DNA from: Paenibacillus terricola
GTDB taxonomy: Bacteria; Bacillota; Bacilli; Paenibacillales; Paenibacillaceae
Direction: 5' to 3'
Length of the DNA stretch: 64,000 nt
NCBI RefSeq assembly: GCF_014779765.1
Contig: NZ_JACXZA010000008.1
Span: 62,001 to 126,000 of the forward strand
Shown: piece after piece, positions 1 to 64,000 of the stretch
Position numbering within the stretch: the first letter of the stretch is position 1
Layout: each line of letters opens with the position of its first letter
Program-made: the position numbers and the translations under genes
The notes under the pieces: model-generated
What the model was told of the DNA's origin: nothing
The model's input: only the letters and a program-made list of their open reading frames with translations
The model's database searches: none

Positions 1-45
1 CTTTCATATGCATCCAGTTCCCCCTTTAGACAATTGATTTGGGAC

Positions 46-97
46 AAAAAACTGCACCCAATTGTTAGACTATATCTTACAATTGGGTGCAGTTTTT
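46..97. terminator. Bidirectional terminator hairpin after GAPDH
   Basis: A 19-bp perfect inverted repeat (46-64 with 79-97) encloses a 14-nt loop and is bordered by A/T runs on both sides. It sits about 40 bp past the stop of the minus-strand GAPDH gene. In the minus direction the stem is followed by a run of T, as expected for a Rho-independent terminator. Confidence 0.85.
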
Positions 98-133
98 AGT
101 AAATGCTCAATATTGTTTCAACTAACCAAACTA

Positions 134-1129
134 TTATTTAACAAGAAAAGCAGCAACCTCAGCTAACCGAGAAGCATAACCCCATTCATTATCATACCAA
201 GCGGCTACGGAGACGAGCTCGCCCTGCACTTGCGTCAAGGGCAGATCAATAATTGATGAGTGCGGATCCCCTACAATACGAGAAGAAGCCCATTCACCCT
301 CCAATACATCGAGGACTCCCTTAAGCTCGCCTTCATGAGCAGCAAGGCGGAACATGTCATTGATCTCCTGAACGGAGCATGGTTTCTCTGTTATCAGATT
401 GAGCTCCGCAATGCTGCCTGTGCGAGTCGGGATTCGGTATGCCTTCCCGGTAATCTGGAGATCGTTCCAAATGAACTTGAGAGCCTTAGCTGCGCCGGAA
501 GATGATGGGATGATATTCTCAGCTGCCGCCCAAGAATCTCGACGATCCTTCATAGGCTGATCGGTTAGCGATTGCGTATTCGTATACGAATGAACCGTTG
601 AGAACAAGCCGTGTTTAATGCCGTAATTTTCTCTAACTAATTTGACGACAGGAGCCAGAGCATTGGTCGTACAGCTCGCCATACTAATGATTCGATGCTT
701 ATCCGGATCGAAGCTGTGGAGATTGATGCCTTTAAGCAGAACGGCGTCGCAGTCTTCGAGACTTTTACTCGGCCCGCTGACAAGCACACGTTTAGCGCCG
801 CGATCCAAGTGCATCTGCGCAACAGGCCTGGTTACAGCACGTCCCGTACAGTCTACGACCAGCTCGACACCTAGTTCTCCCCAATTCGGCACCTCGCTGG
901 ACGAATTAATATACCGAATCTCTCGGCCGCCAATGACGAAAGCCCCTTCTCGGCTGGAAACCTCTTCATGCCAACGCTTATAATTCGTATCCACCTCAAA
1001 GAGCGCAGCAAGCGTAGATTCATCTTTAATGTCAGAGACCGAGTAAGGTACGAAGAGTTTCTCTTGAAGCGCTGCTCTAAGTAATTGCCGACCGATTCGG
1101 CCGAACCCGAAAATTGCAATTTTCCCCAT
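134..1129 (-). CDS. gap: Glyceraldehyde-3-phosphate dehydrogenase (NAD-dependent type)
   Basis: Oxidises glyceraldehyde 3-phosphate to 1,3-bisphosphoglycerate in cytosolic glycolysis. The 331-aa protein has the N-terminal Rossmann motif GFGRIGR, the catalytic block ASCTTN (Cys153), the partner His180 in HSYTNTQ, and the C-terminal WYDNEWGY motif. The residue after beta-2 is Asp (VSD), which favours NAD. I place the start at 1129 because GGGAGGATATC precedes that ATG; the longer frame up to 1150 has no ribosome site. Sequence around the phosphate site (SSSGAAKALKF) is less canonical than the main glycolytic enzyme, so this may be a second GAPDH paralogue. It appears monocistronic. Confidence 0.9.
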   Translation of the reverse strand: MGKIAIFGFGRIGRQLLRAALQEKLFVPYSVSDIKDESTLAALFEVDTNYKRWHEEVSSREGAFVIGGREIRYINSSSEVPNWGELGVELVVDCTGRAVTRPVAQMHLDRGAKRVLVSGPSKSLEDCDAVLLKGINLHSFDPDKHRIISMASCTTNALAPVVKLVRENYGIKHGLFSTVHSYTNTQSLTDQPMKDRRDSWAAAENIIPSSSGAAKALKFIWNDLQITGKAYRIPTRTGSIAELNLITEKPCSVQEINDMFRLAAHEGELKGVLDVLEGEWASSRIVGDPHSSIIDLPLTQVQGELVSVAAWYDNEWGYASRLAEVAAFLVK

Positions 1130-1279
1130 GATATCCTCCCATTGAATCATAATTTGTTGTGCTTATGGACGGAGCTGTAGATGCATTTCATATACTTATT
1201 TCTATTTCTTGCTAAGATATCCTTTCTCTAAGACCAGATCAAGAAATGTCGATGTTGTAAATGAATCGATCAACCAGAT

Positions 1280-1462
1280 TTAACTTTTATGAGGGATCAA
1301 TAATTTAATCCATGGGATAAGTCGTTGTCCTATGAACATGCCGAATAAACCGATCAATCCCAACATGGGTGGTGCGGGAGACGGTATACGGAGGGTCTGA
1401 AATACAATTCCGATCGCGAGACCAGTTCCTAATGCCATAGTCGTGCTTTGGCGTTTTGTCAT
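1280..1462 (-). CDS. XapX-domain small membrane protein (DUF1427 type)
   Basis: A 60-aa protein of two hydrophobic segments (about residues 7-22 and 27-50) separated by the motif RIPSPAPPMLGLIG, which is the hallmark of the XapX/DUF1427 family. Function in this family is unknown; it was named from association with xanthosine transport genes. The start at 1462 has GGAAG five bases upstream; an upstream ATG at 1489 would overlap an unrelated AGGAGG on the other strand and is less likely. It stands alone between GAPDH and the xylanase. Confidence 0.7.
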   Translation of the reverse strand: MTKRQSTTMALGTGLAIGIVFQTLRIPSPAPPMLGLIGLFGMFIGQRLIPWIKLLIPHKS

Positions 1463-1555
1463 GTACTTCCGACTCAAGGAGGTACACACCGCCGAATCTA
1501 TAGTTTTTTGGTAATATTCTAAATTTTACTAACTGCAGTTTTAGAACGACCCTCT

Positions 1556-1581
1556 TATAATGAAGTGTGCAAGCGCTATCA
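1556..1581 (+). promoter_or_regulatory. Candidate -10 box and cre (CcpA) site before the xylanase
   Basis: TATAAT at 1556-1561 is followed at 1567-1581 by GTGCAAGCGCTATCA, which fits the CcpA operator consensus WTGNAANCGNWNNCW except at its first base. A cre overlapping the transcription start would give glucose repression of the xylanase, as is usual for Firmicute plant-polymer hydrolases. No good -35 was found at the expected distance, so the promoter half is tentative. Confidence 0.5.
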
Positions 1582-1695
1582 AATAATGGGAGGAGGAATA
1601 CGAGTGATTGGCGACTAGATTACCGCATCTTGCGCGCCCACAACTCAGGCATAATTTTGTTTAAAATATTTGCCCATTAAAAGGAGGCGACAATT

Positions 1696-3417
1696 ATGTT
1701 ATCGGTAAAATCAAAATCTATCCATTTGATGCTTGCGTTCGCGATGGTAGTATCCTCATTCCTGTTTGTAACATCGGCACAGAAAGCTCATGCGAGCCTC
1801 GCGTCAGGTTCTAAATTCCTCGGCAACGTCATCGGAAGCAGCGTGCCATCTAATTTCAGCACCTATTGGAATCAGATCACGCCGGAGAACGCGACGAAAT
1901 GGGGCTCCGTCGAGGGCACGCGCAACACGATGAACTGGACGCAGGGAGACACGGCTTATAATTATGCGAAAACAAACGGCATGCCATTCAAATTCCATAC
2001 GCTCGTCTGGGGAAGCCAAGAGCCGAGCTGGATCTCAAGCTTGTCGGCCGCCGATCAGAAAGCCGAAGTGATCGAGTGGATTAAAGCGGCAGGAACGCAT
2101 TATAGCGGTGCGGAGTACGTCGACGTCGTAAACGAACCGCTTCATGCGAAGCCTAGCTTCCGTAACGCAATCGGCGGCGACGGAACGACGGGCTGGGACT
2201 GGGTCATTTGGTCCTTTGAGCAAGCGCGTACGGCATTTCCGAACTCGAAGCTGTTAATCAACGAATACGGCATCCTTAACGATCCGACCCAGGCTGCCAA
2301 TTATGTCACCATTATCAATTTGCTCAAATCCCGTGGTTTGATCGATGGAATCGGTCTTCAAGGCCATTATTTCAACTTGAACGACGTGTCGGTCAGCACG
2401 ATGAACAGCGTGCTGAGCACGCTTACCGCGACGGGGCTGCCGATCTACATTTCCGAATTGGACCTTACCGGGGACGACGCCACACAGCTGGCGCGCTATA
2501 AAGAGAAATTCCCTATTCTATGGGAAAATCCGAACATTAAAGGCATTACTCTCTGGGGATACACAGAAGGCCAGACATGGACGTCGGATTCATATCTGGT
2601 TCACTCCAACGGCACTGAACGTCCAGCTCTGACATGGCTGAAACAATACCTGAGCGGCAGCACGACGACGCCTACGGCACCGGCAGCGCCTACGGGTTTG
2701 ACTGCAACGGCGGGCAACGCGCAAGTATCGCTCAGCTGGACGGCTTCGAGCGGCGCGACGAGCTATACGGTCAAACGGGCAACAACGAGCGGCGGCGCGT
2801 ACACGAACGTAGCGACGAATGTCACTTCGACGAGCTACACAAATACGGGCCTGACGAATGGTACGACGTACTATTACGTCGTCAGCGCTGCGAATAGCAC
2901 GGGCACAAGCGCCAACTCGACACAGGTAAGCGCGACCCCTGCGGCTGGCAGCACGGGCGGCGGTACAGGCACGCTAGTTGCACAGTACAAAGTGACTAAC
3001 AGCAACGCGACGGACAACCAAATCTACGCCACGTTCAACATAAAGAATACGGGGACGAGCGCTGTCAACTTGAGCAGCTTGAAGCTGCGGTACTATTTTA
3101 CGAAGGATAGCAGTGCAGCGCTCAATTTCTACGCGGATTATGCACAGATCGGGACTTCCAATGTGAGCGGTGCGTTCGCGAGCACGACAGGCACGAACGC
3201 TGATACGTATCTGGAGATTTCGTTCAATGCAAATGCTGGCTCGATCGCAGCTGGAGGACAGACAGGCGATATTCAGATCCGCGTCGCGAAGTCTGACTGG
3301 TCGAACTTCAATGAATCGAACGACTACTCGTTCGACGGAACGAAAACGGCATTCGCGGACTGGAGCAAAGTTACAATTCTCCAAAGCGGTACGGTCGTCT
3401 GGGGTTCGACGCCATAA
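1696..3417 (+). CDS. Secreted endo-1,4-beta-xylanase (GH10-FN3-CBM3)
   Basis: Hydrolyses internal bonds of xylan outside the cell. The 573-aa protein has a signal peptide (residues 1-33, cleavage after AHA), a GH10 catalytic domain (about 35-325), a fibronectin type III linker (about 333-418) and a C-terminal CBM3-type cellulose-binding module (about 430-573). The acid/base Glu147 lies in DVVNEPLH and the nucleophile Glu254 in ISELDL. The start is fixed by AAAGGAGG nine bases before ATG. It has its own promoter region with a candidate CcpA site and ends in a strong hairpin, so it is probably monocistronic. Confidence 0.95.
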   Translation: MLSVKSKSIHLMLAFAMVVSSFLFVTSAQKAHASLASGSKFLGNVIGSSVPSNFSTYWNQITPENATKWGSVEGTRNTMNWTQGDTAYNYAKTNGMPFKFHTLVWGSQEPSWISSLSAADQKAEVIEWIKAAGTHYSGAEYVDVVNEPLHAKPSFRNAIGGDGTTGWDWVIWSFEQARTAFPNSKLLINEYGILNDPTQAANYVTIINLLKSRGLIDGIGLQGHYFNLNDVSVSTMNSVLSTLTATGLPIYISELDLTGDDATQLARYKEKFPILWENPNIKGITLWGYTEGQTWTSDSYLVHSNGTERPALTWLKQYLSGSTTTPTAPAAPTGLTATAGNAQVSLSWTASSGATSYTVKRATTSGGAYTNVATNVTSTSYTNTGLTNGTTYYYVVSAANSTGTSANSTQVSATPAAGSTGGGTGTLVAQYKVTNSNATDNQIYATFNIKNTGTSAVNLSSLKLRYYFTKDSSAALNFYADYAQIGTSNVSGAFASTTGTNADTYLEISFNANAGSIAAGGQTGDIQIRVAKSDWSNFNESNDYSFDGTKTAFADWSKVTILQSGTVVWGSTP

Positions 3418-3441
3418 ACCATAAACCATAAACCGAAAACG

Positions 3442-3483
3442 ATAGGATGAGGCAGCTATACTGCTGCTTCATCCTATTTTTTT
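3442..3483 (+). terminator. Rho-independent terminator of the xylanase gene
   Basis: A 15-bp stem (3442-3456 with 3463-3477, one G-T pair) with a 6-nt loop is followed by seven T. Confidence 0.9.
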
Positions 3484-3690
3484 GGGATTTCGTGCGAATC
3501 ATGAGGACAGATGGTTACATCGGGTTGTGTTCATCGACTTTGAAAAATAAGTGTGATGCGGCACCCGACGCCCAGCGCGTGAGCGACTAAGGCATCGCCC
3601 TCCAACGATTGTCTCAAGCAAAGCAAGGATGACTTTACTTCCTGATAAAATTGTTGCGTTTATCATAGAAAATCCCTTTTTTTCAAAGAC

Positions 3691-4382
3691 GTGATTTTTG
3701 TGATAGATTTCACCTTCAAGGTGCCCCTCTCTTGGTTGATGTTGTTCTGGAAGGGCGAACACTTTATCTACCAATCTGCGAACGAACGCAGCAATGGCTT
3801 GTTGAATCCACCTGCATTGTTATTGGACGATACGGTTGTGTTCTCGAGCGATAGTGATCAGTCTGTTATAGGCGGATTAGTAGTTCATCCATCGAAAACA
3901 GAGGTTGCTTTCCCGATATCCAACTCGAAGCAGCCGGCTATGCTTATTGTCAGTGGCATCGATAGGGCTAGAGCTAAACTAACTGTCATGAACAAGTATA
4001 TTCTCGGTTTGTCGGAGGACGAATCCATTCTGGATATACGTTTGACTTCTCGACTGACAAAGGTTATTTGTATACGAATTCAACAAATAGCGGAGATATT
4101 AAACTTTATGCTGTCGAAGTAAACAAGCAGCCTGCAACAACATATATTACGACAATAGAGTCGGTTGATGAGTTAGGGGCTTTAAGCTACGAACAGGGTG
4201 AACTATATATGTCTACTCGAGAGGAGAAGAGATACCGTTTCAATTTTAGTCAATTGAGGTTCGAACATGTTGAGAATAACAAGACGGAAAAGCAATTGCT
4301 TATTCCAGTCATTCAGGAGCGACTGCCTCAAGACAACCAACCAGATCGATGGGAAGATATTCACCACTTGAAATTGCTTTAA
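3691..4382 (+). pseudogene. Frameshifted unrecognised gene
   Basis: Two overlapping reading frames, 3691-4122 and 4068-4382, read as one protein if joined by a frameshift. The first frame gives sensible sequence up to LSEDESIL (about 4030). The second frame, entered just there, continues SGYTFDFSTDKGYLYTNS and on to the stop at 4382. The middle looks like a beta-rich repeat or propeller-type protein, but I recognise no family. No ribosome site precedes 3691, so the 5' end is probably lost too. The neighbourhood is full of gene fragments, which supports decay rather than two small genes. Confidence 0.5.
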
Positions 4383-4395
4383 ATTACAGGAGTTT

Positions 4396-4488
4396 CGTGT
4401 CCACAACCTCAAGAAGTTCGAAAACACTGGAGAAGACCTGGAGGATCTTATTAGTATTGGAACCATCGGGCTGATCAAGGCAAAATAA
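4396..4488 (+). pseudogene. Fragment of sporulation sigma factor (sigma-K/E type)
   Basis: This frame encodes a 30-residue piece containing [20 protein letters not shown], the strongly conserved region 2.1-2.2 of the sporulation sigma factors SigE/SigG/SigK. It is closest in my memory to SigK, whose sequence here is [24 protein letters not shown]. The reading frame stops right after GLIKAK, and the upstream part is scrambled. It is a relic, not a working gene. The full gene must lie elsewhere. Confidence 0.7.
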
Positions 4489-4502
4489 ATGTCCTTACAC
4501 CC

Positions 4503-4586
4503 ATGCAAGGGACAGGCATTTCAATGTTATGGACACTGATCTTTATTGCAGCAGCTATTGTATTGTACCGTAAACGAGATGCGTAA
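4503..4586 (+). pseudogene. Possible C-terminal cell-wall-anchor tail remnant
   Basis: A frame ending at 4586 encodes a short tail with GTG, then a 16-residue hydrophobic stretch (MLWTLIFIAAAIVLY) and the charged end RKRDA. This is the layout of a sortase-substrate C-terminus, but the expected LPxTG is absent (PMQGTG instead) and no upstream domain is left. It may be the end of a deleted surface protein, or chance. Confidence 0.3.
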
Positions 4587-4790
4587 GTTTTGGTTTCATT
4601 ACGGATGTAGCAGCGGTAGAAGAAGTTGTTGCGGGCGTGAAATTGGAACATCGATTGCCCTTTGGCGACTTATTCTATCAAAAGTGTAATCATCTGAAGC
4701 TTTTCTGGAGGCTCTTTTTGCAAGGTGGTTGGTTTAGGGTGTATTAAATGGTATAATAATGAAAATGGTGAAATTATAGGGGTAAAGCAT

Positions 4791-4892
4791 TTGGGAAATA
4801 TACTACCAATTATAGTAGCGACAAGCAGTGCGCTTTCTTGTCTTGTTACGTTTATCACAGTACAGAAAATGAAAGGTAAAAAAAATAAATAA
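4791..4892 (+). CDS. 33-aa single-pass membrane peptide (hypothetical)
   Basis: A TTG start preceded by GGGGT opens a 33-codon frame with one hydrophobic segment (ILPIIVATSSALSCLVTFIT) and the very basic tail KMKGKKNK. No family is recognised. It could be a genuine small membrane protein or the end of a decayed gene. A weak hairpin (about 4916-4946) with a T run follows it. Confidence 0.35.
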   Translation: MGNILPIIVATSSALSCLVTFITVQKMKGKKNK

Positions 4893-4915
4893 TCTTTAAA
4901 TGCTAAAGGATTTTT

Positions 4916-4946
4916 AGGATTCTGACCTCGTAAGGGGTCCTTTTTC
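4916..4946 (+). terminator. Weak terminator-like hairpin
   Basis: GACC and GGTC pair around a short loop, extended by flanking AGGA/TCCT, and are followed by TTTTT. The stem is imperfect, so confidence is low. Confidence 0.35.
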
Positions 4947-4979
4947 ATGTTTATTTCTCTGGAACAGGGGGGAAGCAGT

Positions 4980-5468
4980 ATGAAACATAAGACGGTGCTG
5001 AATATTCTCATCGTGGGCATCGTTCTGCTCATTAGCTCTTGTGGCGCTGACAGTAATCACAGCAATTCTAGTCCCGGCGAACGATTGCCAACCGGTTATA
5101 CAATAGCGAATATCGAGAGCGCGATTGATGAATGCATCAATTATAACTTGTGGAATAATCCTGATGAAGTCTATCCAAGACCAGCGGGCTCTGAACCTTA
5201 TGTCGGGCAGCAGATTTCGGTTGAAGTGAGATTATATACGGACCCGTCCGGCGTTCACAAAGTATATGCTCAATCAAATGTAGACAATTGGAAAGATGCT
5301 TTGTTCAAATTTGATCGATTCGGTGGCGATGTTTATTGTACGGGCCATACAACTCCGAAAGAAGATTTATGGCCGAAAGGCGATTATGAGGTAATCGATA
5401 CGCTATCACTCAAAGTCCAGCCGGTTCGTGATCCGCATTTTGGAACATCGCCGGACAAAGATCGCTGA
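4980..5468 (+). CDS. Hypothetical lipoprotein, possibly 5' half of a frameshifted gene
   Basis: The 162-aa product begins MKHK, has a hydrophobic signal sequence and a lipobox ending in ISSC (Cys about residue 21), so it should be lipid-anchored outside the membrane. AGGGGGGAAGC precedes the ATG at 4980; the upstream ATG at 4947 has none. The mature part is unrecognised and contains two further Cys. Near the stop the neighbouring frame (up to 5809) becomes open, and one extra A in the AAA run near 5458 would fuse the two into a single lipoprotein of roughly 275 residues. Either two genes or one broken gene is possible. Confidence 0.6.
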   Translation: MKHKTVLNILIVGIVLLISSCGADSNHSNSSPGERLPTGYTIANIESAIDECINYNLWNNPDEVYPRPAGSEPYVGQQISVEVRLYTDPSGVHKVYAQSNVDNWKDALFKFDRFGGDVYCTGHTTPKEDLWPKGDYEVIDTLSLKVQPVRDPHFGTSPDKDR

Positions 5469-5485
5469 AGGCAACCGATAAGGAA

Positions 5486-5809
5486 TTGACGGCGATGTGC
5501 GAAGATTCCTCAGGTTCGGAGGGGGAGTTGTGGCGGGATACCGATATTTACGTGGTGGATTTTTTTGAATATGAAAAGTACGTGGGAGTTTGGTTTGTTT
5601 ATAAAGATGGGAATGCGCATCATACAGGGTTTATACTCGAATTGGATAAAACAACAATTGAATATGAAGCTAGTGGTACAAAAGGACATCCATTAGACAA
5701 CATCAATTCCATACAAAAGGGTGACCCTGCAAGGTTTGAGTTTGATAGACAGATCCAGGCAGCGATCAAGCACTATAAGTGCGGCGAATCCGGCTTGAAA
5801 TCCGCATAA
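5486..5809 (+). CDS. Hypothetical protein, or 3' half of the preceding lipoprotein gene
   Basis: A 107-aa acidic frame with no recognised family. The ribosome site is poor (AAGGA, about ten bases before the ATG). Codons just upstream of the ATG already read as ordinary protein (SLKATDKELTAMC), which suggests that translation in this frame originally entered from the lipoprotein frame upstream. I therefore regard it as a possible frameshift product. Confidence 0.4.
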   Translation: MTAMCEDSSGSEGELWRDTDIYVVDFFEYEKYVGVWFVYKDGNAHHTGFILELDKTTIEYEASGTKGHPLDNINSIQKGDPARFEFDRQIQAAIKHYKCGESGLKSA

Positions 5810-5850
5810 CCTCCTCTACTAGAGGTCAGCAATGGACTTGTTCAAGCTTG

Positions 5851-5879
5851 TTGACAATTGGTATATTTGTAATTTATAT
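5851..5879 (+). promoter_or_regulatory. Sigma-A type promoter upstream of the first biosynthetic cluster
   Basis: TTGACA (5851-5856), a 17-bp spacer and TTATAT (5874-5879) form a near-consensus vegetative promoter. It lies about 220 bp before the first acyl carrier protein gene and reads through the IS256 remnant, so it may be the main promoter of the 6.1-21.2 kb cluster. Confidence 0.6.
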
Positions 5880-5925
5880 TGAAATAGCACTTTTTAAGGT
5901 TGTAATTCTTTTTGTGTAAATCCTC

Positions 5926-6072
5926 TTAGATGTAGAGCATTTTCAGCAGCGCCTCGTCGCTTTGGGAATGCTTTTTTCTTTAGTGCCTTTGCGAAGTTGG
6001 CGATGGTAACTCTCGATCAATTCCGCCTCCAGCATCACTTGCAGCTTCTCTGCTAACAACTCCTTCAGTGCT
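5926..6072 (-). pseudogene. Internally deleted IS256-family transposase remnant
   Basis: Read on the minus strand, the segment encodes LKELLAEKLQVMLEAEL (the N-terminal IS256/Mutator-family motif), then almost directly IESYHRQLRKGTKEKS and, after a small frameshift, SDEALLKMLYI followed by a stop. In intact transposases these two blocks are separated by most of the protein, so the catalytic core has been deleted. No terminal inverted repeats were confirmed. Confidence 0.65.
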
Positions 6073-6101
6073 TTATAAAGAGATTATCGAACGGAGGGAA
6101 C

Positions 6102-6347
6102 ATGATGTCTAGTTCAATCGAAGATATTTTGAGAGACGAAATTTTTGCTGAGCTTGAAATTGAGTATCCAGATGACCGCAATGCCAATTTGTTGGAACTA
6201 GGGATCGATTCGGCTGGCTTCATCAAGCTTATTGTCTCGATGGAATCGAAATTTAACATCGCGATCCCTGATGAGGATCTATTGTTTGAGAAGTTCTCCA
6301 CAGCTGGATTAATCATTCATTATTTGACCGAGAAAACGATAGCATAA
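6102..6347 (+). CDS. Acyl carrier protein (first)
   Basis: An 81-aa stand-alone carrier protein with the phosphopantetheine attachment site ELGIDSAGF (Ser37), the four-helix spacing of ACP/PCP proteins and an acidic surface. ACGGAGGG precedes the tandem ATGATG start. It is followed after 31 bp by an AMP-forming acyl ligase, which is the natural candidate to load it. It differs clearly from fatty-acid AcpP and from the second carrier protein at 10525, so the two probably carry different acyl groups. Confidence 0.9.
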   Translation: MMSSSIEDILRDEIFAELEIEYPDDRNANLLELGIDSAGFIKLIVSMESKFNIAIPDEDLLFEKFSTAGLIIHYLTEKTIA

Positions 6348-6378
6348 ATCTGCAACGAACCTAATCGAGGAGGAGATT

Positions 6379-7872
6379 ATGACTATCATTGAGCGTTTAT
6401 TGATGGAAGCTTGTGATCGTAAAGAACAAATTATCCTTCAAGATATAAAGCAACAGTGGACTTACGCAGAGATGATGACAGAAGCCTATTCGATTGCTTC
6501 GTATATTAAGAAGAACTTCGATCTCGAGGCCGGCAGTCATCTTGCATTGTATACAAATAATGAGCCCTTGTTCGTTTTTGCTGCGCTTGGCATTCAGTTC
6601 TGCGGCCATGTGCTAATACCGATTCCTTACTCGGCGTCCAAGACTGAGATTGAAAATATTCTGAATGCCAGCGACGCCAAGCTGGTCATCAGTAAATATG
6701 CACGGCCCGCCCATTTAAATAGCGACATCCCTTGGGTTACCGCTCAGGATCTATCGCAAGAACCGATGCCTTCGTTTGAATCGATCTCGGTAACGAATCA
6801 ATCTGATCCCGATCAACGTGCGATTCTGCTGCCTACATCGGGCACGACCGGAAAATCTAAAATCGTTATGTTGTCTCATCGGAATGTATTGACGAATGCG
6901 TTGGCACATGGACAGAAGATCGGTTATACGGATCAAGACTCGTTTCTTGTAACGATGCCCGCTCATTTCAGTTCTACGATAGTCACGCAATTGATTTCTT
7001 GCATGCTTTATGGAACCCGAATTATCCTTATCAGCTTACCCTTGCTGCCGCGCACAGCGTTTAAACTGTTTCAGAATAAGGCGGTCACGGCATTCTCAGC
7101 GGTGCCTACGCAATTGATGCACTTTATTTCTGATTTTCATCAGACCCCCAACTGGAGTGCCTTTGATTCCATTAATTTGATTGTAATTAGCGGTGCGGCG
7201 GTTCCCGCGAAATTAGCAGATCATCTTCGGACAGTATTTCCTAAAGCGGACATTGTTCAAACTTATGGATTAACAGAAGCTTCTCCGCGGGTGAGCATGA
7301 TGGAACGGGGAGACCGCATATTATCCTGTGGATCTCCCGTCAGTGATGTTTCGATTCGAATTGTTGACGAACAAGAGAATGAGGTTGAAGGAGCCGCCAC
7401 CGGAGAAATTTGGGTCAAGGGCCCAAATGTGATGCTCGGTTATTACAGAAACCAAGCGTTAACGGACGAAACAGTTGTTGATGGCTGGTTAAAGACAGGC
7501 GATTTGGGATATTGGAATGAATCAGGGTGTCTGATGCTCTCCGGCAGAAAGAAGAATATCATTATCTCTGGCGGCATCAATATCTATCCGGAGGAAATCG
7601 AAGAGTTTCTGTATGGCGTACAAGAAATTGAGGAAGTCATCGTGCTTGGTGTGCATGATGTTCTATTAGGCGAAGTACCTATCGCGTTTCTGAAAGTGTT
7701 TGAAGAATGTCTGGTTGATATAGATGCGCTGAAGAAACATTGTAACTTGCATCTGTCGTCGTATAAAGTACCAAGACAATGGAGGATTATTGACGAAATT
7801 CCAAAAACGAAAACCGGTAAACTGGACAGAGCAAGTACGAAGTCCTTATTGCTAGATGAGATATGTAATTGA
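6379..7872 (+). CDS. AMP-forming acyl-CoA/acyl-ACP ligase (ANL superfamily)
   Basis: Activates a carboxylic acid as its adenylate and transfers it to a thiol, here most likely the neighbouring carrier protein. The 497-aa protein has all core motifs: the P-loop PTSGTTGKSK (about 152-161), YGLTEASPR (296-304), TGDLGY (373-378), the hinge region GRKKN (389-393) and the catalytic C-terminal Lys in KTGKLDR (about 481). It stands alone without condensation or carrier domains, so it is a free-standing loader rather than an NRPS module. Start by GAGGAGGAG six bases before the ATG. Substrate cannot be read from sequence by eye. Confidence 0.9.
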   Translation: MTIIERLLMEACDRKEQIILQDIKQQWTYAEMMTEAYSIASYIKKNFDLEAGSHLALYTNNEPLFVFAALGIQFCGHVLIPIPYSASKTEIENILNASDAKLVISKYARPAHLNSDIPWVTAQDLSQEPMPSFESISVTNQSDPDQRAILLPTSGTTGKSKIVMLSHRNVLTNALAHGQKIGYTDQDSFLVTMPAHFSSTIVTQLISCMLYGTRIILISLPLLPRTAFKLFQNKAVTAFSAVPTQLMHFISDFHQTPNWSAFDSINLIVISGAAVPAKLADHLRTVFPKADIVQTYGLTEASPRVSMMERGDRILSCGSPVSDVSIRIVDEQENEVEGAATGEIWVKGPNVMLGYYRNQALTDETVVDGWLKTGDLGYWNESGCLMLSGRKKNIIISGGINIYPEEIEEFLYGVQEIEEVIVLGVHDVLLGEVPIAFLKVFEECLVDIDALKKHCNLHLSSYKVPRQWRIIDEIPKTKTGKLDRASTKSLLLDEICN

Positions 7873-8048
7873 GAATGAAAACCGAATTTTTGCATGATTG
7901 AAAAAATATATCAAGAAGTCGACAAAAGGCATCTTTCTTTCGACAATTGTAATGTTTAGAATATCAGTTGAAAAAGGAATACGTACAAACAAGGAGCTGG
8001 ACCAAGAGCCAGTCAAGTCAATAAGATTACGAGGGGTGAACGAAGAAA

Positions 8049-9104
8049 TTGAATCATGCAACCCAAACAATAGGGAGGAAAATACTGCCGATAAGCTATC
8101 CGATGATTACAACCTATACGCAGCATGCTCATCTTTTGTCCATACTTACCTATCACGAGTGCGCACATCCATGGATATTCGGTAATTATATCCAATTATA
8201 TATTAACAAAGATTATAAACATAATTGGGGAGATTTCTATTTCCCTCTGACTTATGAGCTGCGACCTTCGGATTCATGCAAATGGATTACGACTCAAAAG
8301 ATACACAGAGATACGGTAACAAGTAAATGGGACTCCGTTATTCATTTTATTATTGAAAACATTAATTCACATCATTATGTCCACACAATGGTGAATTATT
8401 TCAACGTGCCCTTAAGCGATCGATATAATAGACTCCAATTACACCATGACATATTTGTTTATGGGTATGATCTGGATAGAGAGATATTGTATGTTTCCGA
8501 TTTTTTCAAGAATGGGGTTTATAGCCAAGAAGAAATTTCATTCACAGATTTCAATCTTGCTTTCTCCACTAATCATTTAACTACAAATCATGATTATCTG
8601 AGAGAAATGGTGTATTTGTACAAATTCAATGATCATTATCAAGATAATTTCAGTGTAGACACCATATTGAATTCTATAAGAAACTATTTCGCTAATAAAA
8701 CGCCGGAATACTGGGAAATGTTCAACTATGGAGGCGACAGGGAAAATCTTGACTTCGGCATGCAGATTTACACTACTCTCATAAATTATGTGAAAGAGAC
8801 TTCGGACAATGAGTCTAAACTTGATGTAAGACCCTTTCATTTACTTCATGATCATAAGAAGATCATGACGTTAAGACTCAAGTACTTGTACGATAATCGG
8901 CTTCTAAGTCAATTAAACACAGAGCATATAGATGAATTCATATCAATAGAAGTTAAGGCGAAGATTATGGTGAACTTAGCGCTTAAATACAATTTGACTA
9001 GAAATAGAAGTGTTTTAGAAGGCTTACATACGATGATAAGCAATATACAAAATGAAGAATCAATATTCCTTGAACGATGGCTGCAGCAAGTCGGCATTCA
9101 GTAA
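8049..9104 (+). CDS. BtrH N-terminal-like papain-fold protein lacking the catalytic Cys
   Basis: 351 aa. The block HHDIFVYGYDLDREILYVSDFF (split as H, VYGYD and a later D) matches the conserved His-containing region of the BtrH N-terminal family, named for the butirosin acyltransferase that moves an aminoacyl group from a carrier protein to an amine. At the N-terminal position where family members carry the nucleophilic Cys, this protein has TYTQHAHLLSIL, with Gln or His instead. It may therefore be a non-catalytic partner or use different chemistry. The TTG start at 8049 has GAGGGG twelve bases upstream; a start further in is possible. Its base composition is clearly AT-rich compared with the genes from 9.5 to 20 kb. 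Confidence 0.65.
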   Translation: MNHATQTIGRKILPISYPMITTYTQHAHLLSILTYHECAHPWIFGNYIQLYINKDYKHNWGDFYFPLTYELRPSDSCKWITTQKIHRDTVTSKWDSVIHFIIENINSHHYVHTMVNYFNVPLSDRYNRLQLHHDIFVYGYDLDREILYVSDFFKNGVYSQEEISFTDFNLAFSTNHLTTNHDYLREMVYLYKFNDHYQDNFSVDTILNSIRNYFANKTPEYWEMFNYGGDRENLDFGMQIYTTLINYVKETSDNESKLDVRPFHLLHDHKKIMTLRLKYLYDNRLLSQLNTEHIDEFISIEVKAKIMVNLALKYNLTRNRSVLEGLHTMISNIQNEESIFLERWLQQVGIQ

Positions 9105-9557
9105 GCGTCTGATGATTTAGGTATGACATATGGAGGGAGTGATGCTGGACTTAAACGCTTGTTCGCTTTCATGCGTGCAAGTCGTTTGTCGAACTTTAAA
9201 GCAGTTGTAGTATCCGGAACGATAAACGCTTAACCATTTACAAAAGTACCGAATCAGTCGTCCAAAGACTTCCTTCTCGTATTCCAACGATCAGCATGGC
9301 TCCATTCGCTTTATTCCAAGTATCTCTACATCGAACTCACTCACTTCGACAATCTCTCTTGGCACCATCCCTGCTTGTTTAATACCTATAATTTGTAAGG
9401 TAATATTTATGATTTTGTTGGGTGCTTAACTTAAATCTATTATGCTAATATATGTCTAGTAATGCAAATATTGGCCCCGCTCGAACATCTCCTCATCTGA
9501 ATTCCAAGCATCTAGATGGAACATCGTTTGAATTGATAACGGTTTCACCAACCTCAA
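9105..9557. other. Intergenic stretch with a possible IS3-family remnant and a promoter
   Basis: The 450-bp gap holds no intact gene. On the minus strand, between about 9390 and 9140, short stop-interrupted frames read LKQAGMVPREIVE and later YFCKWLSVYRSGYYNCFK. The second resembles the N-terminal RSGYY block of IS3-family OrfB transposases. A promoter-like pair, TTGTTG at 9415-9420 and TATTAT at 9438-9443 with 17 bp between, faces the downstream SDR gene. Confidence 0.4.
9415..9443 (+). promoter_or_regulatory. Candidate sigma-A promoter for the genes from 9.5 kb
   Basis: TTGTTG, a 17-bp spacer and TATTAT. The -35 matches four of six consensus positions and the -10 five of six. It would start a second transcript inside the cluster, beginning with the sugar-nucleotide enzyme. 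Confidence 0.4.
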
Positions 9558-10511
9558 GTGAATGGGGGGATCATAATATTCATTGTATTAACAGGAGTCG
9601 CAGGATTCATCGGATCGAATCTTGCCGAGAGGTTGTTGCGGGAAGGCCATACCGTTATCGGTGTCGATAATTTTCTGACAGGGTCTTCCGCCAACATGGA
9701 CAATCTCTTGCGGTCGCCAAATTTCAAGTTCATCGAACATGACGTCATTACTCCGCTCGTAATTGACGGACCCATCGATTGGGTGATGCATTTCGCAAGT
9801 CCTGCCAGCCCGCCCAAATATTTAGCCTATCCGATCGAAACGATGAGGGTCAACAGTGAAGGAACGATGCATTTGCTGCATCTGGCCAAAGAAAAACAGG
9901 CCGGTTTCTTCCTAGCTTCAACAAGCGAGATCTATGGAAACCCAACCGTTCACCCGCAGCCGGAGAGTTACTTCGGCAATGTGAATTCGGTTGGAGCAAG
10001 AAGCTGCTACAACGAAGCGAAGCGGTATGCAGAGGCGATCACCTACTGGATGAATAGGAAATACGGCATACCGGTAAGGGTTATTCGGATTTTCAACACG
10101 TTCGGTCCGAAGATGGATTTGAATGACGGACGAGTCATTACCAATTTCATTAATCAAATCATGGCAAAGCAAAACCTTACGATTTATGGAGACGGCAGAC
10201 AGACGAGAAGCTTTCAGTATATCGACGACCTGCTGGAAGGGATTATGAGATTGCTGAGCACCACGTACGAACAGCCCGTCAATTTGGGAAATCCGGAGGA
10301 AGTCACCATCTTGGAGGTCGCCCAAATATTGAAGGAACTCATGGAGTCCAACGCGCAGATCGAGTTTCTCCCGCTGCCGGAAGACGATCCTAGGAGAAGA
10401 AAGCCGGATATTACCATATCACGGACGATTATGGACTGGGAACCGACGATAGGTTTGCAGGAGGCACTCGCTAGAACGATCCATTATTACCAAGGTCAAT
10501 ATATCCATTAA
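9558..10511 (+). CDS. UDP-glucuronate decarboxylase-like SDR (UDP-xylose synthase family)
   Basis: Extended SDR, 317 aa, predicted to convert UDP-glucuronate to UDP-xylose or a related 4-keto pentose, which would feed the GT-B enzyme downstream. It has the NAD motif TGVAGFIG (near residue 12), the active-site pair STSEIYG and YNEAK, and the family signature HPQPESYFGNVN followed by GARSCYNEAKR, which is typical of UDP-glucuronate decarboxylases. IFNTFGPKM is also conserved. The start is unclear: the listed GTG has a poor ribosome site, while a strong GGGGGG sits inside the frame and would best serve an unusual ATA/ATT codon. UDP-glucuronate could come from the dehydrogenase at 27915. Confidence 0.8.
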   Translation: MNGGIIIFIVLTGVAGFIGSNLAERLLREGHTVIGVDNFLTGSSANMDNLLRSPNFKFIEHDVITPLVIDGPIDWVMHFASPASPPKYLAYPIETMRVNSEGTMHLLHLAKEKQAGFFLASTSEIYGNPTVHPQPESYFGNVNSVGARSCYNEAKRYAEAITYWMNRKYGIPVRVIRIFNTFGPKMDLNDGRVITNFINQIMAKQNLTIYGDGRQTRSFQYIDDLLEGIMRLLSTTYEQPVNLGNPEEVTILEVAQILKELMESNAQIEFLPLPEDDPRRRKPDITISRTIMDWEPTIGLQEALARTIHYYQGQYIH

Positions 10512-10524
10512 ACGGGAGGTAACT

Positions 10525-10776
10525 ATGGAAGAACAGATCATTGCGATGATATGTGAAATCAAGGACGACGCCCAGCTGGCACAGAGCTTGAACGAGCATT
10601 CCAACATCATGGAAGACGGGGGATTGGACTCGCTGCAACTGATTACTTTCGTATTAAAGGTGGAAGAGCGGTTCGGTATTGAAATCGATTTTGAACAATT
10701 TGACTTCGATCTTATGGAATCGGTCGCGACCTTCTGTCGTTACCTCTCGGAGCTGCAGAAGACGGCATCGGTATGA
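10525..10776 (+). CDS. Acyl carrier protein (second)
   Basis: An 83-aa stand-alone carrier protein with the phosphopantetheine site GGLDSLQLI (Ser36). GGGAGG precedes the ATG. Its stop overlaps the start of the ATP-grasp ligase by four bases (ATGA), so the two are translationally coupled. In butirosin biosynthesis the equivalent pair is BtrI (carrier) and BtrJ (ATP-grasp ligase that loads glutamate). By analogy this carrier probably holds an amino acid. Confidence 0.9.
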   Translation: MEEQIIAMICEIKDDAQLAQSLNEHSNIMEDGGLDSLQLITFVLKVEERFGIEIDFEQFDFDLMESVATFCRYLSELQKTASV

Positions 10777-12131
10777 ACGATAGACGCAAGCGCGAGCTTA
10801 TTATCGGGACGTTTGACGCGGAACGCTTCTGGCGTGACCCCAATCTAGCCATGCTTCCGTCGTTTCGTGATCCCGAAATGGAGAATGTCGTGATGGCCAT
10901 GGATGAGCTGCTCTTTCCATTGTGCGAGGCGGAGGATAGGCTCATTACTCGCTATCGAATGAACGTTTGCCACCAATCGTATTTGCATGCGATCGGATTT
11001 GATTTTATCTCCAATTCAACCGATCTCGAAAGGCCCGAAGGTGGAAACGCAGGCAGAACCGCCAATATATTCGACCTGATCACATCAGCCGATCGAATGG
11101 GCGACATGGATCCGCAATGGCTGGATGGCGCTCGGTTGTCACCATTTGCCGTCATTCCGGGGGCGGATCGTACTGCTGCACGTTACGGGTTGAAGCGGGA
11201 TTTTCCAGCTATCGAAACGGTTCAAACTGTCAATTCGAAGCTGTATTCAACCGAATTGAACCGTCGCCTTGGTCTTCGGTCTGACAGCCAAACGGTCCAT
11301 TCCCATGAAGAGCTGCTGGCAAGCGGCTTAACATTGCTGAACCAAGGACCTTTCCTGATTAAAGATGAGTTTGGCGTATCCGGGAAAGGGAATTTGCTGA
11401 TCGAGTCGGAAGCGATATTGCGACGAGTGACATCCTATCTCGCCGATCAGTGCAGCAAGGGAAGAATGGTTCGGTTTATTATAGAGCCGTTCCTCCACAA
11501 GGAACTGGATTTCTCCTGTCAATTCCACATCGATCCGGACGGTACTTACCGACATATCTCGGTGCAGAAATTGGTCAATCACAATTTTGCTTACCAAGGC
11601 TCCTTTACAGCCGATGATAGGCTGCTTCAGCTGCTGCAGGAAGCGAAGTATTTTGAAGTGATGAAACTAGTGGCTCGCGAGCTTTACCAGGCTGGTTATC
11701 ACGGCGATGTATGCGTCGATTCCATGCTGTTGACAGACGGCAGGATCGTTCCGATCGTTGAGGTGAATGCTCGAAGATCGATGAGTCTGATCAAGCATTA
11801 TGTAGACCGTCACTTGGAGAAGCACGTTGCTGCAGGGAGCATGACGCATGTGACCGTACAATTTGCATCCGATATGACGTTCGATCAATTACTGGAAACG
11901 CTGGACCGCGAAGGTGTTCTATACAAGCCTGATCGAGGGTTCGGCATTTTGCCGTTAAGCGCCAATACGCTGCTTATTAACAAAGTCATCAGCGAAAGCA
12001 AGGGCATTCGGAATAAGCAAGTGAAAGGCAGATTGTATTATTCGTTGGTTGAGGGGGAACAGGGTTACGAACGATTGTCCGCTAAAGTCAAGGAGGTGCT
12101 GTCGTCGTTATCCTTCAAGATCGTCGGCTGA
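10773..12131 (+). CDS. ATP-grasp ligase, candidate aminoacyl-carrier-protein ligase (BtrJ-like)
   Basis: 452 aa. The central region has ATP-grasp features: FLIKDEFGVSGKGN (Lys and glycine-rich loop, about residues 195-208), FIIEPFLHKELDFS (the adenine hinge), and VCVDSMLLTDGRIVPIVEVNARRS, where VEVNAR provides the metal-binding Glu and Asn. The N-terminal 150 residues are family-specific. Coupling to the carrier protein by an ATGA overlap argues that the carrier phosphopantetheine thiol is the acceptor, as with BtrJ. The amino acid is unknown. Confidence 0.7.
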   Translation: MNDRRKRELIIGTFDAERFWRDPNLAMLPSFRDPEMENVVMAMDELLFPLCEAEDRLITRYRMNVCHQSYLHAIGFDFISNSTDLERPEGGNAGRTANIFDLITSADRMGDMDPQWLDGARLSPFAVIPGADRTAARYGLKRDFPAIETVQTVNSKLYSTELNRRLGLRSDSQTVHSHEELLASGLTLLNQGPFLIKDEFGVSGKGNLLIESEAILRRVTSYLADQCSKGRMVRFIIEPFLHKELDFSCQFHIDPDGTYRHISVQKLVNHNFAYQGSFTADDRLLQLLQEAKYFEVMKLVARELYQAGYHGDVCVDSMLLTDGRIVPIVEVNARRSMSLIKHYVDRHLEKHVAAGSMTHVTVQFASDMTFDQLLETLDREGVLYKPDRGFGILPLSANTLLINKVISESKGIRNKQVKGRLYYSLVEGEQGYERLSAKVKEVLSSLSFKIVG

Positions 12132-12175
12132 TGCAGTCCGAAGCGCTGGAAACCATGAATGGGGGAAGAAAGTTT

Positions 12176-13291
12176 ATGGATAGGCGGAAAGTAACGGTCC
12201 TTTGCTCGGGTTTCGGTCTGGGCTTCTATATTCCCGGCCTGTTAGCTGCAAGCGAATTCGAGAAAAGGGGTATCGCGACAGAAGTGCTCGTGTTCGAAAG
12301 CTACTTGGAACAAGACAAGATGGACCATATTGCAGACAGCAGGAAGGCTTACCACAACAATTTCGCACTTGCGAACTTATCGGCCCGAATGCCGATGGAT
12401 ATCCGGGGCAGCATTGATTATGCTCAGGTCGAGTTGTTGCTGGAAGCGTGGAAAGCGGAAGAACGGCGCGAATTCATTTCGTTATCCGGACATTGGGTCT
12501 ATATTCTGGATTTGTATCGGGAGAAGATGCTGCCGAAACAAATTCATGTAGACCTGCTTTACGTCGATTCAGATCTGGCCCCGTCTTGGAAAAGCCTGAA
12601 GAAGTTTCATCCTCGCTACGACGACCATTATTATAACGCGTGTCTCTATGATACCGACAAGATGGAGATTCGAAACGAAATCTCGGTTTCTCTTGGCACG
12701 CCACTGCCCTTCGACTCGAGGAAGCGGCGGCTTGTTGTTCATGGCGGCGGCTGGGGGATGGGCACTTATCAAAGTAAAGTTCCGGAGCTTGTCGGTCGTA
12801 ACTATGGGCTTGATATCGTAGCTTACGATTGGAAGGAAGCGAAGCCCGATCCCGATCACCGGTATTGGATGAATAATCCGGAATGGTGTGCATGGGTGAA
12901 GAGCGCGAACGGCCTGCACGAGTTTCCGCCATACATCGAAATAGCGGGAGATGTGACGAATGCATACGCCGCTAAGGCTGATCATCATTGGTTATTCGAT
13001 GTCGCTTCGGAGGCGATGGCTATTGTGGCCAAGCCGGGAGCGGGCACATTAATTGATTCGCTTGCATCCGCTACCCCGCTTATTCTGCTGGAGCCGTTCG
13101 GAAGTCACGAGCAGAGCAATTTGGAATTATGGGAATCGCTTGGGTTCGGAATACGCTACGAGAAGTGGCGGGAGATGGATTTTGCCGAAGAGGTCCTTAA
13201 GAAGATGCATCAAGCGATCATGAACAGACCCGGAGAACGAACGAATTATGTGGATCATTATTGTGCGAGAGTCGCGTTAGCGAAGGGATAA
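12176..13291 (+). CDS. GT-B glycosyltransferase (UGT/MurG-like fold)
   Basis: 371 aa. The N-terminal half begins KVTVLCSGFGLGFYIPGL, a Rossmann half typical of GT-B enzymes. The C-terminal half contains KPGAGTLIDSLASATPLILLEPF and SHEQSNLELWESLGFG, the nucleotide-sugar-binding region of MurG/UGT-like transferases. With a UDP-pentose-forming enzyme in the same operon it is a candidate for sugar transfer to the product. I prefer the ATG at 12176, behind GGGGGAAG; the in-frame ATG at 12131 overlaps the previous stop and is also possible by coupling. Confidence 0.75.
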   Translation: MDRRKVTVLCSGFGLGFYIPGLLAASEFEKRGIATEVLVFESYLEQDKMDHIADSRKAYHNNFALANLSARMPMDIRGSIDYAQVELLLEAWKAEERREFISLSGHWVYILDLYREKMLPKQIHVDLLYVDSDLAPSWKSLKKFHPRYDDHYYNACLYDTDKMEIRNEISVSLGTPLPFDSRKRRLVVHGGGWGMGTYQSKVPELVGRNYGLDIVAYDWKEAKPDPDHRYWMNNPEWCAWVKSANGLHEFPPYIEIAGDVTNAYAAKADHHWLFDVASEAMAIVAKPGAGTLIDSLASATPLILLEPFGSHEQSNLELWESLGFGIRYEKWREMDFAEEVLKKMHQAIMNRPGERTNYVDHYCARVALAKG

Positions 13292-13317
13292 GATCTCAAT
13301 GGCAGAGGGGTTATGCG

Positions 13318-14406
13318 ATGAGCGTGAACAAATTGAGCGTTGCTCAAGATACGATAAGCTACCCGAGATGGATCGTCTTGCAGCTGTTGGAAGAGTGCAA
13401 TTTGCGATGCAAGATGTGCTACGAGTGGGGACTCGAAGGGCCCTACAAAAGTAAGAAAACGTTAGCGCAGCTGGATCCGGATGTGATCAAAAAGATCATC
13501 GTCGAGTGCAGCCCGAGCAAGCCGTATTACGATTTCTTCGGCGGCGAGCCGCTGATGTACCCTTGGCTGAGCGACATTCTCGCCATGATCAAGCACTATG
13601 GTAGCGTCGCGGACTTCCCCACGAACGGCACATTGCTAGAGCAGCATGCCGAGATGCTTGTCGAGACTGCCCCCAATAAGATCTGGATGTCGCTCGACGG
13701 TCCGGAGGAAATCAACGATCGGCAGAGGGGCAAAGGCGTATTCAAGAAAGTAATCAAGGGAATCGAGAAGCTTTATGAGCTTCGAGAAAGCAAGGGTCAG
13801 CAGTTTCCGAAGATGGGTGTCTCCTTTATCATTACACCCTTGAACTATATGTACATCGAGGAATTTTTCTTCAAGCATATCGACTTGTCGATGTTGGACC
13901 ATATCAGCATGGAAGTGCAGCTCTATGCAACGGAAGAGCAGTATGCCCAATATGTGGAGGTTCTTAGCGATAAATTCGATGTGCATGAAGCTCCTTATGC
14001 CAAAGGGATGGTATGGCGGGACATCAGTTCGTTCAGCCAGATCGATATTCCGGAATTGACGAGACAGCTCAATAATGTCAAAGAGTATTGCTTGAAAAAC
14101 AGCATTCATGTAATCACCTATCCGAAGACGATCGATGAACCTAATTTGCGCAACTATTTCTCGGGGCAATTCCATCAGATGGCTGATAAACGGAATCGGT
14201 GCTCCCTTCCTTGGGTTTATGCGGAGATTACGGCAAGGGGCGACGTTTCGCCCTGCCATGCCTTCTATGATTTGACCTTTGGCAACGTGAACAACGAGAA
14301 TTTGATGGATATCTGGAATAGCGACAAGTACAAAGATTATCGCACGTATATGAAAAAAAATATGCTTCCGATTTGTACGGCTTGTTCAAGGTATTATATC
14401 TACTGA
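13318..14406 (+). CDS. Radical SAM enzyme with twitch-type auxiliary cluster domain (first)
   Basis: 362 aa. The CX3CX2C motif (CNLRCKMC, Cys27/31/34) binds the 4Fe-4S cluster that cleaves SAM, and FFGGEPLM is the GGE SAM-binding motif. The C-terminal region carries four Cys as C-X17-C followed by C-X2-C (CSLPW, SPC, CTAC). This is the half-SPASM or twitch arrangement seen in BtrN, a sugar-alcohol dehydrogenase of 2-deoxystreptamine biosynthesis. Related enzymes also act on peptides, so the substrate is open. The ATG at 13318 follows GAGGGG; the longer frame from 13261 overlaps the glycosyltransferase. Confidence 0.85.
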   Translation: MSVNKLSVAQDTISYPRWIVLQLLEECNLRCKMCYEWGLEGPYKSKKTLAQLDPDVIKKIIVECSPSKPYYDFFGGEPLMYPWLSDILAMIKHYGSVADFPTNGTLLEQHAEMLVETAPNKIWMSLDGPEEINDRQRGKGVFKKVIKGIEKLYELRESKGQQFPKMGVSFIITPLNYMYIEEFFFKHIDLSMLDHISMEVQLYATEEQYAQYVEVLSDKFDVHEAPYAKGMVWRDISSFSQIDIPELTRQLNNVKEYCLKNSIHVITYPKTIDEPNLRNYFSGQFHQMADKRNRCSLPWVYAEITARGDVSPCHAFYDLTFGNVNNENLMDIWNSDKYKDYRTYMKKNMLPICTACSRYYIY

Positions 14407-14448
14407 TTCATGCGAGTGACCCAATACGTTTAGGAAGGGTGTGTAGAT

Positions 14449-15627
14449 ATGAATCCGAAATCAGAGATTAAACATTCCCCCAAGGATTTGCAAATATTGA
14501 AACGTACCATCAAGAATACGGTGGAAACAAAGCGGAACATGGAGAAAATAGCGGGTTACGCGACGCCATTGCCGGAGTCGGTCGGCATTAAACTGACGAA
14601 CCAATGCAACTTGCGCTGCAAGCATTGCTATCAATGGAACGACTCCGGCTACCATCACTTCATGACGCCGGAGCAGCAGCGGGAACAACTCGATTTCGGG
14701 CTGCTGGAGAAACTGATCGTCGAGACGGAACCAGCCAAGTCGAGGCTCTATATTTGGGGCGGCGAGCCGCTTGTATACAGTCATTTCGACCGGTTGGCTG
14801 ATTTGCTTGAAGCTTATCCTCGCGAAACGACGATCTGCACGAACGCGATGTTGATCGAGCGCAAACTGGACGCCTTGCTGCGAATTTCCGACAACCTGGA
14901 GCTGCTCATTGCGCTTGATGGATTCGAAGAAGAGAATGATGCGCTTCGCGGCAAAGGGGTGTTCAACAAGGCGATAGATGCCATCCGGAAGCTAGTCGAG
15001 CTGCGCAAGGAAAACCGATTCAGGGGCAAAATCTCGATCCATACCGTCGTTAACGATTCCATGACCGACAAGCTTTATGATCTGCTGGACTTTCTGGAAG
15101 GCGTCGGCGTAGATCTGGTTATCGTCTGCTTCCCGTGGTACATCTCGGACGAATGCTCACAGGGAATGGACGATTACTTCGACCAGAAATTCGACTTCCT
15201 TCCGGCGAGCGAGCACAAGGATGAACGAAGCTGGCACGCCTTTAAATACAAGCTTGATCCGGAGCGTATCCCTGCCCTGATGAGCGAGTTGGATCGGGTT
15301 AACAACCGGGTCTGGAAGATGCGTTTGCGCTACCAGCCGAATCTGGATCAGGACCAGATCGAAGATTTCGTACTTGGCAAAGAGGTGGAGGGCAAAGGCA
15401 CGATGAACAAGAAGTGCCTCGCGCTCTCGAACCGGATGGACATTACGCCCGATGGAACGATTGTCGCGTGTAAATTTTTCAAGGAGTTCGAGATCGGCAA
15501 ATTACAGGAAGCGTCCGTACAGGAATTATGGCATAACATGACTTACAGAAGGATAAGGGAAATGATGGACGAACGACTGACACCGGCATGCTCCAAGTGC
15601 AGCGTCTTGCATTTGCACGGTGTTTAG
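14449..15627 (+). CDS. Radical SAM enzyme with twitch-type auxiliary cluster domain (second)
   Basis: 392 aa, a paralogue-like neighbour of the preceding enzyme. CX3CX2C is CNLRCKHC (Cys53/57/60) and IWGGEPLVY is the SAM-binding GGE motif. The C-terminus again has C-X17-C (CLALS to ACKFF) and C-X2-C (CSKC). An extra N-terminal helix of about 40 residues sets it apart from the first enzyme. TAGGAAGGG precedes the start. Two adjacent twitch enzymes suggest two radical steps on the same or successive intermediates. Confidence 0.85.
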   Translation: MNPKSEIKHSPKDLQILKRTIKNTVETKRNMEKIAGYATPLPESVGIKLTNQCNLRCKHCYQWNDSGYHHFMTPEQQREQLDFGLLEKLIVETEPAKSRLYIWGGEPLVYSHFDRLADLLEAYPRETTICTNAMLIERKLDALLRISDNLELLIALDGFEEENDALRGKGVFNKAIDAIRKLVELRKENRFRGKISIHTVVNDSMTDKLYDLLDFLEGVGVDLVIVCFPWYISDECSQGMDDYFDQKFDFLPASEHKDERSWHAFKYKLDPERIPALMSELDRVNNRVWKMRLRYQPNLDQDQIEDFVLGKEVEGKGTMNKKCLALSNRMDITPDGTIVACKFFKEFEIGKLQEASVQELWHNMTYRRIREMMDERLTPACSKCSVLHLHGV

Positions 15628-15659
15628 CTATTCTAAATCAACATAAATGAGGTGCACCA

Positions 15660-16664
15660 GTGAGCATCATCCAAGTGGAACGCTTATCCAAAAGCTTCAG
15701 TTACTATGAGAAAGAATTGGGGTTCAAAAAATCCCTGAAAAATTTAGTAAAGCGAAAATCGCTGATCAAAGAAGCGGTTAGCGAAATATCGTTCGCAATC
15801 GAGCAGGGCGAGATGGTCGGTTTCTTAGGCCCGAACGGATCCGGCAAAACGACTACGCTGAAGATGCTGTCCGGCATCTTGTATCCGACAAGCGGGCAGG
15901 CGAACGTATTTGGCTATGTCCCTTGGGAACGAAAGAAAGAATTCAAGATGCAGTTCTCGATCGTGATGGGGCAGAAATCGCAGTTGTGGTGGGATTTGCC
16001 GGCGAACGAATCGTTGTATCTGAACAAATGCATCTATGAGATCGAGGATAAGGCCTACAACCTTGTCCTGGATGAGCTTACGGAGATGCTTGACGTTAAG
16101 GATTTGCTCAACATCCAGGTGCGGAGGCTTTCGCTTGGCGAACGGATGAAGATGGAGCTGATCGCGTCGCTCATCCACCGGCCCAAGGTGATTTTCCTGG
16201 ATGAACCTACAATCGGACTCGATCTGATTTCGCAGAAGCGCATACGGGAATTCCTGAAGCATTATAACCAGCAGACGAAAGCAACGGTCATTCTGACAAG
16301 CCACTATATGGCGGATATTGAAGATCTGTGCAAACGAACGATCATTATCAATCAAGGGAAAATCGTTTACGACGGCGACCTTCGGCGCGTGAACGAGCTG
16401 TTTCATGCGAAGAAGATCATCAAGCTGCAATTTACGGACGAAGTGCCGATGCAAGCGCTGATCGATTATGGCGTTATCATCCAACATGATGGCATGAATG
16501 CCGTTATGGAGATCGATAAGCATGATCTTCAGCGGCTTTCCAAGATGATCCTGGATCGGTTCCCGATCCTTGATTTCACAATTGAAGATATACCGGTCGA
16601 GCAAGGCATCGAAAGCTTGTATCAGAAGGATGGGGTCAGACATGAAAGCCTTGCAGAAGTATAA
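15660..16664 (+). CDS. ABC transporter ATP-binding protein (ABC-2 exporter)
   Basis: 334 aa, ATPase of a three-gene exporter. Walker A is GPNGSGKTT (57-65), the signature is LSLGERMK (about 158), Walker B is VIFLDEP (about 178) and the switch His lies in LTSHYM. The extended N-terminus before the Walker A and the C-terminal 90-residue extension resemble ATPases paired with DUF990-type ABC-2 permeases. GTG start behind GAGGTGC. The permease that follows overlaps the end of this gene by 23 bp. Confidence 0.9.
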   Translation: MSIIQVERLSKSFSYYEKELGFKKSLKNLVKRKSLIKEAVSEISFAIEQGEMVGFLGPNGSGKTTTLKMLSGILYPTSGQANVFGYVPWERKKEFKMQFSIVMGQKSQLWWDLPANESLYLNKCIYEIEDKAYNLVLDELTEMLDVKDLLNIQVRRLSLGERMKMELIASLIHRPKVIFLDEPTIGLDLISQKRIREFLKHYNQQTKATVILTSHYMADIEDLCKRTIIINQGKIVYDGDLRRVNELFHAKKIIKLQFTDEVPMQALIDYGVIIQHDGMNAVMEIDKHDLQRLSKMILDRFPILDFTIEDIPVEQGIESLYQKDGVRHESLAEV

Positions 16665-17451
16665 AAGGACGTACATCCTTGCGCTTCAGAACGCGATGGA
16701 GTATCGGGCTGATTTCCTGATGAGTTTCATCAGCGCCGGCTTCATCATTCTCGTTCAATGCTTTCTATGGACGGCCGTGTTTCGCAGCTCGCCGCACGAG
16801 ATCATCAACGGCTATTCTTATTCGCAGATGATCATTTATTCCGTGCTGTCCGGCGTCGTCTCCAAGCTGGTTTCCGCCGGCTTCGAAGGGGAAATCGCGG
16901 ATGATATCAAGACGGGCGGACTGAGTAAATTTATCGCGCAGCCCATCCATTATTTCAGTTATCGGATATGCAATTTTTTCGGCGGGAAAACGGTTCAGAC
17001 CGGAGTCGTCCTTGTCCTGTTCGTCATTCTCATGACTGTATTTACCCAAATCTGGGGGCTTCATCTTAGAGTGGTGCAGGTCGTTATGTTCTTGGTCAGC
17101 ATTCTGTTCGGACTGCTCATCAACTTCCTCCTTTTCTATTCGATTAGCGCGCTCGCGTTCGTCATTACAGAGGTTTGGGGCGTTTATATCGCGTTCAACC
17201 AAGGCGTCTATCTGCTGAGCGGCGCCATCTTTCCGCTTACTATTTTCGGAGATACGTTTGCTAGAATCTCCAGCTATTTACCGTTTCAATATGTCGTATT
17301 CTTCCCGGTTAACATCATCAATGGGAGCTTGGCGGATCATGAGATCGTACGCGGGCTTCTCGTACAGGTGGTCTGGGTAATGGCGCTGATGATGATTTCC
17401 AAGTTCTCGTGGGATTCCGGGATGAGGAAATATGTAGCCGTTGGAGGTTAG
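16642..17451 (+). CDS. ABC-2 type permease (DUF990-like), first subunit
   Basis: 269 aa with about six hydrophobic segments. The order and the motif EIADDIKTGGLSKFIAQP fit DUF990/ABC-2 permeases such as those of macrolide or antibiotic exporters. I place the start at 16642 (GGATGGGG upstream), overlapping the ATPase gene and implying coupled translation. It should form a heterodimer with the next gene product and export the cluster's product or confer self-protection. Confidence 0.85.
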   Translation: MKALQKYKRTYILALQNAMEYRADFLMSFISAGFIILVQCFLWTAVFRSSPHEIINGYSYSQMIIYSVLSGVVSKLVSAGFEGEIADDIKTGGLSKFIAQPIHYFSYRICNFFGGKTVQTGVVLVLFVILMTVFTQIWGLHLRVVQVVMFLVSILFGLLINFLLFYSISALAFVITEVWGVYIAFNQGVYLLSGAIFPLTIFGDTFARISSYLPFQYVVFFPVNIINGSLADHEIVRGLLVQVVWVMALMMISKFSWDSGMRKYVAVGG

Positions 17452-17455
17452 GTCG

Positions 17456-18268
17456 GTGAGTATCAGCTTATCAGAGATTCGGAAGCATGTACGTATGTTT
17501 TATATTTTCGCTAAGAACAGCTTGCTCGGCTACATGGAATACAAGGCGAATTTCTACTCCGGTTTAATCATGGAGACCGTATTTCTGTTCTCCAAGTTGA
17601 TCTATATCGTCTTCGTATTCCGACTCGGGATCGAGATCAACGGGATCTCCCCGGACGAAATGATGATCTTCACAGGGACTTTTACCATCATGATTGCAAT
17701 CTATACGGGGCTGTTCATGGATAACTTCTATCGATTCGCCGGCCATATCCGCAACGGGACGCTGGACCTGTATATGACGAAGCCGTTGTCGCTGCAGTTC
17801 ATGGTTTCATTCCGGCGCGTCAACTTCGCGTTTCCGATCCCGAACCTGATCGCCGGGATTACGATGGTCGTACTGGCGTGGAAGCGTCTGGGCATCGAGC
17901 CAAGCTTGATTCACCTGGCAGGATACATCGGCGTGATCTTGAGCAGCACGGTCGTGACCTATTCGGTGCTTTTCCTTCCGCAAATTCTTGCCTTCTGGAC
18001 GGTGAAATCCGGTGCGATTTTCGACATACTCGACAAATGCTGGGATTTGAACAATATGCCGATGTACATATACCCCAAATGGCTGCGGAGAATAGGGCTA
18101 TATGTCGTGCCGATCTTGTTCATCACCAACATGCCGTCTGTTTATTTGATTGAACGATTGGATTTGGTCCTCGGGATATGGATTTTTGCAGCTCCGGTTC
18201 TATCGCTTCTCGTGGTCCGGATGTTCTGGAAGCTGGCAGTCAAACGCTATGAAAGCGCCAGCAGTTAG
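17456..18268 (+). CDS. ABC-2 type permease (DUF990-like), second subunit
   Basis: 270 aa, about six transmembrane segments, with HIRNGTLDLYMTKPLSLQF matching the equivalent loop of the first permease. The GTG at 17456 lies eight bases behind GGAGG at the very end of the first permease gene. The frame is also open from a TTG at 17441, which has no site. It is a natural partner of the preceding permease and ATPase. Confidence 0.85.
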   Translation: MSISLSEIRKHVRMFYIFAKNSLLGYMEYKANFYSGLIMETVFLFSKLIYIVFVFRLGIEINGISPDEMMIFTGTFTIMIAIYTGLFMDNFYRFAGHIRNGTLDLYMTKPLSLQFMVSFRRVNFAFPIPNLIAGITMVVLAWKRLGIEPSLIHLAGYIGVILSSTVVTYSVLFLPQILAFWTVKSGAIFDILDKCWDLNNMPMYIYPKWLRRIGLYVVPILFITNMPSVYLIERLDLVLGIWIFAAPVLSLLVVRMFWKLAVKRYESASS

Positions 18269-18308
18269 GGAAATGCCCAATAAACAGATTGTAGAGAAGG
18301 TGATTCGA

Positions 18309-19166
18309 ATGAGCGGGACGGAGCATAAGCGCCATCCGTCGCAGACGGGGGCCATCGCACAGAAACGGTTGACCAACGGGATCGAAATCTATCAAAACAA
18401 CGAAGGCGAGACCGAGTTTCTCTACAACGAGATTTTCCATAAGGAGATGTATTTCAAGCACGGCATTACGCTCCCGGATAACGGCACGGTCATGGATGTC
18501 GGGGCGAATATCGGCATGTTTACCTTGTATGTCAGCAGCAAGAGCAGCTGCAGGGTATATGCCTTCGAGCCGCTGCCTCCGACGTTTAACCTCTTGGAGA
18601 TGAATACGAGCTCGCTTCCTCACGTGACGACGGTTAACGTCGGGCTTTCCAACGAGATCAAAGAAGCGGAGTTTGCCTACTTTCCTACGATGTCCACGGA
18701 TTCCGTCCAGATCAAATACCGGGAGAACCACGATCAAGATCTCCGATACGGGTTAATCAACCATTACAGGGACGATTTCGCCGACTCGCGAATGCTAAAT
18801 CGCTTCGTCGATCATCTGATGTCGCCGAAGCTCTTAAATGAACAAATCTATCGATGCAAGCTAACCACGATCTCTGCAATGATCCGTTATTATGATCTAA
18901 ACCAGATTGATCTGCTCAAAATCGATGTGGAAAAGAGCGAGTTTGAAGTGTTGGAAGGCATCCATCCGGAAGATTGGGGGAAAATCAAGCAAATTGTAAT
19001 GGAGGTACACGGACTTAACGGGGAGCAGATCAGCAGGTTAGAGAACATCTTCCGAACCAACGGCTTCGATGTCTTGATCGATTACTACGAAGATTTGAAC
19101 ATCCCAAATTACTATAATGTGTACGCATTGAATCAAATGCACAAGCCGGCAGTGAAAGAGATATAA
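18309..19166 (+). CDS. FkbM-family SAM-dependent methyltransferase
   Basis: 285 aa. The SAM-binding motif is VMDVGANIGMFTLYVS, the acidic loop VYAFEPLPPTFNLL, and the family block IDLLKIDVEKSEFEVLEGI is typical of FkbM enzymes, which O-methylate sugars and polyketide hydroxyls. The start at 18309 has GAAGGTG eight bases upstream; an ATG at 18273 is an alternative. The gene follows the permease closely and is probably a tailoring step of the same cluster. Confidence 0.85.
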   Translation: MSGTEHKRHPSQTGAIAQKRLTNGIEIYQNNEGETEFLYNEIFHKEMYFKHGITLPDNGTVMDVGANIGMFTLYVSSKSSCRVYAFEPLPPTFNLLEMNTSSLPHVTTVNVGLSNEIKEAEFAYFPTMSTDSVQIKYRENHDQDLRYGLINHYRDDFADSRMLNRFVDHLMSPKLLNEQIYRCKLTTISAMIRYYDLNQIDLLKIDVEKSEFEVLEGIHPEDWGKIKQIVMEVHGLNGEQISRLENIFRTNGFDVLIDYYEDLNIPNYYNVYALNQMHKPAVKEI

Positions 19167-19188
19167 GAAACGATTCTTGGGGGTAGTC

Positions 19189-20184
19189 ATGTTACAACAT
19201 TTGCATCTGCATGAAAGGTTGGTATGCTCCAGCTGCAAGGGCGAGTTGGTCCAGTCGTCGGATACCTATCTGCAATGCCGCCGCTGCCGTGCGACTTATA
19301 CGATTGAGAGTCGTTATGTATCGATGCTCGATCGGCGCGAGCAGGATGACCGCCCTTTCGATTGGAATCGTAAAGAGGGCGAGATTCGAGACTATAGCGA
19401 GATTTCGAATTCCCTTGCGCTTTCGGGCATTGGCCGATTCGCGACATTTCTAAACTACGGTTACGTCTCGTCTGGGAATGAGCAGCACGCGGTGGTCGAG
19501 CCCGTCGATGTATGGAATCGAAATTCAGTCAAGCTGCTGCTCGAGGTAGTGGGCAGGACGGCGATCCGGGGGCGGGATGTTATCGACATCGGATGCGGCA
19601 GAGGAGGGAATATCGCAGCCTTGCATAAATATTTCAAACCTCAGTCCACTGTTGGTCTCGATATCTGCCCGGCGAATATTGCGTATTGCAGTGCCAAATC
19701 CCGACCGACTGAATCTTTCTATCTCGTCGGCGATGCCGAGAATATACCGTTCGCAGACGAGAGTTTCGATGTCGTATTGAATATTGAATCCGCGCATGCC
19801 TATCCGAATCGAAAACGATTCTATGAAGAGGCGTACCGGATACTGAGATATGGCGGCGTATTTCTGTATACGGAGCTGATGCTGGAAGAAGAGGCAGCGC
19901 AGAACGTGAGGCTGTTAGAGGAAGCAGGCTTGTCTGTGATCCGTAATCAGGATGTGACTTCGAATGTCCTTCTATCATGCGACGAGAACGCAAAGCAACG
20001 TACCGGCGCACAAGGGATTGCGAACGATGCCAACGCGAGCAGGAATATTGGAGATATCCATGATTTCATCGCATTGCCCGGTTCTAAGAAATATGAAGAG
20101 ATGAAGGCTGGAAAGCGGCAATACCGTATGATGAACCTGGTTAAGAGGTATCCCTGCTTTACGAACGACAATAATTTAGTATAG
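19189..20184 (+). CDS. Class I methyltransferase with N-terminal zinc ribbon
   Basis: 331 aa. An N-terminal Trm112-like zinc ribbon (CSSC and CRRC) precedes a class I methyltransferase domain with DIGCGRGGNIAAL (motif I, about 135), GLDICPANI and DESFDVVLNIESAHAYP. The layout is like the sugar or polyketide methyltransferases that carry a Trm112-like leader. The start at 19189 has TTGGGGGT upstream. The C-terminal 60 residues are unusual. It may act on N or O of the product. Confidence 0.8.
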   Translation: MLQHLHLHERLVCSSCKGELVQSSDTYLQCRRCRATYTIESRYVSMLDRREQDDRPFDWNRKEGEIRDYSEISNSLALSGIGRFATFLNYGYVSSGNEQHAVVEPVDVWNRNSVKLLLEVVGRTAIRGRDVIDIGCGRGGNIAALHKYFKPQSTVGLDICPANIAYCSAKSRPTESFYLVGDAENIPFADESFDVVLNIESAHAYPNRKRFYEEAYRILRYGGVFLYTELMLEEEAAQNVRLLEEAGLSVIRNQDVTSNVLLSCDENAKQRTGAQGIANDANASRNIGDIHDFIALPGSKKYEEMKAGKRQYRMMNLVKRYPCFTNDNNLV

Positions 20185-20196
20185 GAGAAAAATGGT

Positions 20197-21237
20197 ATGG
20201 AGGAAATTGTTTCTCTGGATACGTTTCAACCATTCGACGGAATGATCAAAATGTTTCCTCATCATAATTTTCCTTATTTTAATTGCGACTACAATTTGAT
20301 GTTGACGCTTGCACATTTTTTCCGAAAAGACGAGCTGTCGATTTTAAATAATGTCGTTACTATTTACAAATTCGATAAACAAAAAATACAAACAAGAGGC
20401 TATTTCAAGCTGCAAGTGTTGGATCTCGAAGAGGGGGATAAGATTCTTAAGGAGATGGGTATCTCTATTCATAAAAAATCTCCTGAAATCGATTCACTAC
20501 AAAATGAAATCATAAGCTCTATTGTAAAAGGCAATCCCATATCCATTTTTATTGATTTATTTTATCAACGCGGACGGGAATTTTACTTTAATAAGAAACA
20601 TGGGCTGCATCCTGTGTTTGTCTATGGCTTTAATCTTACGAACAAGGAAATCTATACGGTCGATGATATTACAGAATACAGACAATATTCTTTGCCGTTC
20701 TCAGAATTTATAATTTCATGCATGAGTTCGGAACATATAAAAATGCCAAACTATTTTTGGGAATATTCACAAGAGTCCCCCGCTAATCATGATGGCTTGA
20801 GCAATAAGAAGCTAGCACAAACGCATATCAATAAATTTATTGAAAATATGTGCAGGTACGAAAATGAAATAACCGAAGGTTTGAATAATATATTGTTGTT
20901 GGCAGAAAATTTCGAACTGGTTATAACAAATGAAACTTTTATAGAAACACTAAGCAGCACGATTTACCGAAAATGTTCGGAGAAATATAGGTTAAATACG
21001 CTCTATAAGTACAACATTGATTCTATTGATGCCAGACCTATCCTTGACTCGTTATTGGACCAAATTATTAATGAATGGAAGTCAGTAAGGATCTATTCGA
21101 ATAAAGCCATCATGTCCAAGAAGTTCACCGGGGAAATAATAGATAAGTGTAAAGGTATATTGAACAAAATATATACGAATGAAGTGAATTTCAATACTCA
21201 ATTTTTTTTAATGTTAAAAGCTGCGAAATCGTTATGA
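20197..21237 (+). CDS. BtrH N-terminal-like papain-fold protein with candidate catalytic Cys
   Basis: 346 aa. It shares the fold signature of the protein at 8049: LHPVFVYGFNLTNKEIYTVDD carries the conserved His and Asp. At the N-terminus PYFNCDYNLMLTLAHFF places a Cys exactly where the BtrH family has its nucleophile. It is therefore a candidate aminoacyl or acyl transferase taking its substrate from one of the two carrier proteins. It is the last gene of the cluster, followed by a terminator-like hairpin, and is AT-rich like the 8049 gene. Confidence 0.65.
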   Translation: MEEIVSLDTFQPFDGMIKMFPHHNFPYFNCDYNLMLTLAHFFRKDELSILNNVVTIYKFDKQKIQTRGYFKLQVLDLEEGDKILKEMGISIHKKSPEIDSLQNEIISSIVKGNPISIFIDLFYQRGREFYFNKKHGLHPVFVYGFNLTNKEIYTVDDITEYRQYSLPFSEFIISCMSSEHIKMPNYFWEYSQESPANHDGLSNKKLAQTHINKFIENMCRYENEITEGLNNILLLAENFELVITNETFIETLSSTIYRKCSEKYRLNTLYKYNIDSIDARPILDSLLDQIINEWKSVRIYSNKAIMSKKFTGEIIDKCKGILNKIYTNEVNFNTQFFLMLKAAKSL

Positions 21238-21259
21238 TCTTGCTGTAGAAACACCAATT

Positions 21260-21290
21260 GAGCCGCTCCGGTAGGAGTGGCTCTTGTCGT
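21260..21290 (+). terminator. Terminator-like hairpin closing the biosynthetic cluster
   Basis: A 10-bp stem (21260-21269 with 21274-21283, one G-T pair) with a 4-nt loop. The following TTGTCGTT is only a weak T tract. Confidence 0.6.
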
Positions 21291-21415
21291 TGTCGGCCAT
21301 CATCATGGGCGTCATCTATGGTGAAGATCCGGATTAGAGCCTGACAAGCGCCTACCATTCATTAGTCAAGAAAGGGTGTCTGCGGCGAGGATCGATCTCA
21401 TAATTAAATAGTATG

Positions 21416-21443
21416 TTGATAGATGCATTGGTTATTGTATTAT
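21416..21443 (+). promoter_or_regulatory. Candidate sigma-A promoter
   Basis: TTGATA and TATTAT separated by 16 bp, about 120 bp upstream of the PBP-GGDEF-EAL gene. Confidence 0.45.
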
Positions 21444-21559
21444 GGATAATAGAATGACTGCCTTAAGTGGGAATTATTAATATAGATAATTGGAGGATTA
21501 TATGTCCTGAAGTTAGTTGAGATAAGATAATATTTATTTAATCGAAATGACAGCCGAGG

Positions 21560-24205
21560 ATGAGTGATGAGATGAAGGAATGGACAATCGGCATTCTGAC
21601 CCCCTATATGGACAGCTTCTTCTTTGGCGATGTTATTTATGGAATAGCACAAAGAGCTGCGTATCATAACAATAAGCTAATGAGCATTGTAACTGCTATC
21701 CATTATTCAACCGATAAGGAATATGAATTTAATTTCCGTGTAGGCTGGGACATGGTGGACGCATGGATTGTCATCAGCGAAGCGGTGAATGAAGACTATA
21801 TGCAGCAGCTAGCTCAGACCGGTAAACCGATCGTCACGATCTCTACCGAGTTTCCGAACATCGAGGCTAGTAGCATTAAATCCGATAATCGTGCAGGCAT
21901 GGCTGAAGCAACGAAGCATCTGATCGAACTCGGCCACACCCGAATTGCATTTATTGGAGATTTGACGAACAGGGATTTCTATGAAAGGTTCCAAGGATAT
22001 AAGGATGCGCTTGAGCAGAGCGGAATTCCGTACGACGAAAGCCTGACTTATCGTATTGGATCATTCTATAGAGATACGGTTAATTGGGCGGAAAAAATGT
22101 CGGCGCAAAACGAGCTGCCATTCACTGCATTGGTGGGACAGGCAGATATTTACACGATTAAAGCAATGGAAGTGTTTCGACGACAAGGATATCGTATACC
22201 GGAAGACATCGCATTCGTCGGTTATGATGACAGCGGTCTGGCAACGAAATGCAAGCCTAAGCTCACAACGGTAAGGCAACCGATTATTTCACTGGGCATG
22301 CAGGCTATTGACCAGGTGAATCTCATATTATCTGGTCGTTCCGAACGAGCTGAATCTATCGTGTTACCCTCGAATTTGATTATTCGGGAATCAACCGCGG
22401 GGCGACTCATCGATAAGACTTCTAATGATCAGACGCTGACGACCGCCGATTTGGACGGCCATCAATTGGGCTCGATCATCGAGAGTCATCACCTTATGAT
22501 CCAGAATATGTTCAAGTCGAATGGGCTTTCTTGGCTGAAGTGGACGAATCAGCATTGGGGTTGCTTATCTCTGTGGAGCCAAGCAAAGCTAGGTGCATCT
22601 CGAGGGCTTATGATCAGCCAAGCGTACAGCTCCAAGGATGATAAACTTCCACAGGTAGGGGCTGAATTTCGTGAAGAGCAATTTCCTCCGCTCGATCTCA
22701 TGCCGGTTAAGTCTGACCCGAGCGGCGTGGAGATAGCAATCGTTCAACTCATTTATTCCGAGGCTCAACAATATGGCTTTATTGTAACAGTAGGTCCGGT
22801 TAACGATCGCTTGCTTCGATGCGTGGATACAAGGCAGCTTCCCCCTATGATTGCGATCATGAATGAGCATCAAATGCTGGTATCAGACCTTAAGGCTCGA
22901 GAAGCCAGCATTCATCAACTTGCCTATAATGACCATTTAACAGGGCTTGCCAATCGCAGATTTTTCTATGAGAAGCTGGATGAAGTTATTCAGATTGCGG
23001 AAGTGCAGAAGAACCGTGTCGCAATATTGGTTATCGATCTGGATCACTTCAAGGTTGTGAATGATAGTCTCGGCCATGACAAGGGGGATGAGCTGCTCTG
23101 CCACGCGGCGAAAGTGATCCGTGAACAGGTTGGAGATCGTGGAGTTGTTGCACGGATCGGAGGCGACGAGTTCATGGTAATCATCCCGAATGTCGGCCAT
23201 AAAGGTGAAATCGATGAACTATGCGTCCGCATACACCTAGAGCTTCGGAAGCCAACTATGATTGATGGGAATGAGCTGTTTGCCGCAGCGAGCGTCGGAG
23301 TCAGTTGGTATCCCGATCACGGCCTGAACAGCAGTGAACTGGTCAAAATGGCCGATAACGCCATGTACTTAGCGAAGCAGCTTGGAAGGAGTCGAACCGA
23401 GACCTATTCCACTAATATGGATTTCGGCATGAATGACCGTCTTACGATCAGCAATAAGCTGCGCAGAGCGGTTGAAAGTATGGACAGCTTCAGTCTCCAT
23501 TACCAGCCGCAGGTAGATCTGAATGCAGGCATGCTGGTCGGGATGGAAGCGCTGCTGAGGTGGGACAACCCGACCACAGGCGGCATTACACCTGATGTAT
23601 TCATTCCGTTAGCCGAAACAATTGGTCTTATCGTACCGATAGGGTATTGGGTTCTCCGCGAAGCATGCAGCCAGTTGAAGGCTTGGGAGGATAAAGTCGG
23701 TGACGGACTTGTTATGTCCGTGAATCTCTCCGCGAAGCAGCTTCAACAGCCGGACTTTGTGGAAATGGTCGGCCAGATTATTGAGGAAAGCGGCGTAGAC
23801 CCCACTCATCTCTGCTTCGAAATTACGGAAACGACGGCGCTAGGGGATATGGGACATGTTTTGAGCATACTCAATCAGCTCCTGAATCGCGGCATACATA
23901 TTGCGCTCGATGACTTCGGAACCGGGTATTCCTCGCTCTCCGTACTCAATCAGCTTCCGCTTAGAACGATCAAAATCGATCGATCCTTCATCCGTGATAT
24001 GCATGCTGGATCCGATCATATTGCAATTGTAACAGCGATTGTGGCCATGGCGAAGTCGCTGAAGCTTCACGTAATAGCAGAAGGTGTTGAAACGGAGGAG
24101 CAGAAACAGATTCTGAAGGACATGAATTGCGATGCTTACCAAGGCTTCCTATTGAGCAGGCCGATCCCGGCTGAGCAATTCGAGGACAAGTTTTTGAGTC
24201 ATTAG
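21560..24205 (+). CDS. Periplasmic-binding-fold sensor with GGDEF and EAL domains
   Basis: 881-aa single-chain cyclic-di-GMP protein. Residues 1-275 match the LacI/GalR effector-binding domain (WTIGILTPYMDSFF, GHTRIAFIGD, IAFVGYDDSGLA) but have no DNA-binding helix and no signal peptide, so it senses a cytosolic ligand, probably a sugar. A linker region (about 300-440) follows. The diguanylate cyclase domain has an intact ARIGGDEF (about 533). The phosphodiesterase domain has EALLRW (about 661), DDFGTGYSS and AEGVETEEQ, all expected for activity. The ATG at 21560 is directly behind CGAGG; an ATG four codons later at 21572 has better spacing. Strong terminator downstream. Confidence 0.9.
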   Translation: MSDEMKEWTIGILTPYMDSFFFGDVIYGIAQRAAYHNNKLMSIVTAIHYSTDKEYEFNFRVGWDMVDAWIVISEAVNEDYMQQLAQTGKPIVTISTEFPNIEASSIKSDNRAGMAEATKHLIELGHTRIAFIGDLTNRDFYERFQGYKDALEQSGIPYDESLTYRIGSFYRDTVNWAEKMSAQNELPFTALVGQADIYTIKAMEVFRRQGYRIPEDIAFVGYDDSGLATKCKPKLTTVRQPIISLGMQAIDQVNLILSGRSERAESIVLPSNLIIRESTAGRLIDKTSNDQTLTTADLDGHQLGSIIESHHLMIQNMFKSNGLSWLKWTNQHWGCLSLWSQAKLGASRGLMISQAYSSKDDKLPQVGAEFREEQFPPLDLMPVKSDPSGVEIAIVQLIYSEAQQYGFIVTVGPVNDRLLRCVDTRQLPPMIAIMNEHQMLVSDLKAREASIHQLAYNDHLTGLANRRFFYEKLDEVIQIAEVQKNRVAILVIDLDHFKVVNDSLGHDKGDELLCHAAKVIREQVGDRGVVARIGGDEFMVIIPNVGHKGEIDELCVRIHLELRKPTMIDGNELFAAASVGVSWYPDHGLNSSELVKMADNAMYLAKQLGRSRTETYSTNMDFGMNDRLTISNKLRRAVESMDSFSLHYQPQVDLNAGMLVGMEALLRWDNPTTGGITPDVFIPLAETIGLIVPIGYWVLREACSQLKAWEDKVGDGLVMSVNLSAKQLQQPDFVEMVGQIIEESGVDPTHLCFEITETTALGDMGHVLSILNQLLNRGIHIALDDFGTGYSSLSVLNQLPLRTIKIDRSFIRDMHAGSDHIAIVTAIVAMAKSLKLHVIAEGVETEEQKQILKDMNCDAYQGFLLSRPIPAEQFEDKFLSH

Positions 24206-24226
24206 TATCGCGAAGAAGTGAAGTGA

Positions 24227-24259
24227 TGCCCCCGGCGTGTGTTACGCCGGGGGCATTTT
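24227..24259 (+). terminator. Strong Rho-independent terminator
   Basis: An 11-bp GC-rich perfect stem (24227-24237 with 24245-24255), a 7-nt loop and TTTT. Confidence 0.9.
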
Positions 24260-24437
24260 GCTGTAGCAAGGGATTAGTTGAATATGACAAATACAATTCG
24301 ATTTAAAAGATGTCCGATCCCTTTGTTTGAAGTCTATAATATTGGAGGTGACTATTGGAAAGGAATCGTCATTCATTGTACTAAGGAAGGGGGATTAGTA
24401 ATTAATCAAGAAATGGGGCCTTCTGAAAAGTGTAGTA

Positions 24438-24752
24438 TTGGGAGCAGCAATCATAGCGATCATATTTGTTCTTTTTTGGGCGAAATATGTTTTTTATCTT
24501 CCCCATTATTACCAAGACTCTCAAGGCGATTTAATCTATAAATCGGAAAGACTTGTTCTAGTGACTAAAACACCAAACGATTCGAATATAACGATCCCTA
24601 AACATTTACTCTTCTGGCGTGCAATTGGTGTCGTAGACGGATACAATTCGGGGACTCTGTTTGTTTTTCATGATCATAAAAGCAAGTATGTATTATTTCA
24701 ATCCTCAGCAGAAATGCTTTGGCCTTGGATTTACAAATCTATTGAAAAGTAA
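24438..24752 (+). CDS. Hypothetical membrane-anchored protein
   Basis: About 104 aa with one N-terminal transmembrane segment (AAIIAIIFVLFW) and a polar extracytoplasmic domain of about 80 residues. No family recognised. The start is uncertain: the open frame reaches back to 24402 as LIKKWGLLKSVV without an ATG, and GGGGG at about 24388 would favour an upstream non-ATG start. It converges on the AraC gene and shares its terminator. Confidence 0.5.
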   Translation: MGAAIIAIIFVLFWAKYVFYLPHYYQDSQGDLIYKSERLVLVTKTPNDSNITIPKHLLFWRAIGVVDGYNSGTLFVFHDHKSKYVLFQSSAEMLWPWIYKSIEK

Positions 24753-24763
24753 ATGTACACTTG

Positions 24764-24808
24764 AACGGAAGAACAGAGATATGGTTATCTCTTATCTTCC
24801 GTTTATTC
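24764..24808. terminator. Shared bidirectional terminator
   Basis: The stem AACGGAAGA (24764-24772) pairs with TCTTCCGTT (24795-24803), and inner bases also pair (AGAGATA with TATCTCT). It lies between the convergent hypothetical gene and the AraC-family gene. Confidence 0.75.
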
Positions 24809-24827
24809 TTGTTACGACAATGCGAAG

Positions 24828-25683
24828 TTACCAATCCCGATAAGCGCGGGGAGAGCAGCCGATCGTTTTTTTTGAACATTTTGCTGAATAGGAAAGGGCC
24901 GGTATAACCTACGGAGCGGGCGATGTCGCTGATCGTCAGGTTGTGGTTGGCGAGCAACTCCGCAGCGCGGTTGACACGGTATTGCAGCAGGAACGTTTGG
25001 AGCGAAACACCTAGCTGCTGCTTGAACAGGCCAGATAAGTAGGTAGAGTCGAGTCCGACGGATTGCGCGATATCAGCTACGGTGATTTTTTGAATATAAC
25101 GATTCTCGATATAGACACTCGCTTCTTGGATGTAAGTTTCCTTGGAGCTGTTTTGCCTAGCCTCCTGAACACCTGATAGTTGCGGCCGTTGAATCAGCTC
25201 TGCCATGTAGCGGTAGAGCAGGCTTTGATGCAGAGCATCTGCAGCTGGGCTTGAATGAGCCTCAAGAAATAAGCTGTATGTGTCATCGAACCAGCTGCGA
25301 TTCACGACTGCTCCCGGTTCACCTTGAAAGGGGCTGCCGGTGTTAAAAGTCGGACTCGAAACGCTAAGTCCGGCGCGCTGCAAGAATGCTCGTGCATGCA
25401 GACCTTCAAAGCCGATCCAGCTGTAGGTCCAAGGGTCGTGTTCGTCGGCGGTATAATGGACGAGCATGTTCGGTATGATCACAAAGCCTTGGCCAGGGCC
25501 AAGCAAGTAAGTCGTTCCACCTGTGCTGAACTGTCCGTGACCGCTGTGGATGAAATGGATGATATAGAGATCGCGAAGACCGGGCCCCCAGTTATGCAAG
25601 GACTCGCATTGTTCTGTGCCGTAAAAGCGAAGTCGAAGCTCCGTCTGGTGCTGCTTGGAGGTAGTGTTATGGCTGATTTCCAT
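24828..25683 (-). pseudogene. AraC-family regulator with a +1 frameshift in an A8 run
   Basis: Regulator with an N-terminal cupin ligand domain (about 10-155) and a C-terminal double helix-turn-helix (about 195-290: ITVADIAQSVGLDSTYLSGLFKQ and LTISDIARSVGYTGPFLFSKMFKK). As it stands, the frame changes at a run of eight A (T8 at 24866-24873 on the plus strand) and reads on to 24739, straight through the terminator. With seven A it would end KKTIGCSPRAYRDW and stop at 24828, exactly the usual AraC C-terminus. It is thus a single-base frameshift, a slippage site or a sequencing error. It is divergent from the GH4 alpha-galactosidase relic that it presumably regulated. Confidence 0.8.
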
Positions 25684-25840
25684 GCGATCACACGGTCCTC
25701 TCTGTAAATTGTGCTACTGATACTATGACATGACTAATCACGGTTTTCTCGAGGAAATCTCGTAATCTAATGGAATTATGACAGGTTTATCGGGAGTTGC
25801 GACATGTTCTTGCTGTCTCTTTCGGTCGTATAGTAAAGAA

Positions 25841-25855
25841 GTGAAAGCGCTGTAC
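25841..25855 (+). promoter_or_regulatory. Weak cre-like site before the GH4 relic
   Basis: GTGAAAGCGCTGTAC resembles the CcpA operator, but the right half is off by one position. It lies just upstream of the GGAGGG ribosome site of the broken alpha-galactosidase gene. Confidence 0.3.
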
Positions 25856-25881
25856 AAACCAGAAGACGACGGAGGGACTAC

Positions 25882-26875
25882 AGTACCGTATTTGCTAAAA
25901 ATGTACTAGGCGACGTTATGATGACCGAGGCGCTGCAAGGCTTCGAGCTGGCGTTGTTCGATATCGACGGCGCGCGGCTTCGGGAGTCGGAGCAGCTGCT
26001 CCTCAATATGAAAGAGTCACGAATCCGATGGCGGTGCTGACTAATGTACTGACCACGCATGGCGGAATCGACACGGTTGGTCTGTGTCACAGCGTCCAGG
26101 TATGCGTTTCGCATTTGTTCGAGAGCCTCGGCATCGAGACGGAAGGCGTGAAGACCCGGATTGCCGGTATTAATCACATCGCATGGCTGCTGGAAGCGAC
26201 GAAGGATGGCGTTGGCCTGTACCCGGAAATCAAGCGCCGCGCGATCGAGAAGCAGAAGACGAAGCATCACGACATGGTCCGTTTCGAGCTGATGCTGAAG
26301 TTCGGCTACTATGTGACGGAGTCTTCCGAGCATAATGCGGAGTACCATCCGTACTTTATTAAAAGGAACTATCCGGAGCTGATCGACCGTTTCAACATTC
26401 CGCTGGATGAGTATCCACGTCGCTGCGTAGAGCAGATCAAGCACTGGGAGCAGCAGCGGGATTCCTTGCTGACCAATTCACGCATCGAGCATACACGCAG
26501 CCATGAATATGCTTCGCATATTATGGAGGCGATCGAGACGAACCGGCCTTACAAAATCGGCGGCAACGTCATGAACAACGGACTTATAACGAATCTGCCG
26601 CGGGAGGCTTGCGTCGAGGTGCCTTGCTTGGTGGACCGTTCCGGCATTTCGCCGACGTTCATCGGGGATTTGCCGCCACGGTTGGCAGCGCTAACCGGAC
26701 GAACATCAATACCCAATTGCTCACCATTGAAGCGGCTATTACGGGCAAGAAAGAGCATATTTACCACGCTGCGCTGCTTGATCCGCACACATCGGCGGAG
26801 TTGTCGATCGACGATATCGTCTCGCTCTGCGACGATCTGATCGAGGTGCATGGCAGCTGGCTGCCAGCTTATTAA
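25882..26875 (+). pseudogene. GH4 alpha-galactosidase (MelA-like) pseudogene
   Basis: Three lesions are visible. The start codon and first residues of the Rossmann loop are missing, so the gene opens directly at STVFAKNVLGDVMMTEAL behind a surviving GGAGGG. After LLNMKES about 80 residues are deleted, and the sequence resumes at NPMAVLTNVLTTHGGI in another frame. Near 26690 a lost base shifts the frame; the original reading continues NRTNINTQLLTIEAAITGKKEH to LPAY at 26875. Retained family marks are GLCHSVQ (metal-binding Cys and His), INHIAWLL and DRSGI. The intact enzyme would be about 430 aa and NAD/Mn-dependent. Confidence 0.85.
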
Positions 26876-27000
26876 TAAAGGAAAGCCGACACCTAGAACG
26901 TAATTTTCCTCGACGAAAAGGCGGGCCAATGTGGCGCTTGATTATGCGGGCGGATGGTGCTGCTATTGCCAATATTTAATTGCTAGAGGAGGAAAAAGGC

Positions 27001-27048
27001 ACAACAAACCCAGTACCGCACTTCATACCGGTACTGGGCTTTGTTGTC
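27001..27048. terminator. Long hairpin, probable bidirectional terminator
   Basis: ACAACAAACCCAGTACCG pairs with CGGTACTGGGCTTTGTTGT with one bulge, around a 9-nt loop. It separates the GH4 relic from the convergent minus-strand glycosyltransferase. Confidence 0.7.
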
Positions 27049-27099
27049 TACATGAACAAGAAACGAACCGCATGGTGAAAGCTCATGGCGGCGGATGTG

Positions 27100-27792
27100 C
27101 TAATTGACGTAGCGGGTGAAATCCTTCGTCCGGCGTACAAGCCTGCAATGCTTCATATAGCTATGCGTGCTTTTTCGCTGCGTGTGGCGGTGCCAGTCTT
27201 TGCTGCGGATGCAGACATAGTGCCGCTTGGAGACGGAATAGATGCGAAAGCCTCGTCGAATGCAATTCGAGAGCCACCGGGCATCCGAGCCCGCCCTCCG
27301 ATTGGTGGGAAATCGGACTCGGCGCCATACCGATTTGCGGAATACAAGCGTACCGCCTTTGACGTTGCGCTTGTATTTACGTTCGCCGCCGCGGCGAAAC
27401 ACCATCAGCGCCTTTTTTGCTTCGAAATAGAGGTAAGCGGTATGTTTGCCGACGATGGACGCTTTGCCGCGTTTGATTGCACGGGCGGCTTCTCTCAGAA
27501 ACTTAGGACCGTAGTAATCATCGTCGTCAAACTTAGCGATGATGCCGTCATCTGCCAATTTGATGGCATAGTTCAGACAACTACCGAGTTTGTATCTCTG
27601 AGGAAGCTTAAATATACGAACTTCATTGTCCGGGTATTGACTTGCCCGCTCTTGATAGGCATTAATGTCCATATTGTCATTGTTCAAGACGATGATCATT
27701 CGTTTATTCTTCCAGAGCTGCCGGTCGTAATTGTCGAATAGGTTATCCATGCACGAGGATCTCATCGTACAGGCGATCACGGTGATCATCTT
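27100..27792 (-). CDS. GT2-like glycosyltransferase, duplicated copy
   Basis: 230 aa, GT-A-fold transferase with the metal-binding stretch AKFDDDDYYGP (about residue 85) and a very basic C-terminal half. It is a close paralogue of the protein at 31428 (matching from MITVIACTMR to the C-terminal RYVN), and the two genes are inverted relative to each other. I place the start at 27792 by that match. Upstream, CCAGATGGAGATGACGACTAA is the end of a deleted GT4 copy, and further up is a copy of the GT4 promoter. It likely decorates a spore or cell-surface glycan. Confidence 0.75.
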   Translation of the reverse strand, partial: KMITVIACTMRSSCMDNLFDNYDRQLWKNKRMIIVLNNDNMDINAYQERASQYPDNEVRIFKLPQRYKLGSCLNYAIKLADDGIIAKFDDDDYYGPKFLREAARAIKRGKASIVGKHTAYLYFEAKKALMVFRRGGERKYKRNVKGGTLVFRKSVWRRVRFPTNRRAGSDARWLSNCIRRGFRIYSVSKRHYVCIRSKDWHRHTQRKSTHSYMKHCRLVRRTKDFTRYVN

Positions 27793-27833
27793 AGTCGTCA
27801 TCTCCATCTGGCATTCGTACTCGAACTTTGATG

Positions 27834-27861
27834 TAGGATATGATTGGACTCCTGTACAGGG
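27834..27861 (-). promoter_or_regulatory. Duplicated sigma-K-like promoter before the GT2 copy
   Basis: On the minus strand CATATCCTA (plus 27834-27842) is identical to the -10-like element before the GT4 gene at 30347. The 20 bases upstream match that region at about 14 positions with the same length, but the -35 AC is CC here. Confidence 0.45.
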
Positions 27862-27914
27862 CACGGCGCATTAATCAATTTAGAAGCATGAACTCGTTCG
27901 GTGACACATCGTTC

Positions 27915-29210
27915 TTAATAATCATTGCCGATGCCTTGATAATAAAAGCCGATTTCCCGCATCTTCCGAGCATCCATCATATTGCGCCCATCAAAGAAAT
28001 TGAGCTGCCTCATCAGCCCCTTCAGGCTCTCCCAATCCAGCTGTTCGAACGCTGCCCATTCCGTGCACAGGATGACGGCATCCGCGTCGCGTATAGCTTC
28101 TTCCGCCGAGGAACATTCTGTCACCGCCCCATAGGAAGCGTGTGCCGGCAATGTTGCAACGGGATCAAACAAACTTACGTTGGCTTGTTCGAGGAGCAGA
28201 TCATGGATCATCCGAGTAGCGGGTGCTTCCCGAATATCGTCCGTATCCGGTTTGAATGCAAGTCCCAGTATGGCAATATTCTTATTCGCAAAGTCTCCCA
28301 AGCGCAACCTGGCCTTGTCGAGTAAATATGCATATTGAGTGCGATTGACTTCCATGACTTGTTCCAAGATATGAAGATGCACATCTTGTTCTCTTGCGGT
28401 CATGACCAGCTCCGAGACATCCTTGGGAAAACAGGAGCCTCCGTATCCTAGACCGGCTTGAAGGAAGCTTGGTCCGATCCGTGGATCCAACCCCATTCCT
28501 TCGGCTACCGCATTGACGTTGATTTTGAATTCGTCGCACAGTTTTGCAAGCTCATTCATATACGATATTTTCGTAGCTAGAAAAGCATTGGATGCGTACT
28601 TGATTAACTCAGCTGTTCTAGGGGTGGTTATGATCCTCGGGCACTGAAACGACTGGTAAAGTGTTAGCAGCTGCTCCGTTGCTCTCGCGCTATCGGTGCC
28701 GATTACGATACGGTCCGGACGCAAAGCGTCTTCCACGGCTTTGCCTTCTCGGAGAAACTCAGGATTCGATGCCACATCGAAAAGATGGGGCTGCCGCTGA
28801 GCCGCTTCGATCCATGCTGTGACCCGCTCTTGCGTGCCGACGGGGACGGTGCTTTTGGTGACGACGAGCTTATAGCCGTTCATCCAGTGCCCAATATCTG
28901 CAGCGACTTGTTGAATATAGCGCAGGTCCGCGCTTCCATCCGGTCGCGAAGGTGTTCCAACGCAAATAAAAATGATGTCGTGCCCCGCGATGGCCGTCTC
29001 TTTATCCGTCGTAAAGAGCAAACGACCGCTTCGCACATGCTTGTCTATCAATTCTTCGAGGCCGGGCTCGTGAAAATGCAGGTGTCCCTGCCGCAGCCGT
29101 TCGATTTTGGCCTCGTCGATATCCAGTCCGGTGACTTGCCAGCCCGATTCGGCGAATACCATGGCGGTCGTGGCTCCAACGTAGCCCGTACCGATGATTA
29201 GAATTTTCAA
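27915..29210 (-). CDS. ugd: UDP-glucose 6-dehydrogenase
   Basis: Oxidises UDP-glucose to UDP-glucuronate with two NAD. 431 aa: N-terminal Rossmann motif GTGYVGATTAMVFAESG, PEFLREGKAVED, the catalytic Cys260 in GYGGSCFPKDV, and the C-terminal UDP-binding domain with NIAILGLAFKPDTDDIREAP. Its start overlaps the stop of the nucleotidyltransferase gene by four bases. The product may serve surface polysaccharide here, and could also supply the UDP-glucuronate decarboxylase of the 6-21 kb cluster. Confidence 0.93.
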   Translation of the reverse strand: MKILIIGTGYVGATTAMVFAESGWQVTGLDIDEAKIERLRQGHLHFHEPGLEELIDKHVRSGRLLFTTDKETAIAGHDIIFICVGTPSRPDGSADLRYIQQVAADIGHWMNGYKLVVTKSTVPVGTQERVTAWIEAAQRQPHLFDVASNPEFLREGKAVEDALRPDRIVIGTDSARATEQLLTLYQSFQCPRIITTPRTAELIKYASNAFLATKISYMNELAKLCDEFKINVNAVAEGMGLDPRIGPSFLQAGLGYGGSCFPKDVSELVMTAREQDVHLHILEQVMEVNRTQYAYLLDKARLRLGDFANKNIAILGLAFKPDTDDIREAPATRMIHDLLLEQANVSLFDPVATLPAHASYGAVTECSSAEEAIRDADAVILCTEWAAFEQLDWESLKGLMRQLNFFDGRNMMDARKMREIGFYYQGIGNDY

Positions 29211-30199
29211 GACTTGTCCACTCCTTCGTCGGTCTGTACGCTAGTGATAATGGAATGATCGCCGATGATCACATTTTTCAGAAGGAATGGAAGGTTTCTT
29301 GAATGGACTCCGTTTAGAATAATGCTGTTCTCAATATGGCAGTTTTCCAGATTAGAACCTTCGCCAACCGAAACGTAAGGGCCGATCTGGCAATCCCTCA
29401 GTACACAGTCCTTCTCAATCGATACCGGTTCCACGATCGTGCAGTTCTCCAGCCTGACGGAACTATCAATCCGATTCTTTGACAGGTCCGAGCTGAGCAA
29501 TTGTTGATTGGCCTTCAGCCACCTGTCCATTGTGCCGACGTCAATATTCAACTGATCGGTAACGTGATACGACACGACTTTCCGTTGCTCGGTCAACTGC
29601 TGAATCGCATCCGTGATTTCATATTCCCCCCGCTTGGAAGGCTGAATCTTATCAATCGCGTCAAAAATGTCTTTCGTGAACGCATATGCGCCTAGCACGG
29701 CTAGATTGGACTTGGGATTGATGGGCTTCTCTTCGATGCCGACGATACGCCCGTCTTGAATCTCCGCGATGCCGTAATCCTGCGCAACCTCGACTTCGGC
29801 AAGCAACAGGGATGCTTGTACGTCGTTAAGCTCGATGTCCTTCTTCAACGCGGATAACGGGGCGGAAATCAAATTATCCCCTAGAAGCAGCAGAAAAGGC
29901 TCATCCGAAATATAAGCTTGCGCTTGCTTGACCGCGTGCGCGATTCCTTTCGCCTCATGCTGATAGATGTACGAGATTGATATGCCCAACGCTTCTCCCT
30001 CTCCGAATTGACCGCGGATGCTCGTTTCTTGGGATGGATGAATGACAATGCCGACTTCATCTATGTCGAGCTCCATTAATTTCACTATCGCTAATTGCAG
30101 CAGAGGCGTATTGGCGACAGGTATGAGTGTTTTCGGCCGATTGTAGGTGAACGGGTATAAGCGGCTTCCTTTCCCCGCACAGAGTATCAATCCTTTCAA
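29207..30199 (-). CDS. Sugar-1-phosphate nucleotidyltransferase (RmlA-like, with left-handed helix domain)
   Basis: 330 aa. The N-terminal nucleotidyltransferase domain has GLILCAGKGSRLYPFTYNRPK, LLLLGDN and GIEEKP. The C-terminal 100 residues show hexapeptide repeats (VRLENCTIVEPVSIEKD onward), so it is of the long RmlA/GlmU-like type common in surface-glycan loci. I prefer the TTG at 30199, giving MKGLILCAG, because GAGGGGA abuts the GTG at 30208 but is well spaced for the TTG. It supplies an NDP-sugar, most likely dTDP- or UDP-glucose. Confidence 0.85.
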   Translation of the reverse strand: MKGLILCAGKGSRLYPFTYNRPKTLIPVANTPLLQLAIVKLMELDIDEVGIVIHPSQETSIRGQFGEGEALGISISYIYQHEAKGIAHAVKQAQAYISDEPFLLLLGDNLISAPLSALKKDIELNDVQASLLLAEVEVAQDYGIAEIQDGRIVGIEEKPINPKSNLAVLGAYAFTKDIFDAIDKIQPSKRGEYEITDAIQQLTEQRKVVSYHVTDQLNIDVGTMDRWLKANQQLLSSDLSKNRIDSSVRLENCTIVEPVSIEKDCVLRDCQIGPYVSVGEGSNLENCHIENSIILNGVHSRNLPFLLKNVIIGDHSIITSVQTDEGVDKS

Positions 30200-30230
30200 C
30201 AGCCTCACTCCCCTCTTAATCTACTGCTCG

Positions 30231-30258
30231 TATTCTATGAAGAATGCTTTCATTTGGT
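30231..30258 (-). promoter_or_regulatory. Sigma-K-like promoter for the nucleotidyltransferase-ugd operon
   Basis: On the minus strand AC, a 17-bp spacer and CATAGAATA fit the mother-cell sigma-K pattern AC-N(16-17)-CATANNNTA. It lies about 35 bp before the TTG start. Confidence 0.5.
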
Positions 30259-30327
30259 ATAGGCCTTATGCTAAAAGCAGTAAATAAAACCGCGATTAAT
30301 GCCATTGAATCTGGTGAATGCGCCGTG

Positions 30328-30355
30328 ACCTGCATAGTTGTCCGCTCATATCCTA
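30328..30355 (+). promoter_or_regulatory. Sigma-K-like promoter for the GT4-GT2-GT2 operon
   Basis: AC at 30328, a 17-bp spacer and CATATCCTA at 30347-30355 match the sigma-K pattern. It mirrors the promoter at 30231-30258, so both arms of the divergon would be switched on late in the mother cell. Confidence 0.5.
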
Positions 30356-30401
30356 CACAGAATGCCTATGGACTATAAGGCCCTAAGGAGCTGAGGGACA
30401 T

Positions 30402-31427
30402 TTGAGAATTGCCCAAATTTCGACGAATACGATTCCTGTCCCACCGAAGGATTACGGGGGCACACAGCGAGACGTTCATTATTTGACGGAAGAATTGGTT
30501 AAACGGGGGCATGAGGTATTTCTGTTCGCCAAGAAGGGCTCAACCTCGAACGCGACCCAAACATTCGAATACGAATCCAATGATCCGAAAGAACAGCTTG
30601 ACTTCATTATTAAAAACCTCCCGCCTGATGTAGATATTATTCATGATCACTATGGTATCGTCGCCAAAGCGAATCCGCCGATTCCGACCATTTGCCAATC
30701 CCATTCCAAAGCGATTAAGAGCCGCGTTCAGATTCCGGTTTACGTCAGCAAATTCATCCTGCGCAAATACGGAAAACGAAGGGGCTACGCGGTATACAAC
30801 GGTATCCGTATGGACGATTACACGTTCAAGAGCGCCAAACAGGACTACATGCTCTTCCTGGGGAGATTGATCAAGGAGAAAGGTGTCCATCTGGCCATCA
30901 AGGTGGCCAAGAAAACGGGCAAGCGGCTCATCATTGCCGGGACGCTGAACGACAAGAACTATTACAACACGAAGATCAAGCCGCATCTAGGCCGACAAAT
31001 CCGCTATGTCGGCACCGTCGGCGGTGATCGTAAACGCGAATTGCTAGCCAACGCGAATTGCGTCCTGTTCACCTCGATATGGGATGAACCTTTCGGTCTT
31101 GTCCTCATCGAAGCGATGGCGAGCGGCACGCCTGTACTCGGTTTCCGGAAAGGCGGCGTCGCCGAGGTGCTTCGGGGTATGCCGCAGCTGTTGTGCCGAA
31201 CGACTTCCGGTATGGCGGCTAAGGTCAACAACCGCAAGCGGCTGCCCACAGCGCGAAGGCTTCGGCGTTATGCCCGTACCCGTTATTCCGATATTGTCAT
31301 GACGGACTCCGTTCTGAAGCTGTACCGAAAGGTTCTCGACAACAAACTGTACAAAATCAAAAGGAATACATTATGGAATAAGCGCAAAGCCAAGCTTCAA
31401 CCTAAGCCAAACGGGGATGACGCCTAA
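30402..31427 (+). CDS. GT4-family glycosyltransferase
   Basis: 341 aa GT-B retaining transferase. N-terminal MRIAQISTNTIPVPP and YGGTQRDVHYLTEELVKRGHEV, then FLGRLIKEKGVHLAI, and the EX7E motif EPFGLVLIEAMASGTPV (about 230-246). TTG start behind GAGCTGAGGG. The C-terminal 60 residues are strongly basic. Its stop is immediately followed by the ATG of the next transferase, so they form one operon. A copy of this gene once lay before the 27.1 kb paralogue. Confidence 0.85.
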   Translation: MRIAQISTNTIPVPPKDYGGTQRDVHYLTEELVKRGHEVFLFAKKGSTSNATQTFEYESNDPKEQLDFIIKNLPPDVDIIHDHYGIVAKANPPIPTICQSHSKAIKSRVQIPVYVSKFILRKYGKRRGYAVYNGIRMDDYTFKSAKQDYMLFLGRLIKEKGVHLAIKVAKKTGKRLIIAGTLNDKNYYNTKIKPHLGRQIRYVGTVGGDRKRELLANANCVLFTSIWDEPFGLVLIEAMASGTPVLGFRKGGVAEVLRGMPQLLCRTTSGMAAKVNNRKRLPTARRLRRYARTRYSDIVMTDSVLKLYRKVLDNKLYKIKRNTLWNKRKAKLQPKPNGDDA

Positions 31428-32117
31428 ATGATTACCGTGATCGCCTGTACGATGAGGGCCTCGTATATGGATAACCTATTCGACAATTACGACCGGCAGC
31501 TCTGGAAGGATAAACGAATGATCATCGTCTTGAACAACGACAAAATGGACATCGAGGCCTATCGACAACGGGCAAGTCAATACCCGGATAACGAAGTTCG
31601 TATATTTAAGCTTCCTCAGCGATACAAACTGGGCAAATGTTTGAACTACGCGATCAAATTAGCAGATGACGGCATCATCGCCAAGTTTGACGACGACGAT
31701 TATTACGGTCCTAAGTATCTGAAGGAAGCCGCCCGCGCAATCAAGAACGGCAAAGGCCCCATCGTCGGCAAGCATACCGCGTTCCTCTACTTCGAAGCGA
31801 AGCGGGCGCTGATGGTGTTCCGCAGTGGAGGCGAACGAAGATACAGGCGCAGCGTCAAGGGAGGCACGCTAGTATTTCGCAAATCGGTCTGGAATCGTGT
31901 CCCTTTCCCTGAGTTCAAACAATCTGGCACCGATTCCGGCTGGTTAGGGCGCTGTTTCCGCAGAGGCATTCGCATCTATTCCATGTCCAAGCGGCATTAT
32001 GTCTGCATTCGACGAGCAAACAACAACAGCCATACACAGAAGAAATCCACGCGCCTCTACATGTCGCAATGCAGGTTAGTTCGCAAAACCAAGTATTACA
32101 GCCGGTATGTCAATTAG
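31428..32117 (+). CDS. GT2-like glycosyltransferase (parent copy)
   Basis: 229 aa with AKFDDDDYYGP as the metal and nucleotide-sugar-binding stretch. It is near-identical over long stretches to the inverted copy at 27100-27792. No separate ribosome site: the ATG directly follows the GT4 stop, and GGGGATGACGCC in the GT4 tail may serve. Related proteins in spore formers often lie in spore-associated glycosylation loci; that role is inferred. Confidence 0.8.
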   Translation: MITVIACTMRASYMDNLFDNYDRQLWKDKRMIIVLNNDKMDIEAYRQRASQYPDNEVRIFKLPQRYKLGKCLNYAIKLADDGIIAKFDDDDYYGPKYLKEAARAIKNGKGPIVGKHTAFLYFEAKRALMVFRSGGERRYRRSVKGGTLVFRKSVWNRVPFPEFKQSGTDSGWLGRCFRRGIRIYSMSKRHYVCIRRANNNSHTQKKSTRLYMSQCRLVRKTKYYSRYVN

Positions 32118-32147
32118 TCTTGACCTTTCTCTAGGAGGCGCAAAAAG

Positions 32148-32927
32148 ATGTCTGCGGACACTCGTGCAGGCGTAACGATTATTACCTCGACGATTCGTAA
32201 AGGGCTTATGCACAATGTGTTCGACAATTACAACCGTCAGAAATGGCCAGTCAAAGAGCTCATTATCGTCATCAATAACAACTGCATCGCCTTGCGCCCC
32301 TATAAGGAGCTTGCACGGCAATATGACAACGTCCGAGTCTTTCGCGTGAATGGACGTAAGAATTTGGGCGCATGTCTCAATTTCGCGGTTGCCCGCGCCA
32401 GCTATGGCTATATTGCCAAATTCGATGACGATGACTACTATTCGCCCCAATATCTGGATGAATCCATGCTGGTGTTTAACAAGAAGAAAGCAGACGTCGT
32501 CGGCAAGAACACCACGTATTTCTTCTTTCCTCATCGATCCTTGCTGCTGCTTCGCAGACGGACGGCAAAGCCTTACAGTCGGTGCAGAAGAATTGCTGGC
32601 CCTACTATCATGTTTCGCAAAAAAGTGTTCAAAAAGGTTGCTTTCTCGACCAAGGTGGTTGCGGGGTCCGATGCGCGATTTGTTCGAGCATGCTTGAAAC
32701 GGGGTCTCAAAGTGTTCACAGCCTCTTCCTATAATTTCGCCCAAAATCGCCGCTCGAACCGAAAATCGCATACTTGGAAAGTTTCCGAGCGGCGGCTGCT
32801 CGCCTCCAAAGGAGCCGTCATTATTCGAACGAAGGATTTCAAACCGCATGTAGATCGGTCGCTTGATCTTCTGCCCTTACCGAACGGAATGAATTCGAAT
32901 GACGTGGATGATATAAACCAAGGGTAG
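32148..32927 (+). CDS. GT2-like glycosyltransferase (diverged third paralogue)
   Basis: 259 aa, the same family as the two preceding GT2-like proteins (VTIITSTIRKGLMHNVFDNYNRQKWP, AKFDDDDYYSPQYL) but clearly diverged. It keeps the DDDD metal site and the basic C-terminus, with an extra acidic tail of about 30 residues. CTAGGAGGCGC precedes the start. It ends the operon before the bacteriocin precursor gene. Confidence 0.8.
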   Translation: MSADTRAGVTIITSTIRKGLMHNVFDNYNRQKWPVKELIIVINNNCIALRPYKELARQYDNVRVFRVNGRKNLGACLNFAVARASYGYIAKFDDDDYYSPQYLDESMLVFNKKKADVVGKNTTYFFFPHRSLLLLRRRTAKPYSRCRRIAGPTIMFRKKVFKKVAFSTKVVAGSDARFVRACLKRGLKVFTASSYNFAQNRRSNRKSHTWKVSERRLLASKGAVIIRTKDFKPHVDRSLDLLPLPNGMNSNDVDDINQG

Positions 32928-32956
32928 ACGTGAAAGTAGGCAAATGGACTAGATGC

Positions 32957-32982
32957 ACTAGCGGAGCTTTTGTCATACGTTA
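32957..32982 (+). promoter_or_regulatory. Possible mother-cell promoter before the thiazole-peptide precursor
   Basis: AC, 15 bp, then CATACGTTA (32974-32982) fits sigma-K or sigma-E -10 elements, but the spacer is one or two bases short. About 100 bp upstream of the precursor ATG. Confidence 0.3.
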
Positions 32983-33089
32983 TGCATGAACGATTATCGG
33001 CTTTTGACCAGTTTAGGCTGTCTCAATTGCATTTCCTTTAAGTGGACGCTGATGATCAACACATGAACATATAATGGAGGCTAATTAAA

Positions 33090-33347
33090 ATGAATGAGTT
33101 TAAGAATGATCTTCAACATCTGAATACGGATGCTTTTCAAGTGAGCGGCATGACGCCGAATGCGGGTCAAGGTCAAGTTCAAGCGGATCCTCGTCTGTGT
33201 ATTGGCTTTGGCTTTTGCATCGGTTTTTGTTCATGCGGCGGCTGCGGCGGCTGTGGCGGCTGTGGCGGTTGTTTCAGATGTGGAGGATGCGGTGGCTTCC
33301 GTTGCGGCGGCTGCGCACGCTGCGCTGGCTGTGCCCGTTGCCGTTAA
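33090..33347 (+). CDS. Heterocycloanthracin/sonorensin-family thiazole peptide precursor
   Basis: 85-aa precursor of a thiazole-modified RiPP. The leader is about residues 1-35 (MNEFKNDLQHL, then TDAFQVSGMTPN), matching the family leader pattern. The core from LCIGF to the end carries about 15 Cys, mostly in CGG/CGGC/FRC/ARC units, with a single Ser and no Thr. The neighbouring F protein, YcaO cyclodehydratase and dehydrogenase would turn Cys into thiazoles. The ribosome site is ATGGAGG, ten bases before ATG. The Gly/Cys-rich region is nucleotide-repetitive (GGCTGTGGC), so copy number may vary between strains. Confidence 0.92.
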   Translation: MNEFKNDLQHLNTDAFQVSGMTPNAGQGQVQADPRLCIGFGFCIGFCSCGGCGGCGGCGGCFRCGGCGGFRCGGCARCAGCARCR

Positions 33348-33379
33348 TAAGTTAGCTGTTAAATGTAAATAAAAGGATC

Positions 33380-33421
33380 AAGACACCCCTGCAAACGCTT
33401 TGCGTTTGCAGGGGTGTCTTT
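33380..33421 (+). terminator. Strong hairpin between precursor and maturation genes
   Basis: AAGACACCCCTGCAAACG pairs perfectly with its complement (33380-33397 and 33403-33420) around CTTTG, with TT following. Probably a partial terminator that makes precursor transcript more abundant than that of the enzymes. Confidence 0.8.
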
Positions 33422-33518
33422 CTATGCATGTGCGGGCATGACGGACAAGTGGCTTTACATACCTTTATAGAGGAGCCATGTTACGAAAGTTAGATATCAT
33501 GATAAGGAGGAATAAAAT

Positions 33519-35465
33519 TTGGATCCTTCTACGCGTCTTAAAGTGAGAGGCGATACATTTTTTCTCCCCAGCTCGGACGGAAGTGTTTATTTCCGCAATA
33601 ATATCGGTTCATTTCGGATGGAAGGCAGCTCGATTGATCAATGGATTGAGAAATTAATACCTGTATTTAATGGCGAGCATACGATGCATGATTTAACGGA
33701 TGGATTGCCGGAACAGTATCGTACTTATATTTATGAGATTGCAAAAGTATTGCAGGCGAACGGTTATGTCCAAGATGTCAGTCAAGATCGTCCGCATCAG
33801 CTGCAAGAAAGCATTGTTAAGCAATTTGATGCTCAAATTGAATTTTTGGACAGCTTCAACGGGTCAGGTGCATACCGTTTTCAATTGTATCGTCAGTCCA
33901 GCGTGCTTGTTGTTGGAACTGGCACTTTTTTGGTTTCGCTTGTCAAATCATTATTAGAATCTGGCTTGCCGCAATTCCACTTGCTAAGCTTGGACGCGGA
34001 AACGGACAATCGAATACGGATTCATGAGTTGGAACAACATTATCGCGCGTTTGATTCAGAGGTCACGGTGGACGAGATCAGCATATCGGATAATGCGGGA
34101 GTCGACTGGTCTTCGATTGTAGAGCCTTATACGGCTATATTATTCGTCTCGAATCAAGACAGAGAACCGGAGTTAAGATTGCTTAATGAAATTTGCCGAG
34201 CGAATAACAAGTTTCTGCTGCCGGCTATTATTTATGAACAAACGGGTTTAGCGGTTCCGCTCTCCTATGCGAATTCGGAGGACGACTGGGAATCAGCATG
34301 GCGCAGAGTCCATCATTCCGCTATTTATAAGGATACCGATATCCATACTGCTTCGCCTATAGCGGAATCGCTGCTCGCTAACGTCATTGTCTTCGAATGG
34401 TTGAAGACGGCAGCAGAAGTAATAAAACCAGACAAAAACAATAAGCTGTTTCTGCTTAATTTGGAGACGCTGGAAGGGAATTGGCATTCGTTTCTTCCTC
34501 ATCCATTGGTTCATGGTCAACCATTTATCGAGAAGATCGAAGAGGCCCGGCTGCAAGCAGGAACGGATTCGGAGAAACGAGCTGCAAGCGAGCTGTTGTC
34601 TTTCTTCAATCAGCTAACATCAACGGATACAGGCATCTTCCATATTTGGGATGAAGGGGAGCTGCGACAGCTTCCGCTTTCGCAGTGCCTCGTTCAGCCT
34701 GTTGATCCGTTGTCAGTTGGCCCTGCGATTCTTCTTCCTGAGATTATTTGCAATGGTTATAAGCATGAAGAAGCGCGAAGGGAAGCGGGTCTTCGTGGAA
34801 TTGAAGCGTATGTGTCACGTATGGCGAGCCTGCCGCTCAATCAGGCGCGTGAAGAAAGCGGAAAATCGGACGTTCCAAGGTTCGATGAGATTGCCAGCGT
34901 AGGTGCCGGTGAGACGCTCGAGGAGGGCGTTTGCCGCGCCTTGCACAAGTATTTAATGAATGCGCGGATAAAGCTGTATGAAGCTCACACACCGTCTGTC
35001 ACGCCGGTGAATCTGAGTCATGTAGAGGATGAACGCTGCCGTGCTTATATAAATGCGATAACTACGCTGCAAGGAGCGCCGACGTTCGGACTAGGCGAGG
35101 GCGTATTAGGTTTTCCTACAGTGTGGCTGCAAACAAATGGCAGGTGGTATGACGCCGCTGATCTCAATATAACTCGGGCGCTTCGGAGCGTATTAATGAT
35201 GGCCTTGCATGATGTTCAGAACAAGGCTGGTCAAATTGCGGATAATGCGCACCATGTTTCAGTGCGTGTAAGAGAGTCCGCAGCGGAGGCTATTCCGATA
35301 CCCGCTTGCGATCCATTCGAACATCGTGAGGTTGTGCAGTTGGCCATGCAGCAATTGAATGGCATTCACAAGCGTTTGCTCGTATTTGACCTAACCGTTG
35401 AACCTTTCTTGAAAGAAACGTTGGGCGTATACGGCATCTCGCTTCGGGAGGAGGCCCAAGAATGA
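33519..35465 (+). CDS. Thiazole peptide maturation F protein (ocin-ThiF-like leader-binding protein)
   Basis: 648 aa of the ocin-ThiF-like family of heterocycloanthracin clusters. It binds the leader peptide and hands it to the YcaO enzyme. Residues 1-100 look like a RiPP recognition element (KVRGDTFFLPSSDGSVYFRNNIGSF with a winged-helix region after). Residues about 125-260 are an E1-like Rossmann domain (SSVLVVGTGTFLVSLVKSLLESG). TTG start behind a perfect AAGGAGG. It overlaps the next gene by four bases. Confidence 0.88.
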   Translation: MDPSTRLKVRGDTFFLPSSDGSVYFRNNIGSFRMEGSSIDQWIEKLIPVFNGEHTMHDLTDGLPEQYRTYIYEIAKVLQANGYVQDVSQDRPHQLQESIVKQFDAQIEFLDSFNGSGAYRFQLYRQSSVLVVGTGTFLVSLVKSLLESGLPQFHLLSLDAETDNRIRIHELEQHYRAFDSEVTVDEISISDNAGVDWSSIVEPYTAILFVSNQDREPELRLLNEICRANNKFLLPAIIYEQTGLAVPLSYANSEDDWESAWRRVHHSAIYKDTDIHTASPIAESLLANVIVFEWLKTAAEVIKPDKNNKLFLLNLETLEGNWHSFLPHPLVHGQPFIEKIEEARLQAGTDSEKRAASELLSFFNQLTSTDTGIFHIWDEGELRQLPLSQCLVQPVDPLSVGPAILLPEIICNGYKHEEARREAGLRGIEAYVSRMASLPLNQAREESGKSDVPRFDEIASVGAGETLEEGVCRALHKYLMNARIKLYEAHTPSVTPVNLSHVEDERCRAYINAITTLQGAPTFGLGEGVLGFPTVWLQTNGRWYDAADLNITRALRSVLMMALHDVQNKAGQIADNAHHVSVRVRESAAEAIPIPACDPFEHREVVQLAMQQLNGIHKRLLVFDLTVEPFLKETLGVYGISLREEAQE

Positions 35466-37402
35466 GCGCCATTGTTGCGGTTGTTGGCGCAGGCCAGCTT
35501 GCGGACTACGTAAGCGATCTATTGTCTGCAAGTTGTCAGATTGCAAGGGTTAACGACATGGCTTCCGAGGTTCCGGAAACGGCTGAACTTGCGCTCGTGC
35601 TTAGCGATGGCAACGATTCCGCCTCTCATCTTCTGGCAGAGGAAATATTCAAGCAATCCGGTATTCCATGGCTGCGTGGGTTTGTAGCTTATGGTGAAGG
35701 CGTCATTGGTCCGCTTGTCGTTCCTGGGAAAGCAGGCTGTTCACAATGCGCTGATTTGCGGCGTTTAATGGCCGGAAACGATCGGAAGGAAATGTGGGAG
35801 CTGCAGAATTTGTTCATACATGGAGAAATTCATCCAGATATTTGGTCTTCGCGCAGCGGACTATTGCATATGGCTTATCATATCGCAGCAGAAGTCCACC
35901 GCTTTCTTACCCATCATACGACTCATCTTGAGCATCATATTAAGCTCGTGCATTTGCAGACGCTCAATAGCTCGTCTCATTGGTTTCTGCCAGATCCGCT
36001 GTGTGCCGTCTGCGGGGAATTACCGGATGACACAGCGACAGCTTCGCGAATAAAGCTGCAGTCCAGTCCCAAAATCAGTGAAAACAGTTACCGCACTCGT
36101 TCAATGGATGAGTTGAAGGAAGTGCTATCCAACCATTATCTGGACAATCGCAGCGGCTTGTTGAATGGCAAAATGATCGACCTGATCTCGCCATTTGCCG
36201 ATGCAAGCATCATTCTACCGATGTTCTCGGGGGATGAAGGCTGCGCAGGGCGTACACATTCTTTCTCGCACAGTGAAATGACGGCGATATTGGAAGGTTT
36301 GGAACGCTATTGCGGCATATCGCCGCGAGGAAAGAAAACAGTGGTTCATGACAGTTTCAACAATTTAATAGAGATCGCGCTGAACCCTACTCGAGTAGGC
36401 GTACATGATAAGGCGCAGTATGAGCGGCCTGATTTTCCGTTCCAATCCTTTGATCCAGACAGGCAAATCGACTGGGTGTGGGGATATTCGTTTTTGCAGG
36501 AGAAGCCTATTCTTGTACCAGAGCTGCTTGCTTATTACAGCGCCGGATGCGGTCACGGCTTTGTATATGAAACCTCTAACGGCTGCGCATTAGGAGGAAG
36601 CTTGGAGGAAGCTATATTTTACGGCATATTGGAGGTTGTAGAAAGGGACTCTTTTCTAATGACATGGTATGCGCAGCTGCCGCTCGTTCCTCTGGATCCC
36701 TATTCCTCAGGCGATCTCGAAATGAACTTAATGTTAGAGCGACTGCGCGATGTCTTCGGTTATGATATCCATTTGTTCGATTCGACGATGGAGCACGGCA
36801 TTCCAAGTGTCTGGGTGTTTGCGAAGAACAGAACAGATCAAGGCGTAAATATGATATGTGCAGCGGGGGCGCATCCTGATCCTGTGAGGGCGGCAAAAGG
36901 TGCGATACATGAGATTGCTGGCATGCTGCTTGCATTTAACGAGAAGTTAGAGGCGAACCGTGAGCAATATGAACAAATGCTTCATGATCCTTATCTCGTT
37001 CGGCAGATGGAAGACCACTCCATGTTGTATAGCTTGAAGGAAGCAGAAGAACGTCTGCATTTCCTGCTCAATAATGACCGTCCAATTCGCTCGTTTAAAG
37101 AAGCTTTTAAACCAAGGGTTCGGCATGCAGATTTAACGGACGAATTAATCCATATTCTCCAAACCTTCAGAGACCTTGATCTAGAGGTCATTGTTGTGAA
37201 TCAATCGACGCCAGAGACGCTGAGAAATGGGCTTCATTGCGTGAAGGTGCTCATTCCAGGCATGCTCCCCATGACATTCGGTCAACATCTTGTCCGCTTG
37301 ACTGGCCTAGAGCGGGTGCTGCGAATACCAGCAGAGCTGGGCTATGTGAAAGAGCCGCTTAAGCAAGAACAACTTAATCGTGATCCGCATCCGTTTCCGT
37401 AA
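35462..37402 (+). CDS. YcaO cyclodehydratase with N-terminal E1-like domain (TOMM C/D fusion)
   Basis: 646 aa. It uses ATP to cyclise Cys residues of the precursor to thiazolines. The N-terminal part (about 1-200) is the cyclodehydratase partner domain with two zinc CxxC pairs (CSQC near 98 and CAVC near 182). The YcaO domain follows, with ATP-binding segments SEMTAILEGLERY (about 270) and GGSLEEAIFYGILEVVERDSF (about 380). The C-terminus ends DPHPFP, the proline-rich tail typical of azoline-forming YcaO enzymes. ATGA overlap with the F-protein gene. Confidence 0.92.
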   Translation: MSAIVAVVGAGQLADYVSDLLSASCQIARVNDMASEVPETAELALVLSDGNDSASHLLAEEIFKQSGIPWLRGFVAYGEGVIGPLVVPGKAGCSQCADLRRLMAGNDRKEMWELQNLFIHGEIHPDIWSSRSGLLHMAYHIAAEVHRFLTHHTTHLEHHIKLVHLQTLNSSSHWFLPDPLCAVCGELPDDTATASRIKLQSSPKISENSYRTRSMDELKEVLSNHYLDNRSGLLNGKMIDLISPFADASIILPMFSGDEGCAGRTHSFSHSEMTAILEGLERYCGISPRGKKTVVHDSFNNLIEIALNPTRVGVHDKAQYERPDFPFQSFDPDRQIDWVWGYSFLQEKPILVPELLAYYSAGCGHGFVYETSNGCALGGSLEEAIFYGILEVVERDSFLMTWYAQLPLVPLDPYSSGDLEMNLMLERLRDVFGYDIHLFDSTMEHGIPSVWVFAKNRTDQGVNMICAAGAHPDPVRAAKGAIHEIAGMLLAFNEKLEANREQYEQMLHDPYLVRQMEDHSMLYSLKEAEERLHFLLNNDRPIRSFKEAFKPRVRHADLTDELIHILQTFRDLDLEVIVVNQSTPETLRNGLHCVKVLIPGMLPMTFGQHLVRLTGLERVLRIPAELGYVKEPLKQEQLNRDPHPFP

Positions 37403-37462
37403 GCAGCTTCTTATCGTATAAGTTGGTTGGTTTCCTTGCGCTGGGACTTAGGAGGCGGAGAA

Positions 37463-39040
37463 ATGAGTCTGAAGGCATTTTTACACCAACTGCAATACGA
37501 GCCTGACCAAACGAAACCAAAGGACGTAGAGGTTGATTGGGAGAACGCGCCTTTGCCGTATAAGCTATATCGTCATTTGCCTGTATTTCCTCTTGCTTCC
37601 GATGTTCCGTTGCAGTTAACAGGGAAGCGGGGGCGAGAGATGCCGTCGCTTCGGGATATCGGGTACTTTCTTTGGTATACCTTCGGTCTAGCAAGGCTTA
37701 GTCATGGTGTTACGGAGCAATATACGGGGGAGGAATGGGAAAACTCCTTGCAGCTTATCAGACGGTATGTTCCTTCGGGCGGAGGGCTATATCCGAGCGA
37801 AATTTATATGTACTTGAAGCTCGAGGAGCTGCCTTACGGGATTTATCATTATGATGTGGCTCATCATCGTTTGATTTTATTGCGTGAAGGACTATTTGAT
37901 TCCTATGTGGGCGAGGCGCTAGGCAATCGCTGCGACGTAACGAGAAGCTTCGCGACTGCTTTTGTATCGACCTTTTTCTGGAAAAACTTTTATAAATACA
38001 ATAATTTCTCCTATCGTCTGCAAGGACTGGACGCGGGATTGTTGATTGGCCAGCTGCTTGAGGTGGCGAAGCGCTTTGATTGGGAAGCGGGCGTGTACTT
38101 TCAGTTTCTTGATCGTGCTATTAACCATTTGATCGGATTACCCGAGGCGGAGGAAAGTGTGTATGCTGTCATTCCGCTTACGGTAGATTCAAGCATGGAA
38201 TGGTTCCGCGATGGCAGCAGCAATACCGCTCCGCTGTCGTCAACGGAATTATGCAAGGAGCTTCCAACCGTGAAGCATGAACACTATATGCGTTCAAGTA
38301 AAGCTGTGGACTATCCGATGCTAACCAAGCTGAACGAAGCGTCCATCATGGATTCCGCCCTTTCATTTAAGCAGCTAGGAAGCGAGCACAAGGCAGTCGA
38401 TCAAAGCGATGATCACGTATTGCCTCAAGTAAATAGACTGGCATATGATCTGGCAGAGGTGTGCAGGAAGCGCTATTCACCGGAAAATGAATATGTATTG
38501 GGAGCAGTGAGCCAGACGGATTTGGCGGCGCTGTTGCAAGAGGTTACGAGATCTTATCACTATCGAAATGATCTGGATGGCTCGTACCGGCATCCAATGT
38601 CTCGCGTACGATTATATGTCTGTTGTTATGGCGTCGAAGGAATTTCTGATGGTGCCTATCATTATGATGAGGTATCGCATGCATTGCAGCTTGTTAAGAG
38701 CGGTGATCAGAGGCAATGGCTTCAGTATGGGATGTCCTTGGATAATGTGAACTTATTCCAGGTGCCACTCTGTTTCCATGTGGCAGGTGATCTGGGACAT
38801 CTTCATGCCGAGCTTGGTTATCGTGGTTATCGGATTCAACAAATGGAAGCGGGAATGTTGGTTCAGCGCTTGCTGCTTGCTGCCGGTGCATCCGGAATGG
38901 AAGGACGTCCGCTGTTAGGGTTTGACGTTCATGCCATGAATGAGTTGTATGGATTGACTCCCTTTGGACAAACGAGCTTGATCCAAATCCCGATCGGCCC
39001 ATGTCGGAGTCGTCCAAGGCTTGAGGGCAGTTTATCATAA
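37463..39040 (+). CDS. Double SagB-type nitroreductase dehydrogenase
   Basis: 525 aa with two SagB-like nitroreductase domains. The first (about 50-250) has RRYVPSGGGLYPSEIY and YHYDVAHHRLILL. The second (about 315-515) has RMRLYV-type sequence with GAYHYDEVSHALQLV and AGMLVQRLLLAAGA. It should bind FMN and oxidise thiazolines to thiazoles in the matured peptide. I place the start at 37463, behind TAGGAGGCGGAG; the frame to 37427 has no site. Last gene of the locus, before a strong terminator. Confidence 0.88.
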   Translation: MSLKAFLHQLQYEPDQTKPKDVEVDWENAPLPYKLYRHLPVFPLASDVPLQLTGKRGREMPSLRDIGYFLWYTFGLARLSHGVTEQYTGEEWENSLQLIRRYVPSGGGLYPSEIYMYLKLEELPYGIYHYDVAHHRLILLREGLFDSYVGEALGNRCDVTRSFATAFVSTFFWKNFYKYNNFSYRLQGLDAGLLIGQLLEVAKRFDWEAGVYFQFLDRAINHLIGLPEAEESVYAVIPLTVDSSMEWFRDGSSNTAPLSSTELCKELPTVKHEHYMRSSKAVDYPMLTKLNEASIMDSALSFKQLGSEHKAVDQSDDHVLPQVNRLAYDLAEVCRKRYSPENEYVLGAVSQTDLAALLQEVTRSYHYRNDLDGSYRHPMSRVRLYVCCYGVEGISDGAYHYDEVSHALQLVKSGDQRQWLQYGMSLDNVNLFQVPLCFHVAGDLGHLHAELGYRGYRIQQMEAGMLVQRLLLAAGASGMEGRPLLGFDVHAMNELYGLTPFGQTSLIQIPIGPCRSRPRLEGSLS

Positions 39041-39047
39041 TAAAATA

Positions 39048-39086
39048 AAAGGCAGATTGAATGATACTACCATTCAATCTGCCTTT
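39048..39086. terminator. Bidirectional terminator between convergent genes
   Basis: A 16-bp perfect stem (39048-39063 with 39071-39086) flanked by A and T runs on either side. Confidence 0.9.
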
Positions 39087-39093
39087 GCTCATT

Positions 39094-39579
39094 CTAACCA
39101 CTATAAGGCTGGTAAGCGGGTGCCTTCTTATGCTTTTCACCTTTGTGTTCCTCTGCGACCGGGTGGTAGTGATGATGAAAGTGATGATGCATATGCACGA
39201 TAGGATGATACCAAGCATGATGATAATCTAATTCTGAGAGCTCATATCCATCGTGATGATGATCGTAATGATGATCGTGATCGAAGTGCATGTGCTCATC
39301 CCACATTTCATGCATCGCCGGGTCGTAATGATCGTCCATCATCGGATGGTAGGGATGCATGTGGTGGAAGTCGTCGTGCGTGTAAGGGACGTGTTGCATA
39401 TGACTATAATCATATGCGGGGTAAGCAGGCTGCTCATGAATAGCTTGATGGCCCCAATTCCCTTGATTCGGGCTTGCTTGCATTTGAGGTGCCCAATTGG
39501 CCTGACTCGGGCTTGCTTGCATTTGTTGCTGATACTCAGGCATTACAGCCGATTGTATATAAGGTTGATTGTGTATCAT
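39094..39579 (-). CDS. His/Tyr/Met-rich protein, probable spore coat component
   Basis: 161 aa of strongly biased composition. An N-terminal Gln-rich part has a duplicated unit (QMQASPSQANW and QMQASPNQGNW), the middle is rich in HHMHPYHPMMDDH, and a C-terminal stretch HMHHHFHHHYHP suggests metal binding. No signal peptide. Such His-rich soluble proteins in spore formers are usually coat-associated; I do not recognise a named family. The start at 39579 has AAGGAGG. A CATATTGTA element 27 bp upstream (39606-39614 on the plus strand) fits a sigma-K -10 box. Confidence 0.7.
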   Translation of the reverse strand: MIHNQPYIQSAVMPEYQQQMQASPSQANWAPQMQASPNQGNWGHQAIHEQPAYPAYDYSHMQHVPYTHDDFHHMHPYHPMMDDHYDPAMHEMWDEHMHFDHDHHYDHHHDGYELSELDYHHAWYHPIVHMHHHFHHHYHPVAEEHKGEKHKKAPAYQPYSG

Positions 39580-39605
39580 GGTGTGCCTCCTTAATATTAT
39601 ACCCC

Positions 39606-39614
39606 TACAATATG
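39606..39614 (-). promoter_or_regulatory. Sigma-K-like -10 element of the His-rich gene
   Basis: CATATTGTA on the minus strand matches CATANNNTA. Seventeen bases upstream the dinucleotide is GC rather than AC, so only the -10 supports it. Confidence 0.35.
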
Positions 39615-39843
39615 CCTTGAACGAAGAAAGGGCACTTATCCCTGTAAAATAGGCTAAAGGTAACCGAGGGCAATAAGCAGAGAAGGCTGTTGTTGATGAT
39701 TTGGTCATATACGAATGAAGGCGTTAATGATTAATGTCGAATGGCCGAGAGCTCGATGAGCTGCTCGGCTATTGATCATGTAATCCATTATCCGGCTAGG
39801 GCATTCCAAGACAATCGGCTCCGAGCCTTTGCCTAGAAAATCC

Positions 39844-41922
39844 CTATTCTTGAAAGAGATCCGGCAAGATGTCGTAAATGTACTGGTTCACCCAATTCCA
39901 TGCATGCGTGCCGCCATCGGCTGCGATAAAGTAGAAATTCCCTTTCTTCGTATCCGATGAATATACAAAGACATCGGTTAACTGCTTCATCGCGTCGATC
40001 TGAGGCTTCAAATTCGGATATGCGATGTCCTGCGTGCCCGTTGCGCTGAAAATGTAGTAATCCTGCGGTTTATACCCGGACGCTCTTGCAACGTTGGCCA
40101 GGTATTCCGCCGTTTCCTTCGGCTGGAGGCCGCCGCCTCTTTGCTCGAGCACCCAGCTGTCGCCGCTTAACGGCAAGTAGTACTTGAAATAGTCCAGAGC
40201 ATGGATAAAGGTATACCAAGTCGTTACCGAACCCATGGAGAACCCGCCGAATGCCCGATGCGCTCGGGATGCTTTCATATCGTCCAAGCTTCCGGATTTG
40301 GCATAGGTATTGTATTTGGTTTCCACAAGCGGAACAACCGTATTGATCAGCTCTTCATGGAAGAAAGCGACATCATTTTTGCCGCCGTAGAACGTAGGCG
40401 TCACTACGATAAGCGGTTCGATGTCTCCATTCGCGATCATGTTGTCGAGTATCTTCTTCAGTTCTTTGTTCTGGCCAGGTCCGCCGAAGAGGAGATTCTC
40501 ATTCTCGCCCCCGCCATGCATCAAATAGAGGACATTGTACTTCTTATTTGGGTTGGAAGCGTCATACCCGTATGGAAGATAAACATTTAGTTTCTTGTCG
40601 TCCATGCCGCCGGTTAAGTTAGCCGCTTTATACGATAAACTTTCAATCGTCCCTGATTTGCCGGATTCCATGCGATATTCATTCGGTACCGGCTTGAAAT
40701 ATTTCTCATTAGCCGCTTCGTCCGTCATTTCCAGCTTGCTGACCGCATCCTTGATGGCGGCATATTGATGATCGATTTGCTCCTGGGTGACTTTTTGGTC
40801 TTTGAGAACATTTTCGGCGAAAGCTGCGGCAATCGCATCCGTGACGACGTTTGCATTCTTGTAAAGCTTGAGATCAAGCTTCAGCGTGCTTTTGATCAGA
40901 TTGACGAGATCGTAGGGATTCAGCCCGCTGACATCGCCTTTTGCCTTGCCCGTAAGCAAGACTTCGCCGAACTTCGTCGTATCGTTCCAAGCGCTGCCGG
41001 TCGAATCAAATACGTTAATGGTGCCGACGCGTTCCGTTCCTATTGCATCGTTCACCTGCAATTCGATGCCAAGCACCTTTCCGTTATCAGGCTTCGTATT
41101 CAATGCGATTCTTGCTTCAATGATATAACCGTCTTTCGTTCTTCTTGCAGAAGTGTAGAAACGGTCGGCATTTCCGTTGTCTACGGATAGCACATTCTCA
41201 TAATTCACGCGAAAATGCAAATCGTCTACGCCGTATTCCTGTGTTTTGTTATTGTTCTCATCGAGAAATAACTCTATGGAATCTTGCATGTACGGCGTTC
41301 CGGATTGCACGGATAAGTGAGGATCTTTAACCTCTGCAAGAATGTAAAGCGCGCGGTCATCCCATAGCGTCTTGAACGTTGCCGATGTTTCGATATTGCT
41401 TGTTGGATATTTAGGTGAAACCGCTTGCGCTTTGTTCCATACAGGATCCGTATTGCCGTCTATGACGGGCGATCCGAAATAAGCAACCATTCTTCCGTTG
41501 GAATCGAATCCGTTCTTGTCGACAGGTACTTGTACTTGTTCTGTTGATGGGTTCACAGGAGCCTCCTTGACAATGACTTTTACGGAGAGAATATCCGTTG
41601 TATTGTTAACCGTTATTTTACAAGTGATAGTGGCAGAGCCCGCTGAAGCCGCTTTAACGAGTCCGTCCTGATCCACCGCTGCCACTGATTTTTTGTCGCT
41701 GTTCCAAGTATTACTTGCGCCGGAAGGCTTGTTGACGATCTCCAACGCAAAGGATTCGCCGGCCGACATGACGAGGGCTCCGTTATGTTTAAATGCAGGT
41801 TTGTCTTTTGCAGCAGCAGCGGAGACGTCAGGCCATAGACCGAGAAAACTTACAGATAACAAAGAAACAATTGCTACAAGCATCATAATGGGTTGCAGTA
41901 AAGGCTTTGTTCTCGTCTTCAA
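39844..41922 (-). CDS. Secreted multidomain carbohydrate esterase (BIG2-CBM9-CE1-like)
   Basis: 692 aa. A signal peptide (1-35) precedes a BIG2-type Ig domain (about 40-118), a CBM9-like sugar-binding domain (about 150-325, PVIDGNTDPVWNKA), a helical linker (about 330-395) and an alpha/beta-hydrolase of the CE1/esterase-D type. The nucleophile Ser is in GGFSMGS (about residue 561) and the catalytic His in GGTHAWNW. It should remove feruloyl or acetyl groups from xylan, complementing the GH10 xylanase. TTG start behind GAGGAGGAG. A candidate LacI-family operator about 100 bp upstream is shared with the MFS gene. Confidence 0.85.
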   Translation of the reverse strand: MKTRTKPLLQPIMMLVAIVSLLSVSFLGLWPDVSAAAAKDKPAFKHNGALVMSAGESFALEIVNKPSGASNTWNSDKKSVAAVDQDGLVKAASAGSATITCKITVNNTTDILSVKVIVKEAPVNPSTEQVQVPVDKNGFDSNGRMVAYFGSPVIDGNTDPVWNKAQAVSPKYPTSNIETSATFKTLWDDRALYILAEVKDPHLSVQSGTPYMQDSIELFLDENNNKTQEYGVDDLHFRVNYENVLSVDNGNADRFYTSARRTKDGYIIEARIALNTKPDNGKVLGIELQVNDAIGTERVGTINVFDSTGSAWNDTTKFGEVLLTGKAKGDVSGLNPYDLVNLIKSTLKLDLKLYKNANVVTDAIAAAFAENVLKDQKVTQEQIDHQYAAIKDAVSKLEMTDEAANEKYFKPVPNEYRMESGKSGTIESLSYKAANLTGGMDDKKLNVYLPYGYDASNPNKKYNVLYLMHGGGENENLLFGGPGQNKELKKILDNMIANGDIEPLIVVTPTFYGGKNDVAFFHEELINTVVPLVETKYNTYAKSGSLDDMKASRAHRAFGGFSMGSVTTWYTFIHALDYFKYYLPLSGDSWVLEQRGGGLQPKETAEYLANVARASGYKPQDYYIFSATGTQDIAYPNLKPQIDAMKQLTDVFVYSSDTKKGNFYFIAADGGTHAWNWVNQYIYDILPDLFQE

Positions 41923-42022
41923 AATAATCTCCTCCTCTTTCTATTCGGAGGACCCGTGTCCTCAGCTCGGGTAGCTCTAGCTGCCTTTCGGATTCCTGCA
42001 TCTATCACATCCCTTCATAATA

Positions 42023-42044
42023 GTTGCAATTTCGTTTTAGCAAA
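42023..42044. promoter_or_regulatory. Candidate LacI-family operator upstream of the esterase
   Basis: GTTGCAATTTCGTTTTAGCAAA shares the half CGTTTTAGCAA with the palindrome at 43406-43427 and also has the outer GTTGC. Presumed target of the LacI-type regulator at 43565. Confidence 0.55.
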
Positions 42045-42131
42045 ATAGCCTTACGCGTGAATCGTAACGCCACTTGATTAATCTGTCAATATGAAATTCG
42101 GAGATAGATGCATGTAGGTAGAACGGTTAAT

Positions 42132-43376
42132 CTACACGCCTGCATTGTTCCGCCGTGAGCTTTCCATATAAGCGAACGCCGATAAAGCGACGATCATGAG
42201 GGAGCCGGCAAGCAAGAAGATCCACCGCATCTCGAAGAGGTCAGACAATACCCCCCATCCCGCGGCGCCTGCGCCGATTCCGAAGTCCATCGCGATATAG
42301 AATGTAGCGTTCGCCTTTCCGCGGTTTGCTTTATCCGTGTTCGTGATGGCCTTCGCATTGAGCTGAGGGATGAGGCATCCGCTCGTAAAGCCGAACAAGA
42401 CAGCCCATATGACCAGTTCCCACAATTTGCTCGAGAAACTGATTCCGACAAGCGCAATCCCGAGCGTAAGGAGATTGATGAACATGACGAGGCGGGGACC
42501 CATCCTTGCGATCCAAGGACCGACGATGAAGCGGGAAAGCGCAAGCGCAGTCGCTTGCACGACGAAAACCACGCCGATATGACGGATGCCGTTGCCGATC
42601 GCGAATGACGGGAGGAATACCATGAACGAGCTGGTTGCCAGAGAAACGAACAGGACGATAACCGAAGGCGGGATGGCCCGAGGTTCCAACAGTTTGTACC
42701 AGTGGCTTGCCGCCTCCGGCGAATGCCGCTTCGATAGGGATGGCTCGGCGTTCGCCGCCGACTCCTTGCGCCGCTTGTTCTTCTCGGATTCGATGCGCAC
42801 GCTGATCAGGAGGGCGATCAAGGAGACGGCACCGGTCAAGTAATAAAGTACGGCATAATCGGATACTTCCAATAGGTAAAGCGTAGCAGGCGGCGCAATC
42901 GCCACGGCTAACGTTCCGAACAGTCCGAAATAAGAGATGCCCTCTGTCATTTTGTCTTCCGGCAAGACGTCAGAAACCATTGTGCTAGTCGCTGTCGAAC
43001 TTGCTGAGAAAGATATGCCATGCATAATTCGCAGGAAGATTAGAGCCGGAATGAAGGCAACAAAACCGTACAACACAGTGGAGATCGTATATACGACGAC
43101 ACCCCACAGAAGAATGGGCTTGCGCCCGTATGTGTCGAGCGTTATGCCGATAAGCGGTCTCGTCAGAAGAGCTGCTAGCGTGAAGAAGGTCATGGACAGC
43201 CCGGCAAGCGCGTTGCTGCCTCCCAAGTGAAGGAAGAACAACGGCATTGAAGTAATCTGAACTTGCGTACAGATTCGAAGCAGTGTTGTCGCGATCGTTA
43301 GTTTAATAAATTCGGCCGTCCAAATTCTCTTATCATTTAACGGCTTATTAATTGCAGTTGCGGGGGGCGTCGGCAT
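42132..43376 (-). CDS. MFS transporter
   Basis: 414 aa with twelve predicted transmembrane segments and the MFS loop motif GRKPILLWGV between helices 2 and 3. Family-level features fit drug or sugar efflux permeases of the DHA1 type. AGGAGG lies seven bases before the ATG. It is divergent from the LacI regulator, and the palindromic operator lies about 30 bp upstream of its start, so it should be repressed by that regulator. Its substrate may be a plant-cell-wall sugar or aromatic compound released by the neighbouring esterase; that is inference. Confidence 0.88.
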   Translation of the reverse strand: MPTPPATAINKPLNDKRIWTAEFIKLTIATTLLRICTQVQITSMPLFFLHLGGSNALAGLSMTFFTLAALLTRPLIGITLDTYGRKPILLWGVVVYTISTVLYGFVAFIPALIFLRIMHGISFSASSTATSTMVSDVLPEDKMTEGISYFGLFGTLAVAIAPPATLYLLEVSDYAVLYYLTGAVSLIALLISVRIESEKNKRRKESAANAEPSLSKRHSPEAASHWYKLLEPRAIPPSVIVLFVSLATSSFMVFLPSFAIGNGIRHIGVVFVVQATALALSRFIVGPWIARMGPRLVMFINLLTLGIALVGISFSSKLWELVIWAVLFGFTSGCLIPQLNAKAITNTDKANRGKANATFYIAMDFGIGAGAAGWGVLSDLFEMRWIFLLAGSLMIVALSAFAYMESSRRNNAGV

Positions 43377-43405
43377 GCTTTAACCTCCTGAGAAATAAAC
43401 CATTC

Positions 43406-43427
43406 GTTGCTATAACGTTTTAGCAAC
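43406..43427. promoter_or_regulatory. LacI-family operator between MFS and LacI genes
   Basis: GTTGCTATAACGTTTTAGCAAC is a 22-bp palindrome with one mismatched pair, centred on CG, the usual form of LacI-family operators. Confidence 0.75.
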
Positions 43428-43564
43428 TAGCCACTAAATCGTAAGTAGATCTTGTGGAAATGTCAAGATCGATGACCCATTCTGGCCGGCATTCAAAGAC
43501 GCAGCAATTGACATTCCCGATGCTTTTCCGTATTAATGGAGTATTAAGAATAGGGAGTGGACGG

Positions 43565-44608
43565 ATGGGTATGTCTACGATTAAGGAAATCGCCGAGAAA
43601 ACGAAGGTTTCCGTAGGAACGGTATCTATCGTTCTCAACGGCCGCGGTGACGAAATGCGCATCTCCAAAAAAACGCAGCAGCGCATCCTAGAAGCTGCGC
43701 AGGGAATCGGTTATGTACCCAATATATCGGCAAGGCGATTGAGACAAACCGGTGGTCGCAGCCTTCCGGTTATCGCCACGTTCTGGCCGTCCGACCTCTC
43801 TTCCGACTTGTTGGGACGTTTCTTCACTGGAGCCCAGAGTTCGATACTGGAACAAGAGCATGCGTTCGAGATGACGATCCAGCCTTTCAAGCGAAAGCAC
43901 ATCCATAGAATAAAGGAAATATGCGACAGCGGCATGTACCATGGCGTGATTCTAACGGGCATCTCAGCAGAGGACCAACGTTATCTTGAAGACAATCCGC
44001 TAAGCGTGCCGACCGTGCTGTTCAACCGCAAGAGCAGTACCTATAGCTGCGTTCATGTCGATACGTATGAGATCGGACGCAAATCGGCAGAATTGTTTGC
44101 GATCCGCGGGCACAAGAAGGTCGGTACGATCGTGCCTGAACATCTCATGAGGTCGGAGAACAATTTGCGCTTCAGGGGGTTCGTCGAGTCATGCGCCAAG
44201 TACGGACTCGAACTGGAGGAGCGGCATATCCAGGCTGCTCCGATGACAATGGAGGGCGGATATGCGGCGGCCAAGACGCTTGTGGAGGGAGGCGGCGAAC
44301 TGCCGACAGGCCTATTCTTTCCGCTGGGAATTATGGCTGTCGCAGCTCTTCCTGTGTTTCATCGCGCAAATATCCAGATTCCCGATGCAATGGAGATTTT
44401 GACGTACGGAGACCATGATGCCGAGAAATACAGCGTTCCGTCCCTCTCGACGGTTAAGCTGCCGGTTGAAGAGATGGCTGCCGCATGCATCCGCTTAGCA
44501 ATGGGACGAATTCTTGATCCCAAGTCGAAGCCTAAAGCAGTCGTGTTCGAGACCCCGTTCATCTTCCGCGAGTCTTGCGGGGGCTTCATCCAGGCCAGTA
44601 TCCAATGA
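43565..44608 (+). CDS. LacI-family transcriptional regulator
   Basis: 347 aa. N-terminal helix-turn-helix and hinge: TIKEIAEKTKVSVGTVSIVLNG with GYVPNISARRLRQ. The effector domain follows (about 65-345; TVLFNRKSSTYSCVHVDTYEIGRKSAEL). The usual hinge LeuAla is replaced by RRL. The start at 43565 has GGGAGTGG upstream; an ATG two codons later is an alternative. It probably represses the divergent MFS gene and the esterase through the shared palindrome. A perfect terminator follows. Confidence 0.9.
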   Translation: MGMSTIKEIAEKTKVSVGTVSIVLNGRGDEMRISKKTQQRILEAAQGIGYVPNISARRLRQTGGRSLPVIATFWPSDLSSDLLGRFFTGAQSSILEQEHAFEMTIQPFKRKHIHRIKEICDSGMYHGVILTGISAEDQRYLEDNPLSVPTVLFNRKSSTYSCVHVDTYEIGRKSAELFAIRGHKKVGTIVPEHLMRSENNLRFRGFVESCAKYGLELEERHIQAAPMTMEGGYAAAKTLVEGGGELPTGLFFPLGIMAVAALPVFHRANIQIPDAMEILTYGDHDAEKYSVPSLSTVKLPVEEMAAACIRLAMGRILDPKSKPKAVVFETPFIFRESCGGFIQASIQ

Positions 44609-44615
44609 AGATGTT

Positions 44616-44657
44616 AAAACAAATAAGGCTGCGTGTAGACGCAGCCTTATTTGTTTT
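44616..44657. terminator. Strong bidirectional terminator
   Basis: An 18-bp perfect stem (44616-44633 with 44640-44657) around TGTAGA, with A and T runs at the ends. Confidence 0.92.
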
Positions 44658-44704
44658 ATATAAGTCGTTTGACTTTTCTAGTCATATTCTTTCAATGAAC
44701 TAAA

Positions 44705-45049
44705 TTATTCTGTAATTAATAATAAGCCGGTATGTTTATCGTCTGACTGTCTGTAGAAAGTAATGGTGGCTTTCCTATCTTTAGTAATTAATACGTAAGA
44801 GTAGGGCTCATCATCTGTCGTGATATTAAAAGTCCAGCCTTCTTCTTTAGATTTATTATCATACCAAGCTATTGTTGCATTGTGTGCTTCGGGTACGGAG
44901 TAGCAAGCCCCGCCCAAGTGAACAATTTCTTCAGGACAAATGGATTTGGATTGACTTGCTCCGGGAGGAAGAGGGATTATTGTATTAGAAGAACATCCAA
45001 CTAAAACTAAGAATAGTAAAAATGGAAACCAAACAAAATATTTTCTCAT
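44705..45049 (-). CDS. Small hypothetical lipoprotein
   Basis: 114 aa. Signal peptide MRKYFVWFPFLLFLVLVGC with lipobox LVGC (Cys about 19), so a membrane-anchored extracytoplasmic protein. The mature part has a Cys pair (SICPEEI and GACYSV). No family recognised. The start at 45049 has GGAGGTGG upstream. Confidence 0.7.
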   Translation of the reverse strand: MRKYFVWFPFLLFLVLVGCSSNTIIPLPPGASQSKSICPEEIVHLGGACYSVPEAHNATIAWYDNKSKEEGWTFNITTDDEPYSYVLITKDRKATITFYRQSDDKHTGLLLITE

Positions 45050-45077
45050 ATATACCACCTCCATTGATTAGACGAAG

Positions 45078-45926
45078 ATGATCTTTGAAGTGTTTCAGTT
45101 CGTTAATTTAGGAAGTAGAATCACAAAAGCGAGGACGGTGTTTGTGGTGGGCGAAAACAATGTAGTTGATTTAGTCATGTTCATGGGGCAATCCAATATG
45201 GCCGGCCGGGGTACTGCTGCTGATGCTCCAATTGTACCTAACGGCTGCGGTTTCGAGTTTAGGGCGATATCTGACCCGACGAAACTTTACCCCATTACGG
45301 AACCATTCGGAGTAAACGAGAACAATGCGATCAGCGGGGTCACAGAATCAACGAAAACAGGCTCGATGATCTCTTCCTTTGCTATAGAGTATTACAAAAT
45401 CACGGGTCGTCCCCTTGTTGCGGTTTCATGTTCCAAAGGAGGAACATCAATCAACTTATGGCAGCCGAACGGGGCATTTCTGGACGATGCCATTGCCCGG
45501 TTTAATTCGGCTAAATCCTGGCTCACAGCTAACGGCTATACCATTAAGAATAAATTCATGGTTTGGTGCCAAGGGGAGACAGACGGCGATAATGCGATGA
45601 CGACGGCAGATTATACAGCCCGAATGAAGGCAATGATTAATGGCATGGCGGAGGCCGGAATCGATCGATGCTACGTCGTTCGAATCGGGAACCATCGAGA
45701 CGATGCTTCCCTTTATGAACCGATCATTCAAGCGCAAACCGATCTGTGCAATACATACGAGAAAGCGGTTCTTGTCTCGACCAAATTTGCAGGAATGGCT
45801 GCAGCGGGGTTAATGAAGGATCCGTTCCACTATACGCAAGCCGGCTATAATAGGACTGGTGCCGACGCTGGCATGAACACAGCGCTTCATATTGAATCAC
45901 TATCTATTAATTTATTTAATAGCTGA
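45078..45926 (+). CDS. SGNH-type carbohydrate acetylesterase (CE6/SASA domain)
   Basis: 282 aa. Block I FMGQSNMAGRG holds the nucleophile Ser (residue 39), MVWCQGETDG is the oxyanion block, and DPFHYTQAGYNRTG carries the catalytic Asp and His. These are the marks of the sialate-O-acetylesterase-domain (CE6) hydrolases that deacetylate xylan. No signal peptide is visible. The first 30 residues do not look like part of the domain, and the true start may be a GTG at 45138-45146 behind GAGGACG. Confidence 0.75.
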   Translation: MIFEVFQFVNLGSRITKARTVFVVGENNVVDLVMFMGQSNMAGRGTAADAPIVPNGCGFEFRAISDPTKLYPITEPFGVNENNAISGVTESTKTGSMISSFAIEYYKITGRPLVAVSCSKGGTSINLWQPNGAFLDDAIARFNSAKSWLTANGYTIKNKFMVWCQGETDGDNAMTTADYTARMKAMINGMAEAGIDRCYVVRIGNHRDDASLYEPIIQAQTDLCNTYEKAVLVSTKFAGMAAAGLMKDPFHYTQAGYNRTGADAGMNTALHIESLSINLFNS

Positions 45927-46049
45927 TATCACGAATATTAATTTCATCTATATCAGTGTCATGGATATAATTAACTATAGCTAAGCGCTAATGAGTTGAT
46001 TAACGCCATTTATGGTCAAACCTATTTACACTGACGGGAGAGTTGGTCC

Positions 46050-47345
46050 ATGGGGCATCATACAGATTTTTTGAACATGAATATAGAGCAATTAAACCAG
46101 CATTATGCGTCTCTTAAAGAAAGATATGATGAGTATAAGAATCAGAATATGAAATTAGATATGTCTAGAGGGAAACCATGTCCTGAACAGCTAGAGTTAT
46201 CAAAGAGCATGCTCGATACGGTCACATCCAGTGATCGTTTACAAGCATCGGATGGATCGGATTGTCTCAATTATGGCGGTGTTGATGGGATACCCGAAGC
46301 GAAAGAGCTTTTTGCACAAATACTTGGGGTAAGTTCAAATGAAGTTATTATCGGTGGAAGCTCAAGTCTTACGATGATGCACGATACGATTAGCCGAGCG
46401 ATGCTTCACGGTGTTTATGGCAGCGAGCAACCGTGGGTGAAACAACCAACAGTTAAATTCTTGTGTCCAAGCCCGGGTTACGACAGACATTTTGCTATAT
46501 GTGAACTGTTGAATATTGAGATGATCGTAGTGGATATGCTTCATGATGGTCCGGATATGGATGCGGTTGAGGCACTGGTTAGTCAGGATGATTCGATTAA
46601 AGGAATATGGTGTGTTCCCAAATACAGCAACCCTGATGGGATCACGTATTCGCATCAGGTTGTCAATAGGCTTGCCAACATGAAGACGAAGGCGAGAGAT
46701 TTTAGAATTTTCTGGGATGACGCGTACAGTGTACATCATCTGACTGACCAACCAGATCCGTTGACGAATGTGCTAAGCGCATGTAAAGAAGCCGGAAATC
46801 CTGACCGTGTATTTCTATTCTGCTCCACCTCCAAGATCACTTTCCCAGGAGCGGGTGTTGCTGCTATGGCCGGAAGCGTCGAGAACATCAATTACATGCG
46901 GAGCCTGATTTCTGTCCAGACCATTGGTCCCGATAAGATTAACCAGTTGAGACATACCCGATTCCTGAAGGATATGGATCATGTAAGAAGTCATATGGCC
47001 AAACATGCCGCTATTCTTAAACCTAAATTTGAGATGGTCTTGGGTAAGTTAGAATCAGAACTTGACGGGAAGAATATCGCATTCTGGAACAAACCAAACG
47101 GAGGATATTTCATTAGTTTGAATACACTGGACGGTTGTGCCAAGATTGCGGTGAAAATGGCAGCCGATGCCGGGGTTACATTGACTGCGGCAGGAGCGAC
47201 ATTCCCTTATGGACGAGACCCACGTGACCGTAATATACGCATTGCCCCCTCATTTCCATCTGTGAAAGAACTAGAGAAATCGATCGAGGTATTAAGCATT
47301 TGTATCCAACTGGCAAGCATCGATAAAATTTTGTTAGAGCAATAG
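46050..47345 (+). CDS. Class I/II PLP aminotransferase (type Ic aspartate-aminotransferase-like)
   Basis: 431 aa. PLP-enzyme features: SSSLTMMHD after IIGG, CPSPGYDRHF, the WDDAY motif with YSNPDGI, and the Lys that binds PLP in STSKITFPGAG (about 263). N-terminal MSRGKPCPEQLELS is typical of the type Ic aminotransferase family. GGGAG precedes the ATG. Strong terminator downstream. It is separated by its terminator from the carrier-protein cluster, so probably not part of it. Confidence 0.88.
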   Translation: MGHHTDFLNMNIEQLNQHYASLKERYDEYKNQNMKLDMSRGKPCPEQLELSKSMLDTVTSSDRLQASDGSDCLNYGGVDGIPEAKELFAQILGVSSNEVIIGGSSSLTMMHDTISRAMLHGVYGSEQPWVKQPTVKFLCPSPGYDRHFAICELLNIEMIVVDMLHDGPDMDAVEALVSQDDSIKGIWCVPKYSNPDGITYSHQVVNRLANMKTKARDFRIFWDDAYSVHHLTDQPDPLTNVLSACKEAGNPDRVFLFCSTSKITFPGAGVAAMAGSVENINYMRSLISVQTIGPDKINQLRHTRFLKDMDHVRSHMAKHAAILKPKFEMVLGKLESELDGKNIAFWNKPNGGYFISLNTLDGCAKIAVKMAADAGVTLTAAGATFPYGRDPRDRNIRIAPSFPSVKELEKSIEVLSICIQLASIDKILLEQ

Positions 47346-47374
47346 TGGCTACTTCGGCCTTGCAAGTTTAACCG

Positions 47375-47417
47375 GAGACTTTCAATCTGTCGACAGATTG
47401 GAAGTCTCTTTTTTTTT
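47375..47417 (+). terminator. Strong Rho-independent terminator
   Basis: GAGACTTTCAATCTGTC pairs with GACAGATTGGAAGTCTC (47375-47391 with 47392-47408, one G-T pair), followed by nine T. Confidence 0.88.
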
Positions 47418-47474
47418 CAGCCGGATTGTAAATCCACATTGCTTGTTTCATAAAACCGGTACCTCTGGAAGCGC

Positions 47475-47503
47475 TTGTATTGAAAATATGAAACGCATAT
47501 AAA
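47475..47503 (+). promoter_or_regulatory. Sigma-A promoter of the amino-group carrier protein cluster
   Basis: TTGTAT, 17 bp and TATAAA. About 155 bp of untranslated leader follow before the LysW-like gene, in which I recognise no T-box or other riboswitch. Confidence 0.55.
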
Positions 47504-47660
47504 AGTTATCTATTATGGAAGCAATTGACTGATAGGGGTTCGAATGTTAAAGTGAACTCAACTTTCAATTCTAACTTAGCCGCTGGGAATTGTAAGTTTA
47601 AGCTAAGGGGAATAGAGGTTGATCTTATTGGGCTCACAAATTGAGGGAGGTGCAAGGATA

Positions 47661-47834
47661 ATGGCAGATTTGAGCTGCTTGGTTTGCAAATCGGAAATCG
47701 AGCTGGGAGAGCAAGTATCGACAGGTGAAATCGTAGAATGCGAATCATGTGGTCAAGAGCACGAGGTACAAGTCCAATCCAATCTCGTAACGATCGCTCT
47801 GGCTCCGGAAATCGAAGAAACTTGGGGAGAGTAG
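47661..47834 (+). CDS. lysW: LysW-like amino-group carrier protein
   Basis: 57 aa. Zinc ribbon of two CxxC pairs (Cys6/9 and Cys27/30) in a very acidic protein that ends ETWGE, the C-terminal signature of LysW/amino-group carrier proteins (usually EDWGE), whose last Glu gamma-carboxylate is joined to the amino group of the substrate. The start at 47661 follows GGGAGG and AAGGA. It heads an operon of LysX, LysY, LysZ and LysK homologues, which fixes the role: it protects the alpha-amino group and serves as a handle for pathway enzymes. Confidence 0.92.
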   Translation: MADLSCLVCKSEIELGEQVSTGEIVECESCGQEHEVQVQSNLVTIALAPEIEETWGE

Positions 47835-47844
47835 GAGAGTGAAT

Positions 47845-48735
47845 ATGGATCAGCGGATTTTATTGTGCGTAACGAAGCTGCGCGAAGAGGAGCAGCTTAT
47901 CATACAGCATCTGAACGAAGAGGGCATTCAGGTCGAAGTCAATTTGGACTCTATGGATCTGCCGCTTGGAGCGGGGGCTGCCGATTCCTACGGCCTTGCG
48001 CTTATCCGCTGCCTATCACAGAAAAATGCGCTTAGTCGATCCCATCTGCTTGATCTAGCCGGTTATGACACTTTGAATACGAATCAGGCCATAGCCGTAT
48101 GCACGAATAAAATTCATCAAGCCATTGTGTTCGATAATGCCGGCGTTCCTCAACCGAGATTTCAAATTGCTTTCACGCCTGCGAAGCTCTCCGAAGGTTT
48201 GCAAACATTCGGAGACTTATGCGTCATTAAGCCGGCCACCTCGTCATGGGGAAGAGGAATCGCGCGAATTACCGGCAAAGAATGCCTGGATGGATGGCTG
48301 GCCGCAAGGGAATCTGTAGACCCTGCACACCAATCGTTCCCAGTGCTAGTGCAGGAGTATATAGAGAAGGGGGATTATGATATACGGGTCGTCATTGTCG
48401 GTCGAACTCCGATTGCAGCATTCCGAAGAGTATCGGCCGAGAATTGGAAAACGAATACGCATCTTGGCGCGGAAATTGAGCCGATTGCCGTTAACGAGGA
48501 AATCGCGGCCATTTGCAACCAGTTGGTGGAAGTGCTGGGCGAAGGAATATATGGCGCCGATCTGTTCTTCGACTACACGCAGTTGCGCTATGTGGTCTGC
48601 GAAGTCAATCAAAACCCGGAATTCGCCAAGTCATGGAAAATCCATGGCGTCAATGTCGCGAAGCATATAGCGCTATATGTCAAAGATACAATCGAACAGA
48701 AAAAAGGAGCTCAACTCGCGCTAAATACCAAGTAA
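47845..48735 (+). CDS. lysX: LysX-like ATP-grasp ligase (carrier protein loading)
   Basis: 296 aa RimK/LysX-type ATP-grasp enzyme. KPATSSWGRGIARI is the ATP loop (about 130), VLVQEYIEKGDYDIRVVIVG the hinge, and CEVNQNPEF the metal-binding motif (N-x-N). It should form the isopeptide bond between the carrier protein's terminal Glu and the alpha-amino group of glutamate or aminoadipate. Start at 47845 behind TAGGAGAG, eleven bases after the carrier stop. Glutamate versus aminoadipate cannot be decided by eye. Confidence 0.88.
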   Translation: MDQRILLCVTKLREEEQLIIQHLNEEGIQVEVNLDSMDLPLGAGAADSYGLALIRCLSQKNALSRSHLLDLAGYDTLNTNQAIAVCTNKIHQAIVFDNAGVPQPRFQIAFTPAKLSEGLQTFGDLCVIKPATSSWGRGIARITGKECLDGWLAARESVDPAHQSFPVLVQEYIEKGDYDIRVVIVGRTPIAAFRRVSAENWKTNTHLGAEIEPIAVNEEIAAICNQLVEVLGEGIYGADLFFDYTQLRYVVCEVNQNPEFAKSWKIHGVNVAKHIALYVKDTIEQKKGAQLALNTK

Positions 48736-48755
48736 ATGGGGAGGCAATATTGTAA

Positions 48756-49418
48756 ATGAGCGGTGTGCTGACCAAACCTGAAGACGTGATCCGGAAGGAA
48801 GATTATTTTTCGTTATCCTTTGTGCTTTCTAGAGTTTTAAACTCCGGCGTTATTATGAGCATCGAGAAAAACGACCACGAATTGAAGGGCTTGGAGAAAA
48901 GCATCGCTAAACTGACAGGACTGAAATATGTATCCTTATTCAACAGCTTTACAGGCGCTATACACGGTGCATTGTGGGGGCAGGATCTGGGCTATGGTTC
49001 TTCCGCGCGGCTTGATCATCCGAGTGAACAGGAGAACAAATTCGTGCAGTGGCTGGGAGTGCTCACCTCCTCTGATCCGCATGTGAATGCTGCTTATACG
49101 TCCATCTCCGTTAATTGGGGCAACATTGACCAGTTGGAACGGCTAATTGCCGGTGCTGTAGGCAGGGCGCAGGTACTTGTGATCGACTTTACAGGGTTAG
49201 GCTTCGGGCCGGCAGCGTCGATCGCCGCTAATGACGAGAACATCTGGAAAAAAGCGGAGCGGCTCAAAATATTCGGCGCCTTCGATTTGCAAACGATGTG
49301 GACGCAGGAAGAGAGCGAGCCTGAGCTGCAGCCGGCTGCGCAGTTCAACTATAGACTGAGCCCGCTTGTTGCGGCATGCGTGAAAATTGCTCTACTAAGG
49401 AGGAATTCGAACGGATGA
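48756..49418 (+). CDS. Truncated DegT/DnrJ-type aminotransferase-like protein lacking the PLP lysine
   Basis: 220 aa. It aligns with the large-domain core of DegT-family aminotransferases (GLKYVSLFNSFTGAIHGALWG for the usual SGTAALHLAL block; QFNYRLSPLVAACVKIALL for YRMSELQAA), but the stretch with the Schiff-base Lys and the C-terminal small domain are absent. It cannot be a complete PLP enzyme. Its stop overlaps the start of the full DegT enzyme by four bases, so the two are made together and may form a heteromer with this chain as structural or regulatory subunit. GGGGAGG precedes the ATG. Confidence 0.65.
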   Translation: MSGVLTKPEDVIRKEDYFSLSFVLSRVLNSGVIMSIEKNDHELKGLEKSIAKLTGLKYVSLFNSFTGAIHGALWGQDLGYGSSARLDHPSEQENKFVQWLGVLTSSDPHVNAAYTSISVNWGNIDQLERLIAGAVGRAQVLVIDFTGLGFGPAASIAANDENIWKKAERLKIFGAFDLQTMWTQEESEPELQPAAQFNYRLSPLVAACVKIALLRRNSNG

Positions 49419-50740
49419 AAACAGACTTTATCCGCAAACCGCTTGATTTGCCATCGGACGAATGGATACAGGCTCCGCTTGCTTATCAAGGGGGACCCGC
49501 TGTTCTGCCTGAAGATGTAAGAAAGACGAACTTCCCGATCATTACGAAGGAAGATGTCATTCAAATGCTTGTCTCCATCCAACAGGATGGAGACAAGGTG
49601 GTGGAAGAATTTCAGGAGGCATACCGTCAATATGTGGGTGCCAATTATGCGATCGCAACGGCCTCCGGAACCTCTAGTCTGCACCTGGCGTTAGTCGGGG
49701 CGGGCGTCCAGCCGGGCGATGAGGTAATCGTGCCTGCGTTTACATTCATCGCTACCGCGCAGGCGGTAGTGGCAGCCAAGGCGATTCCGATCTTCGTCGA
49801 TATCGACCCTGTTACGTACTGCTTGGATCCTTCGAAGGTTGAAGATGCCATTACGCGAAAGACAAAGGCAATTATGCCTGTCCATGTACACGGACTTCCG
49901 GCAGATCTGCCTGCTTTAAGCGGAATCGCCAATCAATATTCGCTTCGTTTGGTTGAAGATGCCTCCCACGCGCATTCGGCCTCGATTCATGGCCGGTTGG
50001 CAGGTTCGATCGGGGATAGTGCCGGACAAAGCTTAATGGCGGACAAAAACTTCCCAGTAGGCGGAGAAGGCGGCATCGCTTTCTTCAAAGAGAAAGAAGA
50101 TTATAAACGGGCGCTCGATTTCCTGAACACATCCGGTATTGATTACCGAATGTCGTGGATTGCGGCAGCCTTTGGTCTCAGCCAATTAGATCGCCTTCCC
50201 TATTACGATGCGATTCGCGCGCGCAATGCAGCTTACTTGACGAAAGCATTGGCGGAGACGAAGCTATTCAGCGGCCCGCATGTGCCGGGCGGCTATAAGC
50301 ATAGCTACAACATGTACCGGGTGAAGCTGTCGCCGGAGCGACTGGGACTGGACGATCTGGAGGATTTCCGAGTGAAGGACGCGATTCAGCAGCTCATTCA
50401 GCTTGAAGGCGTCTACGCTAGGGAATGGCAGAACGTGCCGATTCCGGGGCATCTCCCATTCCAGAATCGGAAAGGCTTCGGCAACGGGTATCCTTTCACG
50501 CTGTCGGACCGTAAAGATTTCGGTTATGACGTCAATCGATTCCCTGTGACGTTAAACATGCTGCGCAATTCCTTAACGATCTGCCGCGAGCTTCGAACGC
50601 CGATTGAATATGAGCGCATCCAAGCTTACGCGCTGGCGTTCAAGAAAATCGATGCGAACCCGCATATTATACGTGAGCTTGTCGAGCGAGGCGGCGGCGA
50701 GCTGAAATCTCCTTATGAAAGGGATGCCAGATTAGGATGA
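49415..50740 (+). CDS. DegT/DnrJ/EryC1/StrS-family PLP aminotransferase
   Basis: 441 aa. The block TASGTSSLHLALVGAG, DEVIVPAFTFIATAQAV, VHVHGLPAD, EDASHAHSA and the PLP Lys in MADKNFPVGGEGG identify a DegT-family aminotransferase with complete catalytic residues. It should aminate a keto group on the carrier-bound chain, for instance after the transketolase step. AAGGAGG precedes the start at 49415. It overlaps both neighbours by ATGA. Confidence 0.88.
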   Translation: MKTDFIRKPLDLPSDEWIQAPLAYQGGPAVLPEDVRKTNFPIITKEDVIQMLVSIQQDGDKVVEEFQEAYRQYVGANYAIATASGTSSLHLALVGAGVQPGDEVIVPAFTFIATAQAVVAAKAIPIFVDIDPVTYCLDPSKVEDAITRKTKAIMPVHVHGLPADLPALSGIANQYSLRLVEDASHAHSASIHGRLAGSIGDSAGQSLMADKNFPVGGEGGIAFFKEKEDYKRALDFLNTSGIDYRMSWIAAAFGLSQLDRLPYYDAIRARNAAYLTKALAETKLFSGPHVPGGYKHSYNMYRVKLSPERLGLDDLEDFRVKDAIQQLIQLEGVYAREWQNVPIPGHLPFQNRKGFGNGYPFTLSDRKDFGYDVNRFPVTLNMLRNSLTICRELRTPIEYERIQAYALAFKKIDANPHIIRELVERGGGELKSPYERDARLG

Positions 50741-51792
50741 GTGCGAACGCATCCCCAGGCCGAATCAGAACAGCCATTCTCGGCGGCAGCGGGTTCACTG
50801 GCGCCGAGCTGTACAGGCTGCTCAGCAGGCATCCTCAATTCGAAGTGGCGTTCATCTCTTCCGAATCGAGAGCGGGCTACCCGGTTGATAAATACTTTAT
50901 TGGTTCCGTTCATAAGAAAAAGCCAAGCGCGCTCAAATTCAGCAAGCTGGCGGAGCTTGACGGCCATTATGATGCTATCTTTTCTTGCTTGCCTACGGGA
51001 GCATTACCGGAAATTATCCATCAAGTGGCGGAGCATGCGCAATACATTTTCAATGTGAGCGGCGATTATCGTCTCTCCGATCCTACCTTATTAAACGAAC
51101 ATTATCCGAAGACGCTCAAACATGCATTCGAAGAGAACAAACATTATTTTATACCGGAGTTTAGTGAAGTAGACCGCTCGGCGAAGGTCGTCAACTTGCC
51201 GGGCTGCATGGCGGTCGCGTCGATTTATACGCTCTATCCGCTCGTGGCTCATGACCTGATTGAAGCGAAGGTTGTAACTGACGCCAAGACGGGTTCAAGC
51301 GGTGGCGGCAAATCGACGTCCGAGCATCATGCGGAACGCGCCAACAACTTCAGAGCCTTCAAGCTTCATGGGCATCGTCATCGACCGGAAATCGAGTATG
51401 CGCTGCAGCTCCACCTTGATCGGACGGTTCAATTACAGTTTTCCGTGTTTAGCTTGGATTTGCCAAGAGGAATCATGGCGACGTCGTATACGACCTTAAA
51501 GGAGCAGGTGAGCGCTGTTGATGTGAAAAAGGCGTTCTATAGCGCTTATTCGTCCAAGCCGTTCCTTCATTATTTCAATTCGGGCAGCTCATCTCCCATG
51601 ATCAAGACGGTTGTAGGAACAAACTATGCGGAGATTGGCGCTTACGTGGTAGGACGCAGCTGCGTTTCGCTTGCTACAATCGATAATTTGATCAAAGGGG
51701 CTGCTGGACAAGCGATTCAGGCGGCAAATCTTTATTTCGGCTTTCCAGAAGAAGAAGGTTTGCTGTTCGAAGGGGAAGGAGCGTGGCCTTAA
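50737..51792 (+). CDS. lysY: LysY/ArgC-like acyl-phosphate reductase
   Basis: 351 aa. NADPH motif AILGGSGFTGAEL, the active-site Cys in LPGCMAVAS and the His region KLHGHRHRPE mark an N-acetyl-glutamyl-phosphate reductase/LysY. It should reduce the carrier-bound acyl phosphate to the semialdehyde, the acceptor for the transketolase. Translationally coupled at both ends (ATGA before, TAATG after). Confidence 0.9.
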   Translation: MSANASPGRIRTAILGGSGFTGAELYRLLSRHPQFEVAFISSESRAGYPVDKYFIGSVHKKKPSALKFSKLAELDGHYDAIFSCLPTGALPEIIHQVAEHAQYIFNVSGDYRLSDPTLLNEHYPKTLKHAFEENKHYFIPEFSEVDRSAKVVNLPGCMAVASIYTLYPLVAHDLIEAKVVTDAKTGSSGGGKSTSEHHAERANNFRAFKLHGHRHRPEIEYALQLHLDRTVQLQFSVFSLDLPRGIMATSYTTLKEQVSAVDVKKAFYSAYSSKPFLHYFNSGSSSPMIKTVVGTNYAEIGAYVVGRSCVSLATIDNLIKGAAGQAIQAANLYFGFPEEEGLLFEGEGAWP

Positions 51793-53639
51793 TGAGCAGC
51801 GGCAGTTTATATGTAATTAAGCTGGGCAGCAGCACAATCGTGAATCACCCCGAAGTATTCGCCGAGATTGAACGCATAGCGAGGCGAGGCAGCCGAGTGT
51901 TGATCGTTGCAGGCGGGGCGGAGGCGATACGCCGGAAATATGAGGCAATATCGCGACCGATGCCATTCCTGACGCTAGCCTCTGGTGACGAGGTACGTTA
52001 CTGCTCGCCAGAGGAGCTTCCCATCATTCGCGATGCTTATCACGAGAACATCCTGAGCGTTATTCATCAACAGCTGAATGGGCGAGGGCTGCGTGTGTAC
52101 GCACAGTTGGGCGGAGACCAAGGGTTGGTGTACGGGCAGAAAGCCAAGCCGATTAAGGCTATTCGCGATCACAAGCCGGTTATCGTCCGTGACTCTTATT
52201 TCGGACAATTTACTGGCAGCCATACAGCCTTCCTCCAATCCGCTCTGAACGCCTTTGATGTCGTGACGCTTACTCCGCCGATTTGGGATCCGGAGCTTCG
52301 CTCCTACATTAATATCGACGCCGATGTGCTAGCCGCGCATCTGGCCGTCGATTTGAAGGCGCATCATTTGCGCTTTGTTACGGGAACGGAGGGACTGTTA
52401 AGCGATATTGCCGATCCGCATTCAACGATTGCCGATGTGTATGAAGACGATGTGATCCAATCGGTTCAAGGCCGAATGAAGCAGAAGGTTCGCGCTGCTC
52501 AGCTGGCTATTCGGGAAGGCGTCGGCGACGTTCAAATTACAGGGGCGCATACGTTGGAGAAAGGCGGACGAACAAGGTTCTGGAGCGGCAAGAGGGGTCC
52601 GGAAGCGTTTGACCTGCTAAACAAGGTTGCTCGAATTCCTTCCGTGTCGGAGGATGAGCATGAGCTTGCCCGTTTCTTGTTGGAAAACGTTCGTATTCCT
52701 TCTGTGGCTGGCAAGATTGACGAGGCAGGCAATATCGTATTCCGCAAAGGAAACGGGCCTCATACGCTGCTTTTGCTTGGGCATATCGATACCGTTCCTC
52801 ATGTGTGGCTAGTCCGTTCGGACAACGAAGGCCTCACAGGAAGAGGCGTCGTTGATGCCAAAGGAAGCTTTGTCAACTTTGTTCATATGCTTGAAGACGT
52901 TGAAGTGCCTGAACAAGGAACGCTGCTCGTTATCGGGGCGGTCGAAGAGGAAATATCCTCTTCGAAGGGTGCGTTCTATGTTCGCGACCATTACGCAGCG
53001 GATGCCGTTATTATCGGCGAACCCAGCGGAGACGACAGCTTAACGCTTGGTTATTACGGCCTGTTCAAGCTGCGGATTACGATTCGACGGGCGCAGGAGC
53101 ATACGGCGGCTAAGGATACGGTAAGCGTCGCCGACGAGCTGTATCAGGTGGTATCGGTGATTCGTCAACGAGTGCTGGCAATTGATCCGCATTCGTTGTC
53201 CTCGCTTATCGATATTCAGCACAGCCATGAAGAGGGCTATTTGACGGCGGTCGGCATACTCAATTTCCGAATATCGCCGGAGGCTGGCAGCGATTATGCC
53301 AGCAGCGTCCCGCTGGCGTTCAATGAAGGCGTAACCGTTGAAGTGCTTCGGGCTACGCCGGGATTTGCGAATCCGCGATCGGACGATTTGGTCAAGTCCT
53401 TCATCCGAAGTTTTGCGAAGCAGCAGCGATCGATCCGATATCTCAAGAAAAAGGGAACCAGCGATATGAATACGCTGGCGACGACGTGGAGAGGCGTACC
53501 GATGGTTGCATACGGACCGGGCGATTCCAGTCGGGATCATACGAACGAGGAGTATTTGAGCTTTAAGGAATCGGCATCAGCCCGCGTGATACTAAGAGAA
53601 GCGGTATCGGAATGGTTCCGGATTCGAACGGGGGTGTAA
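51792..53639 (+). CDS. LysZ-LysK fusion: carrier-bound amino acid kinase plus M20 deacylase
   Basis: 615 aa, two enzymes in one chain. Residues 1-265 are an amino acid kinase of the acetylglutamate-kinase/LysZ type (YVIKLGSSTIVN, VLIVAGGAEAIRRKY, INIDADVLAAHLAVDLKA) that phosphorylates the side-chain carboxylate. Residues about 270-615 are an M20 peptidase like LysK/ArgE (GHIDTVPHVW, GRGVVDAKGSF, GAVEEEISSSKGA, GEPSG, KKGTSDMN), which cuts the finished amino acid from the carrier protein. Separate in the known LysW pathways, they are joined here without stop or frameshift. The ATG at 51792 overlaps the LysY stop (TAATG); a GTG at 51783 is an alternative. Confidence 0.88.
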   Translation: MSSGSLYVIKLGSSTIVNHPEVFAEIERIARRGSRVLIVAGGAEAIRRKYEAISRPMPFLTLASGDEVRYCSPEELPIIRDAYHENILSVIHQQLNGRGLRVYAQLGGDQGLVYGQKAKPIKAIRDHKPVIVRDSYFGQFTGSHTAFLQSALNAFDVVTLTPPIWDPELRSYINIDADVLAAHLAVDLKAHHLRFVTGTEGLLSDIADPHSTIADVYEDDVIQSVQGRMKQKVRAAQLAIREGVGDVQITGAHTLEKGGRTRFWSGKRGPEAFDLLNKVARIPSVSEDEHELARFLLENVRIPSVAGKIDEAGNIVFRKGNGPHTLLLLGHIDTVPHVWLVRSDNEGLTGRGVVDAKGSFVNFVHMLEDVEVPEQGTLLVIGAVEEEISSSKGAFYVRDHYAADAVIIGEPSGDDSLTLGYYGLFKLRITIRRAQEHTAAKDTVSVADELYQVVSVIRQRVLAIDPHSLSSLIDIQHSHEEGYLTAVGILNFRISPEAGSDYASSVPLAFNEGVTVEVLRATPGFANPRSDDLVKSFIRSFAKQQRSIRYLKKKGTSDMNTLATTWRGVPMVAYGPGDSSRDHTNEEYLSFKESASARVILREAVSEWFRIRTGV

Positions 53640-53642
53640 GCG

Positions 53643-54449
53643 GTGCAGACGATATCTCTTCTTAGACAATCCGAAGACGAACTCTCGCAGCTGGCAGAGA
53701 AAGCGAAGTTGGCTAGGCGTCTTATTATCGACATGGCGGCATCGCCAGTGGGCTGCCACATCGGGGGCAGCTTATCCGTTATTGATTTGCTTATTGGAGC
53801 GTATGCCGTTTACGGCAGCGATCCGGATTCCGTTATCGTGCTCAGCAAGGGGCATGCCGCTGCAGCCCTCTACGCCGCTCTATATGTGAACGGCATCCTT
53901 GCGGACAATCCGGCGGACAGCTACGGGCAAGAAGGATCCCTATTCACCGGGCATCCGAATCATAAACTGCCTGGCATTCCTTTTGCGACGGGGAGCTTGG
54001 GACATGGCATTCCGTACGCTGCCGGGTGGGCGCTTGCCCAGAAGCTGAAAGGATCGCCCGGCATTGGGCTCGCAATCAGCGGAGACGGTGAACTGCAGGA
54101 AGGTCTGTGCTGGGAGACGGCGCAAATCGCGCAAGCGCAGTCGCTTGCGAACTTCATTTATATTGTCGACTGCAACGGCGGACAGAATGACGGGTATATC
54201 GCCGACATCTCGCCGATCCGCAACTTGCGTCAGCGATTTGAGGCATTTGGCTTCCTCGTCCGCGAGATTGACGGCCACAGCTTAGAAGAGATTGTGGGTG
54301 CGGTGGTGCCAGACCCAGAGAAGCCGGTAGCCGTTCTAGCGGCAACGGTCAAAGGGAAGGGAGTGGCGGCAATCGAAGGAAAAGCAGAGGCGCATTATGC
54401 CAAAATTCCGCAGAAGCTTGCTGAGCGATGGAAGGCGGGATTGCGTTGA
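53643..54449 (+). CDS. Transketolase N-terminal subunit (TPP-binding)
   Basis: 268 aa. The thiamine diphosphate motif is GDGELQEGLCWETAQIAQAQ to VDCN (about 142-178), and SKGHAAAALYAAL and GSLGHGIPYAAG are typical. It pairs with the next gene as a split transketolase. In a LysW-type operon it should transfer a two-carbon ketol unit to the carrier-bound semialdehyde, lengthening it to a hydroxy-keto acid, as proposed for DADH formation in vazabitide biosynthesis. GTG start, three bases after the LysZ-LysK stop. Confidence 0.9.
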   Translation: MQTISLLRQSEDELSQLAEKAKLARRLIIDMAASPVGCHIGGSLSVIDLLIGAYAVYGSDPDSVIVLSKGHAAAALYAALYVNGILADNPADSYGQEGSLFTGHPNHKLPGIPFATGSLGHGIPYAAGWALAQKLKGSPGIGLAISGDGELQEGLCWETAQIAQAQSLANFIYIVDCNGGQNDGYIADISPIRNLRQRFEAFGFLVREIDGHSLEEIVGAVVPDPEKPVAVLAATVKGKGVAAIEGKAEAHYAKIPQKLAERWKAGLR

Positions 54450-55390
54450 CGTTGTCAGGGAGGGATGCCTACAAGGAGGAGCTTGCCGATCTGGCTGCTA
54501 TTCATAGCGGAATCATCTGTATGGAGGCTGATTTGGGTGGGAAAAATCATCCGTTTCAGCAGCGTCATCCCGATCGATTCGTGAATGTCGGGATCGCGGA
54601 GCTCGCAGGCATCGATATAGCCGCTGGGTTGGCGGAAGCGGGTTACGTACCGTTCTTCTCCACATTCGCTTCGTTTGCTGCTCTTCGTGCATCCGAGAGC
54701 ATGAAGCTAGCGATGGGGTATATGGGCAAGAACGTCAAGGTAGTTGCCGCTTATGGCGGAGTGTCAGGCGGATGGTTCGGCACGACGCATCATGCATTGG
54801 AGGATATTGCCGTCGTTCAATCGTTTCAGAATATCCGTATTGCTTGCCCGCACGGAGAAGAAGAGACGAGGCGAGTCATACGGGAAGCTGCGGAATCGGA
54901 AGAGCCGTATTACATTCGGCTGTCCCGTAACGACGTATTCGAGAGCATCCCCCGCGAGGAAGGCGGCAGTTGCCGCGATATTCTGGTCGAAGGCGGCAGA
55001 GCGGGTATCCACCCGCGGTTATGCCTCCTCTCAGTCGGCGAACAAGCGACAGAGCTCTGCCGCGAAATCGTGAGGAACGACGACTCGATCGTGCATGCTC
55101 ATCTTTGCTACGTTGATCCTGTCAGTTTAAAGGATTCCATCGAGCAGCTAAGCCGCTTGTCCGACCGTTTGCTTGTTGTTGAAGAACACCGCGCTACGGG
55201 AAGTACCGCATCTTATCTCGCGCTGCTGCTTCCGAAGCATGAGGTTTATTCCCATCATTGCGGCGAGCGCTGGCCGATATACGGAGGAACGCACGCCGAG
55301 GTGCTATCCTATTTGGGCTTCGGACTCGAACCGCTGCAGCAGCAAATTCGCGAGATTGCAGGAGGTTCCGATGATCTTTCGCGTTCTTAA
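54428..55390 (+). CDS. Transketolase C-terminal subunit
   Basis: 320 aa. The pyrimidine-binding domain has VNVGIAELAGIDIAAGLAEAG, with the Glu that activates the cofactor, and STFASFAALRASE. The C-terminal domain runs from about 190. It overlaps the N-subunit gene by 22 bp. The ATG at 54428 has a weak ribosome site; a TTG at 54446 behind GGCGGG is an alternative. Confidence 0.88.
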   Translation: MEGGIALTLSGRDAYKEELADLAAIHSGIICMEADLGGKNHPFQQRHPDRFVNVGIAELAGIDIAAGLAEAGYVPFFSTFASFAALRASESMKLAMGYMGKNVKVVAAYGGVSGGWFGTTHHALEDIAVVQSFQNIRIACPHGEEETRRVIREAAESEEPYYIRLSRNDVFESIPREEGGSCRDILVEGGRAGIHPRLCLLSVGEQATELCREIVRNDDSIVHAHLCYVDPVSLKDSIEQLSRLSDRLLVVEEHRATGSTASYLALLLPKHEVYSHHCGERWPIYGGTHAEVLSYLGFGLEPLQQQIREIAGGSDDLSRS

Positions 55391-56585
55391 GCTCAAGGAC
55401 TTCCGTAATTATTTCATCGCGGATATCGTATCCGGCTTCGGAGTAGGGATGAGCACGATCGGAGCTAACTGGTATCTGATGGATAAGACGGGATCGATAT
55501 CCGCAGTAGGGCTGATGCTTTCGCTCAATGTCATCGCTGGCTTTCTGATCTCAACCTTTGCCGGAACGTTCATCGACAAGTGGAACCGGAAGACGATTAT
55601 TTTATGGGCGAATATCGTTCGGGCCGCAGCGCTGCTGTTGATTCTCGGCGGGTTTCTGTGGACAGGATTCCGGGTGGAGTATGTGTACGCCTTTGCTATC
55701 TTGAACGGCATGGGATGGGCGTTGTATATTACCGCTTCGCGCAGCTTGCTGCAGGAGATGCTGCCGGAGAACGAGCTTATCCACGGTAATTCTTTAATCG
55801 AGATTAGCTTGCAGGTCGGCATGTTCTCGGCGGGCGCGCTATCAGGCGTCCTCTACAAATATGTTGGCTTCGAAACAATTCTTCTTCTGAATGCCATTGC
55901 CTTTATTGCAAGCAGTCTCTTTCTTGGTAAAATCCGGTTTACTCCGGTTCATGCCGAGAATCGCGAGGAAAGCTATTTGCACAATTTCAAAGACGGTATC
56001 CGCTATTTGGCGGATCGGCCATTTCTTTTTCTGCTCGGCGTCATTTCCATTATTCCGCTTGTGTCCACGATGATCTTTAACGTTGTGCTCCCGGGCTATG
56101 TAAGCCGTGCAGTGAACGGCGATTCGGTCGTGTTCGGACTGTCGGACATGTTCTACGGAGTTGGAGGGCTGATATCCGGTTTTATTGCAGCTCCATTGGC
56201 TAGAAAACTATCGCAGAACGGTACGATCGTCTTGTTGTTTGCGGTCGCTGTGCTCAATCTGGCGGCGGTATCCTTCAACAAAACAATTGTACTGCTGTAT
56301 ATCGGCAGCGTGCTGATTGGCTTGACGAATTCCTCCCTGCGCGTCTTGATGACGACGGCGTTGATGGAGTCGGTCTCCAAGTCGTATATGGGACGGGCGA
56401 CGTCGGTTTGGATGGCAATCTCCTTGCTGCTGCAAACTTTTGCCGCTACGGGACTGGGGACATTAATCGACGCTTATACGCCAGGCGCCGGATTTATTTG
56501 CATGAGCGGTCTCATGTTCGTCGGGCTTGTGCTGTATTTCGCGTTGAACAGCAGACGAGCGGATAAGGTAACGCTGGAAGCCTGA
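55371..56585 (+). CDS. MFS exporter (EntS/DHA3-like)
   Basis: 404 aa with about twelve transmembrane segments. DKWNRKTIILWANIVRA is the MFS loop after helix 2, and NGMGWALYITASRSLLQEMLPENEL is typical of the macrolide/enterobactin exporter subgroup. I place the start at 55371, four bases behind GGAGG and overlapping the transketolase gene; the longer frame is an overlap artefact. Likely exports the cluster's end product or provides self-resistance. Confidence 0.85.
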   Translation: MIFRVLKLKDFRNYFIADIVSGFGVGMSTIGANWYLMDKTGSISAVGLMLSLNVIAGFLISTFAGTFIDKWNRKTIILWANIVRAAALLLILGGFLWTGFRVEYVYAFAILNGMGWALYITASRSLLQEMLPENELIHGNSLIEISLQVGMFSAGALSGVLYKYVGFETILLLNAIAFIASSLFLGKIRFTPVHAENREESYLHNFKDGIRYLADRPFLFLLGVISIIPLVSTMIFNVVLPGYVSRAVNGDSVVFGLSDMFYGVGGLISGFIAAPLARKLSQNGTIVLLFAVAVLNLAAVSFNKTIVLLYIGSVLIGLTNSSLRVLMTTALMESVSKSYMGRATSVWMAISLLLQTFAATGLGTLIDAYTPGAGFICMSGLMFVGLVLYFALNSRRADKVTLEA

Positions 56586-56626
56586 ACGATTATGAGTTGG
56601 AATAGGAATATAAGGAGGATGATGAA

Positions 56627-57892
56627 ATGTCTGTAACGGTCAAAACGGTAGCTTTTGTCGAGCCAAGTTTTTATGGCGTAAGCTTCGCCAGAGCCGCATT
56701 CGAACAAGGTCATCAGGTAATCGCCATTGTGTCTTCTGCGGATAATCCACGCAAATACGGCTACGAAGGCATCTATCATGATCTCCTTGTTGCCGACATC
56801 CGTGATGAGGAGTCCATCTACGAAGCAATCGCGGCTTCTCCTTACGCCAATCGGCTGGATGCGCTTATTCCAGCTACGGATTATGCTTCGCATCTGACGG
56901 CGAGGGTGGCGGAGCGGCTTGGCCTTCGCGGCGTTCCTTATGAAGCCGCTTTGCGTTCCCGGAACAAAGATCTCGCCAGGGAAGCTTATGCAAGGCATCA
57001 AGTGCCGGGCGCGAAGTATCATAAAGTAAAGACGTACGAGGAAGCAGAGCTTGCAGCTAACGAAATCGGCTATCCAGTCGTACTTAAGCCGACCAACGCC
57101 GCAAGCAGTCAACATGTTTATTTTATTCACAGCGGGTTGGAGCTTCAGCAAGCGTTCAGCCAAATCGCACAGTTTAAGGTTTCCTATTTGGATTTTCAAG
57201 TACGCAATGATTATTTGATCGAGGAATATATCGACGGACCTGAGTTTAGCGTAGAGCTGTTCCTTCAAGAAGGTGAAGCGGTTTTCTCAGCCGTTACGGA
57301 GAAGATCACATCGCCGCTCCCGTATTTCGTTGAAGTACAGCATACACTGCCTACGCCGTCTTACGTAGAACAGGAAGGGGATATCATTCGAACAGCTATT
57401 GCCGCGCTTCAGGCGATCGGCATTGCGAATGGCCCAAGCCATGTAGAGATCCGGTTGTCCTCAGACGGTCCTCGCATTATCGAGGTGAACGGCAGACCGG
57501 GAGGCGACAACATTTCATCCGATTTGCTCGTACAGGCGTTTGGCGTGAATATATTCGAAGCGACAGTGAATTATTATTTGGGTCAGCCCGTATCGATTGA
57601 TAAGAAGCATCATCGCGCCGCCTCCATTGCTTATGTGACGGCTGAACGCGACGGGATATTCGAGCGGCTTGACGGATTTGAGCAAATTGAAGGGAAAGCC
57701 GGGGTTGTTCGCAGCCTGCTAACCGTGTCCCCAGGTGATCGGATTAAGGTAGCTGCAAGCTCCGATGACCGTCTGGGGTATGTTATCGCAGCAGCCGATA
57801 CGCCGGAAGAAGCGCGGACGATTGCTCGAACGTTGGTTGATGGCTTGAACATCGTTTATCGGAAGCAGGAGGCGGAAGCGGAGGTAGTCTAG
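56627..57892 (+). CDS. ATP-grasp L-amino acid (peptide) ligase
   Basis: 421 aa. Carboxylate-amine ligase features are VVLKPTNAASSQHVYFI (about 145-162), YLIEEYIDGPEFSVELF (adenine hinge) and IIEVNGRPGGDN (metal binding). It is of the BacD-like dipeptide ligase group rather than RimK. In the LysW-type cluster it could join the released amino acid to a second amino acid, making a small peptide. AGGAGG precedes the ATG. Confidence 0.82.
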   Translation: MSVTVKTVAFVEPSFYGVSFARAAFEQGHQVIAIVSSADNPRKYGYEGIYHDLLVADIRDEESIYEAIAASPYANRLDALIPATDYASHLTARVAERLGLRGVPYEAALRSRNKDLAREAYARHQVPGAKYHKVKTYEEAELAANEIGYPVVLKPTNAASSQHVYFIHSGLELQQAFSQIAQFKVSYLDFQVRNDYLIEEYIDGPEFSVELFLQEGEAVFSAVTEKITSPLPYFVEVQHTLPTPSYVEQEGDIIRTAIAALQAIGIANGPSHVEIRLSSDGPRIIEVNGRPGGDNISSDLLVQAFGVNIFEATVNYYLGQPVSIDKKHHRAASIAYVTAERDGIFERLDGFEQIEGKAGVVRSLLTVSPGDRIKVAASSDDRLGYVIAAADTPEEARTIARTLVDGLNIVYRKQEAEAEVV

Positions 57893-57937
57893 CTTTTCGT
57901 CTTCATGCTCTTTATTTCATCGAGAGGTGACGTGAGA

Positions 57938-58492
57938 ATGGGGATTGCAGTTATACATGGAAGCTCCCGCAAGAACGGTAATACGGATCAATTAGCCCGC
58001 TTACTGGTAGAGGGGTTCGAGGCAGACCATATTTATTTGGCTGATTATCGGATCGAGCCGATTGTCGATTATCGCCATTCCGAGAAAAGGCCGTATCCGG
58101 ACGATGACTACCGTAACGTTCTGGAGCGGGTATTGGCTCAAGACGTGCTCGTATTCACGACGCCGATCTATTGGTATGGGCCGTCGGGTCTTACGAAGAC
58201 GTTCATTGATCGGTGGTCACAGTCGCTGCGCGAGAATAAGGAGCCATTTCTTGCTGCCTTGCGTGCAAAGTCAGCTTGGGTGCTAGCTGTTGGAGACGAT
58301 GAGCCTCATCTCAAAGGAATACCGCTAATCCAACAATTCCAGCATATATTCGGGTACACCGGAACCAACTATGCGGGCTACATCATTGGCAAAGGCAATA
58401 AGCCTGGCGATATTGTGCAGGATACGGTTGCTTTGGCTGCGGTAGAAGCCGTTCGACAGCAGTGGACTCTCGAGAGACGAACACTTACTTGA
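57938..58492 (+). CDS. Flavodoxin-like NAD(P)H-dependent FMN oxidoreductase
   Basis: 184 aa. The FMN-phosphate loop is HGSSRKNGNTDQLA, and DVLVFTTPIYWYGPSGLTKTFIDRW is the flavin-binding block of the NADPH-dependent FMN reductase family. The start at 57938 follows GAGAGGTG. Last gene of the cluster, before a terminator; it could carry out a redox tailoring step. Confidence 0.85.
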   Translation: MGIAVIHGSSRKNGNTDQLARLLVEGFEADHIYLADYRIEPIVDYRHSEKRPYPDDDYRNVLERVLAQDVLVFTTPIYWYGPSGLTKTFIDRWSQSLRENKEPFLAALRAKSAWVLAVGDDEPHLKGIPLIQQFQHIFGYTGTNYAGYIIGKGNKPGDIVQDTVALAAVEAVRQQWTLERRTLT

Positions 58493-58530
58493 TGCGGCGG
58501 TTTGCATCCCAATGAAGAACAGGTCATTTT

Positions 58531-58565
58531 AAGCTTATCGTCCATCGCGACGGTAAGCTTTTTCC
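58531..58565 (+). terminator. Terminator of the carrier-protein cluster
   Basis: A 12-bp stem (58531-58542 with 58549-58560, one mismatch), a 6-nt loop and TTTTT. Confidence 0.8.
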
Positions 58566-58628
58566 TTTTAAATGTGAAACTCCTTATAGTATGATGGGTA
58601 TTACTATCGAACATCGGAGGATTACATT

Positions 58629-59198
58629 TTGTCTTGGAGTAAATTGAAGCAGCAACTGGAGAGTTTCCTTAGCCCTGCGTTAATTGGAAAGTTTGAATAC
58701 CGTGCAACCAGCTATCGTTATTTACCTGATAAACCAGGTCAATGTTATATTGCCGTAGATAAGAAGAACGTACTCAATATGAATGATGCAACGACATCCA
58801 TCAGATGGTATCAGTCCGATCTGGAGATTAAGAATGATCCCGCTATTGAAATTGCTATCAGTGAGGAAGAAATTGAAGCAATCAGGCAAGATACCAAGGG
58901 GCTGGTTCCGGAGGATCGCCTGGTCGTCATAGCACGCGGGAGAAAGATGACTGTACTCGCCAAAGAGATTTTGTCCGCGCAAACCTCATTAAGTAAATCC
59001 AACTTTACGGCTGCAGCGACTAAGTTTCTCGCCTCTTCCATAGAGGAAAGCTTAGAGAGCAAGGATATCATCCTTAATATTCTTGCTTTGGTGGATAGGC
59101 GTGTCGGGAAGAAGAGGATCCAGAACATGAGAGAGAGCGTGAAGATGAAGCATCCGAGCGTGCAGTACTTCTATGAACTTCGGCTTAGTACGGTGTGA
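58629..59198 (+). CDS. SF0329-family protein of unknown function
   Basis: 189 aa. The N-terminus MSWSKLKQQLESFL with YRATSYRYLPDKPGQCYI and the block TTSIRWYQSDLEIKNDP match a conserved hypothetical family (SF0329) found in enterobacteria and Firmicutes. No catalytic motif is evident. TTG start eight bases behind GGAGG. Not obviously linked to its neighbours. Confidence 0.7.
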   Translation: MSWSKLKQQLESFLSPALIGKFEYRATSYRYLPDKPGQCYIAVDKKNVLNMNDATTSIRWYQSDLEIKNDPAIEIAISEEEIEAIRQDTKGLVPEDRLVVIARGRKMTVLAKEILSAQTSLSKSNFTAAATKFLASSIEESLESKDIILNILALVDRRVGKKRIQNMRESVKMKHPSVQYFYELRLSTV

Positions 59199-59250
59199 GA
59201 AATCAACAAGAACTATAAATCGTTCCAATTGCCTGGGGAACTATATGAAT

Positions 59251-59279
59251 AAACACCGCCATTTATCAAGGCGGTGTTT
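59251..59279. terminator. Terminator hairpin between convergent genes
   Basis: AAACACCGCC pairs perfectly with GGCGGTGTTT around a 9-nt loop. Confidence 0.75.
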
Positions 59280-59295
59280 GAGCTATTTTTCAAAT

Positions 59296-59778
59296 TTAAG
59301 CGTTATTAAATTCCTGGATGGATCTTCGCTTTTCATCATATGTCTCACTATACGAGTTGCTTGTATAAGTTTTTATGACACTCCGCCAGAAGGCCTGAGC
59401 GGGATAGTTACGTTCGACTTGCGTTACTTTCCAATCACCCCTGTGTCGATCAAAAATTATCATTGCCGCTTGTTTCCCTACACCTTTGCCGCTATATTTC
59501 TTTAGAACAAAAAACTGTTCCATCTCAAACGCTGATTTATTAAGTTCATTATTAGTCATTGTCACAATAACGAAGCCTAACAGCGTCTCTTCAGACTTGA
59601 TAAAGTAAGCATTATATTTTTCATCAGATAAGTACTTATGAACTGGAGCCTTCCTGAATAAGCCATCTTGATTAACCTCGAAGTTCAAATACGGACTAAA
59701 TTCGTAATCATAGTACTCGAATAGGTTCAGCAAGATGTGTTCCTCATTGATTGTCACTTCTTCAAGATAAATGTTCAT
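59296..59778 (-). CDS. GNAT-family N-acetyltransferase
   Basis: 160 aa. The acetyl-CoA-binding motif is FVLKKYSGKGVGKQAAMIIFD (Q/RxxGxG/A, about 92-103), preceded by the beta-4 segment LGFVIVTM. The acceptor is unknown. Start ATG at 59778 behind AAAGGATAAG. Complete, no frameshift. Confidence 0.85.
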   Translation of the reverse strand: MNIYLEEVTINEEHILLNLFEYYDYEFSPYLNFEVNQDGLFRKAPVHKYLSDEKYNAYFIKSEETLLGFVIVTMTNNELNKSAFEMEQFFVLKKYSGKGVGKQAAMIIFDRHRGDWKVTQVERNYPAQAFWRSVIKTYTSNSYSETYDEKRRSIQEFNNA

Positions 59779-60036
59779 TCATCTTATCCTTTCATCTCAG
59801 AAGTCTTCCTTCCACTCTTAGAGAGGAGGGGAAGTTTAAATACATGGGAAGCGATATCTTTAATTTTTCTTTATCTCCTGTGACGATTCCTGCAATTGTG
59901 TTGCTTGCAGAATACTTGAAACTCCTTCTTAACTTCCACAGAACATGAATACGTTTGATTCTAGTAATTTCCCAACACTTCTAGGCTGAAATTTTTTTAA
60001 TTCTATTTTGAATCCCTCGATAGATTACATCAGCCG

Positions 60037-60858
60037 ATGGCATCAATAAGATGGGGCATGGAAGGAGTGAGGGGGTTGCAGACGATTCATAAGGGGCTGT
60101 ACATAAGCGCTACTGACTTATCGTCGGAAAATCGCGGTCCCGAGCCGGCGAACGAGAAGGATTTAGTTGAAAAAGCAAGGACGGGGGATCCCGATGCGTT
60201 CGGCGAGTTAGTACGCAGGCACCGTTCCAAGGCATTAGGAATCGCGCGCTCGCTTACTCAGGACCATCACTTGGCCGAAGATATCGTCCAAGATGCGCTG
60301 ATTCGTGCATTTCTCCATCTTGGTTCGCTAGTTGATGCTGCTCGGTTCTCACCATGGCTGGCCAAAATCATACGCAACGAGGCGTACATGAAGGTGCGCC
60401 GGGGCGGCCCGCATCGAAGGGAGCAGCCGTTCACCAGTCTTGAAGGCGCTAGGCAGCCGGCTATCGGCGCCGATGATTGGCAAGATATCGACCGCATATT
60501 GTTCCAGCTAAGCCGCTCGGCACTTGATTCTGCGAGACAGATGCAAGATCCGTCTGCCGCCTTCATGCGCAAGGAGCTGATCGACGGCATCCGCAGTCTG
60601 CTGCAATGTTTAAGCCCAAGGGAGAAGCGGATATTCGAAGCTTATTTTTTTGAGCAGCTGCCTCCGCAAGAAATCGCCGCACTATTGGATACCGCGGTTG
60701 CGAACGTGTATAACAGCATTTCCAGGGCACGGAGCAAGATGCAGCAGGAACGCATTCGTGTCCACATCAGCATGTATGTGCAGCAACGTCGACAAATGGG
60801 GAAACCGGGAAAAGTGCTGCTGGCGCCGCCTTTATTTGTTCCGGTTTGGGAGGATTGA
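60037..60858 (+). CDS. ECF-type RNA polymerase sigma factor
   Basis: 273 aa or slightly less. Region 2 is DAFGELVRRHRSKALGIARSLTQDHHLAEDIVQDALIRAF (about 53-90) and region 4 is LSPREKRIFEAYFFEQLPPQEIAALLDTAVANVYNSISRARSKM. The basic tail after region 4 (about 35 residues) is unusual. The start is uncertain: 60037, the ATG at 60058 or a TTG at 60076 behind GGAAGGAG are all possible. It is coupled to the BtrH-like gene five bases downstream, a possible target or modulator. Confidence 0.85.
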   Translation: MASIRWGMEGVRGLQTIHKGLYISATDLSSENRGPEPANEKDLVEKARTGDPDAFGELVRRHRSKALGIARSLTQDHHLAEDIVQDALIRAFLHLGSLVDAARFSPWLAKIIRNEAYMKVRRGGPHRREQPFTSLEGARQPAIGADDWQDIDRILFQLSRSALDSARQMQDPSAAFMRKELIDGIRSLLQCLSPREKRIFEAYFFEQLPPQEIAALLDTAVANVYNSISRARSKMQQERIRVHISMYVQQRRQMGKPGKVLLAPPLFVPVWED

Positions 60859-60862
60859 GACG

Positions 60863-61837
60863 ATGACGACAAGAACAAGAGACGATTTTACTTGGAGCAA
60901 GAATACGGATACGTCCGCCATCCACAGCATGATTCAATACACGAACAAAGCAGGCATGTCGCTGATCGATGTAATGGGGTACACAGCCCATGCGTTCCGC
61001 ATTATTATTGACCGAGAGGCTGTCGAAGTAGGCAGCTATTCCGCATTCAATTGGCCGTTATATCACGCACAGCAGCTTAACAATCTCGGGTTCATGGTGC
61101 AGACACTAGGCAGACCGAGCCATATCCCGCCTACGCCGGAAGAACTGGAAGAGGCAATTGCTTCTATCCAGACAAGCTTGGACCGAGGCGTCCCTGCGCT
61201 TAGTTGGGATCTATTCATTCCGGAGTGGGGATTAATCTATGGTTACGATGACGAGAACAAGGTGCTTCGCTGCCGCGATGTACGTAAAGACGGAGATCTT
61301 CCATATGAGAAGCTTGGCCGTGGCGAAGTAACGGAAATGTACGTGTTGACGATAACGGGATCTCACCCTGTCGATAAGCGCACGATGTTGAAAGGTGCGC
61401 TTCAGATGGCCGCGACCCATGCGAAGTATGTTGAGGTGGAGGACGAGAGTCATCGTGTCGGTTTAGACGCTTATGATGCTTGGATCGAAGCGTTCACGAA
61501 ACGGACCGTCGACCCGTTCGGTAACGCCGTAAACTCTGGTAAAGTGTGGGACACACGGGCATTTGCAGCCGAGTTTCTGCTTGAGCTATCGCTTAATTGG
61601 GAAGGGGAGACTCTGCAGGATGACCGTTTGCGAATGCTCGCTAAGGAGGCGGCAGAGCAGTATGGCGAAATTGCCGAGCGCTTAGTCGAAATGCGGGACA
61701 TGTTCCCATTCCCTCAAGGCGGAGACCCGAATAGCAACGAGCAGGCTCAACGCGCTTTGACGCTGCTGCATGAGGCGAAAGCGGCTGAGATCGCTGGTGT
61801 TGCGCTGCTTGAGCGCATGCTTGAGGCGTTGGAGTAA
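60863..61837 (+). CDS. BtrH N-terminal-like/papain-fold protein next to the sigma factor
   Basis: 324 aa. SWDLFIPEWGLIYGYDDENKVLRCRD carries the GYDD block of the BtrH/C39-like papain fold, as in the proteins at 8049 and 20197. The N-terminal nucleophile position reads DTSAIHSMIQY, without Cys, so catalysis is doubtful. The C-terminal half is helical (about 190-324). GGGAGG precedes the ATG at 60863, which is five bases after the sigma-factor stop. It may be a sensor or cofactor of the sigma factor. Confidence 0.55.
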   Translation: MTTRTRDDFTWSKNTDTSAIHSMIQYTNKAGMSLIDVMGYTAHAFRIIIDREAVEVGSYSAFNWPLYHAQQLNNLGFMVQTLGRPSHIPPTPEELEEAIASIQTSLDRGVPALSWDLFIPEWGLIYGYDDENKVLRCRDVRKDGDLPYEKLGRGEVTEMYVLTITGSHPVDKRTMLKGALQMAATHAKYVEVEDESHRVGLDAYDAWIEAFTKRTVDPFGNAVNSGKVWDTRAFAAEFLLELSLNWEGETLQDDRLRMLAKEAAEQYGEIAERLVEMRDMFPFPQGGDPNSNEQAQRALTLLHEAKAAEIAGVALLERMLEALE

Positions 61838-61874
61838 TATTAAACGAACGATTTAAATAATCGATGAAATAGAG

Positions 61875-61917
61875 AAGGGTTGAGATCGCTCGAATCAAGA
61901 GCGTCTCAACCCTTTTT
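61875..61917. terminator. Bidirectional terminator
   Basis: GGGTTGAGA plus CGCTC pairs with GAGCG plus TCTCAACCC, followed by TTTTT. It separates two convergent genes. Confidence 0.85.
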
Positions 61918-61931
61918 AAGGAAGCATTCTT

Positions 61932-62843
61932 TTATACAACCCCAACCGGCGTCCGCCCTATCGCATCTAGGCGCTTCTTGGCTTCCTCGTACACATCTTT
62001 CGGCAGCGGGCCCAATTCTGCATAACGGAGATTCTCCACGAGATGAACAGGATTCTTGGTGCCAACGATCGTCGTTGTCATGGAAGGGTGGGACAATGTG
62101 AAGCGCAACAGGAATCCAGTCCGGTTCTCGCCATGCGCTAGCAGATCGTCCAGCTTCGCTTGCTCCCATGCGCTCCAACGATCCTCAGAACCGCGTCCGA
62201 TACCCGGTTCGCCTTGGCCAACGCCGCCGCGAACGATGATGCCGGCCCCGGTACCAGCGGCTTTCGTTATCCAGTCCTCGTGTTCGCGTTCGACCGCGGA
62301 GTAGGGCAGTTGGAACGTATCGAAAGTTCCCCAATCCACGAAGGGTGGAAGGTTCGGTAGGTAAGAGGATACGCCGATGTAACGGACTTTGCCGGTTGCC
62401 TGAATTTCCTTCAGCACGTCGACCAGCGCACCTTCTTCGGCTTGCTGCGGTGTTGGTCCATGCAGCTGCCATACGTCGATATAGTCGGTTTTCATACGCT
62501 GCAAACTTGTATCGATATTATGAAGCAAATTATCACGTGTCCAGATATGGGACGTCTCGTCATGATCGCCGCGGTCGGTAACGCAGCAGCCGCACTTCGT
62601 CGCCAGAATGAATTCATCTCGGCGGTGGCTGATGAAGCGACCAATGAATTCTTCGCTCCGGCCATAATCGTAAGAGGTGTCGATCAGGTTGATGCCTGAG
62701 TCGAGCACCGCATTCAAGATGCGATCCGCGTCTGCATCTTCGAGCGGTCTTCCGCTCCATACGCGCGGGCCGCGAATTTCCATGGCGCCGTAACTCAGTT
62801 TGGTGACTTGCAATCCGGTACGGCCTAATGTCGCTTTGTCCAT
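61932..62843 (-). CDS. Aldo/keto reductase
   Basis: 303 aa (beta/alpha)8 NADPH reductase. GINLIDTSYDYGRSEEFIGRF holds the catalytic Asp and Tyr, LATKCG the Lys, and DVWQLHGP the His. C-terminal IVGTKNPVHLVENL is the NADPH-binding region. The start at 62843 has AAAGGAGC upstream. The substrate is unknown; the neighbouring RraA-like gene suggests carbohydrate or acid catabolism. Confidence 0.9.
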   Translation of the reverse strand: MDKATLGRTGLQVTKLSYGAMEIRGPRVWSGRPLEDADADRILNAVLDSGINLIDTSYDYGRSEEFIGRFISHRRDEFILATKCGCCVTDRGDHDETSHIWTRDNLLHNIDTSLQRMKTDYIDVWQLHGPTPQQAEEGALVDVLKEIQATGKVRYIGVSSYLPNLPPFVDWGTFDTFQLPYSAVEREHEDWITKAAGTGAGIIVRGGVGQGEPGIGRGSEDRWSAWEQAKLDDLLAHGENRTGFLLRFTLSHPSMTTTIVGTKNPVHLVENLRYAELGPLPKDVYEEAKKRLDAIGRTPVGVV

Positions 62844-62957
62844 CGTTGCAGCTCCTTTTACCACTTTATAGCATCCAAGTCCTTTATATCATTTGGAATG
62901 ATAGACTGGCAACCTGTAACGGGCGTTTTGATCTTATTAGCCACGATTTCTGTTTTC

Positions 62958-63863
62958 TCATAATCGGACATCGCTGGAGGGACCGCTGTTCTCGTTGCGG
63001 CGCGCTTCGTCCAGCTCGTGCTCCCAAGTCAAATGCCGATAAGGCGCAGCTGCATGGTCGGTGTCGAACCACTGCAAGAAATCGTCCCACATGGCCGTCG
63101 TCCAGGCTGCATCGATTTGCGCGGTCGTATACGTCTGGCTGTTCAAGCGGGCGAAGCCAAACACGTCGCGCACTTGTGATTTCTCCGCATGGGTTGCTGT
63201 CAGCTCCGCCAAGTGGGCGGGAATGAAGATGACACCAGCTGGCGTGCCTAGCACGACATCGCCCGGAAGGCAAATGGCTCGGCCGATGCGAGCGGGAACG
63301 TTCATGCCGACCATCGTAACGTCGCCGATCGCCGTCGGGTCGCTGCCGCGATAGTAAACATTAATGTTCTCGATCTGCGCAATTTGCTGATTATCCCGGA
63401 TGCCGCCCCAAATAACAGCGCCGCCAGTCTTCGTACGAGTAGATATAGCCGTAGACAGGTTGCCTCCTACATAGGTGCCTTGATAGATTTTATCGAACAT
63501 ATCGATGACGACGACGTCTTCTTCCTCCAGCGAATCGATTACCCATTGGTTGAAAAATCCTCTACGGCCCTCTTGCTCATGACCGTAATTCAGCAGTGTC
63601 TCATGCAGATCGGGACGCTTAGGCACCATAACAGCCGTAACCGCGCGGCCGACCATCACTTTGTTCGGATGAATGATCTTGAACTCGCCTTCGAATTGAT
63701 AGTGATAGCCTCTCGACCAGAGTGGTCCCCATGCTTCCTCCAGCGTGATCCTGCCTAGTCGCGCGAGTACGCTGGAAGGCACTTTGGGACGTCCGTCCGG
63801 GAAACGCTCGCCTTGCCACAATGGGGAAAGCTGAACTGTATCTTCCGCATTATTAAACTTCAT
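62958..63863 (-). CDS. RraA-like protein (HMG/CHA aldolase family)
   Basis: 301 aa. GGAVIWGGIRDNQQI corresponds to the Gly-x-x-Arg-Asp active-site loop of RraA-fold aldolases, and LPGDVVLGTPAGVIFIPAHLAE is conserved in the family. It is longer than RNase E inhibitor RraA (about 160 aa) at both ends, so more likely a class II pyruvate aldolase or oxaloacetate decarboxylase relative than a ribonuclease regulator. The start at 63863 has GAGGTG upstream. Confidence 0.8.
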   Translation of the reverse strand: MKFNNAEDTVQLSPLWQGERFPDGRPKVPSSVLARLGRITLEEAWGPLWSRGYHYQFEGEFKIIHPNKVMVGRAVTAVMVPKRPDLHETLLNYGHEQEGRRGFFNQWVIDSLEEEDVVVIDMFDKIYQGTYVGGNLSTAISTRTKTGGAVIWGGIRDNQQIAQIENINVYYRGSDPTAIGDVTMVGMNVPARIGRAICLPGDVVLGTPAGVIFIPAHLAELTATHAEKSQVRDVFGFARLNSQTYTTAQIDAAWTTAMWDDFLQWFDTDHAAAPYRHLTWEHELDEARRNENSGPSSDVRL

Positions 63864-63918
63864 TATGGGCACCTCGCTTTATATTTATATAGATCTGATC
63901 CTTCGTACCACTTACCGC

Positions 63919-64000
63919 TCAGCTCCAAAGTCGGTCATTAGACCAATAATCGTTCCAATCGTCGGTTGGGAGCCACAGCCCAGGAATTTGCGGATGCAGA
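63919..64000 (-). CDS. C-terminal end of an unidentified gene, cut by the window edge
   Basis: An open minus-strand frame ends at a TGA (plus 63919-63921) with protein-like sequence ...PTDDWNDYWSNDRLWS. Only about 26 residues are visible, and no family can be assigned. It ends about 55 bp before the RraA-like start, compatible with an operon. Confidence 0.4.
   Translation of the reverse strand, partial: LHPQIPGLWLPTDDWNDYWSNDRLWS

What the first reader, a model, noticed from the sequence alone, without database searches (positions are those of the whole stretch)
47661..58492. Amino-group carrier protein cluster with transketolase in a Firmicute
Seen: LysW, LysX, DegT pair, LysY, LysZ-LysK, split transketolase, MFS, ATP-grasp peptide ligase and flavin reductase in one tight operon with several ATGA overlaps. 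Known: LysW-type carriers serve lysine/arginine synthesis in Thermus and archaea, and in Streptomyces a carrier plus transketolase makes DADH for vazabitide. Inference: glutamate is loaded, phosphorylated, reduced, extended by C2, aminated, released and joined into a small peptide that is exported. The aminotransferase type, the fusion and the single ligase differ from what I know of vazabitide.
Basis: partly seen in the sequence, partly recalled or inferred. Interest (0 to 1): 0.88.

Follow-up and report, generated by a model that had tools for sequence, protein, structure and literature searches.

The report
Carrier-protein dipeptide operon in Paenibacillus
This is a real operon shared by many soil bacteria that probably builds an unusual amino acid on a small carrier protein, joins it into a dipeptide and exports it; its enzymes resemble those of known Streptomyces antibiotics, but the product is unknown.

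Summary
Window 47661-58492 holds eleven open genes: LysW, LysX, a short DegT-like protein, DegT, LysY, a LysZ-LysK fusion, split transketolase, MFS exporter, L-amino-acid ligase and a flavodoxin-fold reductase. The ten-gene order LysW-to-ligase recurs in 29 of 29 other Paenibacillaceae genomes found with this LysX, in a Clostridium MAG and in one genome of another family. Reordered versions lie on a Pseudalkalibacillus and a Staphylococcus plasmid, the eight-gene core on a Streptomyces plasmid. It is not lysine or arginine synthesis: lysA and argJ lie elsewhere and no homocitrate synthase passes cut-off. It works like the transketolase carrier pathway of vazabitide, but a ligase stands where NRPS stands there, and no PF00685 sulfotransferase was found in the genome. 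The DegT pair is homologous to both chains of one solved structure (8y96). LysX shows neither published substrate signature, so glutamate loading is unproven. In 17 of 29 genomes an oligopeptide-type importer sits directly upstream, behind a promoter region that one importer-free genome (L040) has directly before LysW; this hints at a secreted and recaptured product. Verdict: new variant of a known kind, product unknown.

The parts
47374..47409 (+). terminator-like hairpin after the upstream aspartate aminotransferase gene
   Evidence: consensus scan; 8 such sites found in 47300-58800 against a mean of 12.0 in shuffles, so no statistical support
47525..47553 (+). promoter-like site TTGACT-17-TAAAGT before LysW
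   Evidence: consensus scan only; 16 found, shuffles mean 10.6, sd 3.3
47584..47596 (+). TGGGAATTGTAAG element, like one in promoters of related operons
47661..47834 (+). LysW-type amino-group carrier protein, 57 aa, four Cys, C-terminus ETWGE
47845..48735 (+). LysX-type ATP-grasp ligase that loads the carrier
48756..49418 (+). short DegT-like protein, 220 aa, no Lys in the stretch aligned with the catalytic one; probable partner of DegT
49415..50740 (+). DegT aminotransferase, catalytic Lys in SLMADKNF
50737..51792 (+). LysY/ArgC-type semialdehyde dehydrogenase, PGC active site
51783..53639 (+). LysZ (kinase) - LysK (M20 hydrolase) fusion
53643..54449 (+). transketolase N-terminal subunit (GDG...N)
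54428..55390 (+). transketolase C-terminal subunit (GIAE)
55371..56585 (+). MFS transporter (MFS_1/MFS_3), presumed exporter
56627..57892 (+). ATP-grasp L-amino-acid ligase with LAL_C2 domain
57938..58492 (+). flavodoxin-fold NAD(P)H reductase (FMN_red), kin of PDB 1rli
58531..58560 (+). terminator-like hairpin after the last gene
   Evidence: same caution as above

Best explanation
A carrier-protein (AmCP) biosynthetic operon for a small secreted peptide. LysX joins the amino group of an acidic amino acid (glutamate most likely) to the C-terminal Glu of LysW. The LysZ half of the fusion phosphorylates the side-chain carboxylate and LysY reduces it to an aldehyde. The split transketolase adds a two-carbon ketol unit. 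The DegT pair aminates the new ketone, giving a 2,6-diamino-5,7-dihydroxyheptanoic acid (DADH)-like residue. The LysK half frees it from the carrier, the L-amino-acid ligase couples it to another amino acid, and the MFS protein exports the dipeptide. The reductase is an accessory step of unknown target. Shown here: gene content, order, kept catalytic residues, shared ancestry, lysine and arginine genes elsewhere. Inferred: every reaction, the substrate, the product and the export.
For: Ten genes in fixed order on one strand in 29 of 29 other family genomes. Catalytic residues checked in DegT, LysY, LysK, TktN and TktC are kept in 36 of 36 rows (one LysK Glu is Asp in one row); the LysZ Gly pair in 34 of 36, the two others being Streptomyces rows with a separate LysZ; the ligase residues in 33 of 33. 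DegT and its short partner match the two chains of one PDB entry (8y96: 595 and 223 bits). Passages seen give this enzyme logic: carrier-bound amino acid to DADH for vazabitide (PMC9303977), and glutamate semialdehyde, transketolase, aminotransferase to DADH for azinomycin, there mainly through N-acetylglutamate (PMC9570651). One LysW and one strong LysX in the genome; lysA and argJ elsewhere. The ligase has LAL_C2 and matches the ligases BL00235 and BacD.
Against: LysX does not carry the published glutamate signature, so the substrate may differ and the C7 skeleton is a guess. The Streptomyces camelliae relative has the carrier core with no match to the ligase, MFS or reductase, so ligation is not tied to the core. 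The reductase is not found in 6 of 29 genomes, though 4 of those have another 183-aa ORF in its place. In one genome (L100) TktC matches in two pieces that are not in one frame. No chemistry or expression was seen.
Confidence: 0.55

Rival explanations
1. Same enzymes, but the exported dipeptide is a scavenging molecule (metallophore-like or other nutrient carrier) that the cell takes back through a peptide-type ABC importer, with the flavodoxin-fold reductase helping release.
For: In 17 of 29 genomes an oligopeptide-type SBP, with permeases before it, lies 65-292 bp upstream of LysW on the same strand; in the eleven of these that I also hold with 10 kb upstream, and in L042, the ATPases are there too. 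Its promoter region aligns with the one directly upstream of LysW in L040. L044 carries stubs of the importer. L053 has a more distant importer set upstream, with a C26 peptidase next to LysW. L128, of another family, has a distantly related SBP and permease pair upstream, ending 690 bp before LysW. The MFS matches the enterobactin exporter EntS model at 91 bits.
Against: The window genome lacks the adjacent importer; its nearest SBP homologue is 60% identical on another contig. 12 of 29 have no intact SBP directly upstream in the 3.2-3.9 kb that I held. SBP homologues at E<=1e-100 occur in 66 of 394 genomes, more than have the cluster. The SBP is nearest to oligopeptide binders (AppA, Opp4A), nickel/metallophore binders are weaker. 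No metal regulator site was recognised by eye; none was searched for. MFS is far below the EntS cut-off (91 against 324).
Confidence: 0.2
2. A Trojan-horse antimetabolite: a dipeptide whose DADH-like residue imitates diaminopimelate or lysine, exported for self-protection and taken up by rivals' peptide transporters, as with bacilysin.
For: L-amino-acid ligase plus MFS next to a non-protein amino acid pathway is the layout I recall for bacilysin; the ligase shows kinship to BacD. A C7 2,6-diamino acid resembles diaminopimelate (inference from structure). Plasmid-borne copies.
Against: An importer directly upstream in 17 of 29 genomes would be odd for a self-toxic compound. No resistance gene other than the MFS was noticed. 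No activity data.
Confidence: 0.3
3. LysX loads a different amino acid (for example aspartate), giving a C6 analogue, or the C7 ketone closes on the freed amine to a hydroxy-hydroxymethyl pipecolic acid and the reductase saturates the ring.
For: Lys, Arg, His or Asn in this group at the LysX place that I read as the Asn (aminoadipate) or Gly (glutamate) of the signature; LysX groups on its own (99/98). Chloromyxamides contain 6-chloromethyl-5-methoxypipecolic acid (PMC8346489 passages), the same carbon skeleton; that paper calls their route unknown.
Against: The conserved DegT pair points to amination of the ketone. Signature swaps do not always change specificity (PMC10433800). Asn at the place in L065 is the aminoadipate letter.
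Confidence: 0.2
4. Primary lysine or arginine synthesis through LysW.
For: Homology of LysW, X, Y, Z, K to that pathway.
Against: lysA (495.5 bits) and argJ (516.6 bits) elsewhere in the genome above cut-off; no homocitrate synthase above cut-off, best 285.3 against 413.55; transketolase and ligase in the operon; only 30 of 394 family genomes have this LysX.
Confidence: 0.02

Closest known systems
Vazabitide A / azinomycin type DADH pathway (Streptomyces)
   Same: Carrier protein (vazabitide) and transketolase-aminotransferase logic, from passages of PMC9303977 and PMC9570651. Streptomyces plasmid clusters L069 and L124, which look of this kind, have LysW, LysX, kinase, reductase, split transketolase, DegT and M20 genes, at 29-42% identity for L069
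   Different: LysZ-LysK fused, longer DegT partner (220 aa), ligase and no NRPS-sized ORF nearby, no PF00685 sulfotransferase in the genome, Firmicute host, LysX signature differs. Products of L069/L124 are not known to me; the vzb and azi genes were not compared. Ficellomycin is a kin only from recall.
PDB 8y96/8y97/8y98, DegT-family two-chain aminotransferase
   Same: Homologues of both subunits: 66% over residues 1-306 of chain A and 52% over chain C
   Different: Source organism, title and paper not seen; no paper naming these entries is in the held library
Streptomyces camelliae plasmid locus L067
   Same: LysW-LysX-short DegT-DegT-LysY-LysZK-TktN-TktC in the same order with the same fusion
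   Different: No match to the ligase, MFS or FMN gene; an amino acid permease and an SDR follow instead
Bacilysin (BacD L-amino-acid ligase, MFS export)
   Same: Ligase family and the idea of a dipeptide with a non-protein amino acid (the bacilysin layout is recalled)
   Different: Amino acid pathway unrelated; BacD model only 65.8 bits against a cut-off of 850
LysW-mediated lysine/arginine synthesis (Thermus, archaea)
   Same: Carrier chemistry and the LysX, Y, Z, K enzyme families
   Different: No homocitrate synthase above cut-off; transketolase, DegT pair and ligase added

Membership tests
AmCP (LysW)-mediated pathway | Carrier with Cys zinc ribbon and C-terminal Glu | tested here: met
   Four Cys, ends ETWGE; PF21344 above cut-off. 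Ends in Glu in 30 of 30 family sequences, 28 ETWGE and 2 EDWGE. TIGR01206 and NF041070 below their cut-offs.
AmCP (LysW)-mediated pathway | LysX, LysY, LysZ, LysK enzymes with kept catalytic residues | tested here: met
   SSWGR in place of GSWGR in LysX; LysX model TIGR02144 below cut-off
Vazabitide-type DADH pathway | Transketolase and aminotransferase with the carrier genes | tested here: met
Vazabitide-type DADH pathway | LysX specific for glutamate | tested here: inconclusive
   Signature fits neither published type
Vazabitide/azinomycin class (azabicycle product) | Sulfotransferase for aziridine formation | tested here: not met
   No PF00685 match at E<=0.001 in the whole genome; other sulfotransferase families not searched
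Vazabitide/azinomycin class | NRPS assembly | tested here: not met
   No NRPS-sized ORF in 44000-62500, largest ORF 618 aa; rest of genome not searched
Dipeptide (L-amino-acid ligase) cluster | ATP-grasp LAL with LAL_C2 | tested here: met
   activity not testable here
LysW lysine synthesis | Homocitrate synthase for aminoadipate supply | tested here: not met
   All four matches below cut-off
8y96-type two-chain DegT | Both subunits homologous, short one without catalytic Lys | tested here: met
   no Lys in the aligned stretch in 34 of 34 rows; that the two form a complex here is inferred

The most novel reading that the evidence does not exclude
A dedicated export-and-recapture system: a carrier-protein-built dipeptide, made without NRPS from an amino acid that LysX selects by a new specificity, is secreted by the MFS and taken back by a co-transcribed oligopeptide-type importer, as a new class of metallophore or scavenging peptide whose core has moved between Firmicutes and Streptomyces.
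Probability: 0.17. Interest if true: 0.82.

Novelty: new variant of a known kind. Interest (0 to 1): 0.6.

Why it matters
The passages I saw describe carrier-protein secondary metabolism from Streptomyces, and predict it in some encapsulin-linked clusters. Here it is in 30 of 394 Paenibacillaceae genomes and on a Staphylococcus epidermidis plasmid, in a compact eleven-gene form with an amino-acid ligase where NRPS stands in Streptomyces. It is small enough to express whole, so the product, the substrate rule of LysX and the role of the DegT partner can be tested directly. The importer link makes the question of what the molecule is for testable as well.

Tried and rejected
Primary lysine/arginine synthesis: rejected. 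Azabicycle warhead by sulfate elimination: unlikely, no PF00685 sulfotransferase. Riboswitch or T-box control: in window 43000-60000 no Rfam match reached its gathering score (three weak chance-like ones at E<=1); in six loci only three Staphylococcus-plasmid RNAs did. CymR (sulfur) control of the shared promoter: the GGAATT core reminded me of a CymR site, but that consensus is recalled, the key paper is not held, a match to the recalled consensus failed by hand, and the pattern TNGGAATTRTANG found no regulon in the window genome: 10 sites against 3 for the control; of the nine outside this promoter six lie inside ORFs and three between ORFs. Structure of the short DegT: mean pLDDT 63.6, too poor, not used. 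Remnant of the importer upstream of LysW in the window: best E-value 0.066, none credible. One search used a wrong frame for DegT; repeated correctly.

Papers: passages seen of PMC9570651, PMC9303977, PMC10433800, PMC3519770, PMC2869319 and PMC8346489; otherwise search listings with starts of abstracts. No paper on this cluster was seen in searches, of an open-licence library only. Searches found no paper; the others list only the best rows (30 of 5,807; 23 of 25; 15 of 23; 15 of 1,796; 20 of 94; 12 of 591). Subscription papers (for example Hasebe 2016, Kurosawa 2022) were not read.
Full report
What is there. The window lies in a 6.78 Mb, 17-contig genome (G000). Its named relatives with the cluster are Paenibacillus species and a Fontibacillus, so I call its family Paenibacillaceae. 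Eleven same-strand genes lie between terminator-like hairpins at 47374-47409 and 58531-58560 (the scan finds fewer such sites than shuffles do, so these are position marks, not proof), with gaps of 10, 20, -4, -4, -10, 3, -22, -20, 41 and 45 bp. Families were assigned by Pfam and NCBIfam. The promoter-like site at 47525-47553 is a consensus match only.

Is it functional? The catalytic residues that I checked are kept (their roles are general knowledge): the DegT lysine, the LysY cysteine, seven LysK positions and the ThDP residues of TktN and TktC in 36 of 36 rows (one LysK Glu is Asp in one row), the LysZ glycines in 34 of 36 (the other two have LysZ apart), two ligase residues in 33 of 33. 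Rows are the window, 29 family genomes, L054, L065-L067, L069 and L124. LysW has four cysteines and ends in Glu. The short DegT-like protein has no Pfam match but is 62-79% identical in 15 relatives and has no lysine in the stretch (LVIDFTGLGFGP) that aligns with the catalytic one, so I read it as a non-catalytic partner.

How common? LysX at E<=1e-40 is in 30 of 394 family genomes including this one. All 29 others hold the order LysW-LysX-DegTsh-DegT-LysY-LysZK-TktN-TktC-MFS-LAL on one strand; in L100 TktC matches in two pieces out of frame with each other. The FMN gene follows in 21, precedes in 2 and was not matched in 6. Of those six, four (L091, L092, L099, L100) have another 183-aa ORF in its place that looks flavodoxin-like by eye (not checked with a model). 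A scan of genome contigs gave 26 loci: 16 (L039-L054) hold the cluster, 15 of them with all eleven genes, the Clostridium MAG L054 with ten; in the other 10 no DegT or transketolase was matched in the stretch held. DegT at E<=1e-100 was found in 2 of 398 genomes drawn from the phylum and 4 of 398 from the class, this genome counted in both; one, G963, is of another family and has the ten genes. The short DegT is on 3 of 72,556 plasmid records: Pseudalkalibacillus hwajinpoensis, Staphylococcus epidermidis and Streptomyces camelliae. The first two have all eleven genes in altered order; the third has the core of eight only.

Kinship. In a tree of 23 chosen LysX rows, these clusters, S. camelliae included, form one group (99/98) apart from lysine/arginine-type LysX and from LysX of Streptomyces plasmid carrier clusters. 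The program warns of long branches (L066, L067, L068) and that the place of L067 may be false. The best PDB matches for DegT and its short partner are the two chains of one entry, 8y96, at 66% (residues 1-306) and 52%. 8y96 is not from any locus I hold, the best being 67%. So a homologous pair has been solved by someone; its title was not seen. The second DegT match, 8gyh_B, has an active-site text like that of the Streptomyces AmCP-NRPS DegTs (SLQATKNIPTCGEGG against SLNVVKNLPTCGEGG); I recall, unverified, that it belongs to ficellomycin.

What LysX loads. PMC10433800 (passages) reports a five-residue signature, with Asn-Thr in the aminoadipate enzyme and Gly-Phe in the glutamate enzyme of Sulfolobus, and a GSWGR motif that meets EDWGE of LysW; it also shows that signature swaps need not change specificity. 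Placing the signature by the alignments is my reading. Here the motif pair is SSWGR/ETWGE, and the signature place holds Lys (His in L054, Asn in L065, Lys in L066, Arg in L067) where Asn or Gly is expected. Glutamate stays the most likely substrate by analogy, but this is the weakest step.

Not lysine or arginine synthesis. lysA (495.5 bits, cut-off 297.9) and argJ (516.6, cut-off 298) lie on other contigs; homocitrate synthase matches are all below cut-off (best 285.3 against 413.55); there is one LysW match in the genome.

The linked importer. In 17 of 29 genomes an SBP_bac_5-type protein, with permeases before it, lies 65-292 bp upstream of LysW; the stretch held upstream was 3.2-3.9 kb, so importers further off would be missed. 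With 10 kb held, the ATPases are there as well. The promoter region before the importer and the one directly before LysW in L040 align (15 sequences including the window): a dyad ATAGATTTNTTCTAT is in 13, with one change in L040 and absent in the window; GGAATT is in 12 (L043, L048 and L049 differ). In L044 the importer is reduced to stubs between that promoter and LysW. This suggests that importer and carrier operon form one transcription unit and that the importer was lost in some lines. L111 has the importer followed at once by the FMN gene with no core. L128 has a distantly related SBP and permease pair, ending 690 bp before LysW. Against a necessary link: 12 of 29 genomes and the window lack it there, and SBP homologues at E<=1e-100 occur in 66 of 394 genomes, more than have the cluster.

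Mechanism. See the best explanation. Steps up to DADH follow the published vazabitide/azinomycin logic; ligation and export follow from gene content. No reaction was shown here.

Verdict. Real, conserved, with kin on plasmids and in another phylum, and a new variant of AmCP-transketolase metabolism with a ligase where NRPS is known. Product and purpose are open.

Noticed in passing
L066 (NZ_CP043848.1, 30611-42088): A 54-kb Staphylococcus epidermidis plasmid carries all eleven genes (35-56% identity) with a LysR gene beside them; it is the only Staphylococcus record among the 3 of 72,556 plasmids with the short DegT.
   Followed up: partly
L111:10164-10715 and window 57938-58492: The FMN gene of G362, which has the importer but no carrier core, is 90% identical in protein to the window's copy (81% DNA over 708 bp), above the 41-77% of the 23 family clusters that have it: recent exchange or loss of the core.
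   Followed up: partly
L044:9355-9724: Stubs of DppD and SBP between the shared promoter and LysW: scar of an importer deletion.
   Followed up: yes
L045:276-3904: Upstream of the importer in several loci: M20 amidohydrolase, DinB, GNAT and NtaA/DmoA-type FMN monooxygenase, a gene set that I recall from organosulfur salvage operons.
   Followed up: partly
L065, L066, L078, L081, L093, L094: Related ORFs lie beside the cluster in six loci; in L065 and L066 they are annotated as LysR regulators. The conserved dyad upstream has the T-N11-A shape I recall for LysR sites.
   Followed up: no
window 47466-47479: TGGAAGCGCTTGTA upstream of the promoter looks like a CcpA/LacI-type cre site (recalled).
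   Followed up: no
window 46050-47345: Type Ic aspartate aminotransferase (NF053594, 654.5 bits) upstream of the operon, separated by a terminator-like hairpin; it formed no group among the flanking ORFs shared by four or more loci.
   Followed up: no
L067:25109-25885: In Streptomyces camelliae the core is followed by an amino acid permease and an SDR, which suggests a free amino acid product there.
   Followed up: no
L100 (TktC, 10721-11655 in the turned stretch): TktC matches in two overlapping pieces in different frames: a frameshift in that genome or a sequencing error.
   Followed up: no
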